Source: Oscillospiraceae bacterium
Lineage (GTDB): Bacteria > Bacillota > Clostridia > Oscillospirales > Oscillospiraceae
DNA length: 64,000 nt
Assembly (NCBI GenBank): GCA_017395085.1
Contig: JAFPWF010000003.1
Span: 1-64,000, forward strand
Direction of reading: 5' to 3'
Part shown: piece by piece, positions 1 through 64,000 of the stretch
How positions within the stretch are numbered: position 1 is the stretch's first letter
How the letters are laid out: the number at the start of each line of letters is the position of its first letter
Translations under genes and position numbers: made by a program
Notes under the pieces: model-generated
Databases searched by the model: none
What the model saw: the letters and a program-made list of their open reading frames with translations, nothing else
What the model was told of the DNA's origin: nothing

Positions 1-1
1 C

Positions 2-100
2 ATGCTTGGGCTTGGCGTGATTGGTGTGCTGGTCGGCTGCAGCGTGATTACGGCGGGCATCAACCTGATCTTTCTGGCCTGCAGCCCCTGGATTCTGTAA
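2..100 (+). CDS. C-terminal end of a membrane protein (cut by window start)
   Basis: An open frame enters from the left edge and stops with TAA at 98-100. The 32 visible residues are almost all hydrophobic (Leu, Val, Ile, Gly, with Cys-Ser), which fits one or two transmembrane segments at the end of a polytopic protein. It lies 21 bases before the GtrA-like gene on the same strand, so the two may be co-transcribed, possibly for lipid-linked sugar handling. The family cannot be decided from this fragment. Confidence 0.45.
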   Translation: MLGLGVIGVLVGCSVITAGINLIFLACSPWIL

Positions 101-121
101 CCGTCCGAAGAAAAACGAAGC

Positions 122-670
122 GTGCGAAAGAAGTCTGGAATGTCTTTATTGAGAAAGCTCGACACCCGATTCGGCGGCAGTACCCTTTGGCAGTTTATAA
201 AATTTAATCTGGTATCCTTCAGCATCACGCTGCTGCAGCTCGCTCTTGCCAATCTGCTGCCCCTGATTTTTGACGGCGTTGCGGCCAAACTGCCTCCGGT
301 TCTGCGCCCGGTCTTTCAGCCGGACATACTGTTTGAGGGACCCTCCCCCTATGTGGTTGACGGTGTTGTGACCTGGGGATATGTGCTCCCGTTCTTCCTG
401 TCAAATTTCATCGCCAACATTTACGGCTATTTCATGAACATGAAGACCACATTCCGCGGCAAAGGAAGCCGGAGAGGACTCGCTGCGTATCTGCTGATCC
501 TGGCAGCGCTGATTCTCTTTTCTACGTGGCTGCAGGGATGGATCACCGCCAGGTTGTCGGCAACAAGTTTTGCGGCGCTGGCCAGAACCCTTGCCGCCAT
601 GGCCGCAGGGCTCGTGCAGGTGGCGGTGTTGTTCCCGCTGGAAAAATACGTGTTGTTCAAGAAGGAATAA
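122..670 (+). CDS. GtrA-like polytopic membrane protein
   Basis: This is a protein of about 182 residues with four hydrophobic stretches (roughly residues 25-55, 85-108, 120-140 and 150-175) and a short basic C-terminus, the layout of GtrA-type proteins. GtrA proteins are thought to move or present undecaprenyl-linked sugars for glycosyltransferases, and this gene lies 3 bases before a GT2 glycosyltransferase, which agrees. A GTG at 122 gives the longest frame. The ATG at 140, preceded by a weak purine-rich stretch, is an equally credible start. The family call rests on topology, motif style and neighbourhood, since the sequence is divergent. Confidence 0.7.
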   Translation: MRKKSGMSLLRKLDTRFGGSTLWQFIKFNLVSFSITLLQLALANLLPLIFDGVAAKLPPVLRPVFQPDILFEGPSPYVVDGVVTWGYVLPFFLSNFIANIYGYFMNMKTTFRGKGSRRGLAAYLLILAALILFSTWLQGWITARLSATSFAALARTLAAMAAGLVQVAVLFPLEKYVLFKKE

Positions 671-673
671 AGA

Positions 674-1990
674 ATGGAAAAGGTCAGTGTCATTGTTCCC
701 GTTTACAACGGAGAGAAATGCATCAAGCGCTGTGCGGAGAGCATCCTGAACCAGGACTACCCCGAGCTGGAACTGATCCTGATAGACGACGGCAGCCGGG
801 ATTGCTCGTGGGAGATCATGCAGGCGATTGCCGCCGCGGATCACAGAGTAAAGGCGATCCATCAGGAAAATGGGGGTGTTTCCTCTGCACGCAACCGGGC
901 CCTCGACGAAGCAAGCGGGACCTATGTACAATTTGCAGATGTGGATGATTGGCTGCCGATGGACGCCACAAAGCTGCTGGTGCGGGAGATGGAAGCACAG
1001 TCAGCAGACCTCGCAGTCGGTGACTTTTATCGCGTCGTAGATGGGAATGTGTCGGAAAAAGGATCCATTGAGACCAGCGGGACGCTGACGCTCCAACAGT
1101 ATGCCGATGAGATGATGCTTGCGCCGGCGGATCTTTACTATGGTGTCCTGTGGAACAAGCTTTACAGAAGGGACATCATAGAGCGTTACGGCATACGCAT
1201 GGACGAAAATATCAGTTACAGTGAGGATATGATTTTCAATCTGGAGTACCTTCTCCATGTCAAGAAAATAGCGATCCTGAAAGCCCCGGTTTATTACTAT
1301 CAGTACACCAAGGGCTCGTTGGTAGACCAGAGCTTAAATCTGAGCAGCACAATCAAAATGAAGAAAAGTGTTATCGGCTACTATAATGAGTTTTTCAGGA
1401 AAACCTTTGATACTCCTGCCTATCAGGAGCGGCTGCCGGTGATTTACGGCTATCTGCTGGCTGTCAGTCACGATAGTTTGGCGCTGCCCTTCACGCCGGG
1501 AACCCGGAAACTGAATGTGGGGGCAGACTTGTCTGCCCTATCCGGCGAAAGCGGCACAGCCTTCCCGGTGCGCAGCGCGATCCTGGAAACGCGGCTGCTT
1601 GGCCGATATCTGGAAACGCTTGGCCGAAAGCATGGAATGGATGAGGCCAGAATCAGGCTTTTATACTGCATGGAAAAGAGGAACGAACCTTGCTGCGTTG
1701 AGAGTCTGTGTTTGCTGACCGGTATGGGAAAACCTGCTGTGATCGTGGCAATGGCCCGACTCCTTGCGGACGGACTGGTGAGGCGCGAGTCGCCCCTTGG
1801 AAGCAAAGAACGCTTCTCTTTCCAGGCGCCGGAGCTTACAGAGGAGCTGCAGCAGTTAGATCGGGATGTGGACACGGTGTGTTTTGCTGAATTCACAGAA
1901 GAAGAAATTCGGCAGTACCGCATCCTGGAGGAACGGATCGGCAACTGTATTCTCCACCATCTGCAGGCCGAGACAGCGAAAGAATCCTAA
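674..1990 (+). CDS. GT2 glycosyltransferase with a C-terminal MarR-like domain
   Basis: The N-terminal 250 or so residues are a typical GT-A fold family 2 glycosyltransferase. It has VSVIVPVYNGE at 4-14, the IDDGS nucleotide-binding acidic site at 37-41, NGGVSSARN at 66-74 and the metal-binding ADVDD at 88-92. Such enzymes transfer a sugar from a nucleotide-sugar to a lipid or polysaccharide acceptor at the cytoplasmic face of the membrane. Residues about 301-430 do not look like a glycosyltransferase. They read like a MarR-family regulator, with a winged-helix stretch ending in RLLADGLVRRE, then LTEE and a dimerisation-like helix starting FTEEEIRQY. The reading frame is continuous, with no sign of a frameshift. 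The GtrA-like gene is 3 bases upstream and ftsH follows by 60 bases. The GT2 call is firm; the MarR-like domain is inferred from pattern. Confidence 0.85.
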   Translation: MEKVSVIVPVYNGEKCIKRCAESILNQDYPELELILIDDGSRDCSWEIMQAIAAADHRVKAIHQENGGVSSARNRALDEASGTYVQFADVDDWLPMDATKLLVREMEAQSADLAVGDFYRVVDGNVSEKGSIETSGTLTLQQYADEMMLAPADLYYGVLWNKLYRRDIIERYGIRMDENISYSEDMIFNLEYLLHVKKIAILKAPVYYYQYTKGSLVDQSLNLSSTIKMKKSVIGYYNEFFRKTFDTPAYQERLPVIYGYLLAVSHDSLALPFTPGTRKLNVGADLSALSGESGTAFPVRSAILETRLLGRYLETLGRKHGMDEARIRLLYCMEKRNEPCCVESLCLLTGMGKPAVIVAMARLLADGLVRRESPLGSKERFSFQAPELTEELQQLDRDVDTVCFAEFTEEEIRQYRILEERIGNCILHHLQAETAKES

Positions 1991-2050
1991 GTCTGTATCC
2001 CGGTCAGAAACATCGCAAAGCCATCAATACATTTTGAGGAGGGGCCCTGC

Positions 2051-3871
2051 ATGCAGGAAGTAAAACGCCCGAAAAAGCCACTCATTTATTTTTATGCGGC
2101 GATGATTCTCGCAATCCTTGTATTCAACTGCCTCGTTGTCCCATATCTTGCCGGGAAAGCCATTGAGGATGTGGATTACGGTACCTTCATGACGATGACC
2201 GAAAACGGAGAAATCGGAAAGGTTCAGATCCAGCAGAATCAAATCGTCTTCACGGACAAAGAGGAATCTACGATTTACCGGACAGGCGTGATCGAGGATC
2301 CCGGCCTGGTCGAGCGGCTCCATGCATCCGGAGCGACCTTCACAAGTGAGATCATAGAGGAAACGTCACCCCTGGCAACACTGCTTTTGTCATGGCTGCT
2401 GCCGATCGGCATTTTCGCTTTGCTCGGTCAGTATATGTCGAAAAAGCTGATGGACAAAGCCGGTGGCGGTGCCGGATCCATGATGTTTAATCTTGGCAAA
2501 TCGAACGCCAAGGTCTATGTCAAATCTTCGGATGGCATTCGCTTTAGCGATGTGGAGGGTGTTGACGAGGCAGAAGAAAACCTGCAGGAGATCGTGGATT
2601 ATCTGGAAAACCCCGCAAAGTATCGGGAGATCGGCGCCTCCATGCCGAAGGGCGTCCTGCTTGTCGGGCCTCCGGGTACGGGCAAGACCATGCTGGCCAA
2701 GGCCGTGGCCGGTGAGGCCAACGTTCCCTTCTTCTCCATGTCCGGCTCGGAATTTGTGGAGATGTTCGTGGGCATGGGCGCTTCCAAGGTGCGGGATCTG
2801 TTTCGCCAGGCCAAGGAGAAAGCCCCCTGCATCGTCTTCATTGACGAGATCGACGCCATCGGCCAGAAGCGAAGCGGCGGTCAGTACGGCGGCAACGATG
2901 AGCGAGAACAGACCCTCAATCAGCTGCTCACAGAGATGGACGGCTTTGACGGCAGTAACGGCGTGATCATCCTCGCCGCGACCAACCGCCCCGAGTCACT
3001 GGACCCTGCCCTCACACGGCCCGGCCGATTCGACCGGCGCGTACCTGTTGACCTGCCCGACCTCAAAGGGCGGGAAGCCATCCTGAAGGTTCACGCGAAG
3101 AAGATCAAGGTAGCTGACGATGTAGATTTCCTGCAGGTAGCGCGTATGGCCTCCGGTGCCTCCGGGGCAGAGCTTGCCAATATTGTCAACGAAGCCGCTC
3201 TGCGCGCAGTGCGTGACGGCCGCGGTTTTGCCACCCAGGCCGATCTGGAGGAGAGCATCGAAGTGGTCATTGCCGGCTACCAGAAGAAGAATGCGATCCT
3301 CACGGATCAGGAGAAAAAGATCGTCGCTTACCATGAGATCGGTCATGCCCTCGTGGCCGCAAAGCAGACGAACTCCGCTCTGGTTCAGAAAATCACCATC
3401 ATCCCCCGAACTTCCGGTGCCTTGGGTTACACGCTGCAGGTGGAGAACAACGACTACTATCTGATGAACAAGCAGGAGCTGGAAAACAAGATCGCAACCT
3501 TCACCGGCGGCCGGGCGGCGGAAGAACTGGTATACGGTTCCATTACCACCGGAGCTGCTAATGACATTGAGCAAGCTACGAAGCTTGCCCGCGCCATGAT
3601 CACCCGCTACGGGATGAGCGAGGACTTTGACATGGTCGCCATGGAAACCGTCACGAATCAGTATCTGGGCGGGGATACTTCTCTTGCCTGCTCCGCTGAA
3701 ACGCAAAGCAGAATTGACGAACAGGTCGTTGAGCTTGTTCGAAAACAACATGAAAAAGCGCTGGCCATTCTGAAAGACAATCGCGGCAAGCTGGATGAAC
3801 TGGCATCCTATCTGTACGAACACGAAACCATCACAGGGGAAGAGTTCATGCAGATCCTGAACGCGGCATAA
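2051..3871 (+). CDS. ftsH: ATP-dependent zinc metalloprotease FtsH
   Basis: FtsH is a membrane-anchored AAA+ protease that extracts and degrades membrane and misfolded cytosolic proteins. Two transmembrane segments (about 11-32 and 107-126) flank a small extracytoplasmic domain. The AAA module has Walker A GPPGTGKT at 206-213, Walker B IVFIDEID at 261-268 and the second region of homology through TRPGRFDRR at 322-330. The zinc site HEIGH is at 428-432 and the likely third ligand is Asp505 in [10 protein letters not shown]. The length of 606 is slightly below the usual 610-650, and the stretch after the zinc site ([11 protein letters not shown]) departs from the canonical form, suggesting a divergent FtsH paralogue. 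A strong GAGGAGGGG site precedes ATG 2051. It stands apart from the usual tilS-hpt-ftsH context. Confidence 0.97.
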
Positions 3872-3888
3872 AACTCATGAAAAGAACT

Positions 3889-3944
3889 GCCCGCAGGGGT
3901 TTATGGCGCGCATACCAATTGTGTCCGCCCCAAACTCCTGCGGG
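3889..3944 (+). terminator. Inverted repeat after ftsH, possible terminator
   Basis: CCCGCAGGGGTTT and AAACTCCTGCGGG form a 13-bp stem with one mismatch around a loop of about 29 bases, just after the ftsH stop. The sequence after the second arm is only moderately T-rich (ATTGTTATGATCT), so termination strength is uncertain. Confidence 0.45.
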
Positions 3945-4124
3945 ATTGTTATGATCTCTCTGCCTCCCGCCAGAGGACTCCGGGCAGGCTCGCAGCCCGT
4001 CCCGGGGATAGATGAAAAATATCCTTATTCCAGTAGATTTAGTGCCTGTTGTATGCTATTCTATTAAAACAGAAAAAACCGAGCTGAAACAAAGCCGGTA
4101 TAGAAGAAGCAGGAGGAAGGAAAC

Positions 4125-5612
4125 ATGAAAAAGCTGATCTGCTTGATTTTGACGGTCTGCATACTTTTTGCATTGGCAGCTTGCGGAGAAACGAAACCCG
4201 CGGAGCCGAAAATCATAGAATGGACCCGGCAGGGCACTTATGAAGACGAGAGCGGCAATCATCTGATCGTTAACCTCTCCGAGACGGAAGGCTATGAGGG
4301 CTGGGCTGTCTCCCTGATGCTGGACGGTGAAGCGATCGGCTGGATCATCCATCAGGAAGGAAATGCCCTGCGCGGCAACCTGAACGGCTGGGATGAGAAT
4401 TTGGATCCCTTCAACGTTACCATTACCGAAGAGGGCGAAGACGGTCTCAAACTCGAAGTTGAGGGCGGCGAGACCTACTATTTCACACCGGTGGATATGC
4501 CGGAGGCAACGATCATTGTCACTGTCAACATTGAGGGCTGGGGCCATATCGCATACGCCGAGGGTGAGGAAGCGCCGGAGATCGATCCGGAGTTCCCGGC
4601 CCAGTCTGCCTATATCGGCCTGGCCGAACCGGCTGTCCATACCTTCCTGGCCGAGCCGGAGGCGGGCAATCTCTTTGTAAAATGGACAAAGAACGGAGAA
4701 GACTATTCGACCGAGCCACAGATCACGCTTCTGCTGGACGAAAGTGCGGAATACACTGCCGTGTTTGAGGAAGATCCGAACTGGCAGAATCCTGTGATGA
4801 ATTTCGTCGGGGAGTACCAGTGCGACCGGGCGCATGCCACGGTAAAGTGCTGGGGCTTTGATGAAGCGTTTATCACTATCGAGTGGGGCAGCAGCGCCTG
4901 GGAGCAGACTCGCTGGATCATCGTCGGCAAGCTGGATACTGACACGCTGGCCATCAGCTATTCCGGCGCCAGCAAAGCAGAGCTTGTCTATGATGAGCAG
5001 GGCGAAATCAAGAGCGATGAGTCCGTTTATGACGACGGCACCGGAACCATCGCCTTCCACGACGACGGAACCTTTACCTGGCACGAGGATCAATCCGAAA
5101 CCGGGGAGGATATGGTGTTCGAATGGATCCCGGCCATGGGCGACGGCTCCATCTCCATGCCAAATCCCTGGACGGAGGCCGACAGCGCGGAAGCTGCGGC
5201 GGGCGGAGCGGGCGTCGGCTATTTCAAGCTTCCGGAAGCCGGAGCGGAAGTAGTCGGAGGCCCGATCGGTTGGGAGTTCTACCGCTATACGGATCTGCTT
5301 GCCGAGGCAAACGGCTATGTTGGCGCTGCGGAGCTTACCGTACGGAAGGGTGTGAACCGGCCGGATCATGAGGTGAGCTACGACACGTCCGATGTGTCCG
5401 GCGATTATACCGCCTATGCATATGATTGGACGATCGAGGCAGGTGGATGGCAAATCCGATGCTTTGGCAACGAGGAGGGTCGGGCGATGAAAGCAATCTG
5501 GTCCTCTGACAACTTCAGCTATTGCATCCTGGTCCGCGGTCAGGGGGATCTTCGGGATACCTACGGCCTCGGCTCTGACGACATCGCTTCCCTCGTCGAC
5601 GCGATCGCATAG
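4125..5612 (+). CDS. Secreted lipoprotein with an InlB-like repeat module
   Basis: This is a 495-residue lipoprotein. The N-terminus has a KK start, a hydrophobic core and the lipobox LAAC with the modified Cys at about 20, so the mature protein is anchored on the outer face of the membrane. Residues about 125-210 resemble the divergent InlB B-repeat/'bacterial repeat' fold often found in clostridial surface proteins (TVNIEGWGHI through EYTAVFEED). The rest is acidic and rich in Trp and Tyr, with no catalytic motif I recognise. AGGAGGAAGG precedes ATG 4125. A second lipoprotein lies downstream, but the two seem to be separate units because a hairpin and a promoter lie between them. Function unknown. 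Confidence 0.8.
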   Translation: MKKLICLILTVCILFALAACGETKPAEPKIIEWTRQGTYEDESGNHLIVNLSETEGYEGWAVSLMLDGEAIGWIIHQEGNALRGNLNGWDENLDPFNVTITEEGEDGLKLEVEGGETYYFTPVDMPEATIIVTVNIEGWGHIAYAEGEEAPEIDPEFPAQSAYIGLAEPAVHTFLAEPEAGNLFVKWTKNGEDYSTEPQITLLLDESAEYTAVFEEDPNWQNPVMNFVGEYQCDRAHATVKCWGFDEAFITIEWGSSAWEQTRWIIVGKLDTDTLAISYSGASKAELVYDEQGEIKSDESVYDDGTGTIAFHDDGTFTWHEDQSETGEDMVFEWIPAMGDGSISMPNPWTEADSAEAAAGGAGVGYFKLPEAGAEVVGGPIGWEFYRYTDLLAEANGYVGAAELTVRKGVNRPDHEVSYDTSDVSGDYTAYAYDWTIEAGGWQIRCFGNEEGRAMKAIWSSDNFSYCILVRGQGDLRDTYGLGSDDIASLVDAIA

Positions 5613-5676
5613 TGATCAGCAAACAAAGCTCTCAGGGCTCTGCTGGCATATGCTTTTCATCTTACCGATACGTAAA

Positions 5677-5713
5677 ACAAAGCACTTCTGGGTATGATCC
5701 AGAGGTGCTTTGT
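5677..5713. terminator. Strong hairpin between the two lipoprotein genes
   Basis: ACAAAGCACTTCTGG pairs with CCAGAGGTGCTTTGT (15 bp, one G-T pair) around a 7-base loop. It lies 65 bases after the first lipoprotein stop. The plus-strand tail is not T-rich, whereas the minus-strand tail starts TTTTAC, so it may act more as a boundary or mRNA 3' stabiliser than as a strong plus-strand terminator. Confidence 0.6.
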
Positions 5714-5758
5714 CATGGACAAGAAGCTCCAACATTTCTTACGTTTTCTTAAGTTCCC

Positions 5759-5787
5759 TTGCCGGGGGTCACGCACCGTGATATAAT
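5759..5787 (+). promoter_or_regulatory. Predicted sigma-A promoter of the second lipoprotein gene
   Basis: TTGCCG (5759-5764), a 17-base spacer and a perfect TATAAT (5782-5787) lie about 38 bases before the start codon at 5825. Confidence 0.65.
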
Positions 5788-5824
5788 CCACAAGCTAAAC
5801 AAGATATCGGAAAGGACAAACACG

Positions 5825-7153
5825 ATGAAAAAGAAACAGGTGTTTTTGCTGGCACTCATGATGCTGGCGCTGTTTATGCTGTGCGGCTGTGGTGCGATAC
5901 AGGAAACGAGCATCAGCAGCTCCGGAGATTCCGTCACCGATCTGGCCCTCCGGCCGGACGGCGAGGCGGGGCATCTCTACGAAAATGACGGTCTGAAGCT
6001 GATGATCCCGCTGGAATATGATGAGCTTTTGATTACCGAGACGCCGCAGGATGACAGGGGAGCGCGGCTCTTCTCCGTCTCTGAAAAGGCGTCCGTTGAG
6101 GCGGCCAAGGCCACAGGCATGGATTATGAGGGGGCCGGCTGGCTCTTTTCCATTGAACGGATAGACGAAGCGACCCTTCGCGATCTGCTGTGCAATACCG
6201 ATCTCTCCGGCACGGAGGTCTTTGCCAGGGACGACCTGGGCCGTTATTATCTGTACCGTCACCCCACGGATGTACGCTATGTGAGGGGAAATAACGACGC
6301 TATGGCGGCGGACCAGGGTACCTGGAACGCTCTTAACGAGTGGGCCTGGAACAACGTGCGCGAGACCTTCCTCCGGGAAAACCCGGAGCTCATTGCCGAT
6401 ACCCGGGGCAGCACGAGCCTGGAACTCTCTCTGGCGCGTATCGCATACAAGAGCGGGACATGCTACAGCGTCAGTACCACGGAATATGGGCCCATTGAGC
6501 CTGCAGCGGACACCTTTGATGCGGCCCCATGGTTGGAGAGGCTCATGACAAATGTGCACTATGAGCTTATCGACCTCTCCCAGGCGCCGGACGGCGAGTA
6601 TGTGGTTCTCAGCCTTCCCGATGAAGAGCTTCGATTCGATTTCTTCCTGGCGGAGGGCAAAGAGAATCTGATCCGTGAGGTTCATGGAGAAGAGGAAATC
6701 GCGCTCTATCAGGCCAGCTTTGCAGATGACAGCAGAGCAAGTGCCGTCATGCTGGGCTGGTATGACGCGCTTGTCGCCGACCATGACATGAGCGAACTTG
6801 GCTATACGCCGGATTCTCTGCTGGGAAACTGGGGGGAAAAGATCGCAGGACGCGGAACGATCGCCATCAGCAAAAACGCCGAGGGGCAGTACGAGGTGCA
6901 GGTCAACTGGGCCAGCAGTCCCTCCGAGATGAACGTCTGGACCATGACGGCCCATCCCGCTGCCAGCAATATGCTGCGCTATGAAAACTGTCGCTACATC
7001 ATTCTTACGCTCAGCGAGGATGGACCGGAAACTGAGAAACTGCAGTACGAAAATGGCACTGGCTTGCTCACTCTGCTCAGCACAAATGAGCTCCAGTGGC
7101 AGGACAATACAGGCCATGCTGCGGATGACGTCTTGTTCGTCTTCGAGGATTAA
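5825..7153 (+). CDS. Predicted lipoprotein of unknown function
   Basis: The 442-residue product starts MKKKQ, has a hydrophobic segment and a lipobox-like LCGC at about 19-22, so it is probably lipid-anchored outside the cell. ATG 5825 is chosen over an upstream in-frame ATG at 5759 because GGAAAGGA precedes it, the signal peptide begins there and the predicted promoter lies between the two. The mature part is acidic and has no domain I recognise. It follows another lipoprotein of similar size and style. It ends just before the serine-recombinase remnant and is the last gene with host-like GC before the low-GC island. Confidence 0.8.
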   Translation: MKKKQVFLLALMMLALFMLCGCGAIQETSISSSGDSVTDLALRPDGEAGHLYENDGLKLMIPLEYDELLITETPQDDRGARLFSVSEKASVEAAKATGMDYEGAGWLFSIERIDEATLRDLLCNTDLSGTEVFARDDLGRYYLYRHPTDVRYVRGNNDAMAADQGTWNALNEWAWNNVRETFLRENPELIADTRGSTSLELSLARIAYKSGTCYSVSTTEYGPIEPAADTFDAAPWLERLMTNVHYELIDLSQAPDGEYVVLSLPDEELRFDFFLAEGKENLIREVHGEEEIALYQASFADDSRASAVMLGWYDALVADHDMSELGYTPDSLLGNWGEKIAGRGTIAISKNAEGQYEVQVNWASSPSEMNVWTMTAHPAASNMLRYENCRYIILTLSEDGPETEKLQYENGTGLLTLLSTNELQWQDNTGHAADDVLFVFED

Positions 7154-7225
7154 GATCGGCTGGTCTTTCTCAATAGACTGGCAAAAGCTGCAACAGCGTT
7201 TGCCAGTACAGACAGTAATGAATGA

Positions 7226-7501
7226 TATATGCTCTCTCAGAAGTACCAGGCAGAGCAGGCAGAACTGGAACAGAAGATCCAAAAGTTGAAGGCGGACATG
7301 TCCTTCGTAAAGGAAACCGCAGAAAATGCGGAGAAATGGATCGAGCTGTTCAAGAAGGTCGGATACCCCGAAGAGCTGACCGCTGAGCTGCTGAACACGC
7401 TGATAGAGAAAATCCTGATCCACGAGGCCACCGAAGGAGAGTTCGGCGGCCGGGATCAGGAGATCGAGATTATTTACCGCTTTGTCGGTAAGATCGATTA
7501 G
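7226..7501 (+). pseudogene. C-terminal remnant of a large serine recombinase (DUF4368-like)
   Basis: About 90 residues match the C-terminal tail of TnpX-like large serine recombinases of clostridial mobile elements: a coiled-coil LSQKYQAEQAELEQKIQKL stretch, then ELTAELLNTLIEKILIHEA, ending YRFVGKID. An in-frame TGA lies at 7223-7225, and no catalytic Ser domain or recombinase domain is found upstream, where the lipoprotein gene sits. It is therefore a 3' scar of a lost transposon or integrative element and marks the left edge of the mobile region. Confidence 0.8.
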
Positions 7502-7510
7502 CTTATGTCT

Positions 7511-7678
7511 TTAACTGTGTGAAACCGGCCAGTAGACCTCCGTCACAAGGGCGGACTGTGCGGCGTCTCTTCCTTCGACAGCGTGGATCTCACCGAGCTT
7601 CGCAAACAGCTCGCTCTCGCTGATGGGGAAGCGGATGTCGATCTCGTGGTCGGCGTTTCTGATTCTGATTTTGATCAT
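7511..7678 (-). CDS. Short hypothetical protein, possibly a truncated mobile-element gene
   Basis: A 55-codon minus-strand frame runs from ATG 7678 to a TAA at 7511-7513 (an ATG at 7687 is also in frame, but GAAAGGA fits 7678 better). The product is acidic, starting MIKIRIRNADHEIDIRFPIS. It faces the recombinase remnant tail to tail, 9 bases apart. I do not recognise the family. It may be the N-terminal part of a longer protein whose 3' end was lost when the recombinase tail arrived. Confidence 0.4.
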   Translation of the reverse strand: MIKIRIRNADHEIDIRFPISESELFAKLGEIHAVEGRDAAQSALVTEVYWPVSHS

Positions 7679-7701
7679 GGTGCTCATTCCTTTCGTAGAA
7701 A

Positions 7702-7747
7702 ATAAAAAAGGGCTGACTTCATAGAATTGCTTCTACAAAGTCAGCCC
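7702..7747 (-). terminator. Rho-independent terminator, minus strand
   Basis: GGGCTGACTT..TAGAA and TTCTA..AAGTCAGCCC form a 17-bp stem (two mismatches) with a TTGC loop. Read on the minus strand, the stem is followed by TTTTTTATTTT. It would end transcription coming from the hsdS fragment. Confidence 0.8.
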
Positions 7748-7796
7748 ATAATTACGGTGTTATTAAGTAAGGAAGTCACGATATAGGGAATAATAT

Positions 7797-7838
7797 AACA
7801 GGCCGCTTTGATGGTTGATTTCCGTCTCGCGGCCTGTT
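7797..7838. terminator. Second hairpin downstream of the hsdS fragment
   Basis: AACAGGCCGC and GCGGCCTGTT form a perfect 10-bp stem around a loop of about 22 bases, 13 bases after the hsdS stop. Tails are weakly T-rich on both strands, so it may be a terminator or a recombination-related repeat. Confidence 0.4.
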
Positions 7839-7850
7839 TGTAATGAATGA

Positions 7851-8390
7851 TTATCTACTGTCTTTCGGAAACTGTGGTTTCAGAACAGAATGCTGTTCCT
7901 CTTCTGTTGGGAAAAACAGCGCAATGCTGCGTAACCCTTCTTGCCCAATGTTGTAATGCTGCGCACCTTGTCCCATGCGGACTATTTCTTTTCTTGCAGT
8001 TCTACTATCAAGCAAATACTTCAAAAACAACGGATCATAATTGCCTTTCCTTTTTCCACGAATAACAAAGCCGCCAAAAGCCGCAATTTTCTCATCTAAA
8101 TATACATTTGACCGACCAATATCTTCCGGCGTTTCAGAGCTTCGCTGAAAAACGATGTCTCCGTATTCTACCGAGAAGTTTCTCAATGTTTGGGTATCAA
8201 TGTCTACCAAGCCCTTGATTCTGTCATAGGTAATGTAGGTATTATTCAGAATGTCCATAACGGAAATATATTTTATGCCATTTCCATATCTCTCTGAGGG
8301 GGCATTGATCCCATTCTGAAATGTCAAGAGTTCTCCCAACTCTTTTAATTCCCAATCACTCTCAAATCCTGGGAATCGGAGTTTGGGGAC
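7851..8390 (-). pseudogene. hsdS: Half hsdS gene: one target-recognition domain, no start codon
   Basis: Read on the minus strand from about 8390, the frame gives VPKLRFPGFESDWELKELG, the classic start of a type I restriction specificity-subunit repeat. One target recognition domain follows and ends at FFPTEEEQ, after which the frame runs out. HsdS normally has two such domains and a central conserved region; here only one is present. No ATG or GTG lies between the in-frame TAA at 8418-8420 and the homology, and no hsdM or hsdR is in the window. It sits head to head with a tyrosine recombinase. Silent hsdS cassettes in phase-variable systems look exactly like this; a simple decayed remnant is the alternative. 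Confidence 0.8.
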
Positions 8391-8410
8391 ATGTGCCTCT
8401 TGACCATTAC

Positions 8411-8446
8411 ATGAGGGTTATATTGGGTGTAATATTTCTCCCTCAT
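8411..8446. promoter_or_regulatory. Inverted repeat between hsdS fragment and recombinase
   Basis: ATGAGGG (8411-8417) and CCCTCAT (8440-8446) flank an AT-rich centre immediately after the point where hsdS homology ends and about 25 bases before the recombinase start. It could be a recombinase binding site or an operator. This is inference only. Confidence 0.35.
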
Positions 8447-8470
8447 AATTACTGTGAAGGAGATGGTCAC

Positions 8471-9418
8471 ATGACTGAAAACACCCAATACAAAACGCTG
8501 GTCAATACTTGGCTAAAATCCAAACAAGCCATGATTACTGCGTCCACACATGCAAACTTCGTACTGATTGCGGAAAACCATCTGATTCCCCAATTTGGTC
8601 GAAGAAAGATCGGGTCAATCACTGAATCCGATATTCAAAAGTACATCCTGTACTTATATAACGATGGCCGCCTGGACAACTCCGGCGGCTTAACTGTTAA
8701 AACGATTCGGGATATTATTCTTGTGCTGCGTCTGTCGCTTACATATGCATACAAAGAAAAAGTGATTCCTTTGCTGAACTGGGATATGATTGAATACCCC
8801 AAGGATACTGGGATCAGGAAAGTGGTGTCGCTCTCAAAAGATGATGAGCAGAAATTGATTCAGTGCATCTATCTGCATATGAACCGGAAGACGGCGGGAG
8901 TTTTAATCGCCCTAATGACCGGGCTTAGGATCGGGGAACTCTGCGGTCTTAAGATGGGCGATATTTCTCTTGCAGCTAACACAATTTCTGTAACCCGAAC
9001 AGTTCAACGCATCTATGACAAAAGGAAAGGCACTACCTATATCCATGTTGGCCCCCCGAAAACCAAGAGCTCAGTCCGCATAATCCCGATCCCCTCGCTT
9101 CTCGGGAATATCATCAAAAAATACATGACGGATAATCCCAATCAGTATTTTCTAACAGGCAAAACTAAACCTACAGAGCCTCGTACATACCGCCAGTTTT
9201 TCGCGCGTTTCATTAAAAAATATGGTCTGAAAAAGGTAAAGTTCCATGAGATCCGGCACACCTTTGCTGTCCGTGCAATTGAGATCCCTGAGTTTGACAT
9301 TAAGTCTCTTTCAGAAATCCTCGGGCATAAGAACGTCTCATTTACTCTCAATGTCTATGGAAGTGCAAATCTACAACAGAAAATCAAGTGTATGAATCTG
9401 CTGAACGATTTATTGTAA
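8471..9418 (+). CDS. Tyrosine site-specific recombinase next to hsdS
   Basis: The 315-residue product has an N-terminal SAM-like/core-binding domain and a C-terminal catalytic domain with the tyrosine-recombinase residues: Arg153 in TGLRIGE, HEIRH with His259 and Arg262, His286 in LGHKN and the nucleophile Tyr296 in NVYG. AAGGAG lies 8 bases before ATG 8471; longer upstream frames lack such a site. Recombinases of this size that sit beside hsdS genes invert or shuffle hsdS cassettes in Firmicutes. The other plausible role is integrase of the MobA/MobC element on its right. Its stop codon lies inside a shared terminator stem. Confidence 0.9.
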   Translation: MTENTQYKTLVNTWLKSKQAMITASTHANFVLIAENHLIPQFGRRKIGSITESDIQKYILYLYNDGRLDNSGGLTVKTIRDIILVLRLSLTYAYKEKVIPLLNWDMIEYPKDTGIRKVVSLSKDDEQKLIQCIYLHMNRKTAGVLIALMTGLRIGELCGLKMGDISLAANTISVTRTVQRIYDKRKGTTYIHVGPPKTKSSVRIIPIPSLLGNIIKKYMTDNPNQYFLTGKTKPTEPRTYRQFFARFIKKYGLKKVKFHEIRHTFAVRAIEIPEFDIKSLSEILGHKNVSFTLNVYGSANLQQKIKCMNLLNDLL

Positions 9419-9471
9419 AGAAATGGTGCAGCATCGCCCGTTGTTTTGGACGATGCTGCACCATTTCTTTA
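9416..9471. terminator. Bidirectional terminator shared by recombinase and relaxase genes
   Basis: A perfect 21-bp inverted repeat (9416-9436 with 9451-9471, core TGCAGCATCG/CGATGCTGCA) with a 14-base loop starts and ends with TAAAG/CTTTA. The recombinase stop (9416-9418) and the relaxase stop (9469-9471) are the two outer ends of the stem, so one structure ends both convergent genes. Confidence 0.9.
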
Positions 9472-11025
9472 TACAATCTCAATAGAGGTTTCTCGGTCAA
9501 TCGCATCTTTTTCGGACAGAACTTTGTCAAGATTTGCGACTACAGTTTGAATCTCTTTGTGTTTTGCTCTTGCAAATGAGAACTCTTCATATTGCTCATT
9601 TTTCAAAGGGGTAAGCGATTCTTTTTCTTCTTTTAGATGCTGGAGCGTAGGAATCTTTTCACCGCCAGAAAGCTCTTTGAGTTGTCTTCGAGCTGCTTCA
9701 TACAGCGTTATTTCCGCGTCATGTTCTGCTCGGAATTGAGCTTTATTCTTTGCTCTCAAATAGTCGCTGTACGTTTTTTTGTTGGCATAGTATTGTCCGG
9801 AATACTTGATAAGAAGATTGACGGTCTTGAGCCGGGCCTCCGTTGCCTTCAGTTTTTCATGCTTCTCGTTTTTATCCTTGCCTGCCAATTCAAGAAGATC
9901 TGTCAATTCTTCTCGATTTTTGATGCCGTTCTCCTCGATAAACAAGAGTGTTTTTGCTGCCTCTTGGATGTTTGTTACCGTTACCTTTTGCGCGTACTTT
10001 GGATTCTCTTGAGCTTTTGCAATCGCCTGGAGATCAACAATTAGTTTAACAAATGGTTTAGGAGTTGCTATATCCTTCCTTGCCTGCTTCGCGTTTTTCT
10101 TAAAGAAAGCTTCAATATATGGACGATCAAAATCTGTTCCAAGCTTACGTGCGCTGATGAGTTTTTCCCTTTCAGGGATCTGATAACTAAATCGTCCGCG
10201 GCTTTCAAAGAGAAAGATCCCATAGTTTTCGAGAAGCTTATCTTTTAATTCTTCGACGGAATGGCTATCCTCCATTGAGACTGTAATCGCTTTTCGCAAG
10301 AAAGCAAGCCGCGTTTCAAATGTCGATTTTTCAGAATTATCAGAAGTGTTTGGTTCTTCTTTTGCTTGATTATCTAGAGCGACTTGTCCTCTTCTCGCGG
10401 CCCAATACTCTCGATCTGTTATTCGCACTTTGGCTGGAGAGAGAAGATCCACTTGATAAAGGTTTTCGCGTTGGCACATGAGCATCGTTTCTTGTTTTAG
10501 ATATTCGAGATAATTATCAGAAACATGATGCTTGAACCCAGCAAGAGAATCACTTGGAAGATCCATAAACGGGTTCCGCTCCACATCTTCCATACGAAGG
10601 CTGTTAATTACGATGTGGACATGAATGTTTCCTGCTCCATTGTGCCCGTCAGGATGAGTACAAACTATCGCTTGATGGCCGGGAAAATGCTCCTTGCAAA
10701 AATCAATTCCAAGCTCTTGCGCGCGCTCAACTGTCAGTCCATTGTCTTCTCGGTCACGAGGATCAAAGCTCAAAATGTAATGATGAGCTTTGATTTCTTC
10801 TTTTGATTTGTTTTTTCTATACTTCTCATTCAGCTCTGTGCAGTCACGAGGAAAAGTTTGTGGTGTGCAGTATATTCCATCAATGAGGATTCCTTCGCGC
10901 TCTACGAGATGGCCATATTCATCGCGGATTGGCTTGCTGTTTAACTCGTTGTGTTGGTACTTCAAGTATTGAACAGCATCAATATATCGAGTATTCTTAA
11001 CAGCTATGTGTTTAATTACAGCCAT
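9469..11025 (-). CDS. MobA-type relaxase / mobilization nuclease
   Basis: Relaxases nick one strand at oriT and stay covalently attached to it to start conjugal transfer. This 518-residue protein has the N-terminal relaxase domain: HHYILSFDPRD at 81-91 and the metal-binding triad HPDGHNGAGNIHVH at 124-137 (His124, His135, His137). Tyr14 or Tyr20 is the likely nicking tyrosine. The C-terminal half (about 240-518) is charged and helical. The ATG at 11025 follows GGAGAAAG and overlaps the end of mobC by 14 bases, so the two are translationally coupled. No coupling protein or type IV secretion genes are nearby, so the element is probably mobilizable by a helper. Confidence 0.92.
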   Translation of the reverse strand: MAVIKHIAVKNTRYIDAVQYLKYQHNELNSKPIRDEYGHLVEREGILIDGIYCTPQTFPRDCTELNEKYRKNKSKEEIKAHHYILSFDPRDREDNGLTVERAQELGIDFCKEHFPGHQAIVCTHPDGHNGAGNIHVHIVINSLRMEDVERNPFMDLPSDSLAGFKHHVSDNYLEYLKQETMLMCQRENLYQVDLLSPAKVRITDREYWAARRGQVALDNQAKEEPNTSDNSEKSTFETRLAFLRKAITVSMEDSHSVEELKDKLLENYGIFLFESRGRFSYQIPEREKLISARKLGTDFDRPYIEAFFKKNAKQARKDIATPKPFVKLIVDLQAIAKAQENPKYAQKVTVTNIQEAAKTLLFIEENGIKNREELTDLLELAGKDKNEKHEKLKATEARLKTVNLLIKYSGQYYANKKTYSDYLRAKNKAQFRAEHDAEITLYEAARRQLKELSGGEKIPTLQHLKEEKESLTPLKNEQYEEFSFARAKHKEIQTVVANLDKVLSEKDAIDRETSIEIV

Positions 11026-11386
11026 ATTCTTTCTCCACAGCTCGGTTAAAATCGTCGATTGACAGATCTAATTTAGTAATCTCTCGTTTTATTTCTTCTA
11101 AAACCGGTTGGGTTGTTTCGCCGCCCTGATTCAGATGACGCGCGATTTGATTAAGATTGTTCCCCAGCTTATTGATGTTACGGAGCTCTTGAAGAATCTC
11201 CCGCTCGTCGTGAATGATGATCGGGAGCTTTTTGATCGGCTGGTTAAGTAACGCTCTGCGGCAATAATCCGAAAAAGAGATACCGCATTTACCCGCTTCA
11301 TAGGAAATCATATCGTACATTTCCTGTGAGATGCGAAAACAAACTATCTTATCTTTCTGTCCAAATTCGCTTTTCGGTTTTGACAT
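11012..11386 (-). CDS. MobC-like relaxosome accessory protein
   Basis: The 124-residue protein has a ribbon-helix-helix-like N-terminus (IVCFRISQEMYDMISYEA) and the hallmark LGNNLNQIARHLNQGG of MobC proteins at about 76-91. MobC binds oriT and opens the DNA for the relaxase. It is immediately upstream of, and overlaps, the relaxase gene. The DNA before it is repeat-rich and probably holds oriT. Confidence 0.88.
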   Translation of the reverse strand: MSKPKSEFGQKDKIVCFRISQEMYDMISYEAGKCGISFSDYCRRALLNQPIKKLPIIIHDEREILQELRNINKLGNNLNQIARHLNQGGETTQPVLEEIKREITKLDLSIDDFNRAVEKEYGCN

Positions 11387-11476
11387 TATGAACTCCTTTT
11401 GATTAGCGTAAGCGGAATCAAAACTGTGACTGCTTCAAGCAGGCACCGCAATGAAATTGCAAATTGTGTTGAGGGA

Positions 11477-11534
11477 TTGGGGAGCGAAATCCCCAACAAG
11501 TGCAGCGTTCACACTTCATGAAATGAATAAGTGT
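11477..11534. other. Candidate oriT region upstream of mobC
   Basis: In the 216-base gene-free stretch before mobC, TTGGGGA/TCCCCAA (11477-11483 with 11490-11496, GCGAAA loop) and ACACTT/AAGTGT (11511-11516 with 11529-11534) form two close inverted repeats. AATACGATGCG follows. Small stem-loops next to the mobC-relaxase start are the usual position and form of an oriT. The nick site itself cannot be read with certainty. Confidence 0.45.
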
Positions 11535-11570
11535 AATACGATGCGAAACTTGCTCTAAGAGAGAGAATTA

Positions 11571-11598
11571 CCGTCCAGAACGCATTCTGGACGGTTTT
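11571..11598 (+). terminator. Perfect hairpin with plus-strand T tail
   Basis: CCGTCCAGAA, a CGCA loop and TTCTGGACGG form a 10-bp perfect stem followed by TTTTCCTTTTA on the plus strand. On the minus strand it lies just after the stop of the gene ending at 11603, so it probably also ends that operon. Confidence 0.75.
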
Positions 11599-11602
11599 CC
11601 TT

Positions 11603-11920
11603 TTACGTCCGGCGTTCTACGAACCACCGTCCGATATTGTTTCCTGTCAAGTTTGCACTTCTTTCAAAAAACAAATAGCTCTCTTTTCCTCGAACTCGGA
11701 TCTTGTATCGATCTCCTTGGCCACCGGCTCGCATCGCTGCGGCCTGGGTGATTTGCAAAACTTTATCGATCTCATATGTGACGCCATCTTCCCAAATGAT
11801 TTCTCTGGGAAGCATTACTCCGTCTTCTCGAAAATCGACTTTGACTTGCACATAAACTTTTGGACTTCTCGGTTTTGGTTGAGACTGTCCGGAGATTCTC
11901 GCATTCGTTGCTGTCTCCAT
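11603..11920 (-). CDS. Conserved hypothetical protein of clostridial mobile elements
   Basis: The 105-residue soluble protein has VYVQVKVDFREDGVMLPREI, then WEDGVTYEID, AGGQGDRYKIRV and GRWFVERR. I recognise this as a small conserved protein that recurs near LexA/UmuC-type genes in Clostridia, but no function is known to me. Its ATG (11920) directly follows the stop of the HTH gene upstream (TAAATG), so the two form an operon leading away from the SOS-like module. Confidence 0.6.
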   Translation of the reverse strand: METATNARISGQSQPKPRSPKVYVQVKVDFREDGVMLPREIIWEDGVTYEIDKVLQITQAAAMRAGGQGDRYKIRVRGKESYLFFERSANLTGNNIGRWFVERRT

Positions 11921-12160
11921 TTAGTGTTTCTCCTTTGTCTCTGTAAAAAAATCTGACATGCTTATTGAGAGCGCGATACAGATTTTTTCTATCGATTCTA
12001 CGGATAATTGGGTTCCTCTGCTCCTTGCGCGCATAAAAGTAGAATAACTCACACCGCTGCACACTGAAAGCTGATTGAGAGACATTTCATGATTGTAAGC
12101 AAGTTCCGTAGCTCTTTCGACAGTGTTCACAACCCATCCCTCCTTCAACAGAATCGCCAT
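11921..12160 (-). CDS. Small XRE-family HTH regulator
   Basis: The 79-residue protein is little more than one helix-turn-helix domain: MSLNQLSVCSGVSYSTFMRA forms the two HTH helices and LSVESIEKICIALSISMSDFF is the typical Cro/CI C-terminal helix pair. It probably represses its own operon. A tandem repeat, TGCAATTAT twice, lies directly upstream and is a candidate operator. It sits between the LexA-type repressor gene and the 105-residue conserved gene on the same strand. Confidence 0.85.
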   Translation of the reverse strand: MAILLKEGWVVNTVERATELAYNHEMSLNQLSVCSGVSYSTFMRARSRGTQLSVESIEKICIALSISMSDFFTETKEKH

Positions 12161-12170
12161 TTAATCATGG

Positions 12171-12191
12171 TGCAATTATCGTTGCAATTAT
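12171..12191. repeat. Tandem TGCAATTAT repeat upstream of the HTH gene
   Basis: TGCAATTAT occurs at 12171-12179 and 12183-12191, a spacing of 12 bases. It lies 10 bases upstream of the HTH start codon, so it is a plausible operator. Confidence 0.45.
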
Positions 12192-12225
12192 TATTCTAAA
12201 CTCTTTGGTGTCCAAAAGAACGGAC

Positions 12226-13059
12226 TCAATTGAGAACTCGACCAACAATTTCAAATCTCGTTTCAGGCGAAACGAAAATCGGATCGTATTTCTTGTTATA
12301 AGAAATCAAAACAGGTTGAAGATGAATAACACCATCAACATCCGTAAAATCATCGCGCAACTCTTCATTTGGTTCACGCAAGTTATATGACTTCATATAA
12401 CCTTGATCTCCATAAAAGAACACACCAACATCACCTGGATGGAGCTCTTTTGTTTCCTGAACCCAAACAAGTTGGCCATCATTGTATGTCGGTTCCATAC
12501 TGTCTCCTTTTACACGAAGTGCAAATTTCGCGCCGGCAGGAACAGTAGATTTCGGAACGCTAATCATTTCATAATTGCCTTCGTCAAGAAATTCGCCAGT
12601 GCCAGCAGAAACCGGTAAATAGCTCAAAGGCATATCGATGTATTCGATTTCGTGGATGAAAGGTTCCGGTGCATAACGTCCAGAAGCCACCAAGTCGTTT
12701 TCATACTCAGCGACTTTTCGACGCCCCTCTTTGTTCAGTTTTCGAGGGAGGGAACCAAAGTATTCAAATCCGTTTTCAAGATTGAGGGCATAGCAGAGCG
12801 CGACTAATTGATAACATGTGGGAGTGGTCTCACCGATTTCCCAACGCCGTACAATGTCGCGGTGAAGATTAACTCCATAAGTTCCAACGAGATATCGCAG
12901 ATCAGCACGGGAAAGTCCAAGCTCCTCTCTCGCGATCTCGATTTGTCGGCCTATAGTATTCTTTTCTTTTTCTTCATCTGCGTTGTATCTATCTCCGGTC
13001 AAAAAATCAAGAGACACAATCTTGCTGTCAGATTCATTTCTGATTTTTTTCTTTGCCAT
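12226..13059 (-). CDS. LexA/CI-type self-cleaving repressor (XRE HTH plus S24 peptidase)
   Basis: The 277-residue protein has an XRE-type HTH (about 35-100) and a C-terminal S24 peptidase domain. The expected cleavage site is Ala152-Gly153 in VSAGTG, the nucleophile is Ser187 in VKGDSMEP and the general base is probably Lys223 in GYMKSYN. Such repressors cleave themselves when RecA filaments form on damaged DNA. ATG 13059 is preceded by GGAGGG and is preferred over longer frames that run into the promoter region. It is divergent from the Y-family polymerase gene, with consensus promoters in both directions and an inverted repeat between them, so it very probably controls both. Confidence 0.9.
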   Translation of the reverse strand: MAKKKIRNESDSKIVSLDFLTGDRYNADEEKEKNTIGRQIEIAREELGLSRADLRYLVGTYGVNLHRDIVRRWEIGETTPTCYQLVALCYALNLENGFEYFGSLPRKLNKEGRRKVAEYENDLVASGRYAPEPFIHEIEYIDMPLSYLPVSAGTGEFLDEGNYEMISVPKSTVPAGAKFALRVKGDSMEPTYNDGQLVWVQETKELHPGDVGVFFYGDQGYMKSYNLREPNEELRDDFTDVDGVIHLQPVLISYNKKYDPIFVSPETRFEIVGRVLN

Positions 13060-13086
13060 GATGATCCCTCCTTCATGTGTAAGCCA

Positions 13087-13115
13087 AGTATATATAAGGA
13101 AACATCGCTTGTCAA
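13087..13115 (-). promoter_or_regulatory. Consensus promoter of the LexA-type repressor gene
   Basis: On the minus strand TTGACA (13115-13110), a 17-base spacer and TATACT (13092-13087) lie about 28 bases before the start codon. Confidence 0.8.
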
Positions 13116-13127
13116 GAGAAAAGCTAC

Positions 13128-13164
13128 AAATTAGTGACATATGTCCTCTTGTAATCACTAATTT
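13128..13164. promoter_or_regulatory. Inverted-repeat operator between repressor and polymerase genes
   Basis: AAATTAGTGA (13128-13137) and TCACTAATTT (13155-13164) are perfect 10-bp inverted half-sites separated by 17 bases. The right half lies inside the spacer of the polymerase promoter, so a bound repressor would block RNA polymerase. The left half lies just upstream of the repressor's own -35. Confidence 0.65.
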
Positions 13165-13177
13165 ATTGCATTATAAT
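13149..13177 (+). promoter_or_regulatory. Consensus promoter of the Y-family polymerase operon
   Basis: TTGTAA (13149-13154), a 17-base spacer and TATAAT (13172-13177) lie 31 bases before the start codon. The spacer contains an operator half-site. Confidence 0.8.
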
Positions 13178-13208
13178 AGCCTCGCACTCGACGAGAGGAG
13201 GTGAGGCT

Positions 13209-14450
13209 ATGCAGCAGCGTGTGATCTTGCACAGCGATATGAATTCATTTTACGCATCTGTCGAAGCAATGCTTGATCCTACACTCAAGGGGAAAGCAAT
13301 CGCAGTCTGTGGATCGACAGAAGAGCGTCACGGGATTGTTTTAGCAAAATCTGAGTTGGCAAAAAAAGCTGGCGTTAAGACTGGAATGGTTTCCTGGGAA
13401 GCTCGACAGAGATGCCCGAACTTAATCATGGTTCCGCCCCAATATGATGAGTACCTGAAGTATTCCAAGCTCGCCCATGAAATCTATTATCGCTACACTG
13501 ATCTCGTTGAACCGTTTGGAATGGATGAATGTTGGCTCGATTGCACGAACAACCTTCACGGTTTTGACTCTGCCCTTTCTCTCGCTGAATCAATTCGTAA
13601 AGCAACGCGCGAAGAGCTTGGCCTTACCGTCAGCATTGGAGTGTCCTTTAATAAAATCTTTGCAAAGCTCGGAAGCGATTTGAAAAAACCGGATGCTATC
13701 ACCTGCATTACGCAAGAAAACTTTGAAGATGTTGTGTGGCCACTCGCTGTGTCAGAAATGATCTATGTTGGTCATGCAACTGAGGCGAAGCTCGCAAAAT
13801 ACGGAGTTCATACAATAGGTGAACTCGCTGCTACGCCCCCTCAACTCCTTATCAATTGGTTTGGCATCAATGGACTAAAGCTGTGGCGATTTGCAAGTGG
13901 CACTGACGAGAGTCGGGTAATGCAAAAAGACTTTGTTAGCCCTGTTAAATCTATCGGCCACGGCATTACATGCACAGCGGATCTTGAAAATGATAACGAA
14001 GTACATAACGTAATGCTCGAACTCTCACAGGATGTGGGGCACCGTCTCCGCGTTCACGAACTCTGCGCAACAGGAGTACAGATTTGGATTCGCTCGAATG
14101 ATTTGTCTGGAGAGCAGTTTCAATGTCGGCTTCCTGTGCGAACACAACTCCCTTGTGAGATTGCTGCCGCTGGTTTCAAATTATTCCATGAGCGTTATAA
14201 GTGGAATAACAATGTTCGAGCAGTCTGCATCAGAGCAATCAATCTCGTTCCCAAAAATGAAAATGAACAGCTTACTATTTTTGATGACATAGCGTGGCGG
14301 GAACGTAGAGAGCGTTTGGAAGACACAGTAGAAATCCTACGATCAAGATTTGGAAAACAGGCAATAACCTACGCCTCGTTGCTTGGCGATTTGAAAATGC
14401 CAGGTGATGGCCGCGAAAAGGTTAGAATGCCGGGGCTTATGTATCAGTGA
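13209..14450 (+). CDS. Y-family translesion DNA polymerase (UmuC/DinB-like)
   Basis: This error-prone polymerase copies past damaged bases. The 413-residue protein has the Y-family N-terminal motif HSDMNSFYASVE (Asp10), the steric-gate region and the catalytic pair Asp106-Glu107 in MDECWLD. Little-finger sequences follow, with KSIGHGITC, through to the C-terminus. The start codon follows GAGAGGAGGTGAGG. It is the first gene of an operon divergent from a LexA-type repressor, which implies DNA-damage induction. No umuD is present; the S24 repressor is the only UmuD-like protein nearby. Lower GC than the flanking chromosome agrees with horizontal origin. Confidence 0.95.
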   Translation: MQQRVILHSDMNSFYASVEAMLDPTLKGKAIAVCGSTEERHGIVLAKSELAKKAGVKTGMVSWEARQRCPNLIMVPPQYDEYLKYSKLAHEIYYRYTDLVEPFGMDECWLDCTNNLHGFDSALSLAESIRKATREELGLTVSIGVSFNKIFAKLGSDLKKPDAITCITQENFEDVVWPLAVSEMIYVGHATEAKLAKYGVHTIGELAATPPQLLINWFGINGLKLWRFASGTDESRVMQKDFVSPVKSIGHGITCTADLENDNEVHNVMLELSQDVGHRLRVHELCATGVQIWIRSNDLSGEQFQCRLPVRTQLPCEIAAAGFKLFHERYKWNNNVRAVCIRAINLVPKNENEQLTIFDDIAWRERRERLEDTVEILRSRFGKQAITYASLLGDLKMPGDGREKVRMPGLMYQ

Positions 14451-14461
14451 GGAGGTCAAGA

Positions 14462-14659
14462 ATGATATTTCGCAACGACTACAGTTCGCATGTGGCGAAC
14501 TCTTTTACCCCATGTTATGGATGCACTTGCGCAGGGTGCGCTTACTGCGATTATTCTGAGGAGCGCCTATTATCGCTCGATGATGCGGAAACCAGAATGA
14601 AGATTAGCAGCATACCAAATCTTGCCGTTATAAATATTGCAAGGGTAGCTTTCGCGTGA
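14462..14659 (+). CDS. Small Cys-rich protein in the SOS-like operon
   Basis: The 65-residue protein contains the cluster CYGCTCAGCAYC at residues 18-29, with five Cys, followed by DYSEER. The spacing resembles a metal-binding knuckle. GAGGAGG at the polymerase stop sits 7-8 bases before ATG 14462, so it is translated as part of the operon; an earlier in-frame GTG at 14447 overlaps that site. I do not recognise the family. Its fixed place between the polymerase and the ImmA-like peptidase suggests a role in the damage response. Confidence 0.7.
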   Translation: MIFRNDYSSHVANSFTPCYGCTCAGCAYCDYSEERLLSLDDAETRMKISSIPNLAVINIARVAFA

Positions 14660-14675
14660 TTTGACAGGAGAGAAC

Positions 14676-15410
14676 ATGAGTCGATATTTGAGCTTACAAG
14701 ATTTGGAGATCATTGCGGACGGAGTTACCCAAAAATACTTTCAATTCCTTCAGGCAAAACCGGGCGCCCTCCCTCCCATTGATCCAGTCCTTCTTGCAGA
14801 GGAAATCATTCACCTTAATGTCCGTTTTCTTCCTCTTTGCTCTGATGGTTCAATCCTTGGATTAACTGCATTTGACGATATCGACTTGAGTTTTTTTATG
14901 TCAGACGGGAGTATTACAACGCAGCATATTTCTAACAGTGATGTGGTAATAGACTCTGACTTACAATCAAACGGAGTTCCTGGCCGTTGCAATTTTACGA
15001 TAGCACATGAAACAGGCCATCAGATCCTTTATAAACTTTTCCCCGCAGACTACGGAATGGTCTGCAATCGCAAAACACATATTCTGAATAGGAGGAAAAA
15101 AGAATCTCATAATTGGGTTGAATGGCAAGCTGATTCTTTAGCTTCGTTTATCATGATGCCGAGGTTATTGATCAGCGAATCCATGTCTCGCTTTGGACTC
15201 GGAGAAAAAGTCGAAATGCTCAATAGGGTATTTCGTCCTACTGTATTTCAACACTTTTGTGATATGGCAACATACCTCGGCGTTTCAAAACAAGCACTTA
15301 GTATCCGGCTAAAGCAATTAGGATATCTGGATATAAACCGAGACTATCTATCAAACCCATATGAGCTTCTTAGAATCTACTGTGATGAATCTGAACTTCA
15401 GCAGTTATAG
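14676..15410 (+). CDS. ImmA/IrrE-family metallopeptidase
   Basis: The 244-residue protein carries the zinc motif HETGH at 111-115 (FTIAHETGHQIL) and a downstream acidic ligand in EWQADSLASF (about 149-153), as in ImmA/IrrE peptidases. In ICEBs1 and Deinococcus these enzymes cleave an XRE-type repressor to switch on mobility or damage genes. AGGAGA lies 6 bases before ATG 14676. It shares an operon with the Y-family polymerase. Possible targets are the small HTH protein (12160) or the LexA-type repressor (13059). Confidence 0.9.
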   Translation: MSRYLSLQDLEIIADGVTQKYFQFLQAKPGALPPIDPVLLAEEIIHLNVRFLPLCSDGSILGLTAFDDIDLSFFMSDGSITTQHISNSDVVIDSDLQSNGVPGRCNFTIAHETGHQILYKLFPADYGMVCNRKTHILNRRKKESHNWVEWQADSLASFIMMPRLLISESMSRFGLGEKVEMLNRVFRPTVFQHFCDMATYLGVSKQALSIRLKQLGYLDINRDYLSNPYELLRIYCDESELQQL

Positions 15411-15594
15411 AGAGCTCAAAAAAGAAACATCTCAGCCACCTAAAACCGTGTCTATCGGCGCAGATATTCTTTGTCCAGATTGCAATAAAAAGATTGGCGT
15501 AAAAAAGTCTGCATGTAGCGGGTACTTAGAGTTTAAGTGCCCTCGCTGCCAAAAAACATACATACGGAATCTGTCGCTTCGTCGTGCAATGTAG
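15385..15594 (+). CDS. Zinc-ribbon protein overlapping the peptidase gene
   Basis: The protein of about 69 residues has CPDC and CPRC pairs about 27 residues apart, a small zinc ribbon like those of Com-type translational regulators or transcription factors. Its proposed start lies inside the 3' end of the ImmA-like gene in another frame, which makes translational coupling likely, although the ribosome binding site is weak; an ATG at 15361 is also in frame. It is the last gene of the operon before a terminator. No closer function is visible. Confidence 0.65.
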   Translation: MNLNFSSYRELKKETSQPPKTVSIGADILCPDCNKKIGVKKSACSGYLEFKCPRCQKTYIRNLSLRRAM

Positions 15595-15691
15595 TATTCC
15601 GTAATAACCAAATAGTTTAATAGCAAACGCGAGCACCGAGCAACGGGCCTTTGCATGGCTGCGGTCATGCACTGATGAAACAGCACCAAAT

Positions 15692-15747
15692 AGCCGGGCG
15701 GCGTCACAGGATAACTTTATCCTGCTGACACTGCCCGGCTTTTTTTA
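15692..15747 (+). terminator. Terminator of the polymerase operon
   Basis: AGCCGGGC (15692-15699) and GCCCGGCT (15733-15740), with an inner AGGATA/TATCCT stem, are followed by seven T. The 97 bases between the last gene (15594) and this stem contain short stems but no gene I can see. Confidence 0.88.
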
Positions 15748-15897
15748 TTTCTCCAAATAGAATATCGAGCCTGAGTTGCAATAGGGCAAAGGATATTTCT
15801 TATACGACGCGCGCAGAAATGAGATTTGCAAAAAGTCGTAGGAAATACCCTCGACCTTGTGCGCTCATTTTCAGGCTGCAAGTTGAGATTCCGATGA

Positions 15898-16027
15898 ATG
15901 GACTGTCCTTTGCCCCGCTTACAGGCAGAAAGGACAGTCCATGAAAAATAGATGGGAGTGTTATCTCTCCGAATACCCGTGATCTCCGGTTTGTTCCCGA
16001 CAAACAAAACCATTCAAAGGAGATCAC
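15898..16027 (+). promoter_or_regulatory. Structured leader that may hide the ribosome binding site
   Basis: Two strong inverted repeats lie before the gene at 16032. ATGGACTGTCCTTT (15898-15911) pairs perfectly with 15929-15942. GTGATCTCC (15979-15987) pairs with GGAGATCAC (16019-16027) and encloses GTTTGT/ACAAAC. The second stem contains the AAAGGAG site of the gene, so the start may be shut unless the stem opens. The gene-free stretch 15748-15897 upstream is also rich in imperfect repeats. Confidence 0.55.
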
Positions 16028-16031
16028 GCAA

Positions 16032-16532
16032 ATGAGTCCGTTTAATTACCAAGCTGAAAAAGCACATTTTGAAAAAATGTGGGCTCGCCTTGCAATTGAA
16101 TACAGAGAAGCGGGCATGTCTTCAGATGCAATCGAAGAAATGAGGAAATTCGATTGGGAAGAGTTTAAGCAACGCCGAAACTGGCGCTTGCATGAAACAC
16201 TCTTTTCTGAGTTGAGACCAACGGAGGAATCCGATGATCCTGATCCTACCATTCCAAGTCCTTCACTGAGCGAAGATTTAGTCACCACGGACAAGTACGC
16301 AGACACACCAAAGAGCAACCAATACCATTGGCTTAAAGAAATCACAAGCCCTGACTTGCTTAATCAGCTTCTGTTGCTATCTGATTCCGATCTTGCCCTG
16401 ATAAATGCTTATTTGTTTGAGGGGCTAAGCCAGAACGAAATCTCTGAAAGGTTGGGTGTCAATCAGTCGGTCGTGTCCAGAAAGATCAAGAGAATAAAAA
16501 AACTTTTAAAAAATGTGCAGGCTATGTCATAA
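16032..16532 (+). CDS. Sigma-70 region 4-like protein of an integrative element
   Basis: The 166-residue protein starts with a helical segment (HFEKMWARLAIEYREAGMSSD), has an acidic Pro-rich linker, and ends in an HTH: LINAYLFEGLSQNEISERLGVNQSVVSRKIKRIKKLL. This is the layout of the sigma-factor-like proteins common in clostridial conjugative and integrative elements, where they act as element-specific regulators. Region 2 of a full sigma factor is absent. AAAGGAG before the start is inside a predicted stem. It precedes the xis/int pair by 480 bases and may control it. Confidence 0.8.
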   Translation: MSPFNYQAEKAHFEKMWARLAIEYREAGMSSDAIEEMRKFDWEEFKQRRNWRLHETLFSELRPTEESDDPDPTIPSPSLSEDLVTTDKYADTPKSNQYHWLKEITSPDLLNQLLLLSDSDLALINAYLFEGLSQNEISERLGVNQSVVSRKIKRIKKLLKNVQAMS

Positions 16533-17012
16533 AAACGCCTTTCCCACTGCCTAGTAAGTGAGGGGATATTTTCCCTTACTGATGACAACAGAATAGTTCA
16601 GCATCTCAGTTACGTTCCGTGGAGATGGAGCGACAATCTTTCTGCCGCCAAGACCCGGCTTTCCGGTGAGCGATCTACAGAGAAGTGAAACAGGCTTATT
16701 GGTACGGCCTGATCGCGATGAAGTCTGCTCGGGATAATGATACTCCTGTCCAGCCACAGCTTCACGCAATGGGGGCAGCTCGGAGAGACACTCGGAGAGG
16801 TAAAACGGCCTGTGACGCATCGACCGGATGCGGGCTGGGATGTTCCCGATACAGTCAGGGGCGCGAGCGGCAAATATGACTGGCAGAGAAATGAACTTCC
16901 AAATACGAAGACAATTGTCTTCAGTATGAAAACTATGTGGCTGAGGTTCCCTGGGATCTCAGCCATATCCTTTTGTACTGAAGCAATGCAGAACAGGAAA
17001 GGAGAAGGAGCA
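16533..17012. other. 480-base gap before xis with no clear gene
   Basis: I see no credible gene here: open frames on either strand are short, lack a ribosome binding site and match nothing I know, and the GC content is higher than in the genes to the left. Near its right end there is a perfect 16-bp palindrome, GAAGACAATTGTCTTC (16907-16922), and a hairpin GGCTGAG/CTCAGCC (16939-16964). These suit regulation of xis or Int/Xis binding. Part of the gap may be decayed coding sequence. Confidence 0.5.
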
Positions 17013-17237
17013 ATGGAAAAACTGTTCACAAGAAAAGAGGCTGCGGGAATCCTGGGAATCAGCCTTGCGACCCTTGATCTTGCCAGAAACAGCGGGCAGA
17101 TCACCTATGTCCAGTACGTAGAGAATGGATGTGTCTTTTTTACAGAGGCCGGCATTCAAGAATTCATTGCTCGGTCAACTCACCGTGCAGCTCCGAAGAA
17201 GGAAAACATGATGACCTACCGCAAGCGTCGGGCCTAA
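17013..17237 (+). CDS. xis: Excisionase (Xis), MerR-like HTH
   Basis: The 74-residue basic protein starts MEKLFTRKEAAGILGISLATLDLAR, a winged-helix DNA-binding motif of the MerR/excisionase type, and ends in a Lys/Arg tail. Xis proteins bend attachment-site DNA so that the integrase removes rather than inserts the element. GGAAAGGAGAAGGAG precedes the ATG. The integrase start is 93 bases downstream on the same strand, the usual Tn916-like order. Confidence 0.82.
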   Translation: MEKLFTRKEAAGILGISLATLDLARNSGQITYVQYVENGCVFFTEAGIQEFIARSTHRAAPKKENMMTYRKRRA

Positions 17238-17330
17238 TCGACACACCTTGCGACAACATTGCGAGCTTTGCGCTCTTCTGATAAAAATGAAGCATCAGCG
17301 CTGATAACACTCAAAAAGGAGGTGCTGGAA

Positions 17331-18527
17331 TTGGCTAAGAGAAAAGCAATTCCCAAGTATGGAACCGTCATGTTAGGCGGTATTGAATATTACCGTACCC
17401 GTATCGAAGATGCGGATGGCAAACGGGTCGCCCTGTATGGCAGAACCCGCGAGGAATTATATGATAAGGTAGAAGAAGCCAAGCGCCAGATTGAAGAGTG
17501 CTCTTTTCGGCGCGAGACTCCCACTGTAAAAGAGTATTGTGAGAAGTGGCTCCTGATGCAGTCCGCCCATATTCGGGCAACCACTCTTCTTGACTACACA
17601 TCGAAGGTTAAAAACTATATCATCAAGCCCCTTGGTCATATGTACATGGCCGACGTTACTCCCGATGATATCAAACTGGCCGTTGTTCCCGCAGCAAAAA
17701 AATCGGAATCAGTTTATCGGTCTGTAAACATGCTGATGAAGTGTATCTTCTATTCTGCGTGGGATAGCCATGTTATTGACGAGAACCCGACGGAAAAGCT
17801 CTCCGCTAAAGGTGGCGTTCCGCAGAAGACCAAAGAAGCCCTCACCGATGAGCAGGTCATTCTGCTGCTGGATTCGATTAAAGGTCTTCCGCCTTATGTC
17901 TTTGTTATGCTGGGCCTTTACGCTGGCCTTCGCAGAGAAGAAATCCTTGCCCTCAAGTGGGATTGCGTTTTCCTCGATGTTGAAGCACCGTATCTCTCGG
18001 TGAGAAGGGCGTGGCATACTGAGCACAACAGGCCGGTCATTCTTACTGAGCTCAAAACAAAAGCAGCCAGCCGAGACGTGCCGCTGCCGAAGTGCCTTGT
18101 AGAGTGCTTGAAGGAAGCAAAGGAAAAATCCACTTCTGAATATGTGGTTGCCAATAGCGAGGGAGAGCCGCTGTCTTATACACAGTTCAAGCGTGTCTGG
18201 CAGTACATCGTAACCCGGTCTACAAAAGAGCGCACCTATGTGAGATACGTTAATGGAGAGAAGATCAAACATACGATCTCGCCGGTGCTCGGAGAAGTTG
18301 CCCCTCATAACGGCAAGGTTACCTACAGCATGGACTTCCAAGTTACGCCTCACCAGCTCCGTCATACCTACATCACGAACCTGATCTATGCACAGGTTGA
18401 TCCGAAGACCGTTCAGTACTTGGCAGGCCACGAAAACAGCAAGATTACTATGGACATTTACGCCAAGGTGAAGTATAATAAACCCAAGGAACTGGCGGCT
18501 GTAGTGAACGGCGCATTCGGTCAATAA
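17331..18527 (+). CDS. int: Tn916-type tyrosine integrase
   Basis: The 398-residue integrase has an N-terminal arm-binding domain (from KYGTVMLGGIEYYRTRI), a core-binding domain and a catalytic domain. That domain has Arg in AGLRREEI, HQLRH (His and Arg), His in LAGHEN and the nucleophile Tyr in MDIYAKV. The start is taken as TTG 17331 because AGGAGGT sits 7 bases before it and MAKRKAIPKYG is a normal N-terminus; an upstream frame from 17259 lacks a site. It follows xis and ends 117 bases before a displaced 3' end of rpsI, so its target is very probably the 3' end of rpsI. Confidence 0.93.
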   Translation: MAKRKAIPKYGTVMLGGIEYYRTRIEDADGKRVALYGRTREELYDKVEEAKRQIEECSFRRETPTVKEYCEKWLLMQSAHIRATTLLDYTSKVKNYIIKPLGHMYMADVTPDDIKLAVVPAAKKSESVYRSVNMLMKCIFYSAWDSHVIDENPTEKLSAKGGVPQKTKEALTDEQVILLLDSIKGLPPYVFVMLGLYAGLRREEILALKWDCVFLDVEAPYLSVRRAWHTEHNRPVILTELKTKAASRDVPLPKCLVECLKEAKEKSTSEYVVANSEGEPLSYTQFKRVWQYIVTRSTKERTYVRYVNGEKIKHTISPVLGEVAPHNGKVTYSMDFQVTPHQLRHTYITNLIYAQVDPKTVQYLAGHENSKITMDIYAKVKYNKPKELAAVVNGAFGQ

Positions 18528-18644
18528 TACGGCTGACGGTGATTAAACCTCCGAGAAAAATTACGGGTTAATTTAGGGGTTAATTTTTCGGAGACCTTCA
18601 AAAAAGCCTGTAAAATCAAGGGGTCTGAGGCCTGGTGCTTTATG
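18528..18644. other. Probable attachment-site arm with repeats
   Basis: Between the integrase stop and the rpsI fragment lie two direct copies of GGGTTAATTT, inside an imperfect hairpin CTCCGAGAAAAATTA/TTAATTTTTCGGAG (within 18550-18596). Direct repeats of this kind are typical integrase arm sites, and the hairpin may also end int transcription. Confidence 0.55.
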
Positions 18645-18695
18645 AAGTACGGTCTCAAAGCGGCAAGACGTGCTCCTCAGTTCAGCAAGCGCTGA
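18645..18695 (+). pseudogene. rpsI: Displaced 3' end of rpsI (ribosomal protein S9), probable att core
   Basis: In frame, 18645-18695 reads KYGLKAARRAPQFSKR followed by a stop, the nearly invariant C-terminus of ribosomal protein S9. Codons before it do not match S9. The rest of rpsI and its usual partner rplM are nowhere in the window. An element that enters the 3' end of a gene carries a copy of that end to keep the gene whole and leaves the old end stranded at the far junction. A typical terminator follows 20 bases later, as expected for the original gene end. Confidence 0.85.
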
Positions 18696-18715
18696 TTGCA
18701 AACTCAAAACCTTTC

Positions 18716-18748
18716 AAAACCCGGAAGCCTGTCGGTTTCCGGGTTTTT
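18716..18748 (+). terminator. Original rpsI operon terminator
   Basis: AAAACCCGGAA and TTCCGGGTTTTT form a stem with a 10-base loop and a T run, 20 bases after the stranded rpsI stop. Confidence 0.88.
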
Positions 18749-18781
18749 CTGATTATCACGGTGAAAGGCTGCGGCTTTCTG

Positions 18782-18810
18782 TTGATAAAACCGATCTGTT
18801 CCGTTAATAT
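18782..18810 (+). promoter_or_regulatory. Predicted promoter of the hydrolase gene
   Basis: TTGATA (18782-18787), a 17-base spacer and TAATAT (18805-18810) lie 48 bases before the start codon. Confidence 0.6.
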
Positions 18811-18857
18811 GATGTCATGGCAGAAGAGCATTATGAATACAACCGCGAGGTGCAAAT

Positions 18858-19775
18858 ATGATCTGTGAAAGAATAACCGTCGGAGCGGGGACGGATTATC
18901 CGCTGCTCGGAATGCTGACGTTCCCTGACAGCCTCTCAAAGCCTGTGCCGGCTGTGGTTCTGGTGCATGGCTCCGGTCCCAGCGACATGGATGAAACGGT
19001 CATGAAACTGACGCCGTTCAAAGACCTCGCACAGGGCCTCGCGGAACGCGGCATCGCTTCGCTGCGGTATGACAAGCGCAGCTTCGCGCACGCAAGGAAA
19101 ATGGCAAAAGCGGATGTCACCGTGAAGGAAGAAACCATTGACGACGCTCTGCTGGCTGCGGAAGTCCTGAAAAACGATCCGCACATCAACCGTGACCGCG
19201 TTTTTCTTCTCGGGCACAGCATGGGCGCCATGCTCGCCCCGAGAATCGACGCCGAAGGCGCTGATGTCAAAGGCCTGATTCTGATGGCCGGAACCCCGTA
19301 CCGGCTGGAAGAGGTCGTATTGCGGCAGCTGAAGCAGGCGAACGGCAGCAATCCGCTTCTGAACTGGATCGTCGGGCAGGAATACCGGGTCATGGCAAAA
19401 AAGTTCAGCGGTCTCTACCGGATGAGCGACGATGAAGCGAAGAAAAAGAAATTCGCCGGGAATCTGTCCCTCTACTATTTCAAGGAGATGGGGCAGAAAA
19501 CTGCGGCGGACTACCTTCTGGAGAGCAGCAAGCCGGTTCTGATCCTGCAGGGAGCGCGGGACTTTCAGGTCCTTGCGGAAGATGACTACAGGCGGTTTCA
19601 GGAACTGCTTTCCGGCCGGGAAAACACCCGGTTCAGACTGTACCCCGAACTGAACCACGCCTTCGTCGAGGCAATTTACGACGATATCCTGAAAGCATCA
19701 AAGGAATATCGTGTGGAGCGGCATATCGGTGAAACCGTGATCGGCGATATCGCATCGTTTATTCTGGATTCCTGA
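18858..19775 (+). CDS. Alpha/beta-fold serine hydrolase
   Basis: The 305-residue cytoplasmic protein has the alpha/beta-hydrolase layout: oxyanion-region HGSGPSDMD at 37-45, nucleophile elbow GHSMG (Ser121), Asp235 in LQGARDFQV and His267 in ELNHAF. It resembles the acyl-CoA thioesterase/dienelactone-hydrolase-like esterases of gut Clostridia; the substrate cannot be told. It has its own promoter and terminator and so is a single-gene unit. It is the first intact chromosomal gene after the stranded rpsI end. Confidence 0.88.
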   Translation: MICERITVGAGTDYPLLGMLTFPDSLSKPVPAVVLVHGSGPSDMDETVMKLTPFKDLAQGLAERGIASLRYDKRSFAHARKMAKADVTVKEETIDDALLAAEVLKNDPHINRDRVFLLGHSMGAMLAPRIDAEGADVKGLILMAGTPYRLEEVVLRQLKQANGSNPLLNWIVGQEYRVMAKKFSGLYRMSDDEAKKKKFAGNLSLYYFKEMGQKTAADYLLESSKPVLILQGARDFQVLAEDDYRRFQELLSGRENTRFRLYPELNHAFVEAIYDDILKASKEYRVERHIGETVIGDIASFILDS

Positions 19776-19799
19776 CGCTGCAGAACTCAATCCCATTCT

Positions 19800-19828
19800 A
19801 CCCGGAAGAGCAAATCTTCCGGGTTTTT
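19800..19828 (+). terminator. Terminator of the hydrolase gene
   Basis: ACCCGGAAGA, a GCAAA loop and TCTTCCGGGT form a perfect 10-bp stem followed by TTTT. Confidence 0.9.
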
Positions 19829-19850
19829 ACGCTGATTCTTAACGGGAGTG

Positions 19851-19878
19851 TGAAACTTTTTCTCCTGTTTTGCGTCAT
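19851..19878 (+). promoter_or_regulatory. ECF-type promoter of the sigma factor operon
   Basis: TGAAAC (19851-19856), a 16-base spacer rich in T, and CGTCAT (19873-19878) match the ECF promoter pattern (AAC at -35, CGT at -10) rather than a sigma-A promoter. It lies 39 bases before the ECF sigma gene, which suggests self-activation. Confidence 0.65.
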
Positions 19879-19917
19879 ATGTGGTGAGAACGTTCTTGAA
19901 CACAACGGAGGATACGA

Positions 19918-20475
19918 ATGGACGACGAAGCGATCCTGAACCTTTACCGGCAACGGGACAGCCGTGCCGTAGCCGAAACCGAAGCCAAATACGGCCGGCT
20001 GTGCCTTTCGGTTGCAAGGAACATCTTATCAAACCGCGAGGACTCCGAGGAATGTGTCAACGACACCTGGCTGCACGCCTGGAACGCCATCCCGCCCGAA
20101 TGGCCCCTGCGCTTTTCCGCCTGGCTGAGCAGGGTGACAAGAAACCTTGCCGTCAGCCGTCTGCGGGAAATCCGGGCACAGAAGCGCGGCGGAGACGAGA
20201 TCCCGCTGGTACTGGAGGAACTGGATGAATGCATCCCCGGCAAGCCCGATCCTCAGAAGGCAGTGGAACAGAAAGAACTGCAGGATGCGATCAACCGCTT
20301 CCTGGACGGGCTGGATTCCGCGGTCCGTGATGTTTTTGTAGCCAGATACTTCTATGCTGCATCCCACAGCGAACTGAGTGCACGTACGGGATGGTCGGTC
20401 GGAAAGGTCAAAACCGTTCTTCGCCGAACCCGGATAAAACTCCGTATTGCACTGAAGGAGGATGGCTTATGCTGA
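19918..20475 (+). CDS. ECF-type RNA polymerase sigma factor
   Basis: The 185-residue protein has sigma region 2 (about 10-75, with EDSEECVNDTWLHAWN) and region 4 (about 120-180, with SHSELSARTGWSVGKVKTVLRRTR as HTH), separated by a linker. Such factors direct RNA polymerase to stress or envelope genes and are held by a membrane anti-sigma factor. GGAGG precedes ATG 19918. Its stop overlaps the start of the next gene (ATGCTGA), the standard coupling of an ECF sigma with its anti-sigma. An ECF-like promoter stands upstream. Confidence 0.93.
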   Translation: MDDEAILNLYRQRDSRAVAETEAKYGRLCLSVARNILSNREDSEECVNDTWLHAWNAIPPEWPLRFSAWLSRVTRNLAVSRLREIRAQKRGGDEIPLVLEELDECIPGKPDPQKAVEQKELQDAINRFLDGLDSAVRDVFVARYFYAASHSELSARTGWSVGKVKTVLRRTRIKLRIALKEDGLC

Positions 20476-21368
20476 ACCGCGACAATCTCTTCGACGCCAT
20501 GAGCGGCGTCCGGGACGAGTACCTTTCATCTGCAGCGGACCTCCTCGGTTATCAACAGGAGGAAACCGATATGCATTTTGAGCAAAAAGCAAAAAGAACC
20601 GGCCTGCGCAAGACCGGCAGAATTCTACTGATCGCGGCAGTCATTGCCTGCCTGTTCACCGTCACCGCCTTCGCTGCAGGGCTTTTCTCCGTTTCGACCC
20701 GGGTGCCGGATCCGAAGGAAACCTTCCAGATTCACTGGGACGACAGCGAGAACGGCTATCTGGAGTGGTCGGACGCCAAACTGGTGCTGACCTTCCCGGA
20801 AGTCGCCGAAAGCAGGGAAATTGAGGTACGGCCGGGGTGGCTTCCGTTTGAAATGCCCTCCCGGCTGGCCGGAAGCCTTCCCTGGAGCAACCTCAGCTCC
20901 GAAACCTGGTTCCAGCGCTTTGCTTCGGAGTCCCTCTGCTTCCCGGACGAAGCCGGGAATCCGCCCCAGTTTTCGGATATCTCGCAGCCGATCCTGATTC
21001 AGCTCTATTCCATGGCGCAGTTCCGCGATGACGGCGCACTGCTGATGCTGTACCAGACGCCGGGAGAGATAAAAGAGGAACACTGGAATGATCTGAACGT
21101 AGATGTGCTGAGCTTCCACGGGCGCCAGCACTTTGACGAGCGCTATATCGACTGGATGGACAAGACCATGGAAGCCTATGACATCGAATACGACTACGTC
21201 CTGCTTTCCAATGCCGAGGCAGGCTGGGTCATCGAGGTCTGCGGGCAGCTGGGCATGGATACCGTGCGCAAGGTGGCTGAGAACCTGGAAGTCCGCGAAA
21301 CCGGCAACACGCTGACCCCGGACGATTTTGAAAACAGATTCGTCTTCATCGACGGCGGCGTGGGGTAA
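20469..21368 (+). CDS. Membrane anti-sigma factor-like protein
   Basis: The 299-residue protein has a cytoplasmic N-terminal segment (1-50), one transmembrane helix (about 51-73) and an extracytoplasmic domain of about 225 residues, rich in acidic and aromatic residues. This is the topology of clostridial anti-sigma proteins with sensor domains of the DUF4367/DUF4179 kind. The start overlaps the sigma factor stop, and AAGGAGG lies just before it. It presumably binds the sigma factor through the N-terminal segment and releases it on an envelope signal. The sensor domain type is uncertain. Confidence 0.8.
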   Translation: MLNRDNLFDAMSGVRDEYLSSAADLLGYQQEETDMHFEQKAKRTGLRKTGRILLIAAVIACLFTVTAFAAGLFSVSTRVPDPKETFQIHWDDSENGYLEWSDAKLVLTFPEVAESREIEVRPGWLPFEMPSRLAGSLPWSNLSSETWFQRFASESLCFPDEAGNPPQFSDISQPILIQLYSMAQFRDDGALLMLYQTPGEIKEEHWNDLNVDVLSFHGRQHFDERYIDWMDKTMEAYDIEYDYVLLSNAEAGWVIEVCGQLGMDTVRKVAENLEVRETGNTLTPDDFENRFVFIDGGVG

Positions 21369-21405
21369 AGCCGTACCCACCCCCCTGAAAACCAGAAAAG
21401 AAAAG

Positions 21406-21433
21406 CTCCGGACATGCTCAGCATGTTCCGGAG
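21406..21433. terminator. Hairpin between convergent genes
   Basis: CTCCGGACATGCT pairs with AGCATGTTCCGGAG. The plus side is followed by TTTCCTATAT and the minus side by TTTTCTTTT, so it probably ends both the sigma operon and the facing lipoprotein gene. Confidence 0.8.
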
Positions 21434-21461
21434 TTTCCTATATCTATATTATATCAGGGTT

Positions 21462-23147
21462 TCAGAAAATGGCTGTCAGCGGAGGAACATATGCTCTGTT
21501 TTTCCACTGATCCCACCGGGTTTGAAACTCATTTTCGGAAATTCTGGTACTCTTCTCACTCGGCAGGTTGTCGCTGTGCCCCTGCTGAGAGTAGAAAACC
21601 GTTGCGCCGCTTGCTTCGTCATAATCGGTGAACACCATTTCGAGATCCTCGAGGGAGCTTCCGTTTACCTTCTGGAGCGTGATGTAGGTATGCGACGCTC
21701 CGCCGGACCCTTCAGAAAGCAGCGTGTTGTCCGCGAGGATATAATAGCGCGACCGTGCCTGGGAAGTTGCGATGTTGGCCGGCGCTCCGTTTACCAGGGT
21801 ATAGATGTCATACGCCATGTTTTCGGAAAAATCATCCGTCCCCATGCCGGCAACGATCAGTTCGGGAACGCCGTTCTTGTCCAGATCCTTCAAGGCATAG
21901 CCGACGCCGGTAGAATATGCCGCCACTTCGGAAAGCCCGTGCTCCCATAAATACTGCCCGTTCTGAGAATTCCCGGTGCTGTAGGCCGTGCGGTAGGCAT
22001 CGATTACGTTCCTGTAAGCAGTCACAAAATCCCCGACATAGATGTACGCCGGGGTAGTCACGGCAAGATTACCCTCTCCGTCAAACACTGCCTGGATGCC
22101 CCAGCCGTTCAGTGACTGCGGGGCGTTGCTGACCGCAAGGGTGTCGCCTTCCAAGTCCTGCAGGGAAAGTCCGGGATGCCGTTCCATCGCCTGCTCCAGG
22201 GAGTATACGGTGCCTTCCGGGTCAACAAGCTGCCAGGAGAGGCTGACGGCGTTGTCCGCGTGCGCAATAAACCAGGTTTTCCCGCCGACCGCAATGGATT
22301 CGCTGGTAGGGTTCTTGGTAATGACGACAGCAGGCCCCTCGGCAAACAGGGAAGAATCCTGCAATCCCGCCGCTTCCGCGTCTCCGGACAGGGGTTCCTC
22401 TTCCGGCCAGGGATTCTCTACCCGCACCCAGGCTAGCTGCAGCTCCGACTTTTCCATCCCGGCAAAGCGTTTTTCCACCATGCTGTCATAGTCCTGTTCC
22501 GAAATGGGGTTCCCTGCCGCGTCTTCACAGACGGTTACGGCGTCTGGATAGTCTTCACCGGTGTCTTCATCGCGCCAGTTTACGTTTTTTGAGGCCAGAT
22601 ATTCCCAATCGGCAGCGCCGTCTTTCAGGCAGAGCGCCTGCCAGGAATAATACTGGTGGGCGTATCCGTCCCGGGTCACGTTTTCACAGGGATAGTAATA
22701 ACAGCCGGCAAGCGCATCGTAATAACAGGGAAGAGAATCCTGAATGATCTCCGGCCAGTCGTCCGGGCCCTCGATCTCCGCATTTTTATGGTAGCAGTTG
22801 TCGATGCCGCTGCCGTCCGGCAGGACTTCCCAGAAGTTTGCATAGGTGAATATTCCGGTGCCCTGCGTTGTCGCAGCGATGACCTCCAGCCTGCCGTTGC
22901 GGTCCAGATCGGTAAAGGTATAGAACCACGGGGAATCGTACGGCTCGGTAAAGGCCCAGAATTCCCGGTTATCCTCAAGTACCTGCTTCTGCTCTTCGCT
23001 TGAAAACTGTGCCTGCGCTGCGGCGCTGTCGGGGTATGATGCCTCTGTCGACTGCGGCGTGCTGTCAACAGGAGCCGGCGCCCCGCCGCAGGCGGTGAGC
23101 GCGGCAATCATCGCCGCAATCAGCAGAAAGCCGATGAATTTCTTCAT
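21462..23147 (-). CDS. Large lipoprotein with calcium-loop-like repeats
   Basis: The 561-residue protein begins MKKFIGFLL and has the lipobox LTAC with Cys at about 20. A Ser/Pro/Ala-rich linker follows, then a globular part. Two segments, DLDRNGRLEVIAA (about 104) and DLDKNGVPELIVAG (about 440), look like the Asp-rich loops of EF-hand or FG-GAP repeats and may bind calcium. GGAGGGCAGGAA precedes the ATG. It faces the sigma/anti-sigma operon across a shared hairpin. Neither an enzyme motif nor a known binding domain is evident. Confidence 0.82.
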   Translation of the reverse strand: MKKFIGFLLIAAMIAALTACGGAPAPVDSTPQSTEASYPDSAAAQAQFSSEEQKQVLEDNREFWAFTEPYDSPWFYTFTDLDRNGRLEVIAATTQGTGIFTYANFWEVLPDGSGIDNCYHKNAEIEGPDDWPEIIQDSLPCYYDALAGCYYYPCENVTRDGYAHQYYSWQALCLKDGAADWEYLASKNVNWRDEDTGEDYPDAVTVCEDAAGNPISEQDYDSMVEKRFAGMEKSELQLAWVRVENPWPEEEPLSGDAEAAGLQDSSLFAEGPAVVITKNPTSESIAVGGKTWFIAHADNAVSLSWQLVDPEGTVYSLEQAMERHPGLSLQDLEGDTLAVSNAPQSLNGWGIQAVFDGEGNLAVTTPAYIYVGDFVTAYRNVIDAYRTAYSTGNSQNGQYLWEHGLSEVAAYSTGVGYALKDLDKNGVPELIVAGMGTDDFSENMAYDIYTLVNGAPANIATSQARSRYYILADNTLLSEGSGGASHTYITLQKVNGSSLEDLEMVFTDYDEASGATVFYSQQGHSDNLPSEKSTRISENEFQTRWDQWKNRAYVPPLTAIF

Positions 23148-23304
23148 TTCCTGCCCTCCTGGCTTTTTTCGTGAAGTGTATTATATCAGATCGTCCGGCT
23201 TCTGTCTTCTGAAGAATCCTTAAGCCCGGATGTTTTGCCCTGAAACCGGAGGCCCGGAATCCAAGGAATCCCGGGCCCTCGTGATCTCTGTCACTGTTCA
23301 GGTT

Positions 23305-25050
23305 TTATGTAATTCCCTGCGCATGCTCCAGCGCGGCATAGGCGCCGTTTTTCCGGAGCAGCTCGTCCCGGCTTCCCATCTCTTCGATGTGGCGGTCGTT
23401 GACAACGGCAATGCGGTCGGCGTTCCGCACCGTAGAAAGCCGGTGCGCAATGACGATGCTGGTCTTCCCGCGGCTCAGCCGGTCGAGACTTGCCTGAATC
23501 TTCTGCTCGGTAACACTGTCGAGCGCCGAGGTCGCCTCATCCAGGATCAGGATCGGCGGATTTTTCAGGAAGACGCGGGCAATCGAGATGCGCTGTTTCT
23601 GTCCGCCGGAGAGAACAATGCCCCGTTCCCCGACGAAACTCTGATATCCGTCCGGCATGTTCAGGATATCCTCGTGGATCTCCGCCTGAATGGCGGCTTC
23701 AACGACTTCCCGGTCCGTGGCGTCCGGCCTGCCGTAACGGATGTTTTCCATGATCGTACCCGCAAAAAGGAAAACATCCTGCTGGATGATGCCGATATTA
23801 CGCCGGAGGCTTTCCTGCGTCAGACGGCGCACATCCTGTCCGTCCACCAGAACAGCTCCGCCGGTCACGTCGTAAAAGCGGGGGATCAGATGGCAGATCG
23901 TGGTTTTCCCGCCGCCGGAGGCGCCGACCAGGGCAAAAGTTTCCCCGGGAGCCACACAGAAGCTGACGTTTTCCAGCACGGGAGTGCCGCTCTGGTACGC
24001 AAAGTCGACATGGTCGAACCGGATTTCACCCCGGACGCCGTTGAGCTCTGCGGCATCCGGCGCATCGGCGATTTCAGGCTCGGTGCGCATGATTTCCACA
24101 AAGCGTTCAAAACCCGCGCTGCCTTGCGCAAAAATCTCCATGAACTGGACCAGCTTGCGGATCGGCGAAATGAAAAGGGAAATATACAGGGTGAAGGTCA
24201 GCAGGTCGACAAAATCCATCTCCCCCCGCATGACCAGCAGGCCGCCCACGCTGACCACCGCCACCTGCATCAGGCCGATGGCGGCCTCGATCCCGGCGTT
24301 GAAGAGGCCCAGAGCGCGGTAATACGAAACCTTGCTTTTTTTGAAGGCCTCATTCGCGCGGTCGAACTTCTCGTCTTCCGTCTTTTCTGCAGTAAAGGCC
24401 TTGGACGTCCGGATGCCGGAGATGCCGCTCTCAATCGCCGCATTGATTTCACCTGTGCGCACCTTGACCTCGCGGTTCGCTTTCTGCATATTCAGCCGCT
24501 GGCGGACAGAAAACAGGATGCAGGCCGGCAGCAGCACAATCAGAACGCAGGTGAGTTTCCAGTTAACCGTCAGGAGGATGATCACGGAGCCCAGCAGCGT
24601 CACACCGCAGATCAGCAGGTTTTCCGGCCCATGATGGGCAAGTTCGACAATCTCAAACAGGTCGTTCGTCACGCGGGAAAGCAGGACGCCCGTACGGTTT
24701 CGGTCAAAGAAGGAGAAGGACAGCGACTGCATGTGGGTAAAGATATCCCTGCGCATGTCGGCTTCGACCAGTGTTCCCATCCGGTGCCCGATGATCGTGA
24801 TCAGGTACTGGAACCACGCCCGCAGAAGATAACTGACAAAGAGAATGCCCATCACGGCGAAGAAAGCGCCGAAAAGGCCTTTCGGCAGCAGGCTGTTCAG
24901 GCTCTGACGGGTCATATAAGGGAAAGCGAGATCCACCACCGCAACCGCAAGCGAAAGGCACATATCCAGAGCGAAAGCGCCGCGGTGAGGAACGATGTAA
25001 GACGCAAAGATCTTTAGTTTGCTGTTCTGATCGTTGATGCTTCGATTCAT
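23305..25050 (-). CDS. ABC exporter, fused membrane and ATPase domains
   Basis: The 581-residue half-transporter has a six-helix membrane domain (about 15-310) and a nucleotide-binding domain with Walker A GASGGGKTT, Q-loop, signature LSGGQKQRIS, Walker B ILILDEATSALD and switch His in VIAHRLST. It works as a homodimer or heterodimer and exports lipids, drugs or peptides; the substrate is not visible. No second half-transporter is adjacent, so a homodimer is likely. The next minus-strand gene upstream ends 31 bases away, so they may share a transcript. Confidence 0.93.
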   Translation of the reverse strand: MNRSINDQNSKLKIFASYIVPHRGAFALDMCLSLAVAVVDLAFPYMTRQSLNSLLPKGLFGAFFAVMGILFVSYLLRAWFQYLITIIGHRMGTLVEADMRRDIFTHMQSLSFSFFDRNRTGVLLSRVTNDLFEIVELAHHGPENLLICGVTLLGSVIILLTVNWKLTCVLIVLLPACILFSVRQRLNMQKANREVKVRTGEINAAIESGISGIRTSKAFTAEKTEDEKFDRANEAFKKSKVSYYRALGLFNAGIEAAIGLMQVAVVSVGGLLVMRGEMDFVDLLTFTLYISLFISPIRKLVQFMEIFAQGSAGFERFVEIMRTEPEIADAPDAAELNGVRGEIRFDHVDFAYQSGTPVLENVSFCVAPGETFALVGASGGGKTTICHLIPRFYDVTGGAVLVDGQDVRRLTQESLRRNIGIIQQDVFLFAGTIMENIRYGRPDATDREVVEAAIQAEIHEDILNMPDGYQSFVGERGIVLSGGQKQRISIARVFLKNPPILILDEATSALDSVTEQKIQASLDRLSRGKTSIVIAHRLSTVRNADRIAVVNDRHIEEMGSRDELLRKNGAYAALEHAQGIT

Positions 25051-25081
25051 CTGTGTTTATCCGAATCTATGTGGTCATTTC

Positions 25082-25921
25082 TCAGAGTGTAAGATCGGCA
25101 TTTTTCGCCTTCCTGTGCTGAAGGATCGTCGGGATCCACAGCATCAGGGTAATCAGCGCAGTCGCAAGGAGAAGGCGGATCCCAAGATAGGCAAACCACT
25201 GCCATTTTTCAGTCAGCACAAGACCCAGCGGGTTTACATAGGAGGAAAAGAAGTTTGTCCGGTACAGAATGCCGACCGGTTCTCCATTCAGGTATGCGGG
25301 CTGCGAGAAAATGGAATTCAGGTAAAACGTCGGCAGATCCAGCAGCAGAAGCCCGATCATCGTGCTCTTCCAGTGCCAGAGAGATACGCCGCCGTTATAC
25401 TCAAAGCCGAGGTACAGCCCCAGCGTCACAACCATGGAGTGGTAGAGAAAATACTGCCAGGCCCTCGGTGCCAGCAGGAACTCTGCCGCCGAGTTGTATT
25501 CTGTCGCAATGTAGGAAAGCAGAATGCCCATCAGCCCGCCGATGGTTCCCGTGATGTACATCAGCGTCAGCAGGCGTGTACGCCAGATTCCGCTTTTGAG
25601 CAACAACGCCGCGATGAGAAACACGATCATCAGAGAGCACATCTCCAGCGGAAGGTGCTCCATCTTCAGGTAGGGCGTATACTGGCCGATCGGCACATAG
25701 GTCAGCGCCTGTCCGGACTCCGTCGCGGCGATTTCCGGCGTCACCATGGGCAGAATGCTGGTCACGCTGAACACCTTGGTCACTTCGGAAACAACGCCGA
25801 CAATCAGGCAGGCCTTCAGAACCTGATCCATCGTCGGCTTTCGGACTCTGATGGCGAAAAAGCCGCCGATAATCAGGACGGCAGAAATGCCGATCCAGAT
25901 GAGATGTCCGGTTGAATACAT
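25082..25921 (-). CDS. YwaF/TMEM164-like integral membrane protein
   Basis: The 279-residue protein has about seven hydrophobic helices and the conserved EHLPLEMCSL in the middle, which is the hallmark region of the YwaF family (His-Leu-Pro-Leu-x-x-Cys). The family's job is unclear; the eukaryotic relative TMEM164 is an acyltransferase acting on ether lipids. The start MYSTGHLIW at 25921 lies 13 bases after the stop of another membrane-protein gene, and the ABC exporter follows. The three may act together on membrane lipids. Confidence 0.75.
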   Translation of the reverse strand: MYSTGHLIWIGISAVLIIGGFFAIRVRKPTMDQVLKACLIVGVVSEVTKVFSVTSILPMVTPEIAATESGQALTYVPIGQYTPYLKMEHLPLEMCSLMIVFLIAALLLKSGIWRTRLLTLMYITGTIGGLMGILLSYIATEYNSAAEFLLAPRAWQYFLYHSMVVTLGLYLGFEYNGGVSLWHWKSTMIGLLLLDLPTFYLNSIFSQPAYLNGEPVGILYRTNFFSSYVNPLGLVLTEKWQWFAYLGIRLLLATALITLMLWIPTILQHRKAKNADLTL

Positions 25922-25934
25922 AGATTCATCCCCT

Positions 25935-26774
25935 TCATTCTTTCAGATGCTTTCCATCCGGCTTCAAAGGATGTCTCACGGTCTTCTGCTTCAGGTGCTT
26001 TGCCTGCGTTCCTTCCAGATGCTTTCCCTTTTTTGCCGTAATGTCTTTAAACCAAAGCCACGACAGCGTGCGGTTCCATTCCGACAGCCGGCCGGCCATC
26101 AGGTAGGCACTGGAATAAACAAACACAAATGCAAACGCAAATACCGACCAGTGGACATGCCGGAAATCCAGGAAAAAGTACGGGATCAGTTCCGTCGGGA
26201 GAATCTCGGACGCAATCAGAGAGAGAACAATCACCGCATAGAAAGTCACAAACCAGGTGCCGTGCCAGAGCTGCCGGGGCTTCAGTTTGCCGATGGGGGA
26301 ATCGTTGATCAGGAAAGAGGCAATTCCCAGAATCGGAATCAGCACATGCATGACAAACGAGTCGTACCGGTCGACAACCGGAAGATGCTGAGAGAAAAAA
26401 GGAAGCTGACTGAACATGACCACAATGAAAATCACCGATTCCGCCACTGCAGCGGACAGGCGTATGAAGTAAACCGTTTTTCTGGTCACTTCCGTGTCGG
26501 CCAGCAGTTCGATCACATTGGCAACCACAAAGACCGCGGCGCCGGCGGTGGTAAACAGGGTTCCGTCCACGGTCAGAAAACGAAAGATCGTAATGCTCGG
26601 CTCCAGATGCCAGCCAAAGATGAAGGAACTGACCCCCAGCAGCACAATAAGCACGGAAATGCAGATATTCGTGATTTTCTTTTTCCGGTACCGCAGTTCA
26701 AAGGTGTCCCAGATTCCGTCCAGGTCCTGCGCCCGGTCATAGCTTTTGATGTAGTCGTAGTCGATTCGCGCCAT
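25935..26774 (-). CDS. Six-helix integral membrane protein (Pr6Pr-like)
   Basis: The 279-residue protein starts MARIDYDYIKSY at ATG 26774, preceded by GGTGGAGAG; a longer frame up to 27029 would overlap the next operon's promoter. Six hydrophobic segments and FRFLTVDGTLFTTAGAAVF resemble the FAR-17a/AIG1-like 'Pr6Pr' membrane family, some of whose eukaryotic members hydrolyse fatty acid esters of hydroxy fatty acids. The C-terminus is basic and His/Lys-rich. It begins the likely operon with the YwaF-like protein and the exporter. Confidence 0.7.
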   Translation of the reverse strand: MARIDYDYIKSYDRAQDLDGIWDTFELRYRKKKITNICISVLIVLLGVSSFIFGWHLEPSITIFRFLTVDGTLFTTAGAAVFVVANVIELLADTEVTRKTVYFIRLSAAVAESVIFIVVMFSQLPFFSQHLPVVDRYDSFVMHVLIPILGIASFLINDSPIGKLKPRQLWHGTWFVTFYAVIVLSLIASEILPTELIPYFFLDFRHVHWSVFAFAFVFVYSSAYLMAGRLSEWNRTLSWLWFKDITAKKGKHLEGTQAKHLKQKTVRHPLKPDGKHLKE

Positions 26775-26908
26775 GCCGCATGCTCTCCACCTGTCAGTAA
26801 AAAAGTCAGCCTTTCTCCGGGTTTTCTGCGCCTGATACGGAAACAATCTTATCAGAAGCAGGGGGCAAAAGCAAGCCGCATAAAGTTTGATTTTCTCCAA
26901 CTTGTCCC

Positions 26909-26938
26909 TTGATTCTTTCTTCCCTGTCATGGTATAAT
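26909..26938 (+). promoter_or_regulatory. Predicted promoter of the BMP transporter operon
   Basis: TTGATT (26909-26914), an 18-base spacer and TATAAT (26933-26938) lie 53 bases before the start codon. No purine or other riboswitch could be drawn in the leader. Confidence 0.65.
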
Positions 26939-26991
26939 ATTTTTTGGTTTCCGGATCACGAGAAGCCGAATAATTATTTTGGAGGAAAACA

Positions 26992-28158
26992 ATGAAAAAG
27001 ATTCTTGCGCTTGCACTTGCACTCTGCATGATCTTCGCGCTGGCTGCCTGCGGTCAGTCCGCTGCGCCTGCCGCTGAGCCCGCCGCTGCACCTGCCGCTG
27101 AGCCCGCTGCCGAAGCTGCTGCCGACATCCAGGTTGCCATGATCACAGACTACGGCGACATCACCGACCAGTCTTTCAACCAGACGACCTATGAAGCATG
27201 CAAGGCCTACTGCGAATCCAACGGTCTCGCTTTCACCTACTTCAAGCCCGCCTCCGACTCGGATGAAGACCGTGTCTCCATGATCGAGAAGGCCATCGAC
27301 GAAGGCTACAATGTCATCGTGATGCCCGGCTATGCGTTTGCTCCCGCCATTGCAGCAACCGCTCCCGAGTACGAGGATGTTTACTTCATCGCTCTGGACG
27401 TCTCCGAGTTTGACCTGACCTCCGCCGGACTTGAGACCCTGCCAGCCAACCTCTACTCTGCTGTTTATCAGGAAGAGCTCTGCGGCTACATGGCCGGTTA
27501 TGCGGCTGTGAAGCTCGGCTACACCAAGCTCGGCTTCCTGGGCGGCATGGCGGTTCCCGCTGTTGTCCGTTACGGTTACGGCTTTGTTCAGGGCGCTGAT
27601 GCAGCTGCTGCCGAACTTGGCGCAGATGTCTCCCTGAACTATGCATACGGCAACCAGTTCTACGGCGATGCTGACATCACCGCCGCCATGGATACCTGGT
27701 ACGGCGCCGGCACCGAAGTCGTCTTCGCCTGCGGCGGCGGCATCTACTCCTCCGCAGCTGAAGCTGCTGCCAAAGTTGGCGGCAAGGTCATCGGCGTTGA
27801 CGTTGACCAGTCCTTCAACATTGACGGTCAGTACGGTGAAGGCATGACAGTTACCTCCGCCATGAAGGGCCTCGGCGCCACGGTCAACACCATGCTTGCT
27901 GCAGTCCAGGCCGGTGAGTTTGCCAACTACGGCGGCAAGGTGGAGAACCTTGGTCTTGTCTCCGAGGATCCGGAACTGAACTACGTCCAGCTGCCCTCCG
28001 CCACCACCCAGTTCGGTGAAGGCTTCTCCGCGGAAGACTATGTGAAGCTCGTTGGCGACATGTTCAACGGCGTCATCACCGTCAACAATGACATTTCGAT
28101 CAGCGCAGCTGACAATGCCACTGTTATTGCGGTCAACGATCAGGGCAACCTGAAGTAA
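26992..28158 (+). CDS. BMP-family nucleoside-binding lipoprotein (ABC importer)
   Basis: The 388-residue protein has signal sequence and lipobox LAAC (Cys at about 20), then an Ala/Pro/Glu low-complexity linker (repeats of AAPAAEP) and a BMP/PnrA substrate-binding fold from about 45: ITDYGDITDQSFNQTTYE, GYNVIVMPGYAFAP, FLGGMAVPAVVRYGYGF. BMP proteins bind nucleosides outside the cell. GGAGG precedes the ATG. An efficient terminator lies between it and the ATPase/permease genes, so the binding protein can be made in excess over the membrane parts. Confidence 0.93.
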   Translation: MKKILALALALCMIFALAACGQSAAPAAEPAAAPAAEPAAEAAADIQVAMITDYGDITDQSFNQTTYEACKAYCESNGLAFTYFKPASDSDEDRVSMIEKAIDEGYNVIVMPGYAFAPAIAATAPEYEDVYFIALDVSEFDLTSAGLETLPANLYSAVYQEELCGYMAGYAAVKLGYTKLGFLGGMAVPAVVRYGYGFVQGADAAAAELGADVSLNYAYGNQFYGDADITAAMDTWYGAGTEVVFACGGGIYSSAAEAAAKVGGKVIGVDVDQSFNIDGQYGEGMTVTSAMKGLGATVNTMLAAVQAGEFANYGGKVENLGLVSEDPELNYVQLPSATTQFGEGFSAEDYVKLVGDMFNGVITVNNDISISAADNATVIAVNDQGNLK

Positions 28159-28180
28159 TTCCCCCGACTAACCCAATTTT

Positions 28181-28209
28181 CGGCACGGCTTCGGCCGTGC
28201 CGTTTTTTT
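28181..28209 (+). terminator. Strong terminator after the binding-protein gene
   Basis: CGGCACGGC, a TTCG tetraloop and GCCGTGCCG are followed by seven T. Partial readthrough would give the usual excess of binding protein over permease. Confidence 0.95.
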
Positions 28210-28304
28210 GCGCACGTTTCACAGAAAATTCATTTTTTTATTTACAGCTTTGCCCGGGTTGTTGTAAAATAAAGGAAACCGGAAACAGAAGGAGGTAGAT
28301 TCCG

Positions 28305-29843
28305 TTGGACAGTCCATATGCGATTGAGATGCTGCACATCACCAAACGTTTTCCCGGCATCATCGCGAATGACGACATCACGCTTCAGCTGAAAAAAGGC
28401 GAAATACACGCCCTGCTCGGTGAAAACGGCGCCGGCAAGTCTACTCTGATGAGCGTGCTCTTCGGTCTGTATCAGGCAGAAGAAGGCGTCATCAAAAAAG
28501 ACGGCAAAGAAGTCCAGATCAAGGATCCGAATGACGCCAACGATCTTGGTATCGGCATGGTGCACCAGCATTTCAAACTGGTGGAATGCTTTTCCGTTTT
28601 GGACAACATCATCCTCGGCGTTGAGCCCACCAGCAAGGGATTTCTGCAGAAAAAAGAGGCCAGAGAGAAGGTCCTCGCCCTTTCTAAAAAGTACGGCCTT
28701 CAGGTAAATCCGGATGCACTGATCGAAGACATCACCGTCGGAATGCAGCAGCGCACAGAAATTCTCAAGATGCTGTACCGCGACAATGAGATTCTGATCT
28801 TTGACGAGCCGACCGCCGTTCTGACCCCGCAGGAAATTGACGAACTCATGCAGATTATGAAGAATCTCGCCGCCGAGGGAAAGTCGATCCTGTTCATTTC
28901 CCACAAGCTTGCCGAGATCATGGCTGTCGCCGATCGCTGCACGGTTCTCCGTAAGGGCAAATACATCGGCACCGTCAACACCAAAGACGTCACCATGGAG
29001 CAGCTCTCCGCCATGATGGTCGGCCGCAACGTCAACTTCCACGTGGAGAAAAAGCCGGCAAACCCCGGAGAAGTGATTCTTGACGTCCAGGATATGTCGG
29101 TAGCCTCCAAGGTGCATAAGAATGACGCGGTAAAACACGTCAGCTTTAAGGTGCGGGCAGGCGAAATCGTCTGCATTGCGGGGATTGACGGAAACGGTCA
29201 GACCGAACTGGTTTATGGCCTTACCGGTCTCGAGCCGCTGAAAACCGGCCACATCTATATGAACGGAAACGACATCACCCATGCTTCCATCCGCGCCCGT
29301 TCCGTCGACGGCATGAGCCATATTCCCGAAGACCGGCACAAACACGGCCTGGTGCTGGATTATTCTCTGGAATACAATATGATTCTCCAGCGCTATTTTG
29401 AGCCGGAATTCACCGACAAGGCCGGTTTCCTGAAGCGCAAACCCATCCGCGAGTATGCAGATCGGCTGATCGACGCCTACGACGTCCGTTCCGGCCAGGG
29501 TGCGATTACGGCAGCCCGTGCCATGTCCGGCGGCAACCAGCAAAAGGCGATTATCGCACGTGAGATCGACAAAAACCCCGATCTGCTGATTGCCGTTCAG
29601 CCCACCCGCGGCCTTGACGTCGGCGCCATCGAGTTTGTTCACAGCCAGTTGGTGGCTCAGCGCGATGCGGGGAAGGCAGTTCTGCTGGTTTCCCTGGAAC
29701 TTGACGAGGTCATGGACGTGCCTGACCGCATTCTTGTGATGTACGAGGGTGAAATCGTCGGTGAACTTGACCCGAAAGCCACTACGCAGGAAGAGCTCGG
29801 TCTTTATATGGCCGGCGCGAAGAGAGATGAGGTGAAGGCATGA
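28305..29843 (+). CDS. ABC importer ATPase with two nucleotide-binding domains (nucleoside uptake)
   Basis: The 512-residue protein has two ATPase domains. The first is complete, with Walker A GENGAGKST and Walker B LIFDEPTAVL. The second has GIDGNGQTE in place of Walker A, and AMSGGNQQKAIIARE with VQPTRGLD. A degenerate second site is the rule for this sugar/nucleoside subfamily (BmpB/NupA/YufO-like). It starts with TTG 28305, with AGGAGGT 8 bases upstream. Its stop overlaps the permease start. Confidence 0.92.
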   Translation: MDSPYAIEMLHITKRFPGIIANDDITLQLKKGEIHALLGENGAGKSTLMSVLFGLYQAEEGVIKKDGKEVQIKDPNDANDLGIGMVHQHFKLVECFSVLDNIILGVEPTSKGFLQKKEAREKVLALSKKYGLQVNPDALIEDITVGMQQRTEILKMLYRDNEILIFDEPTAVLTPQEIDELMQIMKNLAAEGKSILFISHKLAEIMAVADRCTVLRKGKYIGTVNTKDVTMEQLSAMMVGRNVNFHVEKKPANPGEVILDVQDMSVASKVHKNDAVKHVSFKVRAGEIVCIAGIDGNGQTELVYGLTGLEPLKTGHIYMNGNDITHASIRARSVDGMSHIPEDRHKHGLVLDYSLEYNMILQRYFEPEFTDKAGFLKRKPIREYADRLIDAYDVRSGQGAITAARAMSGGNQQKAIIAREIDKNPDLLIAVQPTRGLDVGAIEFVHSQLVAQRDAGKAVLLVSLELDEVMDVPDRILVMYEGEIVGELDPKATTQEELGLYMAGAKRDEVKA

Positions 29844-30973
29844 AGAAAAACATCCTGAAAAACAGTGCCGTCCAGTCTCTGATCGCCTCCCTGATCTGCA
29901 TCTTTTTGGGACTGCTGATCGGCTACATTGTTCTTCTGTTCATCAATCCTACCGGCGCCTGGGGTGCTATCACGGCGGTTGTGAAAAACTTCTTCAACTA
30001 TTCCCGCGCAAATCTCCAGTCGAAGAACTTCGGAAATACCCTGGTCAAGACGGCTCCTTTGCTGATGTGCGCACTCTCGGTGCTGTTCGCCTATAAAGTC
30101 GGCTTGTTCAACATCGGCGCAGCCGGCCAGTATGTTGCGGGCGTCTGCGCCAGCATCTACGCCGCCCTCGCCTGGGGCTGGGGCTGGTTCCCGTGCATGC
30201 TCCTTGCAATTGTCGCCGGTGCCGCTCTCGGCGCCATCGTCGGATTCCTGAAATCCAGCCTGAATGTCAACGAGGTTATCTCCGGCATTATGCTGAACTG
30301 GATCGGTCTTTACCTGACGAATATGCTGCTGACGACTGTCAAGGAATCGACCAGTCCGTACACGCTGCACCTGAAAAACGAAAACCCTGCGTCCATTCTT
30401 CCCTCACTGGGGCTTGACAAGCTCTTTAACGGCAACGGCTATGTCAGCCTCGCGCTCCCGCTTTCCGTTCTGCTTGCCATTGCCGTCGCCGTTGTTCTGA
30501 ACCGGACAAAGTTCGGCTATGAGCTGAAGGCGACCGGCAACAACAAAAATGCCGCCAAATACTGCGGCATGGCCGAGCGCCGCAACATTATTCTGACGCT
30601 GGTCATCGCAGGCGCACTTGCCGGGCTGGGCGGAGCCCTTCTCTATCTGACCGACTACGAGCAGTGGCAGTGCACCACCTCGGCAGTCCCCAGCATGGGC
30701 TTTAACGGCATCGCTGCCACCTTCCTTGGCGGGCTTGATCCCATCGGAACCATCTTTTCCTCCTATTTTATTCAGCACATCACCTCCGGCGGCGCTTACG
30801 TGGACAAAACCATGTACTCCTCTCAGATCTCCGACCTGATTTCTTCCATCATCATTTATCTGTGCGGCTTCGTGCTGTTTATTAAGTACGCCATCAACTC
30901 CGGTATTGCAAAAAGCGAGGAGAAAAAGGCCAAAAAACTTGCCGCCGCATCTGAGGAAGGAGGGGATAAGTAA
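29840..30973 (+). CDS. ABC importer permease 1 (BPD_transp_2 type)
   Basis: The 377-residue polytopic protein has about nine to ten hydrophobic helices and the family signature GLFNIGAAGQYVAG near 90, with GELKATGNNKNAA-type cytoplasmic loop (YELKATGNNKNAAKYCG) that docks the ATPase. It overlaps the ATPase gene by 4 bases and the next permease gene by 1, so the three are translationally coupled. It forms half of the nucleoside channel. Confidence 0.92.
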   Translation: MKKNILKNSAVQSLIASLICIFLGLLIGYIVLLFINPTGAWGAITAVVKNFFNYSRANLQSKNFGNTLVKTAPLLMCALSVLFAYKVGLFNIGAAGQYVAGVCASIYAALAWGWGWFPCMLLAIVAGAALGAIVGFLKSSLNVNEVISGIMLNWIGLYLTNMLLTTVKESTSPYTLHLKNENPASILPSLGLDKLFNGNGYVSLALPLSVLLAIAVAVVLNRTKFGYELKATGNNKNAAKYCGMAERRNIILTLVIAGALAGLGGALLYLTDYEQWQCTTSAVPSMGFNGIAATFLGGLDPIGTIFSSYFIQHITSGGAYVDKTMYSSQISDLISSIIIYLCGFVLFIKYAINSGIAKSEEKKAKKLAAASEEGGDK

Positions 30974-31914
30974 TGCTGCTTCTGGTTCAATACACCCTGA
31001 TTTTTGCTTCGGTCCTCTCTCTGGTTGCCCTGGGCGGCTGTTTCTCTGAACACTCCGGCGTCATCAATCTCGGTCTGGAAGGCATTATGGTCATCGGCGC
31101 ACTGGGCGGCGCACTGATGATGCGTTACGCCCCTGCCGGAATCCCCGCCTTTGTGATGGTACTGTTGGTGCTGCTGGCTGCAATCCTGGCCGGCATGCTG
31201 TTCTCAGCTCTGCTTGCCGTAGCCTGCATCAACTTCAAGGCAGACCAGACCATTGTCGGAACCGCGCTGAACATGTTGGGGCTCGCGGCGGCCACCGTGT
31301 TTGTAAAGGCCATCAACACTGCCGCAAATCCTGACGACGTGTCTTCCACCATTCAGTATGTGGAGCAGAAGAAGGCATTCCTGGTCAACATCAACGGCTT
31401 CGAATTCAACTGGTTCATGCTGATTGCCCTCCTGATGCTGGTGCTAGCCTACATCATTCTCTACAAGACCCGCTTCGGTCTCCGGCTGATGGCCTGCGGC
31501 GAGCATCCCCAGGCTGCCGACTCCGTCGGTATCAATGTTTACAAGATGCGCTGGTCCGGTGTTCTGATTTCCGGAATGCTTGGCGGTCTTGGCGGTATCT
31601 GCTACATTCTGGCAGGCGTTTCCGAGTGGAAATTTGAAAACGGCGTTGCCGGTTTCGGCTTCCTGTCCCTCGCCGTCATGATCTTCGGGCAGTGGAAGCC
31701 AACGCGAATCGGACTTGCAGCGCTGCTCTTCGGGTTCTTCCGCGCCCTGTCGAATGTTTATTTCGGGTTCCCGGGGCTGGTTGCGCTGAATATCCCCGGT
31801 TCCGTTTACAACATGATGCCCTATATCATCTCCCTGATCGTTCTGGCCTTCACTTCCAGAAATTCCCGCGCGCCGAAAGCGGAAGGAATTCCGTACGAAA
31901 AAGGGATGCGGTAG
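30973..31914 (+). CDS. ABC importer permease 2 (BPD_transp_2 type)
   Basis: The 313-residue protein, with about eight to nine helices, is the second channel half: HSGVINLGLEGIMVIGAL near 30 matches the paired signature of its partner, and LRLMACGEHPQAADSVGIN is the ATPase-coupling loop. AAGGAGG before the ATG lies in the end of the first permease gene. With the binding lipoprotein and the ATPase it makes a full BMP-type nucleoside importer. Confidence 0.92.
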   Translation: MLLLVQYTLIFASVLSLVALGGCFSEHSGVINLGLEGIMVIGALGGALMMRYAPAGIPAFVMVLLVLLAAILAGMLFSALLAVACINFKADQTIVGTALNMLGLAAATVFVKAINTAANPDDVSSTIQYVEQKKAFLVNINGFEFNWFMLIALLMLVLAYIILYKTRFGLRLMACGEHPQAADSVGINVYKMRWSGVLISGMLGGLGGICYILAGVSEWKFENGVAGFGFLSLAVMIFGQWKPTRIGLAALLFGFFRALSNVYFGFPGLVALNIPGSVYNMMPYIISLIVLAFTSRNSRAPKAEGIPYEKGMR

Positions 31915-31952
31915 CGGTTTTTCTCCGCAGAACCCATAACAAAAGCGTTTTG

Positions 31953-31978
31953 ATCGCCCGGTCGGATGACCGGGCGAT
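31953..31978 (+). terminator. Terminator after the nucleoside importer operon
   Basis: ATCGCCCGGTC and GACCGGGCGAT form a perfect 11-bp stem with a 4-base loop; the tail TCTCTCT is only moderately T-rich. Confidence 0.75.
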
Positions 31979-32060
31979 TCTCTCTGAAGCAGACGGCTGC
32001 CTGTCTCGCGGACTTCGGTGAAAAATACAGAAAAACCCGGGAAAAGACGCAATTTTCCTC

Positions 32061-32089
32061 TTGACAAAGCGGCCGGAATCGGATATATT
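32061..32089 (+). promoter_or_regulatory. Consensus promoter of rplJ-rplL
   Basis: TTGACA (32061-32066), a 17-base spacer and TATATT (32084-32089) precede the L10 leader. Confidence 0.85.
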
Positions 32090-32095
32090 ATCGGA

Positions 32096-32213
32096 GCGCT
32101 CCGAAGACAGCAGGTGGGGTTTGCCCCGTAAGTCCTGCCGAGGACATCAATCATCCGATCGTACTTACGATGGTTTTTGTACCCGTCTGTCTTTTGGCAG
32201 AGGGGTTTTCTTT
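32096..32213 (+). ncRNA. Ribosomal protein L10 leader with attenuator
   Basis: The 5' leader contains the L10-leader elements: GAAGACAGCAGG, a small hairpin GTGGGG/CCCCGT, then AAGTCCTGCCGAGGAC, where GCAGG pairs with CCTGC. L10(L12)4 binds this kink-turn-like RNA. Further down, ACCCGTCTGT (32181-32190) pairs imperfectly with GCAGAGGGGT (32197-32206) and is followed by TTTTCTTT, a likely attenuator. Excess L10-L12 would favour termination before rplJ. Confidence 0.85.
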
Positions 32214-32249
32214 ATGAGCGTGAGTTCAAGTGTGGAGGTGAAATCACAC

Positions 32250-32777
32250 ATGCCAAACGCAAAGGTTCTCAGCGAAAAGCAGGCGATCGTCGAGGCGCTG
32301 GCCAACCGCATCAAGAATGCAGGTTCCGGTATTCTGGTAGACTATAAGGGTATTACCGTTGAAGAGGATACCGCGCTCCGCAGCGAGATGCGCAAGGATT
32401 CTGTCAATTACACGGTCGTGAAGAACACGCTGACCAGAAAGGCTCTGGACAGCCTGGGGATGGATGGTCTTGACCACGTCCTGAACGGTACCACCTCTCT
32501 GGCAACCACAGAGGCCGATCCCATTGCCCCCTTCCGCATTGTTGCAGACTACAGCAAGAAGCTGGGCGACCGCTTCAATGTGAAGGCCGCATTCATGGAG
32601 GGCAAGATTCTTTCCGAGCAGGAGATCGTCGAGATTTCCGCGCTGCCCGGCAAAGAAGCGCTCTATGCAAAGGTTCTGGGCACAATGATCGCGCCGATTA
32701 CCAGTCTCGCCGTCTGCCTCGGTCAGATTCTGGAACAGAAGGGCGGCTCCGTCGAAGCCCCCGCAGCTGCTGAATAA
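32250..32777 (+). CDS. rplJ: Ribosomal protein L10
   Basis: The 175-residue L10 forms the base of the ribosomal stalk and carries L7/L12 dimers. [20 protein letters not shown] at the N-terminus, the central [12 protein letters not shown] and the helical C-terminal L12-binding region are typical. GGAGGTG precedes ATG 32250; an in-frame ATG at 32214 would add 12 residues not seen in the family and overlaps the attenuator tail. rplL follows after 32 bases. Confidence 0.97.
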
Positions 32778-32809
32778 AGCAGAACACATCATTAATGGAG
32801 GATATTACA

Positions 32810-33181
32810 ATGAGTGAAAAAATCACTGCCATGATCGAAGAGATCAAAGGCCTTTCCGTCCTGGAGCTCGCTGAGCTCGTACACGCCCTGGAAGACACCT
32901 TCGGTGTTTCCGCTGCTGCTGTCGCCGCTCCCGCTGCCGGTGCCGCTGCCGGCCCGGTTGTCGAAGAGAAGACCGAGTTTGACGTTGTTATGACCAGCTT
33001 CGGTGCTGAGAAGATCAAGGTCATCAAGGAAGTCCGCGGCATTACCGGTCTCGGCCTCGCCGATGCCAAAGCCCTGGTCGAAGGCATTCCCGCCAAGATC
33101 AAGGAAGCCGTTTCCAAGGAAGATGCCGAAGCCCTCAAGGCTCAGCTCGAGGCTGTCGGCGCCACTGTCGAACTCAAGTAA
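32810..33181 (+). CDS. rplL: Ribosomal protein L7/L12
   Basis: The 123-residue stalk protein recruits translation factors. It has the N-terminal dimerisation helix pair ([20 protein letters not shown]), an Ala/Pro-rich hinge (about 38-53) and the C-terminal domain with [25 protein letters not shown] lies 8 bases before ATG 32810. In most Clostridia rpoB follows; here a hairpin and an unrelated promoter follow instead. Confidence 0.98.
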
Positions 33182-33213
33182 GAGCGCTCTGTCGCGAGTG
33201 TTTCGAAACTTCG

Positions 33214-33246
33214 AAACGGCACGGCCCCGTTCGGCCCGTGCCGTTT
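33214..33246 (+). terminator. Terminator after rplL
   Basis: AAACGGCACGG and CCGTGCCGTTT form an 11-bp stem; the T tail is short (TTT). Confidence 0.75.
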
Positions 33247-33284
33247 CCGGCAAAGCCCGTACGGCCTTCCCAGATCGCTCCCGG

Positions 33285-33313
33285 TTGACAAGTTTTTTCC
33301 CTTCGATTATAAT
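33285..33313 (+). promoter_or_regulatory. Consensus promoter of yceD-rpmF
   Basis: TTGACA (33285-33290), a 17-base spacer and TATAAT (33308-33313) are a perfect sigma-A promoter, 35 bases before the start codon. Confidence 0.9.
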
Positions 33314-33348
33314 ATTTCAGTCACTGCGCAGAAAGGGGTGCCTGTACG

Positions 33349-33840
33349 ATGCTGCTTGATCTGCGAGAACTGATTGCGAACCCTGTCGTCCGCAAGCCCT
33401 TCCGGTTGGAGTTGGAAGAAGACCGGCTGGATTTCCCTGCGGTGAAGGCGTACCTCGATCCGCCCCTGGCGGAAGGCATCATCACCAATGAAGCCGGCAT
33501 CCTGCACTTGCGCGGCACGATTACAGCTGACATGCTGTGCATCTGTGACCGCTGCGGGCAGGAGTTTGAGAGCACGAAGGAAACGGCAGTGGACGTGGTT
33601 CTGGTCGGAGAGGAAGAAGACCACGACAACCCCGGCGTTTTCCCGCTTCAGGGAACGGAAGTGGATGCACAGGATGTGCTGACCACCTGTTTCATTCTGG
33701 ACATGGAAACCCGCTTTCTGTGCCGGGAAGACTGCAAAGGGCTTTGTGCCCGCTGCGGCAGGAACCTGAATCTCGGTCCCTGCGGCTGCGGGAAAGAAAT
33801 CGATCCAAGATTTGCTGTACTGGAGCAGCTTTTGGATTAA
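33349..33840 (+). CDS. yceD: YceD/DUF177 family protein
   Basis: The 163-residue protein has the DUF177 core with GTITADMLCICDRCGQEF and a second Cys group near the C-terminus (CREDCKGLCARCGRNLNLGPCGCG), suggesting bound zinc. The family is linked to 23S rRNA accumulation or 50S assembly in plants and E. coli, and the gene is nearly always just before rpmF, as here. It starts with AGAAAGGGG upstream of ATG 33349. Confidence 0.92.
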   Translation: MLLDLRELIANPVVRKPFRLELEEDRLDFPAVKAYLDPPLAEGIITNEAGILHLRGTITADMLCICDRCGQEFESTKETAVDVVLVGEEEDHDNPGVFPLQGTEVDAQDVLTTCFILDMETRFLCREDCKGLCARCGRNLNLGPCGCGKEIDPRFAVLEQLLD

Positions 33841-33894
33841 ATGAAGATGAGATTGAGCTGCTCAGAACAGCTGTAATCAGGAGGTGTCTATACT

Positions 33895-34083
33895 ATGGCG
33901 GTCCCAAAAGGAAAAGTATCCAGACAGAGACGCGATAAACGTCGCTCTTCGGTATGGAAGCTCACCGCTCCCCAGCTGGTTGCATGCCCCAACTGCGGCG
34001 AGCTGGTAATGCCTCACCGCGCTTGCCCGGCCTGCGGACAGTATAATGGCCGTACGGTCATCAATGTGGAAGAGAGCAAGTAA
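33895..34083 (+). CDS. rpmF: Ribosomal protein L32
   Basis: The 62-residue protein starts MAVPKGKVSRQRRDKRRS, the invariant L32 N-terminus, and has a zinc ribbon with CPNC and CPAC, so it is the zinc-binding (C+) form. AGGAGGTG precedes the start. It is co-transcribed with yceD. Confidence 0.97.
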   Translation: MAVPKGKVSRQRRDKRRSSVWKLTAPQLVACPNCGELVMPHRACPACGQYNGRTVINVEESK

Positions 34084-34092
34084 GAACATTCT

Positions 34093-34127
34093 GAGGAGGA
34101 GGGCTTAGCCTTTCCTCCTCTGTTTTT
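34093..34127 (+). terminator. Terminator after rpmF
   Basis: GAGGAGGA-GGC and GCC-T-TCCTCCTC form a long stem followed by TGTTTTTT. The next start codon is only 12 bases after the T run, so readthrough or an internal promoter must feed the following genes. Confidence 0.85.
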
Positions 34128-34138
34128 TGAGAAGGATC

Positions 34139-35503
34139 ATGGAAAACGTCATCCGCGCCATTGACCCCGGCAGCCCCCTTGAGCGCCGCGTCCATCCGGG
34201 CGACCGGCTTTTGTCCGTCAACGGAAAGCCGATCCGGGATGTGCTGGACTACAAATTCTATGCCTATGACCGGGACCTGCGCCTTGTGCTGGCGCGTCCG
34301 GACGGGAGTGAATACCGCCTGCATATCCGGAAAGCCGAGGGCGGCGACCTCGGGCTGGACTTTGAGAGCTATCTGATGGACCGGCCGCGCTCCTGCGCGA
34401 ACCACTGCGTCTTCTGCTTCATCGACCAGCTGCCGAAAGGGATGCGCCCGACCATGTACTTTAAGGATGATGACGCCCGGCTGAGTTTTCTGCTCGGGAA
34501 CTATATTACGCTTACAAATCTCTCCGAACGTGAGATTCAGCGCGTGATCGACCTGCACGTCAGCCCCGTGAACGTTTCGGTGCACGCCATGAATCCGGAA
34601 CTTCGCGTGAAGATGCTGCGCAATCCGTCCGCCGGAGAGAGTCTCGGGATCATGCGGCGCTTCGCCGATGCGGGCATCGTCATGAACTGCCAGATTGTCT
34701 GCTGCCCCGGCCTGAACGACGGGGAAGAGCTGGACCGCAGTATGCGGGAACTCGCTGCGCTGCACCCGGCGGTGCACAGCGTTTCGGTGGTCCCGGTAGG
34801 TCTGACGCGTTACCGTGAGGGGCTCTATCCGCTTACTGCCTTTACGCCGGAGCATGCGGCAGAAACGCTCGACCAGGTCACTGCATTCGGTGACCACTGT
34901 CTGGAGCAGTACGGCACCCGCATCTTCTGGTGCGGAGACGAACTGTATCTGAAGGCAGGGCGGGAACTGCCGCCGGATGAGTTTTATGAAGAATACACCC
35001 AGTTGGAAAACGGTATCGGCATGCTGCGCCTGCTGGAGACCGAATTCCGGTCCGCACTGCGGCTTTCCGAAGATCCCGGTCCGCAGCACTGCAGCATCGC
35101 CACCGGCGCTGCCGCTGCGCTCTGGCTGCAGATGCTTGCAGATCTTGCCGTTGCCCGGTATCCGCAGCTTAAAATTGACGTCTATCCCATCCAAAACGAT
35201 TTTTTCGGCCACAGCATTACCGTGGCGGGCCTCGTGACCGGCGGCGATCTGATCCGCCAGCTGCACGGGAAGGATCTGGGTGACCGGCTTCTGATTTCAC
35301 AGAACATGCTGCGCCGCGAGGAGCGGGATTTTCTGGATGATGTCACGCTGGAAGACGCCAGGGAAGCGCTGCAGGTTCCCGTTTTCCCGACGGAAACCGA
35401 CGGTTTTGCGCTCTGGGACGCCATCTGCGGCGTTCTGCCTGAAGCCGCAACCGCGGCTAAAGATTCCGGTTCGTCTTCTGACGGTTTTTATCGCTATAAC
35501 TGA
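34139..35503 (+). CDS. PDZ/radical-SAM DUF512 protein
   Basis: The protein of about 454 residues begins with a PDZ-like domain (VIRAIDPGSPLERRVHPGDRL, 4-24) and has the iron-sulfur Cys cluster CANHCVFCFIDQLPKGMR (about 87-104), followed by a TIM-barrel-like region and the C-terminal DUF512 domain. Its biochemical activity is unknown. Radical SAM chemistry is inferred from CxxxCxxC. It is commonly found next to der, as here. GAGAAGG precedes ATG 34139. Confidence 0.92.
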   Translation: MENVIRAIDPGSPLERRVHPGDRLLSVNGKPIRDVLDYKFYAYDRDLRLVLARPDGSEYRLHIRKAEGGDLGLDFESYLMDRPRSCANHCVFCFIDQLPKGMRPTMYFKDDDARLSFLLGNYITLTNLSEREIQRVIDLHVSPVNVSVHAMNPELRVKMLRNPSAGESLGIMRRFADAGIVMNCQIVCCPGLNDGEELDRSMRELAALHPAVHSVSVVPVGLTRYREGLYPLTAFTPEHAAETLDQVTAFGDHCLEQYGTRIFWCGDELYLKAGRELPPDEFYEEYTQLENGIGMLRLLETEFRSALRLSEDPGPQHCSIATGAAAALWLQMLADLAVARYPQLKIDVYPIQNDFFGHSITVAGLVTGGDLIRQLHGKDLGDRLLISQNMLRREERDFLDDVTLEDAREALQVPVFPTETDGFALWDAICGVLPEAATAAKDSGSSSDGFYRYN

Positions 35504-35554
35504 GCCGGAATAGCGTTCTGTTGTTTTAATCTGATTCTAAACAGGGAGGAAGCC

Positions 35555-36880
35555 ATGTCAAGACCGCTTGTCGCCATTGTCGGGCGACCGAATGTCGGAA
35601 AATCCATGCTGTTCAACAAGCTGGTCGGACAGCGGCTGTCCATTGTCGAAGACACTCCAGGCGTCACACGGGACCGTCTCTACGCCTCCTGTGAGTGGCG
35701 CGGCCGCAGCTTTGACCTGGTGGACACCGGAGGGATCGAACCCTCCACCGACAGTGAAATCCTGCTCTTTATGCGTGAGCAGGCACAAATCGCGATTGAC
35801 GCCGCCACCGTCATTGTCCTGGTCACGGATATCCGGACCGGCGTGACCGCCGCGGACGAAGATGTCGCCACCATGCTGCTGCGCTCCAAAAAGCCCGTCG
35901 TGCTCGCGGTGAACAAAGCCGACTCGACCGGCCCGGAAGACCCAACCCTGTATGAGTTTTACTCTCTGGGGCTCGGCGACCCGATTGCGGTCTCCGCGGT
36001 ACACGGCCACGGAACCGGAGACCTGCTGGACGCCTGTATGGAATACTTCCCGGAAGATGGTGAGGATGAAGAATTCGACGAATCCATTCGCGTTGCCGTC
36101 ATCGGCAAGCCGAATGTCGGGAAGTCTTCGCTCATCAACTGCATTCTCGGTGAAAAGCGCGTCATCGTCAGCGATGTTGCCGGCACCACCCGCGATGCCG
36201 TGGACACGCCTTTTGAAAACAGTTTCGGGAAATACGTATTCATCGATACCGCGGGGATCCGCCGCAAATCGCGCGTGGAAGAGCGGGTCGAAAAATTCTC
36301 GGTCATGCGGGCGCAGCTTGCCATTGAACGCGCCGATGTCTGCCTGATTCTGATTGACGGCCGTGAGGGTGTCACCGAGCAGGATACCAAAATTGCCGGC
36401 ATGGCGCATGAAGCCGGAAAAGCCAGCGTCATCGTGGTGAACAAGTGGGACCTGGTGGAAAAGGAAACCGGCACGCTGGAAAAGATGCGCAAAGACGTCC
36501 AGCGTGATTTGAGCTTCATGACCTATGCGCCGATCCTGTTTATTTCTGCCGTGACCGGCCAGCGCGTCGACCGTCTGTTTGAGCTCATCAATCAGGTCAA
36601 CGCCTGCAGCCGCATGCGCATTACCACCGGCATGCTGAACAGCGTTCTCGCGGACGCGCAGCTCCGGGTGCAGCCGCCTACCGACAAGGGACGCCGCCTG
36701 AAGATCTACTACATGACTCAGACCGGCATTCAGCCGCCCTGTTTTGTGATCTTCTGCAACTCCCGCGAGTTGTTCCATTTTTCATATCAGCGCTATATTG
36801 AAAACCAGATTCGTTCGGTTTTCGGGCTCGAGGGAACTCCGATTCGCCTGATTATCCGGCAGAAGGGAGAACAGGAATGA
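35555..36880 (+). CDS. der: Ribosome assembly GTPase Der (EngA)
   Basis: Der is the double GTPase needed for 50S maturation. The 441-residue protein has two G domains in tandem (G1 motifs GRPNVGKS at 10-17 and GKPNVGKS at about 184-191, with DTAG/DTGG switch II and NKAD/NKWD) and a C-terminal KH-like domain. AGGGAGGAAG precedes the ATG. Its stop overlaps the next gene's ATG by 4 bases. Confidence 0.97.
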   Translation: MSRPLVAIVGRPNVGKSMLFNKLVGQRLSIVEDTPGVTRDRLYASCEWRGRSFDLVDTGGIEPSTDSEILLFMREQAQIAIDAATVIVLVTDIRTGVTAADEDVATMLLRSKKPVVLAVNKADSTGPEDPTLYEFYSLGLGDPIAVSAVHGHGTGDLLDACMEYFPEDGEDEEFDESIRVAVIGKPNVGKSSLINCILGEKRVIVSDVAGTTRDAVDTPFENSFGKYVFIDTAGIRRKSRVEERVEKFSVMRAQLAIERADVCLILIDGREGVTEQDTKIAGMAHEAGKASVIVVNKWDLVEKETGTLEKMRKDVQRDLSFMTYAPILFISAVTGQRVDRLFELINQVNACSRMRITTGMLNSVLADAQLRVQPPTDKGRRLKIYYMTQTGIQPPCFVIFCNSRELFHFSYQRYIENQIRSVFGLEGTPIRLIIRQKGEQE

Positions 36881-37527
36881 TCGGTTACTGGGTCCTGCTG
36901 CTGATCACCGCGTTTATTGCGTACTGCATCGGCAGCATCAGCACGCTGTCCATCGCTTCGGTGTTTGTGTTTCACCGCGATCTGCACCGCATCGGCAAAA
37001 AGCGCATGTTCGTTTCGAATTTCCGGCGCCTGTACGGCTATAAGGGATTTGCAAAGCTGATCCTGGTGGAACTTCTGCGCGACTTTATCCCGGTACTGAT
37101 CGGCGGTATTCTCCTCAGCATCAAGGGCCATGCCGACGTCGGGCGGGCTTTCGCAGGCTTCTGCCTGGTGCTTGGCCGTTTGTTCCCGGTCTTCAACAAC
37201 TTCCGCGGCAGCCATGCCAGCGTGTGCCTTGCTGTCACCATGTTCTGCGCGAACACTTCGCTCGGTATCGTCACCGGGCTTCTGGTCCTTGTTCTCACCT
37301 GGCTGACGCGCTATCTGTCGCTGGGCGCCATCGCAGGCGCGCTGGGCGCCATTCTGGTATGCGTGCTGGTGGTGGACGGTACCCTGCTCCGCATTCTGCT
37401 GATTCTGACCGCTTCCATCGTCCTGGTGAAAAATCTCCCGGCCATTCGCCGTATTTCGCGCAAAACTGAGATGCGGATGAGCCTGGAGGAAGATATCAGT
37501 TACAAGTTTGACGAAACCTTTCAGTGA
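36877..37527 (+). CDS. PlsY-like membrane protein with altered active-site motifs
   Basis: The 216-residue protein has about five transmembrane helices and the size and position (after der) of PlsY, the acyl-phosphate:glycerol-3-phosphate acyltransferase of phospholipid synthesis. The first motif YCIGSIS fits PlsY. The usual GSGNxGATNxxR reads KRMFVSNFRRLYG here (about 42-54), and the usual GHxxPvFxxFkGGKgvAT reads GRLFPVFNNFRGSHASVC (100-117). Loss of the catalytic His and of the GGK loop suggests that it is not a normal acyltransferase. A canonical plsY may exist elsewhere. It overlaps der. Confidence 0.7.
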   Translation: MIGYWVLLLITAFIAYCIGSISTLSIASVFVFHRDLHRIGKKRMFVSNFRRLYGYKGFAKLILVELLRDFIPVLIGGILLSIKGHADVGRAFAGFCLVLGRLFPVFNNFRGSHASVCLAVTMFCANTSLGIVTGLLVLVLTWLTRYLSLGAIAGALGAILVCVLVVDGTLLRILLILTASIVLVKNLPAIRRISRKTEMRMSLEEDISYKFDETFQ

Positions 37528-37559
37528 CCGCCGTCCGGCGGAGGATTAGTCTCTTTACC

Positions 37560-38396
37560 ATGAAGAAAATGCTGTCTTCCAAAAAAGAAGTCCTCATTGC
37601 GTTTGCGCTGATTGCTGTAACCGTCGGTTCCGGGCTCCTGATGCAGGTTCTGCTGCAAATCCGCGAGATGCGAGCCTCCCAGCGCGAGGCAGCGGCGGTC
37701 GTCAGCATGGCATTGGATGAGATTCACAGTGCGTTTCAGGAGGTCCGCGATGTGCAGGACGCCGCAGCGACCCGTATGGCCGCTCTGCCGCAGCGGAAAC
37801 AGGACCGGCTGGAGGATCTTCAGCTGGACCTGCTGATGATCGTAAGCGCCGATTCCCCGCTGCCGGAGGGCTATGTGCCGGAGCTGGACACTGTGGTAGG
37901 CGACTACGTGATGGATGTGCGCTGTGCCTCAGTCTGCTGGCAGATGATGCAGGATTGCCGAAACTCCGGGCACGGTCTGCCAATGATCTGCTCGGCCTAC
38001 CGGACACAGGAATACCAGCAGTTTCTCTTTGACAACAAGGTTTACGACGTCCTGTGGGAGGAAACCAACGATCGGGATAAAGCCCGGGAGCTTGCAGCCC
38101 GGGTGGTTGCGCTCCCCGGTACCAGTGAGCATCAGAGTGGCCTTGCCGCGGATATCATGGACGAGGTGTACCCTTATCTGAATGAATGGCAGGAGCACAC
38201 TGACGCGCAGAAATGGCTGATGGAGCACTGTACCGAATACGGCTTCATTCTGCGTTATCCGCCCGGAACCAGCGAAATCACCGGAATCATCTATGAACCC
38301 TGGCATTACCGCTACGTGGGTGAGAAATTCGCGAAAGAAATCGCGAATCGCGGGATCACTTTGGAAGAATACGCTGCCTGGCGCCGCGGACGGTAA
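37560..38396 (+). CDS. D-alanyl-D-alanine carboxypeptidase, VanY type
   Basis: The 278-residue protein has an N-terminal membrane anchor (about 10-28) and a peptidase M15 domain: SAYRTQEYQQFLF, the zinc/substrate motif GTSEHQSGLAADI and the catalytic EPWHYRYVG near the C-terminus. It trims the terminal D-Ala of peptidoglycan stem peptides outside the cell. A GTG at 37524 would extend the frame, but ATG 37560 begins the anchor directly. A vancomycin-resistance role is not implied; no van genes are near. Confidence 0.9.
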   Translation: MKKMLSSKKEVLIAFALIAVTVGSGLLMQVLLQIREMRASQREAAAVVSMALDEIHSAFQEVRDVQDAAATRMAALPQRKQDRLEDLQLDLLMIVSADSPLPEGYVPELDTVVGDYVMDVRCASVCWQMMQDCRNSGHGLPMICSAYRTQEYQQFLFDNKVYDVLWEETNDRDKARELAARVVALPGTSEHQSGLAADIMDEVYPYLNEWQEHTDAQKWLMEHCTEYGFILRYPPGTSEITGIIYEPWHYRYVGEKFAKEIANRGITLEEYAAWRRGR

Positions 38397-38421
38397 TCTG
38401 GAGAAAAGAACTGAAGATGAA

Positions 38422-38464
38422 AAGCAGCAGGAGCTGTCTCTTTCTGAGACAGCTCCTGCTGCTT
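38422..38464. terminator. Bidirectional terminator between VanY and acpP
   Basis: A perfect 19-bp stem (38422-38440 with 38446-38464, core GGAGCTGTCTC) with a 5-base loop is flanked by GCTTTT on the plus strand and CTTTTC on the minus strand. Confidence 0.92.
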
Positions 38465-38533
38465 GCTTTTGTAATCGCTTTTCTCCGCGTACCGGAGTAG
38501 ATGTCACATTCCGGTGCACGAACAAACCTGTTT

Positions 38534-38761
38534 TCAGTGAAGGTTCTCGAGGTATTCCACGATACGGCCGACCGTGTACAGCTGGGCCGCATCTTCATCG
38601 GAGATGGCAATGCCGAATTCGTCTTCCAGAGACATGATCAGTTCCACGACGTCCAGGGAATCTGCGCCGAGATCGTCGATGAGGTTGGTGTCCATGGTGA
38701 TGCTTTCAGGATCCATCTCAAACTGCTGGGCAAGTGCCTCTCTGATTTTTTCAAAATACAT
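38534..38761 (-). CDS. acpP: Acyl carrier protein
   Basis: The 75-residue acidic protein has [20 protein letters not shown] with the Ser that takes 4'-phosphopantetheine. It carries growing acyl chains in fatty acid synthesis. GGAGGAAATGAAGAC precedes the start. It is not beside fab or rnc genes, the more usual place, but follows khpB on the same strand. Confidence 0.96.
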
Positions 38762-38821
38762 GTCTTCATTTCCTCCGGTCTGTCATTAGTGAATCGCTCA
38801 GGGTATGAATGCCAGTATAAT

Positions 38822-39619
38822 TCAGGCCCATTCCCGGGTCTGGCGCTTGTGGGACTTGGTTTCTTCGCCGCGAACATAGCTGACGATCACCCGGCGGTTC
38901 GGTTCGGTTCCGGATGAGGCGGTCGTCACGCCTTCGTAATTCTGCAATGCGGTATGAATGACGTGACGCTCATAGGAGTTCATCGGCTCCAGAGCCATGC
39001 TGCGTTTGTATTTGATGGCCTTTTCCGCCATCTTCTCTGCCAGGTGAACCAGCGATTCCTCGCGCTTGGCGCGATAGTTTTCGGCGTCCACACTGATGCG
39101 CATATGCTTCTCATTGCCGCGGTTGACGGCATAATTGGTGAGATGCTGGATGGCGTCAAGAGTTTCACCGCGGCGTCCGATCACGGCGCCCATTCCGGGG
39201 CCGGAGAGGTCTGCCAGAATGCCGCCGGCCTCACGCTCGCTGAGTTCAATATCGGCCTCAACGCCCATATGCTCAAGCAGGCCGGTCAGGAAGTTTCGTA
39301 CGGCGGCATATTCCGCCGGTTCATCCGCCGGGGCGGCCGTTTTGGCTTCCGCTTTTTCCGGCTGTGCCGCAGGAAGCACGGTTTCAACGGCTTCCGGTTC
39401 TGCTTCCGCTTCGGCAGCCGGAAACTCTTCGGCTTCGGGCTCATCGCTCTCCCAGCTGACGCGGATCTTTGCGGGTACTGCGCCGATTCCGAGGAAGCCC
39501 GCCTTGGCACGCTCGATAATCTCAACGGAAACGTCATCCCGCTCGACGCCAAGTTCCTCCAACGCTGCCGCAACGGCTTCGTCTTCGGTCTTGCCGGTTT
39601 TTTCCAAGTATTTGATCAT
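38822..39619 (-). CDS. khpB: RNA-binding protein KhpB (Jag/SpoIIIJ-associated)
   Basis: The 265-residue protein has an N-terminal Jag-N domain (MIKYLEKTGKTEDEAVAAAL), an acidic Ala/Glu-rich linker (about 62-100), a KH domain with GAVIGRRGETLDAIQ and a C-terminal R3H domain (MNSYERHVIHTALQNYEGV). It works with KhpA on mRNAs and affects cell elongation. It lies directly after yidC, the standard order. Confidence 0.95.
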   Translation of the reverse strand: MIKYLEKTGKTEDEAVAAALEELGVERDDVSVEIIERAKAGFLGIGAVPAKIRVSWESDEPEAEEFPAAEAEAEPEAVETVLPAAQPEKAEAKTAAPADEPAEYAAVRNFLTGLLEHMGVEADIELSEREAGGILADLSGPGMGAVIGRRGETLDAIQHLTNYAVNRGNEKHMRISVDAENYRAKREESLVHLAEKMAEKAIKYKRSMALEPMNSYERHVIHTALQNYEGVTTASSGTEPNRRVIVSYVRGEETKSHKRQTREWA

Positions 39620-39657
39620 GCGTTTACTCCGTTTTCATTTTCAGGCCAGGCTGCCGT

Positions 39658-41016
39658 TCATTCTTCCGCAGATTCCGCCGCTGCTTCCACAGCCGCTTCC
39701 GCAGTCTCAACCGCTTCGTTCACGGTTTCCGCAGCCAGTTCGGTTTCTTCCACCGTCTCGTCGATGGAAGCGCCGTCTTCAGAGGCAAGCGCTGCCGCCG
39801 CCGTTGCTTCTTCGGCATTCTCCGGATTGGTAAAGCGATCCGGCACATAGGCGCGACCGCGGGCATAGCGGCGGTTTCCGACCTGGGAAGCCGGTTTCTC
39901 AGCTTCCTTTACGCCGAGACGTTCCCGGCGCTCGGCCCGTTCAGCCCGTTCCAAAGCAGCCTTGCGCTCATCACTCTTCTGCTTTTCATTTGCCTGGATC
40001 TTCTTTTTGCTGGTGTTTACATTTTTCTCTGTCTTGCCTTCCGCGCGCAGACGTTCGGTTTCCTCATGCTGCCGTTCAATTTCCCACTCGCGGGCATCCC
40101 GGGCTGCTTTCCGTTCGGCATCCTCTATGTCGAGCTGCTTCTTAAACACCTTTGTCAGGATGTAGTCGCGCGCGATACCGAATACGGAGTTTGCAATCCA
40201 GTAAATACCCATCGCCGCAGGCATGATAAAGCAGATCCAGACGCTCATCAGCGGCATCATCATGTTCATGCTCTTCGTGGTGGCGGCAGCCTGTGAATCC
40301 TGTGCCATCTGTGGGTTGGTGGCCGTGCTGATCTTCATCGACAGCCAGGAAAGAAGGGCCGAGATGAAGGGAATCAGGAACAGGCCGAGGGCCGGCAGCC
40401 AGACGTGGACGTCGCTCCAGTCGGTGTTGGCAAAGAAATTCCACCGCGGCTGGTCGCCCAGGTTCAGGCCCAGGAAAGAAAAGTCGATGTTGAGAAAGTG
40501 GGGGTCGATTTTTCCGGCAAGGCCGGACTGCACAAGATCCCAGTTCTCATGGGCAAGCTTGGTCAGCTTGATTTCGGCATAGGCGTCGGCACGCTCCGGA
40601 ATGGTGTAGAGGCCCTTTTCCACAAAGAAATTCTGCAGCGTGGTGACAAAATCGTCCGCCACGAACATCATGCGGGTCATGGGCATGCGGATGACGCTGT
40701 ACAGCGCGATCAGAATCGGGAACGGGATCAGAGACCACAGGCAGCCGGACATGGGGTTCACGCCCTCTTCCCGGTACAGCTTCTGCATTTCGGCATTCAG
40801 CTTCTGCTGATTCCCTTCGTGGCGACGCTGCAGTTCCTGGATCTTCGGCTGCAGGCGGGTGGAACGCATCATGCTTTTTTTGCTCTTGGCCATAAACGGA
40901 GCCAGGACCAGGTTGACCGCCAGTGCAAAGAGAATAATGGCCCAGCCATAGCTTCCGGTCAGGTTATATAACCAGATCATCAGCCATGCAAAGGGTTTCG
41001 TGATAGTCTTCCACAT
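39658..41016 (-). CDS. yidC: Membrane insertase YidC/Oxa1
   Basis: YidC inserts proteins into the membrane, alone or with SecYEG. The 452-residue protein has five helices in the Gram-positive pattern, with the cytoplasmic hairpin MMRSTRLQPKIQELQRRH and NPMSGCLWSLIPFPILIALY following the second segment. The C-terminal 150 residues form a long charged tail, first basic and then acidic and Ala/Glu-rich (EEATAAAALASEDG), longer than in Bacillus. A basic tail is thought to bind ribosomes. It lies between yidD and khpB. Confidence 0.95.
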   Translation of the reverse strand: MWKTITKPFAWLMIWLYNLTGSYGWAIILFALAVNLVLAPFMAKSKKSMMRSTRLQPKIQELQRRHEGNQQKLNAEMQKLYREEGVNPMSGCLWSLIPFPILIALYSVIRMPMTRMMFVADDFVTTLQNFFVEKGLYTIPERADAYAEIKLTKLAHENWDLVQSGLAGKIDPHFLNIDFSFLGLNLGDQPRWNFFANTDWSDVHVWLPALGLFLIPFISALLSWLSMKISTATNPQMAQDSQAAATTKSMNMMMPLMSVWICFIMPAAMGIYWIANSVFGIARDYILTKVFKKQLDIEDAERKAARDAREWEIERQHEETERLRAEGKTEKNVNTSKKKIQANEKQKSDERKAALERAERAERRERLGVKEAEKPASQVGNRRYARGRAYVPDRFTNPENAEEATAAAALASEDGASIDETVEETELAAETVNEAVETAEAAVEAAAESAEE

Positions 41017-41046
41017 GGTTATTTCCTCAAATCTTCTCCGGCACCA

Positions 41047-41265
41047 TCAGGGAACCGGATCGTAGTAGCCGTGCTCTCCGTGATAAAACGGATGGCACCT
41101 CAGAATACGTTTGAGAGCGAGCCAGCCGCCCTTCCATGCACCGTATTTTTCGACCGCTTCCAGCGCATACTGGGAACAGGTCGGGATATACCGGCAGCAG
41201 GGGGGGCGGGACGGGGAAATGTACTTTCGATAAAAGCGAATCAACGCCAGAAGAACGCTCTTCAT
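41047..41265 (-). CDS. yidD: Membrane insertion efficiency factor YidD
   Basis: The 72-residue protein contains [37 protein letters not shown] and [10 protein letters not shown], which are diagnostic for YidD. It overlaps the rnpA stop by 4 bases, so the two are coupled, and yidC follows. Confidence 0.96.
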
Positions 41266-41612
41266 TCTGCACCGTCCTTCTTCAGAAGCTGCAGCTGCTC
41301 AAAGCAGTGCAGAACATCAGCTTCCAGTTTCTGATACTCGGCATTAACCGCCCTGGACCGCGCAACCAGAATCAGGTCGTATCCCTGTTTTGTATGCTCC
41401 GCATTCAGGCGGGCAATCTCCCGCAGACGGCGGCGAACCCGGTTGCGGGTTACGGCGTTGCCGAGCTTTTTGGATACCGTGAACCCCATTCTGTTTCCAT
41501 CCTGCCGGTTCTTCCGGCAGTAGACCACAACGCGGGGGCTGACGGCGCTTTTTCCGCGGGCATACACACGGCGGAAATCGCTGTTCTGTTTCAGGCTGGT
41601 TTCGGGATTCAT
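41262..41612 (-). CDS. rnpA: Ribonuclease P protein component
   Basis: The 116-residue basic protein helps the RNase P RNA cut tRNA 5' leaders. It has [17 protein letters not shown] and the RNR motif [14 protein letters not shown]. The start is ATG 41612, with GAAGGGAGAG upstream; a longer frame reaches 41636 but lacks a site. It stands between rpmH and yidD. Confidence 0.95.
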
Positions 41613-41711
41613 GACGGACTCTCCCTTCAGGCACAACTGCCGAAAGGGCGGATTACGCCGCCCTGAAAAACATGTTCTGACGCCGCATTCCCGCTCTCAT
41701 CCTGACGGAAA

Positions 41712-41846
41712 TCAGGCGCTGAGTTTTGCTCTGCCTTTTGCTCTGCGGCGAGCAAGAACCTTGCGGCCGTTGGCAGTGCGCATTCTTTTGAGGAACCCGT
41801 GTTCCTTGCTGCGCTGGCGTTTCTTGGGCTGATAGGTACGAAGCAT
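41712..41846 (-). CDS. rpmH: Ribosomal protein L34
   Basis: The 44-residue basic protein starts [20 protein letters not shown] and continues [19 protein letters not shown], the L34 consensus. GAAAGGAG precedes it. It is the first gene of the rpmH-rnpA-yidD-yidC-khpB operon. dnaA, which usually stands divergent from rpmH, is absent here. Confidence 0.98.
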
Positions 41847-41967
41847 GTTTTGCACTCCTTTCAAAATATACTCAACATCATCCGCTGAAGATCTGCGGAG
41901 ATTCCTCCGGCTCAGCGAACAACGCAGTAAACAGATATCCACTCGACGGCAAAGCCGCTGAGTGGTT

Positions 41968-41997
41968 ATTATATCTTAAGCGGCGGGCCTCTGTCAA
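41968..41997 (-). promoter_or_regulatory. Promoter of the rpmH operon
   Basis: On the minus strand TTGACA (41997-41992), an 18-base spacer and TATAAT (41973-41968) lie about 120 bases before rpmH. A hairpin CCACTC..CGGC/GCCG..GAGTGG lies at the start of the leader (41939-41965). Confidence 0.85.
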
Positions 41998-42023
41998 CTA
42001 TAATTCTGCTCGGAAGCCCCGAA

Positions 42024-42052
42024 TTGACATCCTTCTTTCCTGCGAGTATAAT
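42024..42052 (+). promoter_or_regulatory. Promoter of the O-acyltransferase operon
   Basis: TTGACA (42024-42029), a 17-base spacer and TATAAT (42047-42052) lie 63 bases before the MBOAT start. It is divergent from the rpmH promoter. Confidence 0.88.
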
Positions 42053-42115
42053 CGATGCCAAAAGTGGAGTTTTTCTGCCGTTTTTCGGTTTTTCATCTGC
42101 TTTTGCGGGGGAGTT

Positions 42116-43501
42116 ATGGTTTTTTCAGATCTGATCTTTCTGTTTTTCTTCCTGCCGGCAGTCATTCTTGTGACGAAGCTGAGTCCCCGGTCGTGGCGCA
42201 ACACGGAGCTGTTTCTGTTCAGCCTTCTGTTCTACGCCTGGGGGGAACCGGTTTACGTGCTGCTGATGCTGACGGTCATCCTCGTGAACTATCTGGCCGG
42301 GCTTCTGGTCGCTGCTTTTCCGGCTGAGACCCGGTGGCGGGAACGCAGGCTCGTGCTCGTGCTGGCCATCGCCCTGAACCTCGGGATCCTGGGTTATTAT
42401 AAATACACCGGCTTTTTCCTGGAAAGCATGAACCGTCTGTTCCGGAGTCATTTTCCCGTGCCGGAGATTGTCCTGCCGATCGGCATCTCTTTTTATATTT
42501 TCCAGAGCATGAGCTATGTGATCGATGTCTACCGCTACCAGGTCGATCCGCAGTACAATCCCCTGCTGTTCGGCACGTATGTGTCGCTGTTTCCGCAGCT
42601 GATCGCCGGCCCCATTGTCCGTTACCGGGATGTTTCCGACCAGCTCACAGGCCGTGAGGAAACCTGGAGCCGTTTTGCCTACGGCACGATCCGTTTTGTC
42701 TATGGTCTGGCCAAGAAAGTCCTTCTTGCCAACCAGCTGGGCGTCCTGGCAGACCGGATGCTCCAGACGGAGGCCGGAACGCTCTCAGCCTGGGTCGGAA
42801 TGGCAGCCTACACGCTGCAGATCTACTTTGATTTCTCCGGTTACAGTGACATGGCCATCGGTCTGGGGCGGATGCTCGGCTTCCGCTTTAAGGAGAATTT
42901 TGACTATCCCTACGTGTCGCGGAGCATTACGGAATTCTGGAAGCGTTGGCACATGTCCCTCTCTTCCTGGTTTCGGGAATATGTGTACATCCCTCTGGGG
43001 GGCAATCGCAGGGGCAGGGCCCGCCAATACCTGAATCTGCTGATCGTCTGGGCGTTGACCGGTCTCTGGCATGGAGCGGCCGCAAACTTTATCCTCTGGG
43101 GATTATACTACGCGGCGCTGCTGATTCTCGAAAAGCAGTTTTTCGGAAAGCTGACCGCGCGGCTGCCCGGTTTCCTGCAGCATATTCTGACCCTTCTGAT
43201 TGTGGCTTTCGGCTGGGGAATCTTTTACTACACGGATTTCGGACTCTTTCGTGCTTTTGCGGGCAGGCTCTTTTCTTCCCAGCCTGACTCGGAGGAAGCC
43301 CTTCGCTTTGCCGCAGCGTATCTCCCCACGCTCCTTGCCGCCTGCATCGCCGCAACAGGAAGGCCGAACGCCCTGCTCAAGAAGCTGAGACGGGGCCGTT
43401 TCTTCTGGATGGAGATCGTTTTTCTTTCTGTTCTTTTTATCCTTAGCACCGCAGCGCTGGTCAACCAGAGCTATAACCCCTTCATTTATTTCAGGTTTTA
43501 G
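42116..43501 (+). CDS. MBOAT membrane-bound O-acyltransferase (AlgI/DltB/PatA-like)
   Basis: The 461-residue polytopic protein moves acyl groups across the membrane for transfer to extracellular sugars. It starts VFSDLIFLFFFLPAVIL, has FYAWGEPVY near 40, FDFSGYSDMAIGLGRMLGF in the middle and the catalytic His region LTGLWHGAAANFILWG. GGGGGAG precedes the ATG. The DHHW/SGNH protein follows 12 bases after its stop; such a pair makes a complete O-acetylation machine for polysaccharide or wall polymer. Confidence 0.95.
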   Translation: MVFSDLIFLFFFLPAVILVTKLSPRSWRNTELFLFSLLFYAWGEPVYVLLMLTVILVNYLAGLLVAAFPAETRWRERRLVLVLAIALNLGILGYYKYTGFFLESMNRLFRSHFPVPEIVLPIGISFYIFQSMSYVIDVYRYQVDPQYNPLLFGTYVSLFPQLIAGPIVRYRDVSDQLTGREETWSRFAYGTIRFVYGLAKKVLLANQLGVLADRMLQTEAGTLSAWVGMAAYTLQIYFDFSGYSDMAIGLGRMLGFRFKENFDYPYVSRSITEFWKRWHMSLSSWFREYVYIPLGGNRRGRARQYLNLLIVWALTGLWHGAAANFILWGLYYAALLILEKQFFGKLTARLPGFLQHILTLLIVAFGWGIFYYTDFGLFRAFAGRLFSSQPDSEEALRFAAAYLPTLLAACIAATGRPNALLKKLRRGRFFWMEIVFLSVLFILSTAALVNQSYNPFIYFRF

Positions 43502-43513
43502 GAAGCTGCAGCT

Positions 43514-45796
43514 GTGAAAAAGAAACACCGTAACATCTTCATTTCCGTTCTCTTCTGCACCGCGATCCTTGCGGTGCCGGCGTTGTTTTTCCTGCAGCCG
43601 AAGAAATCCTTTTCGGAACGTGAAAAGCGTTATCTGGCGGAAGCGCCGGAACTGACTTCTCAGAGTCTGCGCAGCGGCTCGTTCACTGAACAGCTGGGCA
43701 GCTATGTGGCAGACCACTTTCCCGGCCGGGAGCTATTTGTCGGAATCAACGCATACTTTGATCTGCTTTCCGGCCGCCAGGAAACAAAGGAATACTTTTC
43801 GGCGCTGGGCGGCCGCTTGTTCGCCAGGCCGGTAGACACCGATCTCCGGATTCTGAATTCCAATCTGGATTCCATCAACGCTTTTGCACGGGATCTGGCT
43901 TCGACAGAGGCCGACATTCCCCTATCCCTGATGCTGGTGCCCTCTTCCGGCGCTGTTCTGCTGGACAGGCAGGATTATCCGGACGGCGCGATCATCTCCT
44001 ATGCATATGAACGGGCCCAGACAGGGGAAGTGGATCTTCTGGGAGCTTTCCGGAGCTTTTCCGACCCGGAGAAGCTTTATTATCGTACCGATCATCACTG
44101 GACCAGCGAGGGGGCTTTTCAGGCAGCCTGCGTCTATCGGCGTTCCCTGGGCCTGCCCTGTCCGAGCAGGGAGGAGTATACGCAGCAGAGATACGGGCCT
44201 TTTTACGGTTCGGCCTATGCCGGTTCCGGCCTGTGGCTGTCGGCACCGGACAGTCTGGACCTGTGGTATTCCGGGAAGCTGATCCAGGTCAGCAATGAAA
44301 CGGGGCGTGCGAACAACGGCGTTTTCTATATGGAGCGTCTGCAGGAGCGGGATAAATATACGGTCTTCCTGGACGGAAATCATTCTCTGGTACGCATTGA
44401 GAATCTGTCCGGCGGTATTGGGGCTGAGAGAAACCTGCTGGTGATCCGGGACTCGTTTTCCAACTCTCTGGGCTGCTTTCTGGCCGATCTGTATGACAAG
44501 GTGATCCTGGTGGACCTGCGCTACTACAAACTGCCTCTGACGGAACTGATCGTGGACGAGGATATCGACGAAATTCTGATCGAATACAGTGTCGACAATT
44601 TCCTCCATGATACCAATCTGGCCTTTCTCTCCATGGATCCGGAACCGCTGCGTCAAAAAGTTGAGGAAGAACGGCGGCCTCCCAACTATTACGCCCCGCC
44701 GCAGAAACTCACCGACGACTTCTTCGACGGCGCCTATTATCTGGGAGATTCGGTCGACGGAATTCTGAGTTATTACTGCCTCCACAACGGCAAGCTCCGC
44801 AACACCACCATTGCCAGCAATGCCATGCTGGGCTACGATGAACTGGCGCAGCAGGTTCGAAAGCACCTGGTTTACAAAGGCAACTTCGCCACCCTGCCAG
44901 AACTGCTGGAAGCGGAAGATCCGAAGATGCTGATTGTCGCCCTGGGCTGCAATGACCTGGCCCGTGCGGATGTGGAGCCTACGACGGAGGCGGTGGCGGA
45001 GTTTCTGAATCTTGTCCGGGAGACCTCCCCCGACACGACGGTCTTTATCCAGTCGGTCATGCCGATCCGGGTTAATCTGGACATCTTCAATCAGGGTGAG
45101 GTGGACGGCCTCAACACCTGGCTGAAGGAACACGCGGAGACATACGACTACTGTTACATTGAGCTGGGCCAGTACTTCAAGGATGAGAAAGGACAGATGG
45201 CCGCTTCCTACAGCTACAACGACACCCACCTGAAACCATCCGCCGCTCCCATTTGGTATCAGCAGCTCATGAACGGCGGGAACTACTATCATTTTCCGGA
45301 ACAGTACTATGTGGAATATGACGGCGTAACAAATCAGCAGCTGGAAAAAGCCGTTGCCGCCTTCGAAGAAGCGGAGCCGGACGCCTTTGAGGAGGAACCG
45401 CAGAAGGAAACCGTGCTGGATCAAATCTATGCCCGGATCTGCGAACAGATTTCCTGCCCCGAAATGCTGGAACTGAACGAGCGGACCATCAGCAGTTACC
45501 TCGGCCTGAACCCCGAAGACTTCCGGGACGGACGCTTTTACCTCTGCGCCAACAATTTGAAGGCAGATGAGATCTGGCTGGTTGAGTTGGAAAATGAAGA
45601 TGCCGTGCAGAAGATGATGGACAGAGCACGAGAGCGGATTCTGGTGAAAGCGAGTTCCTACGAACTGTATCTGCCTGAGGAAAGCGAGATTGCGCGACGC
45701 GGAGTCGCCGTGGCAAAAGGCAATTACCTGGCCCTCTTCCTGTCGCCCGATGCGGAGCGGATGCGGGACATCTTCCTTGCCGCTCTGGAAGATTAA
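43514..45796 (+). CDS. Three-module DHHW / SGNH / DUF4358 acyl-transfer protein
   Basis: The 760-residue protein has an N-terminal membrane anchor (about 8-26) and three extracytoplasmic modules. Residues 35-400 form an AlgX/AlgJ-like DHHW domain (TDHHWTSEG at 192-200, RDSF at 312-315). Residues 401-590 form an SGNH esterase/acyltransferase (LGDSVDG at 410-416, GCND at 478-481, NDTHLKP at 569-575). Residues about 635-760 resemble DUF4358, usually a separate small lipoprotein. The DHHW and SGNH parts probably pass an acyl group from the MBOAT partner to a sugar. It starts with GTG 43514 after AGGAAG. Three normally separate genes in one frame is unusual. Confidence 0.88.
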   Translation: MKKKHRNIFISVLFCTAILAVPALFFLQPKKSFSEREKRYLAEAPELTSQSLRSGSFTEQLGSYVADHFPGRELFVGINAYFDLLSGRQETKEYFSALGGRLFARPVDTDLRILNSNLDSINAFARDLASTEADIPLSLMLVPSSGAVLLDRQDYPDGAIISYAYERAQTGEVDLLGAFRSFSDPEKLYYRTDHHWTSEGAFQAACVYRRSLGLPCPSREEYTQQRYGPFYGSAYAGSGLWLSAPDSLDLWYSGKLIQVSNETGRANNGVFYMERLQERDKYTVFLDGNHSLVRIENLSGGIGAERNLLVIRDSFSNSLGCFLADLYDKVILVDLRYYKLPLTELIVDEDIDEILIEYSVDNFLHDTNLAFLSMDPEPLRQKVEEERRPPNYYAPPQKLTDDFFDGAYYLGDSVDGILSYYCLHNGKLRNTTIASNAMLGYDELAQQVRKHLVYKGNFATLPELLEAEDPKMLIVALGCNDLARADVEPTTEAVAEFLNLVRETSPDTTVFIQSVMPIRVNLDIFNQGEVDGLNTWLKEHAETYDYCYIELGQYFKDEKGQMAASYSYNDTHLKPSAAPIWYQQLMNGGNYYHFPEQYYVEYDGVTNQQLEKAVAAFEEAEPDAFEEEPQKETVLDQIYARICEQISCPEMLELNERTISSYLGLNPEDFRDGRFYLCANNLKADEIWLVELENEDAVQKMMDRARERILVKASSYELYLPEESEIARRGVAVAKGNYLALFLSPDAERMRDIFLAALED

Positions 45797-45843
45797 TTTC
45801 CATCACGCCGAGCGGAATATTTCCGTTAGCAATCATAAAAACC

Positions 45844-45887
45844 CTGCGGGAGTACAGACTGTCAGTCCGTCTCCCGCAGAGTTTTTT
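45844..45887. terminator. Bidirectional terminator between convergent operons
   Basis: CTGCGGGAG (45844-45852) and CTCCCGCAG (45871-45879) are flanked by GTTTTTT on the plus strand and by a T run on the minus strand, so the stem serves both the acyltransferase operon and the galU end. Confidence 0.9.
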
Positions 45888-45923
45888 ATGGTCAGAGCGT
45901 CCCGCGCTCTTTTCTGAGACCGG

Positions 45924-46808
45924 TTAGTTTTGAGTCCGCAGCAGATCTGCCTTTGCCAGAATGAATTCGCGCAGCCAGTCGCCGGCTTCCTCGTTTCGGA
46001 GGGCAAAATCAATGATCGCCTCCAGATAGCCTTTCAGGTTCCCGGTGTCATAGCGGCGGCCTTCAAAGTCAACGCCGCACATCGGTTCGTGCCGAACCAG
46101 TTCCTTCATGCCGTCGGTCAGCTGGATTTCGTTGTTGCGGCCGGGGGCGGTGTGTTCCAGGATGTCAAAGATCGCCGGGGTCAGAACATAGCGGCCAAGA
46201 ATCGCGAAGTTTGAAAACTTCTCTTCCAGGGTGGGCTTTTCATTCATGTCGCTGATGCGGTAGACGCGATCAGAAAGCTTCTCCTGAAGGAGCACGGAGG
46301 AATACTTCACGATGAGTTCGTCGGGAACCTCGTGGATGGCGACTGCGCTGCAGCTGTTTGCCTCCGAAGCGTCAACCAGCTGCTTCAGAACCGGCTTCTC
46401 CCCGAGCATGATGTCGTCACCCAGGAGTACGGCAAAAGGCTCGTTCCCGACGAAGCTTTTGGCGCGCCACACGGCGTGGCCCAGACCCTTGGTTTCCTTC
46501 TGGCGGAGGAACAGCACGTCGGCCATGTCCGCCACTTCACGGATCGTGCGGGCTTCCTTCTCTTTCCCATCCTTCAGAAGACGCTCTTCCAGATCCGGAG
46601 TGTAGTCGAAATAGTCTTCAATGGGCGACTTGCCGCGATTGGTGATGATCAGAATCTGCTCAACGCCTGCCGCCACGGCTTCTTCCACGATATACTGCAG
46701 AACCGGTTTGTCCACCAGGGGCAGCATTTCTTTCGGGATGCTTTTGGTGTTCGGCAGCAGCCGAGTTCCCAGGCCGGCTGCGGGGATAATTGCTTTCCTG
46801 ATTTTCAT
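45924..46808 (-). CDS. galU: UTP-glucose-1-phosphate uridylyltransferase
   Basis: GalU makes UDP-glucose for glycolipids, exopolysaccharide and galactose use. The 294-residue protein has the nucleotidyltransferase start IIPAAGLGTRLLPNTKSIPKEMLPLVDKP, the GDD metal site in VLLGDDIML and FEGRRYDTGNLKGYLEA. It starts 2 bases after queH and is the last gene of the long minus-strand cluster that includes the pilus-like genes. UDP-glucose could also feed the acylated polymer implied by the neighbouring operon. Confidence 0.96.
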   Translation of the reverse strand: MKIRKAIIPAAGLGTRLLPNTKSIPKEMLPLVDKPVLQYIVEEAVAAGVEQILIITNRGKSPIEDYFDYTPDLEERLLKDGKEKEARTIREVADMADVLFLRQKETKGLGHAVWRAKSFVGNEPFAVLLGDDIMLGEKPVLKQLVDASEANSCSAVAIHEVPDELIVKYSSVLLQEKLSDRVYRISDMNEKPTLEEKFSNFAILGRYVLTPAIFDILEHTAPGRNNEIQLTDGMKELVRHEPMCGVDFEGRRYDTGNLKGYLEAIIDFALRNEEAGDWLREFILAKADLLRTQN

Positions 46809-46809
46809 G

Positions 46810-47511
46810 TTACACCTCAGATGTCATATTGTGTTGTCCCGCTGTTTTAAGCGAGTATTCACACCCGCAGTAATTCTGCCGGTAGATTCCGTACTCCTCG
46901 CAGAGCTCCCGTGACCGCAGCTCTCTCCCGCGTTTTTTAAACTCGGAGGGAAGCCAGCGAACCCCGAACTCCGCAGCAAACTGTTCTCCCACCGCATTGA
47001 TGCGGATCGGGTCTTTGTGCCTCGACAGGGTCAGCGTGCTGCAATACCAGCCGAAGCCCTCTTCGGCGGCAGTCTGTGCCGCTTCCCGCAGGCGCAGGCG
47101 GTAGCATTCCGTACAACGGGCGCCGCCTTCGGGTTCCTTTTCCAGGCCTTTTGTTGCCCGGTACCACGGGGCACTGTCGCGGGCGACTGTAATCAGCTTC
47201 ACGCGGGCTTCCAGACCCATCTTCCGGAGAAGCTCTTCCTGTGCAAGAAGACGGCGGTCAAATTCCGCCTGCGGGTAGATGTTCGGGTTGTACCAGAAAA
47301 GCGACACCTCAAAAAACTGCGTCAGGTACTCCAGCACCGCGCTGGAGCAGGGGCCGCAGCAGCTGTGCAGCAGAAGCCTCGGTCGTGTTCCCTTCTGCAG
47401 TTCGAGAATCCGATCCAGCTCCTGCTGGTAGTTCCGTTTCTTCCCGTCGGTGCCGCCTTCTGCAGTTTCCCCTTTGGGGCTGCTGATCCGATGCTTTTGT
47501 TCCGTGTTCAA
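46810..47511 (-). CDS. queH: Epoxyqueuosine reductase QueH
   Basis: QueH performs the last step of queuosine synthesis in tRNA and replaces QueG in many anaerobes. The 233-residue protein has LLLHSCCGPCSS (Cys51, Cys52, Cys55), ARCTECYRLRL (Cys133, Cys136) and YCGCEYS near the C-terminus, the Fe-S and metal ligands of the family. The start is TTG 47511, with AGGAAAG upstream; the first 25 residues are poorly conserved in style. It lies between hpt and galU. Confidence 0.93.
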   Translation of the reverse strand: MNTEQKHRISSPKGETAEGGTDGKKRNYQQELDRILELQKGTRPRLLLHSCCGPCSSAVLEYLTQFFEVSLFWYNPNIYPQAEFDRRLLAQEELLRKMGLEARVKLITVARDSAPWYRATKGLEKEPEGGARCTECYRLRLREAAQTAAEEGFGWYCSTLTLSRHKDPIRINAVGEQFAAEFGVRWLPSEFKKRGRELRSRELCEEYGIYRQNYCGCEYSLKTAGQHNMTSEV

Positions 47512-47523
47512 TCCGCTTTCCTG

Positions 47524-47871
47524 TCAGGCCTCATCGCGTAAACGGAGCAGTTCTTCCCGTCTGGTACGGATGATATCCCACAGCGCAGAATAATCTGCCT
47601 CGCAGCCGCCCCTTGCCAACTCCGTCATTTCCGAAGCCGGGATTACCAGCGGCGTCAGAGAGAGGTTTCCCAACATCCCCTTCATGGCGTGAGCCGCTTC
47701 GAATATTTCCTTCACATCGCCGCTCTCTACGGCAGCACGCATACGGTCAAACACGCCGTCATCCAGTGCCATATTCACAAGGCGGAGGTAAAACGCTTCG
47801 TTGTTCATGCAGCGTTTCAGTCCATCGTTTGTGTCGACGCCGCATTCTTTCAGTTTTTCCAGAGTCAGCAT
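47524..47871 (-). CDS. Hpt (histidine phosphotransfer) domain protein
   Basis: The 115-residue helical protein is one Hpt domain: EAAHAMKGMLGNLSL with the phosphoacceptor His61. Hpt proteins relay phosphate between a hybrid kinase and a response regulator. No kinase or receiver domain is encoded nearby, so its partners act in trans. Its ATG directly follows the stop of the 166-residue unknown gene. Its place in the pilus-like cluster suggests control of pilus action or of the BTAD regulator. Confidence 0.88.
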   Translation of the reverse strand: MLTLEKLKECGVDTNDGLKRCMNNEAFYLRLVNMALDDGVFDRMRAAVESGDVKEIFEAAHAMKGMLGNLSLTPLVIPASEMTELARGGCEADYSALWDIIRTRREELLRLRDEA

Positions 47872-48372
47872 TTAATGTTCTCCTTCCTCTTCAAACCAGT
47901 TGAATTCCTCAGTCTGTTCCGGCTGGCAGACGCTGTCGACTGCGCTCTCAATGAGTTTGATCATCTCCCACACCGAACGGAACTGAATGGTTCGATCTTC
48001 TTCCATCCAGGTGATACGTCCCTGCCAGCTGCTGTTCTGCCGGTGCTGAACCCGGACAATAAATGTGCCGATGTCTCCATGCCTGCTGAGAAGCTCTTCA
48101 TCCCTCATGATTTTTATCCTTTCCTCTGTCTGCCGTTCCAGCTTCTTTTCCTGGCCGAAGCTCCGGCTGTTGGTGCCGGGAAACGGGAAACGGAGCCAGT
48201 CATACAGTTGCTCCATCCGCTTGGTCATCTGTCCGATCCCCTGAAACGGAACCGCACGGTGACTGTAGCTGTGGTAAAACTCTCCTGCCAGTTCTCCTCC
48301 GTTGTAATCACGGATACACAAAACCACGCCGTTCGGCGCCCCGATATAATGTTGAGTCGTGGAGTTTTTCAT
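47872..48372 (-). CDS. Conserved protein of unknown function in the pilus-like cluster
   Basis: The 166-residue soluble protein has no signal peptide. Its most distinctive stretch, GTFIVRVQHRQNSSWQGRIT followed by WMEEDRTIQFRSVWEMIKLI, looks like a small beta domain, and I have a sense that it recurs next to BTAD-type regulators in Clostridia. It overlaps the BTAD gene by 4 bases and abuts the Hpt gene, so the three are probably one regulatory unit. No function can be assigned. Confidence 0.7.
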   Translation of the reverse strand: MKNSTTQHYIGAPNGVVLCIRDYNGGELAGEFYHSYSHRAVPFQGIGQMTKRMEQLYDWLRFPFPGTNSRSFGQEKKLERQTEERIKIMRDEELLSRHGDIGTFIVRVQHRQNSSWQGRITWMEEDRTIQFRSVWEMIKLIESAVDSVCQPEQTEEFNWFEEEGEH

Positions 48373-49622
48373 GTATTCCTCCGCTCCGTACCCTGCTCAG
48401 GCAGCTGCATCTGCGGCGCAATCCAGAAAACGGAATTGACATAGTATTCAATCTTTGTTCGCTGACGGCCGAGAATGAAACGCTCATTAATTCGCTTCTG
48501 TACGATGCCGCAGTTTTCCCGGGTGGTGTTTACCAGGAGAGCCAGATACTGGCCCTTTCCGTACTGGCACATAGCGTCTCCCCGACGGATGGACCTCCGC
48601 AATGCGTCAGCCATACGGGTTGTCAGTTCCTCGAGCATCGGCCCGTCACGAAGGGGGTTTCCTTTCCCGTCGATTATCGTACACAGCATTAAGTATACAG
48701 ACTGTCCGCCGCGCTCCAGCATGCGCTCGACCATGCGGTAAATTCCGGTGAAAATCGGGTAACTGCACAGATATCCGCCCGGGAAGAGATCATCCTGTCC
48801 GGAGAGCTCTCCCTGGATGGTATCCAGGGTCTCATGCTGGTGCTGCATGCCCTTCCCGAGACGTTCCAACTGTTCCAGCATGCGTTTGGACGGCCTCAGC
48901 CCCTGTTCATTAAAATAATACTGAACCGTATCATCATAGAGTTTGCGGGCTTCCTCATATCTTCCCAGGGAAACCAGCGCCTCCATGGTCACGGCCTCCC
49001 AGTCCGCAAGCGGGTCGACCAGGGCAGCGTGTGTGCCAAGCTCTTCCATTTGGAAATAATCCTGATTTTCCCGCAGCCGTTCGGATGAACGCTCCACGCA
49101 CTGGCAGAACATTCCCTTCAGCCTCCGGGCTTCCTGTGCAACCCAAATGGCCGCTGTCTGGTTCGGCAGAAATTCCCCGGTATACCAGTGAGCCGCATCC
49201 TCATAGAGGGCAAGGCGCTCGTCCGGGTCGGCTGCAGCTTCCGCTGCCCGGAAGCATTTTTCAAATTCCAGCGCATCCTCAACCAGCTCGATCTCGTTTG
49301 TCCAGAAGAAGACCCCTTTTCGCTGTTCGATGCAGCTCGCTGCGGGCAGGCCCGCTTTTTCAAGCTTCTTTTTGCTGTTGTAAATGACGCTTTGCAGCGC
49401 ATGATGAACATTGCTCATGTCCCGGTCTTCAAACAGCAGCTCTTCTAGCCGGTCACGGGTAACGCCATGTTCGCGGTTATGGATCAGAATCTGCAAAAGA
49501 CTTGTGTACTGCGAATCGCTGGCCTTGGAGCCGCCGGCAATCAGTTTGCCGTTCCAGCGCACGGAAAACCCGCCCAGCATCCTGACATACAGCACATCCG
49601 GTTTTGACTCGGTCATTCTCAT
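48369..49622 (-). CDS. BTAD transcriptional regulator with a degenerate GGDEF-like domain
   Basis: The 417-residue protein has three parts: a winged-helix OmpR-type DNA-binding domain (about 10-95, VRMLGGFSVRWNGKLI, with LLQILIHNREHGVTRDRLEELLF), a BTAD tetratricopeptide-like domain (about 100-245, ending LYDDTVQYYFNEQGLRPS) and a C-terminal region (about 275-400). The last part resembles a GGDEF fold, in which the signature loop reads YGKGQY instead of GGDEF, so no cyclase activity is expected. It could bind a nucleotide. It is translationally linked to the next two genes and follows pilT by 6 bases, so it likely regulates this cluster. Confidence 0.85.
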   Translation of the reverse strand: MRMTESKPDVLYVRMLGGFSVRWNGKLIAGGSKASDSQYTSLLQILIHNREHGVTRDRLEELLFEDRDMSNVHHALQSVIYNSKKKLEKAGLPAASCIEQRKGVFFWTNEIELVEDALEFEKCFRAAEAAADPDERLALYEDAAHWYTGEFLPNQTAAIWVAQEARRLKGMFCQCVERSSERLRENQDYFQMEELGTHAALVDPLADWEAVTMEALVSLGRYEEARKLYDDTVQYYFNEQGLRPSKRMLEQLERLGKGMQHQHETLDTIQGELSGQDDLFPGGYLCSYPIFTGIYRMVERMLERGGQSVYLMLCTIIDGKGNPLRDGPMLEELTTRMADALRRSIRRGDAMCQYGKGQYLALLVNTTRENCGIVQKRINERFILGRQRTKIEYYVNSVFWIAPQMQLPEQGTERRNT

Positions 49623-49628
49623 GTTCTC

Positions 49629-50687
49629 TTACCCGTTCAGGCGCTTGACCATGTTTTCGTAATTGACACAGGACAGAAGCGCCGTATCGCGTGTGATCTT
49701 CCTTTCCCGGTACAGCTTCAGAAGGCTTCCGTCCATGGTGCACATTCCTTCCGCCGCCCCCGCCTGCATGGCCGACTCCAGCTGGTGGAGCTTATCCTCC
49801 CGGATCATGTTCTGGATGGCGGTTGTGGTCTTCATGATCTCAAAGACCGCAATCTGCCCTCCGTCCACGGAGGGAACCAGCTGCTGGCAGACGACGCCTT
49901 TCAGGATCTGAGCCAGCTGAATCTTGACCTGCTTCTGCTGATTGGCCGGAAAAACATCGAGCACGCGGTTAATGGTGTTGGCCGCGCTGCTGGTGTGCAG
50001 CGTGCTGAGCAGCAGAACGCCGGTCTCTGCCGCGGTCATCGCCGCACTGATGGTGTCGTAATCGCGCATTTCGCCCAGCAGAATCACATCCGGACTCTCG
50101 CGCAGGGCGGAGCGGAGCGATTCCAGATAACCCGGTGTGTCGATTGAAATCTCACGCTGCGTCACGATCGCACGGTTGTGCCGGTGAATGTATTCAATGG
50201 GATCCTCCATGGTGATAATGTGGCAATCACGGCTGTGATTGATCCGGTCAATCATACAGGCAAGCGTGGTGGATTTGCCGGTTCCCGCGGAGCCGGTAAT
50301 CAAAACCAGGCCTTTTTTGTTGTCGGCGAGGGAAAGAACACTCTCCGGAATTCCGAGTTCCTTCGGATCCGGCAGTCCAAAACGAATGACCCGGATAACC
50401 GCTGCCAACGACCCGCGCTGCCGGAAGACGTTCACGCGGAATCTGCCCAGCTGCGGCACGGCAAAGGAGAAGTCGTCGTCTGTCCCGCGTTCCAGGTTGA
50501 CACGTTCACGGCCGCTCAGTTCATAGATTTCATCAATCAGGACACAGATATTGTTCGGCCGCAAAAAATCTCCCGGCTCCCTGACCTGTTGTCCGCCGCA
50601 CTTAAAAGTGACCGGAAGCCCGGCAATCAGGAAGATGTCCGCTGCATCCATTAAGATGGCCTTTTGCAGAATCTCCAGTATGGTCAT
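49629..50687 (-). CDS. pilT: PilT-type type IV pilus ATPase
   Basis: The 352-residue cytoplasmic ATPase has an N-terminal PAS-like part, Walker A GSAGTGKST at 132-140, Asp box MEDPIEYIH, Walker B VILLGEMRD at 201-209, His box LSTLHTSSA and the PilT-type AIQNMIREDK near the C-terminus. PilT motors pull type IV pili in. No PilB-type assembly ATPase is in the cluster, so this may be the only motor here, or a partner lies elsewhere. ATG 50687 overlaps the upstream stop (ATGA). Confidence 0.93.
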   Translation of the reverse strand: MTILEILQKAILMDAADIFLIAGLPVTFKCGGQQVREPGDFLRPNNICVLIDEIYELSGRERVNLERGTDDDFSFAVPQLGRFRVNVFRQRGSLAAVIRVIRFGLPDPKELGIPESVLSLADNKKGLVLITGSAGTGKSTTLACMIDRINHSRDCHIITMEDPIEYIHRHNRAIVTQREISIDTPGYLESLRSALRESPDVILLGEMRDYDTISAAMTAAETGVLLLSTLHTSSAANTINRVLDVFPANQQKQVKIQLAQILKGVVCQQLVPSVDGGQIAVFEIMKTTTAIQNMIREDKLHQLESAMQAGAAEGMCTMDGSLLKLYRERKITRDTALLSCVNYENMVKRLNG

Positions 50688-51091
50688 GGTGAAAACCCTC
50701 CGTCCCAAAGGTTGCCAAGGCTGTCATCCTCGGCCCAGTCTTTTTCCATCCGCCAGGACACAATCCGTACGTGGCCGTCGGCAGACGGTCGAAACCCGAT
50801 GCGCAAAACCGCATCCCCTTCCCGGAATTCGGTATGCCAGTTGCCGGCGGCATCCCGTTCCAGATCCATCAGGCTGTAGTCGGCAGGATCTGTCTCGCTG
50901 AGTTCTTTCAGAAATTCCTGCCCCTGTATTTCCAACCGATAGCGTGTGCTGACCGTTTCGGCGCTTTTTGCGGCAAGGCGCTGGTCTGCGCGCGCTGTAG
51001 CGAAGGCCAGAACGGCGAGGGTCGTCAGGCAAATGCTGATTACCGTCAGGAGAAGCGCCAGCGGCCCCAGTTTGATCGGTACCTGCTTCAT
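50684..51091 (-). CDS. Small membrane-anchored pseudopilin-like protein
   Basis: The 135-residue protein starts MKQVPIKLGPLALLLTV, with one N-terminal hydrophobic helix (about 8-32) and a soluble domain. No leader-peptidase site of the G-FxxxE form is visible. ATG 51091 follows GGAGACAGG and overlaps the upstream stop (ATGA), as does its own stop with pilT. Its size, topology and position between pilC and pilT suggest a minor pilin or assembly protein. Confidence 0.7.
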   Translation of the reverse strand: MKQVPIKLGPLALLLTVISICLTTLAVLAFATARADQRLAAKSAETVSTRYRLEIQGQEFLKELSETDPADYSLMDLERDAAGNWHTEFREGDAVLRIGFRPSADGHVRIVSWRMEKDWAEDDSLGNLWDGGFSP

Positions 51092-51534
51092 GAGCCTGTC
51101 TCCTTCCACGCAGCGGTCTCAAGCCGGTATACTTCACGTTCCGCTTCTCCGAACAGCACACAAATCTCGCTGCGGATCAGACTGCCTGTTTCGGCTGTTT
51201 CCGGCTGCCATGTCACTTTCACGCAGAACGCCCCTTCCGCATCCGGCTGCAGGGTCTCATTATAACGTGCAATGACTCCCGGCCCGTCCGGGAGTGCCGC
51301 AGCGTTATCCTGCTCATTCAGCAGCTGCAGCAGGCTCTCCGCATCGTCACAGTATGATATCGCCTCTGCCGCATTTCCCGCCAGGACGACCGCGTCCGTC
51401 AGCTGTTTTGCCGAGGCGCTCTGTATGCGTGCAAGGGCAAAGACCTGCGTCAGCACCAGAATGATTGCCAGAAAAACAGCGATCATGACCAGCGTTTCGA
51501 AATAAAAGGCAGTTGTCGTGCCGTTTCTCTTCAT
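51088..51534 (-). CDS. Pilin-like protein with a possible prepilin leader
   Basis: The 148-residue protein begins MKRNGTTTAFYFETLVMIAV. A short basic leader followed by a hydrophobic helix with Glu near position 5 of the mature form would resemble a type IV prepilin, although the residue before the cleavage point would be Thr or Ala rather than Gly. The soluble part has no known motif. Both ends overlap neighbours by 4 bases, which indicates tight coupling in the cluster. Confidence 0.7.
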   Translation of the reverse strand: MKRNGTTTAFYFETLVMIAVFLAIILVLTQVFALARIQSASAKQLTDAVVLAGNAAEAISYCDDAESLLQLLNEQDNAAALPDGPGVIARYNETLQPDAEGAFCVKVTWQPETAETGSLIRSEICVLFGEAEREVYRLETAAWKETGS

Positions 51535-51992
51535 GAGCCTGCCTCGCTTCTCAGGTGCAGCAGCACCGTTCCGGCATCCGTACTGATCTGCAGCAGGTCG
51601 TGATCCAGAGATACTGCAAACTTCCGGGTGTCACCTAGTTTTTGGGCCGCCTCCGGAGACGGAGCGGCATCCGCGCGGGAATATTCCTCCAACAGGGCGC
51701 CGTCGGCCAAATAAAGCCGCAGCGCATAGCCGCTGTCGCCATCCGACAAATTCAGCACCTGCCCAAACACCTGGTCTTCGGAAACGGACACGGCGTCCCT
51801 TGCGTCAAAGCCCCGCACGGCTGTAGAAATCCCGGCGAGAACGGCGCGATTTTGCATGTTACCGTTCTGTGCGCCAACCGTGTTCCGGTAGCTTTGCGCG
51901 CCGAAGACGACCAGAAGGAGAAAGCCTGCCAGAAACAGCGCCGCAATTCCGATGGTATACAGGCCGATGGTCGATTGCTCTCTGTTTTCCAC
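51531..51992 (-). CDS. DUF4860-like membrane protein
   Basis: The 153-residue protein has one N-terminal transmembrane helix (about 8-32, TIGLYTIGIAALFLAGFLLL) and a beta-rich soluble domain with SGYALRLYLADGALLEEY. I match it to the DUF4860 family found in clostridial type IV pilus-like clusters. It overlaps the next gene by 4 bases. Its role is probably structural, as a minor pilin or alignment protein. Confidence 0.7.
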   Translation of the reverse strand: MENREQSTIGLYTIGIAALFLAGFLLLVVFGAQSYRNTVGAQNGNMQNRAVLAGISTAVRGFDARDAVSVSEDQVFGQVLNLSDGDSGYALRLYLADGALLEEYSRADAAPSPEAAQKLGDTRKFAVSLDHDLLQISTDAGTVLLHLRSEAGS

Positions 51993-52039
51993 CGTTTCAT
52001 CCTCCTTCGCTCAATTCTCGTTCTGAAATCGTGTTTCTT

Positions 52040-52360
52040 CTATCTGCGCAGAACCACGCGTACCGTGGGGGGCATATTTGAAGCAAAGGCATCATAGGTC
52101 ACATAATAGTCTTCGTGGTTCACCTGCAGGCCGTAGTTCTCTTCCAGATACTCCAGGCTGCTCGGGTACACGCCTTCAACCGCATAGCATTGCAGCGCGC
52201 TGCGCTGTACCGCGGCGCGGATTGCTTCGGTGCCGCTGTCCTCCAGGAGCTGTTCCGGATGCTGTGCAAAAAACAGCAAAAGAACCCCGGCGACCACCGC
52301 AATCAGAAGCAGCCGCAAAATCCATTTTTTCCCCGCTTTTACAACTCGGTCGGAATACAT
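52040..52360 (-). CDS. ComGC/GspG-like pseudopilin candidate
   Basis: The 106-residue protein has a basic start (MYSDRVVKAGKKW), a hydrophobic helix (about 14-32) and a small domain with AVQRSALQCYAVEGVYPSSLEYLEENYGL, the Tyr-x-x-x-Gly-x-Tyr-Pro style of major pseudopilins. No clear G-FxxxE cleavage motif is visible. It starts 6 bases after pilC. It may be the main fibre subunit of this system. Confidence 0.65.
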   Translation of the reverse strand: MYSDRVVKAGKKWILRLLLIAVVAGVLLLFFAQHPEQLLEDSGTEAIRAAVQRSALQCYAVEGVYPSSLEYLEENYGLQVNHEDYYVTYDAFASNMPPTVRVVLRR

Positions 52361-52366
52361 TTGCTG

Positions 52367-53413
52367 TCACCCGATGGCGTTCATCATGCCGATCAGCGGA
52401 AGCATCACGCTCAGCAGCGACAAGCCCACCGTAAACATCAGCACACCGGAGAGAAGCGGGTCCACAATGCCGACCAGGCGCTCCACCAGGTTTTTACAGT
52501 TTTCTTCCAGCAGCTTCGTCAGCCGATTGAGCACATGCTCCATATTGCCGCTGCGTTCTCCAGCCAGAAGCATCCTGCCGTACACCGGCTCGAACAGATC
52601 CTCGTCATAAGCTGCCTGTGCGATGCTGTGTCCGTCCTGCATGCGAAGAATGCATTTCTGCAGTTTCTCCTCCACAGGTGCGCAGTCTGTCATCGGGAGG
52701 CTCTTCAGCACGGCTTCGTCCTGCATCTCACCGCTGGCAAGAAAAGTCGCAAGCGCGGAGGTGAACCGGAATTTCCCCATGCTCTCAAGGATTTCCGAGC
52801 AGAGCCGATTCTTTCTCAGGAAGGCTTCCACGGTTTTCCGTTTGTCGCTGTTCCACAGCAGCAGACCAATCACCAGCGCCGCAGCCAGCAGAAGCATCAG
52901 GATCAGGGCAAACCAGCAGAAGCCGTAGGCCCAGCGCACATACCCGTAGCTGGATGCCGCAAGACTGCCCGTCAGGTTGTTATATACGTCGGTAAAGGCA
53001 GGCAGCACCATCACCAGCATGACCGCCAGCACCGCAATGATCAAGGTCAGCATGGCAGCGGGATATGTGACAGAACTGCGGAGCTTCTCCGAAATCGTCT
53101 TCTGGTCGGCATAATAGGCAGCAAGCCTGAACAGGATGTCCTCCAGCCGGCCGGAACTCTCACCTGCCTCCACCATCTGAAGCGCATATTCAGGGAAAAT
53201 GCCGCTTTCTTTCATGGCCGCGGCAAGGCCTGCGCCCTCTTCGACCTTTGTCTTCATCGCCGCCAGCCCCTGTTCCAGCACGCCGCCCGTATGGCTGTGA
53301 TCACTCTGCAGAAGTCCGATTGCCTCATCCGTATGAATGCCGGCCTGCACCATCATTGCCATACTTTCACAAAAAGCACTGACACCGAGATAATCCAGTT
53401 TCTTTCCGCTCAT
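52367..53413 (-). CDS. Type II secretion/type IV pilus platform protein PilC (GspF)
   Basis: The 348-residue protein has two repeated T2SSF domains (about 10-130 and 200-335) and three membrane helices. LGVSAFCESMAMMVQAGIHTDEAI begins the first and FLASGEMQDEAVLKSLP the second; VEAGESSGRLEDIL and LAGERSGNMEHVL are the paired motifs. It forms the inner-membrane platform turned by the ATPase. It stands near the head of the minus-strand pilus-like cluster. Confidence 0.93.
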   Translation of the reverse strand: MSGKKLDYLGVSAFCESMAMMVQAGIHTDEAIGLLQSDHSHTGGVLEQGLAAMKTKVEEGAGLAAAMKESGIFPEYALQMVEAGESSGRLEDILFRLAAYYADQKTISEKLRSSVTYPAAMLTLIIAVLAVMLVMVLPAFTDVYNNLTGSLAASSYGYVRWAYGFCWFALILMLLLAAALVIGLLLWNSDKRKTVEAFLRKNRLCSEILESMGKFRFTSALATFLASGEMQDEAVLKSLPMTDCAPVEEKLQKCILRMQDGHSIAQAAYDEDLFEPVYGRMLLAGERSGNMEHVLNRLTKLLEENCKNLVERLVGIVDPLLSGVLMFTVGLSLLSVMLPLIGMMNAIG

Positions 53414-53487
53414 TCTTTTTCCCGCCCCCGCTTCATTCTGTCTCGAATTTCATGATCTCTGGTCTCTTCGTTTCCTGCACCGGAAGC

Positions 53488-54369
53488 TCAGTAGCAGTAA
53501 ACGTCGGCATAGTTGCTGCCATCACCGATAAAGGCCGCATCCGCACCGTTTGCGGAAAACGTCAAATCCAATCGGTTCCACTCGTCGGCGCTGACCTCAA
53601 ATTTTACAGTAATCCAGCCCGTTTCTTCGGTATAGAACATGTTCCACGCATGATACAGATCCTTGGGTGATACATAGCCAAAGATCATCTTGGTCGGAAT
53701 CCCCTGGCTGCGCAGCATCGACGCCGCCAAAGCAGCATAGTCAAAACAGATCCCTTTCCCGGTTTTCATGGTTTCATCCGGAATCGGGAGGTATCCGCTT
53801 TTCACCTCTGCCGCCTTCTTTTTATCGTACTTTACGCTTTTGCATACAAAGTCGTAGACGGATTTGATGAATTCATTTTTATCTTTTGCAGCCTGTGCAA
53901 ATTCTGCCGCCTTCTTGACACAGGCGGAAGTGCTGTCGTAATCGACATAGTCACTGGGCCGCAAAAATGGCTGGAATTCGTCCAGCAGCTTTATGTCACA
54001 GGTCTTGGAATAAAGCTCAGAGTATTTTTTATCGACTACATTTTCCATCACCCGGAAACGGTAGCTGCCGTCTCCGCACTGCAGCGGGAATACCGACGGT
54101 TCACCGTCAGAACTTAAATCATAATTATAGGTGTCTTCCCCTTTTACGACCTGGAACTTCAGCCGTCGATCAGAGACTGCGGACACGCCGACATATCCTT
54201 TTTCCAGCCCGGACAAATCCAGCTTGACCCGGTCGCCGGTATTCGCCCGGTCACCATGGTATGCAGCTTCCAGAAATTCCGGCGCATCAAGGGCCCTGGC
54301 GGAAAACTGTGGGAAAACTCTTCCGCTGCCCGCGGCCAAAAGCACCAGAGCCAGCAGCGCCGCCAGCAA
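53488..54369 (-). CDS. Secreted transglutaminase-like protein
   Basis: The protein of about 293 residues has an N-terminal hydrophobic signal and a transglutaminase-like (papain-fold) domain: GKGICFDYAALAASMLRSQG holds the catalytic Cys, YHAWNMFYTEETGW the His, and RLDLTFSAN probably the Asp. The triad appears intact. The first annotated codon is TTG 54369, but GGAGGTG lies too far upstream of it. A CTG at 54387 has good spacing and would restore a basic signal-peptide start (KQARRLL). It precedes pilC by 74 bases and may process or crosslink a surface protein. Confidence 0.85.
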   Translation of the reverse strand: MLAALLALVLLAAGSGRVFPQFSARALDAPEFLEAAYHGDRANTGDRVKLDLSGLEKGYVGVSAVSDRRLKFQVVKGEDTYNYDLSSDGEPSVFPLQCGDGSYRFRVMENVVDKKYSELYSKTCDIKLLDEFQPFLRPSDYVDYDSTSACVKKAAEFAQAAKDKNEFIKSVYDFVCKSVKYDKKKAAEVKSGYLPIPDETMKTGKGICFDYAALAASMLRSQGIPTKMIFGYVSPKDLYHAWNMFYTEETGWITVKFEVSADEWNRLDLTFSANGADAAFIGDGSNYADVYCY

Positions 54370-54575
54370 TCTTCGTGCCTGCTTCAGCTTCCCACACCTC
54401 CAATCTGCAGAAACCCCTGGGCCAGTAATGGCTTTGCAGCAGGCTGCGGAAACGCTTCCAAGCAGACTGTGCGCTGCACCTTCCGGGCAACTGCTTATAC
54501 CGATACATAATAATTATACCATAGATTCCGGTTTGCTTCAATGTTTCTTTTCTCAGCGCCGGGTCATACAGAAAG

Positions 54576-54605
54576 CTGCCCGCGCCGGTCAGAAAGCGCG
54601 GGCAG
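54576..54605 (-). terminator. Hairpin after the HD-domain gene
   Basis: CTGCCCGCG and CGCGGGCAG form a 9-bp stem with a 12-base loop; the minus-strand tail is CTTTCT. It separates the HD gene from the pilus-like cluster. Confidence 0.65.
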
Positions 54606-54631
54606 CAGAACAACAGAATCCTATAAAATGA

Positions 54632-55198
54632 TCAGAATCCGATTTCGCTCTTGTGGGCAGTCATGCCGTCAATGCAGCACTGCATGACGACCGCAGGATC
54701 CAGCCCGAGCATCTCCATCCCTTGGTTAATCACTTTGCGGCTGCATTTTGCGGCAAATTTCAGGTCTTTATACTTTTTCTTAAAGCTCTTCACGCTCATA
54801 CCGTCCATGCCCTCCGGACGCATCAGCGCATATGCATGTACAATCCCGGTCAGCTCATCGACAGTAAACAGGCTCTTCTCCAGATTGCTTTCGGGTTTTA
54901 CCTCGTTGCAGGTCAGGCCATAGCCGTGCGAGATGATGCTGCGGATGTCTTCTTCCTCCACGCCTTCCGGTTCCAAAAACTCGCGCACGTGGTGGCAGTG
55001 CTCCTCGGTGGATGGGTACCGCTCATAGTCCACATCATGCAGCCAGCCGACAGCTTCCCAGTGATCTTTATCCTCGCCATAATAGTCCGCCATGGCGCCC
55101 ATCGCTGCGCTGACGCAGGCTGCGTGGACAAACAGGTGGTTTTCCGTCGTGTATTTAGGAAGTATTTCTTTGGCTCGTTCCAGGGTCAGTTTGCTCAT
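54632..55198 (-). CDS. HD-domain hydrolase
   Basis: The 188-residue cytoplasmic protein has the metal motif WLHDVDYERYP (HD) with upstream His in HLFVHAACV and downstream EHCHHVREF and SHGYG, as in HDIG-type phosphohydrolases that act on nucleotides. ATG 55198 is chosen since AAGGAAC lies before it; a longer frame from 55255 starts in sequence with no site. It is likely a single-gene unit. Confidence 0.85.
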   Translation of the reverse strand: MSKLTLERAKEILPKYTTENHLFVHAACVSAAMGAMADYYGEDKDHWEAVGWLHDVDYERYPSTEEHCHHVREFLEPEGVEEEDIRSIISHGYGLTCNEVKPESNLEKSLFTVDELTGIVHAYALMRPEGMDGMSVKSFKKKYKDLKFAAKCSRKVINQGMEMLGLDPAVVMQCCIDGMTAHKSEIGF

Positions 55199-55349
55199 TT
55201 TGCTTTGTTCCTTTCCGCAGGATGCGAAATTTTGGTTTTTCCCAGAATACAACATCTCTCACAGGATTACAAGAGCCCGCTAAAAAAAGCAAATTTAAGG
55301 CAACGGAAGAGTTTTCAGCGTATGATTTCCAGAATGCCGATAAAAGGCA

Positions 55350-55378
55350 TTGAGATTTCCTGTTTTTCCTGTTATGCT
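55350..55378 (+). promoter_or_regulatory. Predicted promoter of the aldo/keto reductase gene
   Basis: TTGAGA (55350-55355), a 17-base spacer and TATGCT (55373-55378) lie 91 bases before the start. The 214-base gap around it shows nothing else clear. Confidence 0.5.
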
Positions 55379-55469
55379 GTGGCTGCACGGAATATCAGCC
55401 TGAAAAGCCCCGCGCCTTATCAAAACAAAAGCAGAGTAAAAAAGAATCCCGGAAAGGCAGGCAAAATCC

Positions 55470-56669
55470 ATGTTATTCAAACAGTTTCAGGACCTCCAGC
55501 TTTCCTCCCTCGGTTTCGGGACCATGCGGCTGCCGCTCCAGAGCGACGGATCCATAGACCAGGCGGAGCTGGATCGAATGGTGGATTCCGCCGTCGTGAG
55601 CGGAATCAATTACTTTGATACCGCGCATCCGTATCACGGCGGGAAGTCGGAAGTCGCAATCGGAAAATCTCTGGCCAGGTATCCGCGGGAGCAGTGGTAT
55701 CTTGCCGACAAATTCCCCGGGCACCAGAACGTCAAGGGCGTAAAGGAACTGCTGCCCGAGCAGGTTTTTGAAGAACAGCTCCAGCGCTGCGGGGTCGAAT
55801 ACTTCGATTTCTATCTGCTGCACAACGTCAATGAGAACTCCATGCAGTACTACTGCAACCCGGAAAAACACTGCCTGGACTATTTTCTGAAGCAGAAAGA
55901 GCTGGGCAGAATCCGGCATCTGGGCTTCTCCTGTCACGCAGGGCCGGCCGCACTGCAGCGTTTTGTGGATCAGTTCGTGAAAGATCTGGAATTCTGCCAG
56001 ATCCAGCTCAACTATGTGGACTGGGGGCTTCAGGATGCAAAGCAGAAATGCGATATTCTGAAGAAAGCCGGACTGCCCGTTTGGGTCATGGAGCCCGCAC
56101 GCGGCGGAAAACTCGCGCATTTCGATGGCGTAACCGAAGAGAAAATGCGTTCCCTGCGCCCCGGTGAGAGCATTGCCTCCTGGGCTTTCCGCTGGTTGCA
56201 GACGGTTCCGAAGCCGATGATGGTGCTGAGCGGCATGTCCAATCTGGAACAGATGGAAGACAACATCCGGACCTTCTCCTCGGAAAAGCCTCTGAACCCG
56301 GAAGAACTGGCAGTTCTGGAAGGCATTGCCGGAACCCTGTCCGGAACAATTCCCTGCACCGCCTGCCGCTACTGCTGCGCAGGATGCCCGGTCGGTCTTG
56401 ACATCCCGATGCTGATGAACCTGGCCAACGAGATGGATGTGGGCGGCACCGTGATCAACACGCTGATGCGCTACAGCAGCCTCGGTGACGGAAAGCGGGC
56501 GGATGCCTGCATCGGCTGCGGGCAGTGCAGAAAAGCCTGCCCGCAGATGATCGACGTCCCCGCACAGATGACCCGGCTGGCCGACATGGTGGCCAAACAG
56601 AAGAGCTGGGAAGAAATCTGCCGGGAGCGCGCTGCCGCCGCCGAGGCGGAAGCCGCTCAAAAAGGGTGA
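55470..56669 (+). CDS. Aldo/keto reductase with C-terminal 4Fe-4S domain
   Basis: The 399-residue protein has an aldo/keto reductase barrel (about 1-285): LGFGTMRLP, NYFDTAHPYHGGKSE with the catalytic Asp and Tyr, and HLGFSCHAG. A ferredoxin-like part follows, with CTACRYCCAGCP and CIGCGQCRKACP, each able to hold a 4Fe-4S cluster. Such fused enzymes occur widely in anaerobes and probably couple carbonyl reduction to ferredoxin; the substrate is unknown. GGAAAGG precedes the ATG. It has its own promoter and terminator. Confidence 0.92.
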   Translation: MLFKQFQDLQLSSLGFGTMRLPLQSDGSIDQAELDRMVDSAVVSGINYFDTAHPYHGGKSEVAIGKSLARYPREQWYLADKFPGHQNVKGVKELLPEQVFEEQLQRCGVEYFDFYLLHNVNENSMQYYCNPEKHCLDYFLKQKELGRIRHLGFSCHAGPAALQRFVDQFVKDLEFCQIQLNYVDWGLQDAKQKCDILKKAGLPVWVMEPARGGKLAHFDGVTEEKMRSLRPGESIASWAFRWLQTVPKPMMVLSGMSNLEQMEDNIRTFSSEKPLNPEELAVLEGIAGTLSGTIPCTACRYCCAGCPVGLDIPMLMNLANEMDVGGTVINTLMRYSSLGDGKRADACIGCGQCRKACPQMIDVPAQMTRLADMVAKQKSWEEICRERAAAAEAEAAQKG

Positions 56670-56695
56670 GCAGACGAGCAGAAAACGCGATAAAA

Positions 56696-56735
56696 AACCT
56701 GCGGGAATCCTGAAACCGATTCCCGCAGGTTTTTC
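56696..56735. terminator. Bidirectional terminator between reductase and proS
   Basis: AACCTGCGGGAAT (56696-56708) and ATTCCCGCAGGTT (56719-56731) are a perfect 13-bp stem with a T run on both strands. Confidence 0.92.
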
Positions 56736-56751
56736 TTTGATACCTCTGCGC

Positions 56752-58188
56752 TCAGTACGCCACACCCCAATAGATCATGTGCTTTGCGGGCTTTCCGCAG
56801 CAGGCACAGACTTCAGAGAGCTGTTCCTGCCGGAATGGAATGCAACGGGAGGACATCCCGCCCTCTTCCTTCATCTTCAGCTCGCAGGCCTCATCGCCGC
56901 ACCACATGGTCTTGATAAACCCGCCGTGCTCAGCCTGCAGCTGCTTTGCTTCCTCGATGCTCTTCGCCGCGTAGATGTGCTCTTCCAGATTCTTCTTTGC
57001 CGCATCGTACAGTCCCTGCTGCACCGCATCCAGCAGCGCGGGGATAGCTATTTCCAGTTCTTCTAGGGAAACCTGCACCTTTTCGCCGTTGTCCCGGCGG
57101 ACTGCGACACAGACATTGTTCTCAATGTCGCGGGGACCAAGCTCCAGCCGCACCGGCACGCCCTTCATCTCGTACTGGGCACACTTCCAGCCCATGCTGT
57201 TGTCCGAGAAGTCCGCCTGAGCACGAATACCCAGCGCCTTGATCTGATCCAGCAGTTCCTGTGCCTTTTCACTCACACCCGGCTTGTGGGCAGCAATCGG
57301 AACCACAATGACCTGGATGGGCGCGATTTTCGGCGGGAGAACCAGCCCGTTGTTGTCGCCGTGGGCCATGATGACGGCTCCGATCATCCTTGTAGTGGAG
57401 CCCCAGGAGGTCTGGAACGGATACTGCAGTTTATTGTCCCGGCCGGTGAAGGTCACGTCGTACGCGCGGGAAAACTTGTCGCCGAAGTAATGCGAGGTTG
57501 CGCCCTGCAGCGCCTTATGGTCCTTCATCAGGCATTCCACAGTATAGGTTGCCTCGGCGCCGGCAAACTTTTCCTTGTCGGTTTTCCGCCCGCGCACCAC
57601 CGGGATGGCGAGGACATTCTCAAAAAAGTCGGCGTAGCAGTTCAGCTGCTGTTCCGTCTCGGCCTGCGCCTCTTCAGCGGTTTCATGGATCGTGTGACCT
57701 TCCTGCCACCAGAATTCCCGGGAGCGCAGGAACGGACGCGTGGTCTTCTCCCAACGGATGACGGAGCACCACTGGTTATACAGCATGGGGAGCTCGCGGT
57801 ATGAGTGCAGCACCCTGGACCAGTGGTCGCAGAACATGGTTTCTGAAGTCGGCCGGAACGCAAGGCGCTCCTCCAGCGGTTCGCTACCGCCCATGGTAAC
57901 CCAGGCGACTTCAGGGGCAAAGCCGTTTACGAGTTCGCCTTCCTTTTTCAGAAGGCTTTCGGGAATCAGAACCGGCATGGCAACGTTGACATGGCCGGTC
58001 TTTTTAAACTCGCCGTCCATAATCTGCTGCATGTTCTCCCAGATGGCAAAACCATAGGGGCGCAGAATGGTAAACCCTTTTACCGAGGCATACTCGACCA
58101 GCTCCGCCTTGCGGCAGATGTCCGTATACCACTGGGCAAAATCGGTTTCCATATCGGTAATCTGTTCGACTTTTTTCTCTTTCGCCAT
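56752..58188 (-). CDS. proS: Prolyl-tRNA synthetase, archaeal/eukaryal type
   Basis: The 478-residue enzyme charges tRNA-Pro. Class II motifs are seen: LAFRPTSETMFCDHWSR, the motif 2 region RWEKTTRPFLRSREFWWQEGHT and GSTTRMIGAVIMAHGDNNGL. An anticodon-binding domain and a C-terminal zinc domain follow, ending CACCGKPAKHMIYWGVAY. It lacks the YbaK-like insertion of the E. coli type, so it is the type III/archaeal-like form common in Clostridia. ATG 58188 follows AGGAAGAACGGAGAG. Confidence 0.96.
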   Translation of the reverse strand: MAKEKKVEQITDMETDFAQWYTDICRKAELVEYASVKGFTILRPYGFAIWENMQQIMDGEFKKTGHVNVAMPVLIPESLLKKEGELVNGFAPEVAWVTMGGSEPLEERLAFRPTSETMFCDHWSRVLHSYRELPMLYNQWCSVIRWEKTTRPFLRSREFWWQEGHTIHETAEEAQAETEQQLNCYADFFENVLAIPVVRGRKTDKEKFAGAEATYTVECLMKDHKALQGATSHYFGDKFSRAYDVTFTGRDNKLQYPFQTSWGSTTRMIGAVIMAHGDNNGLVLPPKIAPIQVIVVPIAAHKPGVSEKAQELLDQIKALGIRAQADFSDNSMGWKCAQYEMKGVPVRLELGPRDIENNVCVAVRRDNGEKVQVSLEELEIAIPALLDAVQQGLYDAAKKNLEEHIYAAKSIEEAKQLQAEHGGFIKTMWCGDEACELKMKEEGGMSSRCIPFRQEQLSEVCACCGKPAKHMIYWGVAY

Positions 58189-58277
58189 GACGCTCTCCGT
58201 TCTTCCTTTGCAGATGTTCCCTCTGCACCGGGGTTTCTCCATATTTCGAGGAAGCTCCAGCGGTGCAGGACTTTGTT

Positions 58278-58306
58278 ATTTTATGCCCCGTGCACGTGCC
58301 TGTCAA
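58278..58306 (-). promoter_or_regulatory. Promoter of proS
   Basis: On the minus strand TTGACA (58306-58301), a 17-base spacer and TAAAAT (58283-58278) lie 90 bases before proS. I looked for a T-box leader and found none. Confidence 0.7.
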
Positions 58307-58327
58307 GGCACAAAACAAAGAATTTTC

Positions 58328-58356
58328 TTGACCTTATCGGCCCCAACAGCTATAAT
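58328..58356 (+). promoter_or_regulatory. Promoter of the DUF1700-like gene
   Basis: TTGACC (58328-58333), a 17-base spacer and TATAAT (58351-58356) are divergent from the proS promoter, about 100 bases before the gene. Confidence 0.75.
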
Positions 58357-58457
58357 ATCAGAGCACTTTTGTAAGAAACCTTTACGTTTCTTTCTATGTA
58401 CACAATCGTAAGTGACCCACTTGCCCGGAAGCTCCGGGTTTTGCGGAGGTGAACACC

Positions 58458-59792
58458 ATCAACAGGCAACAATTCCTTGCCGAGCTTTCAAAACTGCTGA
58501 CTTTCATGTATGAGGAAGACCGGCAGCGCGCGCTCAGCATGTATGAAAGAATGTTTGACATTACCGAGGATGAACAGGGCCTGATTCAGCACCTGATGTC
58601 CCCGACCAGACAGGCTGTGATCATCGCCCGCGCCTATGACGCCAAGGAACGCAAGCTGTCGGTTTCGACCCAGGTGAGAGGCGATACCGATGAGACCGAA
58701 GGCAGTGAGATTCCGAAATTCGTGCTGGCCATCAACAAGATCTTTGACGATCTGTTCCCGGACAGCGCCGAGGATGCACTGGAAAAAGATCAGGTTTCGT
58801 TCTTTGATCTCGGTCTGGCGCAGAAGGAAGATTTTACCGCTCCCAAACCTGCCGTGCCTGCAGGCGCGGTGCTGCTGAGCGACACTCAGAAGTTCCGCCT
58901 GGATCCTCAGGCGGCCGAAGCCGGCGACGCGAATGAGGCTGAGACCACAGCTGCGGACGAGGCGCCGGATGCGGATTTCGTCCCTGCTGATGAAACGGTG
59001 TCCGTTGAACCTGATTCCACGGATGAGACACAGGACTTCCTTGCCGGCGGCGCTACGATTGACGAACTGATCACTGCCTGGAAGAAGGACCTCGAGGCGG
59101 ACATGGGCGGCACTGCGGAAACTGCGGCAGATCCTGATGCTGCGGCGGACGTTCCCGCTGCCGCCGAAGAACTGCCCGCGCAGGAAACGGAAGAGGAAAT
59201 CAGCTCCGAAGAACTGCCCGCATCTTCTGCGGAAGAGGCGCCCGCACCGGAGGAAGCCCCTGTGGAAGAAGCCGCCGAAGAGGCTCCGGAAGATGCGGAA
59301 GTGCCCGAAACGGACGGTGCAGAAAGCGAAGCTGCCGCGGAAACGGACATCCCGGTCGAAGATTCGGACGGGGCCGATGCCGTCGAAGAAGCCGCTCCTG
59401 TTCCCGAAGCCCCGCTCCCGGCAGGCAGCCGGAAGAGTGCTGCCGCCCCGCAGGAGGCCAGTGCTCCGAAAACCATTCTTTTCCTGCTGGTGGCCATCCC
59501 TGTGGCATTGCTTCTGCTGGCGCTGCTGCTGATCCCGACGATGCTGTTCGTCGGCGTTTCAGCCGGGCTTATTATCCTCGGTGCCACGCTCGCCGTGTCG
59601 GCGTTCAGCGGGTTCTCGGTGCTGGCGGATCTGCTTCTCCTGATCGGTGCCGCACTGGTTACGCTGGCCCTCGGCCTGCTGTTTTTGTGGCTGACCGTCT
59701 GGACGATCGGCGGCGGCATGGGCGGAGTCATCCGTACGATAGGCAATCTCCATCGGAAGCTCTGCATGAAGAAGGGGGTATCTGAGGAATGA
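58458..59792 (+). CDS. DUF1700-like membrane protein with long acidic linker
   Basis: The protein of about 445 residues has an N-terminal helical domain (NRQQFLAELSKLLTFMYEED) like DUF1700/HAAS regulators, a very acidic Ala/Glu/Pro-rich linker of roughly 200 residues and a C-terminal block of two or three transmembrane helices. The best ribosome binding site, GGAGG, lies 8 bases before ATC 58458; the canonical GTG at 58449 overlaps that site itself. An ATC start is therefore possible but unproven. Its stop overlaps the next gene. The family usually follows a PadR regulator, which is absent. Confidence 0.7.
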   Translation: MNRQQFLAELSKLLTFMYEEDRQRALSMYERMFDITEDEQGLIQHLMSPTRQAVIIARAYDAKERKLSVSTQVRGDTDETEGSEIPKFVLAINKIFDDLFPDSAEDALEKDQVSFFDLGLAQKEDFTAPKPAVPAGAVLLSDTQKFRLDPQAAEAGDANEAETTAADEAPDADFVPADETVSVEPDSTDETQDFLAGGATIDELITAWKKDLEADMGGTAETAADPDAAADVPAAAEELPAQETEEEISSEELPASSAEEAPAPEEAPVEEAAEEAPEDAEVPETDGAESEAAAETDIPVEDSDGADAVEEAAPVPEAPLPAGSRKSAAAPQEASAPKTILFLLVAIPVALLLLALLLIPTMLFVGVSAGLIILGATLAVSAFSGFSVLADLLLLIGAALVTLALGLLFLWLTVWTIGGGMGGVIRTIGNLHRKLCMKKGVSEE

Positions 59793-59995
59793 GAACCGGA
59801 TGGCGTATTATTTTGACCATCGTCGTCGTAGCGATTCTTCTGGGTGCGATCTGCTTCGGCGTCGGCCTGCTGACCGGTGCCAACCCCGACCGCATTCTTC
59901 AGAGCCTGAATTCGGATTACCATCTGAATTCCTACATCGACACCTGCACAGGCTATGCAACGCAGCTGACGGAAACGATCCGCTCGCTGTTCTGA
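59789..59995 (+). CDS. Small membrane protein, partner of the DUF1700-like protein
   Basis: The 68-residue protein has one transmembrane helix (about 5-28, IILTIVVVAILLGAICFGVG) and a short outside tail with no known domain. It starts inside the stop of the upstream gene (ATGA), which means coupling. In related operons a larger DUF4097-type surface protein with the same N-terminal anchor stands here; this may be a shortened version of it. Confidence 0.7.
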   Translation: MRTGWRIILTIVVVAILLGAICFGVGLLTGANPDRILQSLNSDYHLNSYIDTCTGYATQLTETIRSLF

Positions 59996-60014
59996 CTCTC
60001 TCTGAATGATTCCG

Positions 60015-60052
60015 CCGCCGTGTGCCTAATGGCACACGGCGGTTCTTTTTTG
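60015..60052 (+). terminator. Terminator of the DUF1700-like operon
   Basis: CCGCCGTGTGCC, a TAAT loop and GGCACACGGCGG form a perfect 12-bp stem followed by TTCTTTTTT. Confidence 0.93.
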
Positions 60053-60069
60053 GTCTGACGGCACCCGTT

Positions 60070-61545
60070 TTACTCGTTAATAATCAGGTCTTCAAAGGCG
60101 CCCTCGCGCACCCAGACGGCAACGTTGCGGCCTTTGGTGCAAAAGTCTCCGTAACCAGCCTCATCAATCACAACAGGTTCCGTACAGTTCCCCAGCACAT
60201 CATGGAAGCTCTCTCCGACAAAGCGCCTGCCGATTTTCATGCGGATTCTGCCGCCCGCGGCGGCATTGGAGAGGACGACCGCCAGGCCGGAGTTTTCATG
60301 CTCCTCGTCGCCGCGGCGGACCCAGCCGATCAGATTCTTGCTTTCAAAGCTGTCTTCCTGTTCGCCGTAGGCGTAAAAACTGCGCAGCTTGATGAGCTTG
60401 CCGAGGTTCGGAACCAGCGGCCGCTTTTTGACGGGGTTGCCGTAGTAGTCGGAGTAGAATACGCAGGGGATTCCCTCCCGCCGCAGCAGGATCAGCGCAT
60501 AGGCCGGCAGTTTGAACCAGTCATCCACAAATGACTGCAGGCTCTGCCCGTGCTGCGTGTCGTGGTTGTCCACAAAGGTGACCGCGCTTTCCGGGCATTC
60601 ACTGACAAGGGTATTGCGGAAGATCTCCCGCAGGTCATAGTCCTCGCTTTCGGTGGAGGCGTAGTAAAAGCTGTAATGCAGCGCCACATCAAAGAGCGAC
60701 ATCTCGTTGTCCACGGCATCCAGATAGTGCCGCAGCCGTTCGATATCGCCGCTCCAGTATTCGCCGACTGCCGGGAGATTCCGCTGTGTCTGTTCACGGA
60801 TGTCCTTCAGCAGTTCCCGGTAGAAGGGGAAGCTGATGTGCTTGACGGCATCCAGCCGCAGGCCGTCGACGCCGGTCTCCTGCAGATACCATTTCAGCCA
60901 TTTCTTTGTCTCCCGCACGACGGCGGGGTTGGACATGTCCACATTCAGACCCATCAGGTAATCAAAATTACCGTTTTCAGGATCGGTTTCTTCCGCCCAG
61001 TGCTTTCCGGCAAAGCGGTAGATATTGCCCTGTTCGTCTGAGGCTTCGTCCCGGTCGGTACCGGTAAAGTGCCTGTGATCCCAGGTAAATGCACTGTATT
61101 TCCCCTTTCGACCCGGGAAGGTAAACTTCGACCGGGTCCGGATGCGCTGTGCGCCGCCGATCTGTTCGCAGCGGTTTTCCGGGTTGTCGGTGACGGCGGT
61201 GATGGTCTCGAGCTCATCGCCGCCCATGCGGTGGTTGAGCACGATATCCGCAAAAACACGGATGTCCGCCGCATGAAAGGCGCGTATCGCCTCAAGATAT
61301 TCTTCTTTCGTCCCGTATTTGGTGCGGATCGTCCCTTTCTGATCGAACTCTCCGAGATCATACATATCATAAACGCCGTAACCTACATCCTCCTGGGAGA
61401 TCCCCTTGTAGGCAGGCGGTAACCATACTTGTGTTATGCCGAGGGCCGCGAGCTTCTCCGCCTTCGAGGCGCAGCGTTTCCACCACAGGCCGTCGTTTGG
61501 CAGGTACCACTCAAAATACTGCATCATCGTTTCGTTTTTACTCAA
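60070..61545 (-). CDS. Cytoplasmic alpha-amylase (GH13)
   Basis: The 491-residue glycoside hydrolase has no signal peptide, so it acts on glycogen or maltodextrins inside the cell. GH13 motifs in order: DIVLNH, GLRLDAVKH (nucleophile Asp), AVGEYWSGD (acid/base Glu) and FVDNHDTQ (third Asp). It begins MMQYFEWYLPNDG shortly after the start, as in the GH13_5 group. TTG 61545 has AAGGAA upstream; a longer frame up to 61587 lacks a site. Confidence 0.93.
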   Translation of the reverse strand: MSKNETMMQYFEWYLPNDGLWWKRCASKAEKLAALGITQVWLPPAYKGISQEDVGYGVYDMYDLGEFDQKGTIRTKYGTKEEYLEAIRAFHAADIRVFADIVLNHRMGGDELETITAVTDNPENRCEQIGGAQRIRTRSKFTFPGRKGKYSAFTWDHRHFTGTDRDEASDEQGNIYRFAGKHWAEETDPENGNFDYLMGLNVDMSNPAVVRETKKWLKWYLQETGVDGLRLDAVKHISFPFYRELLKDIREQTQRNLPAVGEYWSGDIERLRHYLDAVDNEMSLFDVALHYSFYYASTESEDYDLREIFRNTLVSECPESAVTFVDNHDTQHGQSLQSFVDDWFKLPAYALILLRREGIPCVFYSDYYGNPVKKRPLVPNLGKLIKLRSFYAYGEQEDSFESKNLIGWVRRGDEEHENSGLAVVLSNAAAGGRIRMKIGRRFVGESFHDVLGNCTEPVVIDEAGYGDFCTKGRNVAVWVREGAFEDLIINE

Positions 61546-61731
61546 ATAATTCCTTCTTTCTTCTCGAAGTTCTGCATGTTTTACCACAAAAGCGTCCTTT
61601 TGTCAAATTTCGAGAACCGAAAAACAGCCCTGTCCGCAGAATTATTCACATCCGGTTCATGATTCCTGCGGGCAGCGGAAGCGCCCGGAAAGCTGCGGTA
61701 TCCCGCTTAAAAGGACGCCCGTGATAAAGCG

Positions 61732-61768
61732 AAAAGGCAGCCTGAGAACTTCTCGTTCCCGGGCTGCC
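61732..61768 (-). terminator. Terminator after the PurN-like gene
   Basis: GGCAGCC (61736-61742) and GGCTGCC (61762-61768), with an inner GAGAAC/GTTCCC-like pairing, are followed on the minus strand by TTTT. Confidence 0.75.
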
Positions 61769-61793
61769 CCGTTTTATGGATTTGATAATTGCC

Positions 61794-62420
61794 CTATTCT
61801 CCTTCCGCAGGTCTGATTTCGACCCGCCTTCCGCGGACCGAAAGACGCCCCGCGCAGAACAGTGCGACCGCCTCACTCAGCAGCGGCCATTCACACTCTT
61901 CCATCAGGCGCGCCGAAAGCGTTTCAACAGTGTCTTCGGGCTGGACTTCCATCGAGCGCTGCAGAATTACCGCGCCCACACGCCCGTCGCCGTCGGAAAA
62001 GTACGCTGTCGCGCCGGCCACCTTCAGGCCGGTTTCCAGGGTCAGTGCAACCGGGTCCCCTTCCTCTTCGTTGAATGCGGGATACAGCGCGGGGTATGTC
62101 CCGATCACGCGGTTCTTAAACTGGTAGGGCACCACGCCCAGCGGGAGATCGTAGCCGGCAAGAATCACCAGTTCAATATCCATGTCCTTCAGCTTGTTGG
62201 CAACCGCGATGCTGTGGCTGGTGATATTCGGAAAGAGCTCCGGGTCCACCACATAGGCAGGCACGCCGGCATTGAGGGATCTGGTCATGGCATAGCAACC
62301 GCGCTGGGGGCAGATGACCGCCTCCAGACTGAAGTTCGGGATTTCATTGAAGTAGACGGCGTCCAGAATTGCCTGGAGCCTCGCTCCGTCCCCCGATGCC
62401 AGTGCTGCCGCTCTGACCAT
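61794..62420 (-). CDS. PurN-like formyltransferase-fold protein lacking the catalytic residues
   Basis: The 208-residue protein has the PurN (GAR transformylase) fold: ALASGDGARLQAILDA at the start, VILAGYDLPLG in the middle and a late VGAVILQRSMEV. PurN normally has NxHPSLLPxF and a later Asp. Here the first reads GTYPALYPAF (107-116), so Asn and His are replaced by Gly and Tyr, and the Asp position appears to be Arg147. It probably binds a formyl-folate or nucleotide without normal catalysis. ATG 62420 follows GAGGAATT; no other pur genes are nearby. Confidence 0.75.
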   Translation of the reverse strand: MVRAAALASGDGARLQAILDAVYFNEIPNFSLEAVICPQRGCYAMTRSLNAGVPAYVVDPELFPNITSHSIAVANKLKDMDIELVILAGYDLPLGVVPYQFKNRVIGTYPALYPAFNEEEGDPVALTLETGLKVAGATAYFSDGDGRVGAVILQRSMEVQPEDTVETLSARLMEECEWPLLSEAVALFCAGRLSVRGRRVEIRPAEGE

Positions 62421-62451
62421 TCCGCAGAATTCCTCCGAAAGAAAAAGATAC

Positions 62452-62480
62452 TTGTTTGTTGATCGGTAAGAGAATATAAT
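62452..62480 (+). promoter_or_regulatory. Promoter of the phosphatase-acetyltransferase gene
   Basis: TTGTTT (62452-62457), a 17-base spacer and TATAAT (62475-62480) lie 73 bases before the start. It overlaps the 5' leader of the divergent gene. Confidence 0.6.
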
Positions 62481-62507
62481 AGAATCGCTTTTCGGGCGGT
62501 TCATGTT

Positions 62508-62536
62508 ATTATACGCGTTCTTGCGCCCATGGTCAA
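62508..62536 (-). promoter_or_regulatory. Promoter of the PurN-like gene
   Basis: On the minus strand TTGACC (62536-62531), a 17-base spacer and TATAAT (62513-62508) lie 87 bases before the start. The two promoters point across each other, so the 5' ends of the transcripts overlap. Confidence 0.75.
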
Positions 62537-62553
62537 GCGGTGGAGGCTTCGGA

Positions 62554-63720
62554 ATGACAGAAATTTACCTCATACGGCATACACAGGCAGAAGGGAACCG
62601 CTACCGCATGATGCAGGGCTACTGGGACGGAGAAGTAACCGCCCTGGGCCTGCGGCAGGCCGATGCGCTCGGCCGGCGTTTTGCAAAACTCCCGCTGGAT
62701 GCCGTCTATTCCAGTGACCTCACCCGTGCTGTCCTTACCGCTGAAGCCGCCGCCTGCGGATCCGGGTGCCTGGTGAAGAAAAGGGAAGCTCTTCGCGAGC
62801 TGAATATCGGCCCATGGGAGCGGCAGTTTTTCGGAAATCTCAGTTACGAGGAGCCGGAGCTGACCGACCGTTTTATTCACGATGCGGAAAACTGGGAGCT
62901 GCCCGGTGCGGAAACCTTCGGGCAGGTGCGGGAGCGCGCGCTGACAGAGCTCCGGCGCATCGCCGTCGAAAATGACGGGAAAACCGTTGCCGTTGTCAGC
63001 CACGGCGTTGCCATCCGCTGCATTCTTTCCGGCATTACCGGGATCCCGCTGTCCGACACGGAACGGCTTCCCATCTGCAAGAACACTGCCGTCACAAAAC
63101 TTCGCTGGGAAAACGGGCAGTTTCAGATTGAGTACATCAATGACGATTCCCATCTGGGGGAGTCTGAACGCACCGTATGGAACACCGTCGGCGCCCTGCG
63201 GGATGTTGTGTTTGATCCCGATCGGGACCGCAGCTGGTATGAGCGCTGCTATGCCGACGCCTGGACCATTGCCCACGGCAATCTGAACACTTATTCCGCC
63301 GCAACCTATTACAATGCCGCCTGCCGCCATCATGCCGTCAGCCCCGGCGCGGTCAAGCTGATTTTCCTGCAGGATGAGCCTGCCGGGCTGATCGACCTGG
63401 ATCCGGAGCGTGGAAAGCCGGATGGTATCGGCTGGATCAGCCTGCTGTACCTGAAGGAAGGTTTCCGGGGCAGAGGCTATGGCATCCAGCTTCTGGCCAG
63501 GGCGATTTCCTTTTATCATGACCGACGCTGTCTGCAGCTTCAGGTGGCGGAAAGCAACCGGCCCGCACTGGTGTTTTATCTGCGGGAAGGCTTCCGCCGG
63601 GTTTCGGAAACAAAGGCTCCGGGCGGGAACCTGCTGGTACTGGAGTGTCCGCTGAAACAGGCAGCTCTCTGTTCCGGCACTGCGGCGGCATCGGTTCCCG
63701 GAGGGCAGAGCCATGGCTGA
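62554..63720 (+). CDS. Histidine phosphatase fused to a GNAT acetyltransferase
   Basis: The 388-residue protein has two enzymes in one chain. Residues 1-205 form a histidine phosphatase (LIRHTQAEGN with the catalytic His, SSDLTRAVLTAE, and VVSHGVAIR with the second His). Residues about 245-375 form a GNAT acetyltransferase with the acetyl-CoA loop FRGRGYGIQLL and the typical LQVAESNRPALVFYLREGF. The fusion is known in Firmicutes; its substrates are not. GGAGG lies 9 bases before ATG 62554. The phosphoesterase gene overlaps its end. Confidence 0.92.
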   Translation: MTEIYLIRHTQAEGNRYRMMQGYWDGEVTALGLRQADALGRRFAKLPLDAVYSSDLTRAVLTAEAAACGSGCLVKKREALRELNIGPWERQFFGNLSYEEPELTDRFIHDAENWELPGAETFGQVRERALTELRRIAVENDGKTVAVVSHGVAIRCILSGITGIPLSDTERLPICKNTAVTKLRWENGQFQIEYINDDSHLGESERTVWNTVGALRDVVFDPDRDRSWYERCYADAWTIAHGNLNTYSAATYYNAACRHHAVSPGAVKLIFLQDEPAGLIDLDPERGKPDGIGWISLLYLKEGFRGRGYGIQLLARAISFYHDRRCLQLQVAESNRPALVFYLREGFRRVSETKAPGGNLLVLECPLKQAALCSGTAAASVPGGQSHG

Positions 63721-64000
63721 ACTGCCCGCCCGCATCCAGCGGCTTACCGTGCCGCACGGCCGGCGAATTCTGGTGACCTCCGATATTCACGGCAACATTC
63801 CGTACTTTGAGGGTGCGCTGAAACTGGCCGGCTTCTCGGATCGAGACGAACTCATCATCAACGGAGACTTTCTGGAAAAAGGATCCGAAAGCCTCCGCCT
63901 GTGCCGGATGCTGATGGAACTGCAGAAGCAGGGAAACGTCCATATAATCTGCGGAAACTGCGATGACTGGGCAGAGATGTACCTGCCTGCCTTTCCGGAT
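63713..64000 (+). CDS. YfcE/MJ0936-type metallophosphoesterase (cut by window end)
   Basis: The visible 96 residues have calcineurin-like phosphoesterase motifs: VTSDIHGN (D-x-H), INGDFLEKG (GD) and ICGNCDDW (GN-x-D). The family hydrolyses phosphodiesters with two metal ions. GGAGGG precedes ATG 63713, which overlaps the end of the phosphatase-acetyltransferase gene by 8 bases. The C-terminal His motifs lie beyond the window. Confidence 0.9.
   Translation, partial: MAELPARIQRLTVPHGRRILVTSDIHGNIPYFEGALKLAGFSDRDELIINGDFLEKGSESLRLCRMLMELQKQGNVHIICGNCDDWAEMYLPAFPD

Follow-up and report, generated by a model that had tools for sequence, protein, structure and literature searches.

The locus examined here raises the question of how the last codons of rpsI, the gene for ribosomal protein S9, came to lie just behind an integrase gene. 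The window, meaning the whole stretch of 64,000 nucleotides that was analyzed, is contig C74 from its first base in a draft assembly of 86 contigs (84.5% complete), and its left edge is the contig end.

The stranded S9 tail and the intact rpsI gene

At 18645 to 18695 of the forward strand, KYGLKAARRAPQFSKR and a TGA stop codon (18693 to 18695) form the exact C-terminus of S9. When the genome's own S9 was used as a tblastn query against the window, 18645 to 18692 matched residues 121 to 136 at 100% identity (E = 1.1e-5), and no second S9 was detectable there, the next-best match having an E value of 0.098; nor was L13 detectable in the window (tblastn, best match E = 0.45). At the peptide level, the whole window yielded one S9 tail on the plus strand and none on the minus strand, and a DNA repeat of the tail inside 1 to 20000 is absent from the 20 largest of 47 repeat families. 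Base-shuffled DNA gave no such tails by chance (0 in 2.79 Mb at ≥7 of 11 residues plus stop). The tail starts 117 bases past the stop of the integrase open reading frame at 18527, with two GGGTTAA repeats in between. These results agree with the sequence-only reading, which had described an S9 C-terminus and stop at this distance from the integrase, with no other S9 or L13 gene in the window, no second copy of the tail at 1 to 17 kb, and a normal terminator behind it. That terminator, at 18716 to 18747 (plus strand), is a hairpin followed by U's with a folding energy of -22.8 kcal/mol (z = -4.3), equaled by none of 200 shuffles, and it resembles terminators found 3' of rpsI in relatives. It matches DNA of five of them (G064, G074, G004, G033, and G077) at 78 to 81% identity over 103 to 114 bp, and we regard it as being of the rpsI type, if not certainly ancestral; some of the five may carry insertions after rpsI. 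In G004, a decayed S9 tail lies 3.6 kb past rpsI.

The junction sets the right-hand limit of the island and shows that some of the island, on its left, is not in the window. The GC content in 2-kb windows is 42 to 45% at 8 to 17 kb, 53 to 57% at 1 to 8 kb, and mostly 51 to 59% beyond 19 kb. A hydrolase gene beside the tail was considered as a usual neighbor of rpsI and found no support in the rpsI loci of relatives, where it is not adjacent to rpsI. Its close homologues in four relatives besides the own genome (66 to 75% identity) are never on the rpsI contig, and no convincing S9 tail was found near them.

The sole S9 gene found in the assembly lies on contig C80 (2058 to 2468, minus strand), with rplM before it. 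The last 47 bases of this intact rpsI equal 18645 to 18691 at 46 positions. C80 ends about 2 kb past rpsI, and what lies there is an element-like left arm with its own terminator (z = -4.7), four GGGYTAA repeats, and a ParB gene. An intact rpsI had been predicted for the other junction, and the rplM-rpsI pair, its matching end, and the arm that follows it on C80 are what was expected. The left arm also contains an exact copy of a 19-bp repeat, GGGTTAATTTAGGGGTTAA, which lies at 18565 to 18583 (plus strand) in the right arm of the window and is a candidate arm site for the integrase.

In two genomes of the same genus, G015 and G049, rpsI is followed by the left end that is seen on C80, and both have the same right end with an S9 tail on contigs other than that of rpsI. 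The right end of G015 is 97% identical to the window over 18399 to 18697, and the G049 integrase is 95% identical to that of the window; G049 and the L013 record, whose rpsI ends are identical, are apparently one assembly. In both genomes the right-hand tail uses synonymous codons other than those of the tail at rpsI, a set that we call host type.

Integrase relatives and the probable site of strand exchange

The gene at 17259 to 18527 (plus strand), whose true start may be further in, encodes a tyrosine integrase with a SAM-like core-binding domain and a catalytic domain (PF00589, E = 1.1e-22) carrying R-K-H-R-H-Y, the catalytic motif list of such integrases; its earlier description as Tn916 type stands. 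A scan of contigs gave 277 encoded relatives, and the loci of the best 80 of these were examined for S9 tails, called at ≥8 of 11 residues plus stop. A strict pattern applied within 900 nt of the first integrase found tails at 16 of the 80 loci, and a looser score applied past the second integrase found them at 71. The tail thus follows the last integrase in 71 of the best 80 of 277 relatives, and in 67 of these 71 its stop is 155 to 189 nt past the end of the integrase match, with longer distances at L034 (271 nt), L052 (602 nt), L066 (1,007 nt), and L069 (2,653 nt). Four of the nine loci without a tail (L048, L050, L053, and L055) have just 6 to 405 nt of DNA left, and L053 sits among the first copies of integrase pairs in the tree described below. 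The other five (L022, L033, L036, L038, and L067) are true misses with enough downstream DNA. No reverse-strand S9 tail was found at any of the 80 loci, and only one has an upstream tail, which is the own rpsI of L023. In the genome of L023 (G159), a single contig carries both rpsI and the tail, at a distance of 9.4 kb, and on the complete chromosome of Hungatella hathewayi the distance is 67.1 kb. The proposal that the integrase inserts at the rpsI 3' end is supported by the recurrence of this junction in its relatives, which point to the rpsI end as a widespread site of gene exchange between families of gut Clostridia.

Among the loci read in the genus, those of at least 9 of the 91 genomes (G000, G015, G027, G042, G045, G049, G051, G063, and G088) combine the integrase with the tail. 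GGGYTAA is found in the 120 nt before the core at 21 of 71 loci, with 30 copies against 1.05 in shuffles. A mini-ORF that starts with an ATG at 18642 in the window was rejected as a general feature: only 30 of 71 attR cores have ATG, GTG, or TTG at that position, and TTG accounts for 21 of the 30, mostly in near-identical elements. The near-identical elements of L070 to L091 have hosts named from several families, with Faecalibacterium, Blautia, Anaerotignum, and Amedibacillus among these hosts, a distribution that points to a recent wide spread.

The relatives also amount to a natural experiment that places strand exchange within 8 bases without bench work. At the right junction of 20 near-identical elements from different records (L077 and L090 having been excluded beforehand), 59 of 60 columns before the core and five more bases are invariant; variation in the core begins at the wobble base of the Lys codon, and later wobble positions vary too. 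At the left junction, 7 of 10 attL sequences of the near-identical group have one common left end, and five of these seven (L082 and L087 being the others) are identical from the Gly wobble position to the stop, with differences among the five at the Lys wobble. The variation at the two junctions places the exchange within AARTAYGG, which is AAGTACGG at 18645 to 18652 (plus strand) of the window, where the near-identical elements turn into host DNA. We infer from these alignments that strand exchange takes place in AAGTACGG, across the K-Y-G codons near the S9 end. At four ends outside rpsI (L033, L036, L022, and G010), the element sequence is preserved to the end of AAGTACGG, or of the stretch corresponding to it, and gives way there to DNA that is not S9. 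These are insertions at other sites, except that G010 may instead be a chimeric contig end; the G010 case consists of the last 110 bases of L232. At L038 and L067, no anchor was found for locating the element end. A crossover at CTCAA, suggested by C80 and the window alone, was dropped once the near-identical relatives and the non-rpsI ends had been compared. The short exchange stretch resembles the 6-bp coupling sequence described for Tn916 (PMC12084037).

Integration model and its alternatives

We consider it very probable that 18645 to 18695 is the attR of an integrative element, an ICE or an IME, that is site specific for the 3' end of rpsI. The integrase would recombine the circular form with rpsI inside AAGTACGG, and the element would bring along the last codons of S9, with a stop and a terminator, as a copy of its own. 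Upon insertion, the element's copy would complete rpsI at attL, on C80, so that an essential gene stays whole, and the host's last codons, stop, and terminator would be cut off from the gene and left at the right junction, which is the one in the window. The junctions, the repeated rpsI end, the repeat common to both arms, the arrangement in dozens of relatives, and the change point from element to host are there to be read directly; C80 and C74 are probably the ends of a single element and not of two related ones. Counting against the reading, the junctions come from separate contigs of a draft that is 84.5% complete, and nothing joins C80 and C74. The five true misses, the occurrence of GGGYTAA before the core at only 21 of 71 loci, and the hydrolase gene that relatives do not have beside rpsI weigh on the same side. 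With base 1 of the window being a contig end, the middle of the element would be unassembled.

The part of the element in the window carries a relaxase with a MobA/VirD2 domain (9469 to 11025, minus strand; PF03432, E = 9.2e-16) and a MobC/NikA-like relaxosome protein (11012 to 11386, minus strand). No conjugation or mating-pore genes were recognized in the 18.6 kb of the window or the 2.1-kb C80 arm, and the element may be either an ICE or an IME. Family matches identify a LexA/CI-like repressor with an S24 self-cleavage domain (12226 to 13158, minus strand) and a UmuC/DinB-type DNA polymerase (13209 to 14450, plus strand). These are followed, all on the plus strand, by an ImmA/IrrE-like protease of family M78 (14661 to 15410; PF06114, E = 2.9e-5), a sigma-70-like regulator with weak family matches (16032 to 16532), and a small helix-turn-helix protein (17013 to 17237) that is probably the excisionase, a weak assignment (HTH_17, E = 2.5e-4, below the Pfam cutoff, and no NCBIfam match). 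Integrase and excisionase may still be able to excise the element, and the repressor and the ImmA-like protease may control excision, by analogy with ICEBs1. A second tyrosine recombinase, of another kind, is encoded at 8321 to 9418 (plus strand) and is unmatched in the sister contig of G049. There the relaxase-to-integrase blocks match at 76 to 86% DNA identity, and to the left of them our reading of the open reading frames shows a restriction system and a resolvase in place of the second recombinase.

How far the element extends to the left is less certain. At 1 to 7153 (plus strand) lie genes for GtrA, a glycosyltransferase, FtsH, a 495-residue lipoprotein, and a further ORF, all of which are possible cargo. 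Behind them, at 7227 to 7528 (plus strand), is what remains of the 3' end of a gene for a large serine recombinase (DUF4368), which marks a junction in the mosaic; relatives of this recombinase are common in the genus. The lipoprotein-like protein (4125 to 5612) has some match in 67 of 91 genus genomes, many of them weak and several per genome. The sequence-only reading had left a choice between an island that starts beyond the left edge, with ftsH and the glycosyltransferase as cargo, and a rearranged one; since the window starts at base 1 of the contig, the element does reach past that edge if the assembly is right, and the two genes may be cargo. A serious contender, although one to which we give somewhat less than even chances, is that integration is real and 1 to 7150 is chromosome joined by deletion, inversion, or misassembly, the left part of the element being lost or elsewhere. 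The GC content of 53 to 57% at 1 to 8 kb, compared with 42 to 45% in the island, speaks for such a join, as do the break marked by the serine-recombinase remnant and the different surroundings in which G061, G040, and G007 have related genes for the lipoprotein or for GtrA and the glycosyltransferase; the GtrA-glycosyltransferase matches in G034 and G007 are at 86 to 92%. Conservation argues the other way. The segment from 1601 to 5161 (the end of the glycosyltransferase, FtsH, and most of the lipoprotein) is 94% identical to a contig of G049, and 3613 to 5716 matches two G045 contigs, in pieces, at 93 to 97%, whereas the own rpsI is 88% identical to that of G049 and 85% to that of G045. One matching piece in G045 is about 5 kb from a relaxase, and by position 1 to 7150 must be inside the element if assembly and orientation are right. 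We keep 1 to 7150 as possible cargo.

The pairing of the two ends has an alternative of its own, which we think improbable but worth keeping in mind: two or more related elements may stand in tandem at rpsI, so that the C80 left end and the window's right end come from different ones. This would concern the pairing only, the window segment still being the attR of an rpsI-targeting element. An array could produce left ends such as those of L076, L084, and L089, which after rpsI are unlike those of their seven fellows despite near-identical right ends, and further S9 tails do follow attR in G049. The own genome offers two more points in the same direction. Its stranded tail equals the C80 copy in synonymous codons over 38 bases, unlike those of G015 and G049, which also counts against the main reading, and contig C83 has a second ParB and a ConjTn1549-like module. 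Since the own tail has element-type codons, a copy with the host-type pattern was not found in this genome; the stranded copy combines these codons with a host-like TGA and terminator. The 19-bp repeat, identical in the left arm of C80 and the right arm of the window, favors a single element, as do the shared left and right ends of G015 and G049 and the lack of a second tail in the window. We infer that the own host allele had already been converted to the element type, by earlier occupancy or conversion, the alternative being a tandem array or the involvement of two elements. The ConjTn1549-like conjugation module, at C83:1-40123, is related to that of Hungatella and apparently belongs to a second element; we do not claim it as the missing middle of the element, given its own ParB and the absence of any link from C83 to C80 or C74.

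A survey of the genus bears on the last alternative. S9 was found in 72 of 91 genomes (the own and 90 others), and 63 rpsI loci from 62 genomes were read downstream over 0.03 to 19.8 kb each. Loci without sign of this element are present among them, and no strain with the window's right flank directly after rpsI was found among the genus genomes. At 10 of the 63 loci, additional S9 tails lie past rpsI, and the DNA read there showed no relative of the integrase; two or more GGGYTAA repeats lie in the first 400 nt after rpsI at 10 of 63. The sequence-only reading had named a repeated rpsI end beside an intact rpsI, in strains lacking the element, as evidence against integration; the 10 extra-tail loci partly supply this elsewhere, some of them being short repeats of another kind, and they leave unexplained a tail that keeps a constant spacing to an integrase. 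Units of about 120 to 172 bp, each an S9 tail with its terminator and a hairpin, follow rpsI or attR in G090 (L155), G039 (L268), G059 (L258), G060 (L158), and G049 (L174, about 16200 to 16450); those of G060 form a tandem array, and some units contain GCGGCGGGCGGCC, the reverse complement of the rpsI end. That the window's tail is such a duplicated rpsI end, and no integration scar, is highly improbable despite the extra tails at 10 of 63 loci and the short units of G090, G039, G059, and G060, as it is not beside rpsI, lacks the hairpin unit, has the spacing to a targeted integrase that is usual (67 of 80 loci), and has host-type counterparts at exactly this position in two close relatives.

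Paired integrases and known rpsI systems

A second, homologous integrase stands in tandem at 60 of the 80 loci examined (the best 80 of 277 relatives), and where a tail was found at paired loci it stands after the second integrase. Tandem, co-inherited pairs at the right end occur within L028 to L091 and also at G042:C28, G045:C27, G051:C24, and G088:C44. In a tree of 83 different integrase sequences, one side of a single branch is made up of the distal copies (36 rows, support 100/100), and proximal copies nest with single-type integrases, the type to which the window integrase belongs (96% identical to that of L013). Identity within pairs is 53 to 61% (27 pairs). The catalytic R, K, H, and R are kept in all 83 sequences, and the second H and the Y are altered, by gaps or changes, only in 3 of the 36 distal copies (L038, L048, and L067). 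Why there should be two enzymes for one site is a question that these pairs raise. Pairs of distantly related tyrosine recombinases are described for the MTnPi elements of Prevotella (review, PMC5704250); a brief literature search, which is thin evidence of absence, returned no description of tandem integrases in elements such as those studied here.

From the tree and the junctions we draw a tentative picture, one that we would rate only just short of even: a large lineage of elements, spread across families of gut Clostridia, would have specialized on the last codons of rpsI, mostly with co-inherited integrase pairs that stem from one old duplication and have intact catalytic residues. Their insertions would overwrite the host's S9 tail and terminator, element-type codons would accumulate in host rpsI genes, and the stranded tail of the window would perhaps be a converted host allele.

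Insertion into rpsI as such is already known, from Streptococcus and from one Roseburia ICE; the position of the cut is unusually clear from the relatives studied here. The remark that streptococcal ICEs insert into the 3' ends of ribosomal protein genes was correct, as rpsI is a listed target (PMC4701971), and IMESag-rpsI is an rpsI-targeting IME of about 9 kb with a MOBV relaxase (PMC5090054). These systems likewise combine a tyrosine integrase with the rpsI 3' end, but they have Streptococcus hosts and are ConjICESt3-type ICEs or the ~9-kb MOBV IME; the likeness is one of integrase type and target (PMC4701971, PMC5090054). A gut Clostridia element named as lying in rpsI is ICE_RhoA2-183_rpsI of Roseburia hominis, named as coming from FirmiData (PMC12904643); the main text of the FirmiData paper, in the portions available, does not mention rpsI (PMC9092696).

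The integrases of Tn916 and Tn1549 have the same integrase domains as the window enzyme. The matches of the latter to PDB sequences include 6EMY, "Int protein", over 52 residues only, which we take to be Tn1549 Int. Tn916 differs in inserting at many sites (PMC12084037), whereas the family of the window integrase is found mostly at rpsI.

A further close parallel is the 67-kb element of Hungatella hathewayi DSM 13479 (CP102274.1), which is likewise bounded by rpsI and an S9 tail, with a ParA/ParB-like left end and an integrase right end. It differs from the element in the window in having two tandem integrases, conjugation-type genes, and a relaxase that is near the left end and not near the integrase. 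According to a reading of its open reading frames backed by sequence matches, not by family searches, it encloses ParA-, ParB-, VirD4-, VirB6-, and VirB4-like proteins, a relaxase, and a 3,049-residue protein. A still greater span may exist at L029 (KE159636.1), where about 153 kb, perhaps with several elements, would separate rpsI from the tail, provided that the rpsI found on G167:C1 belongs to this contig.
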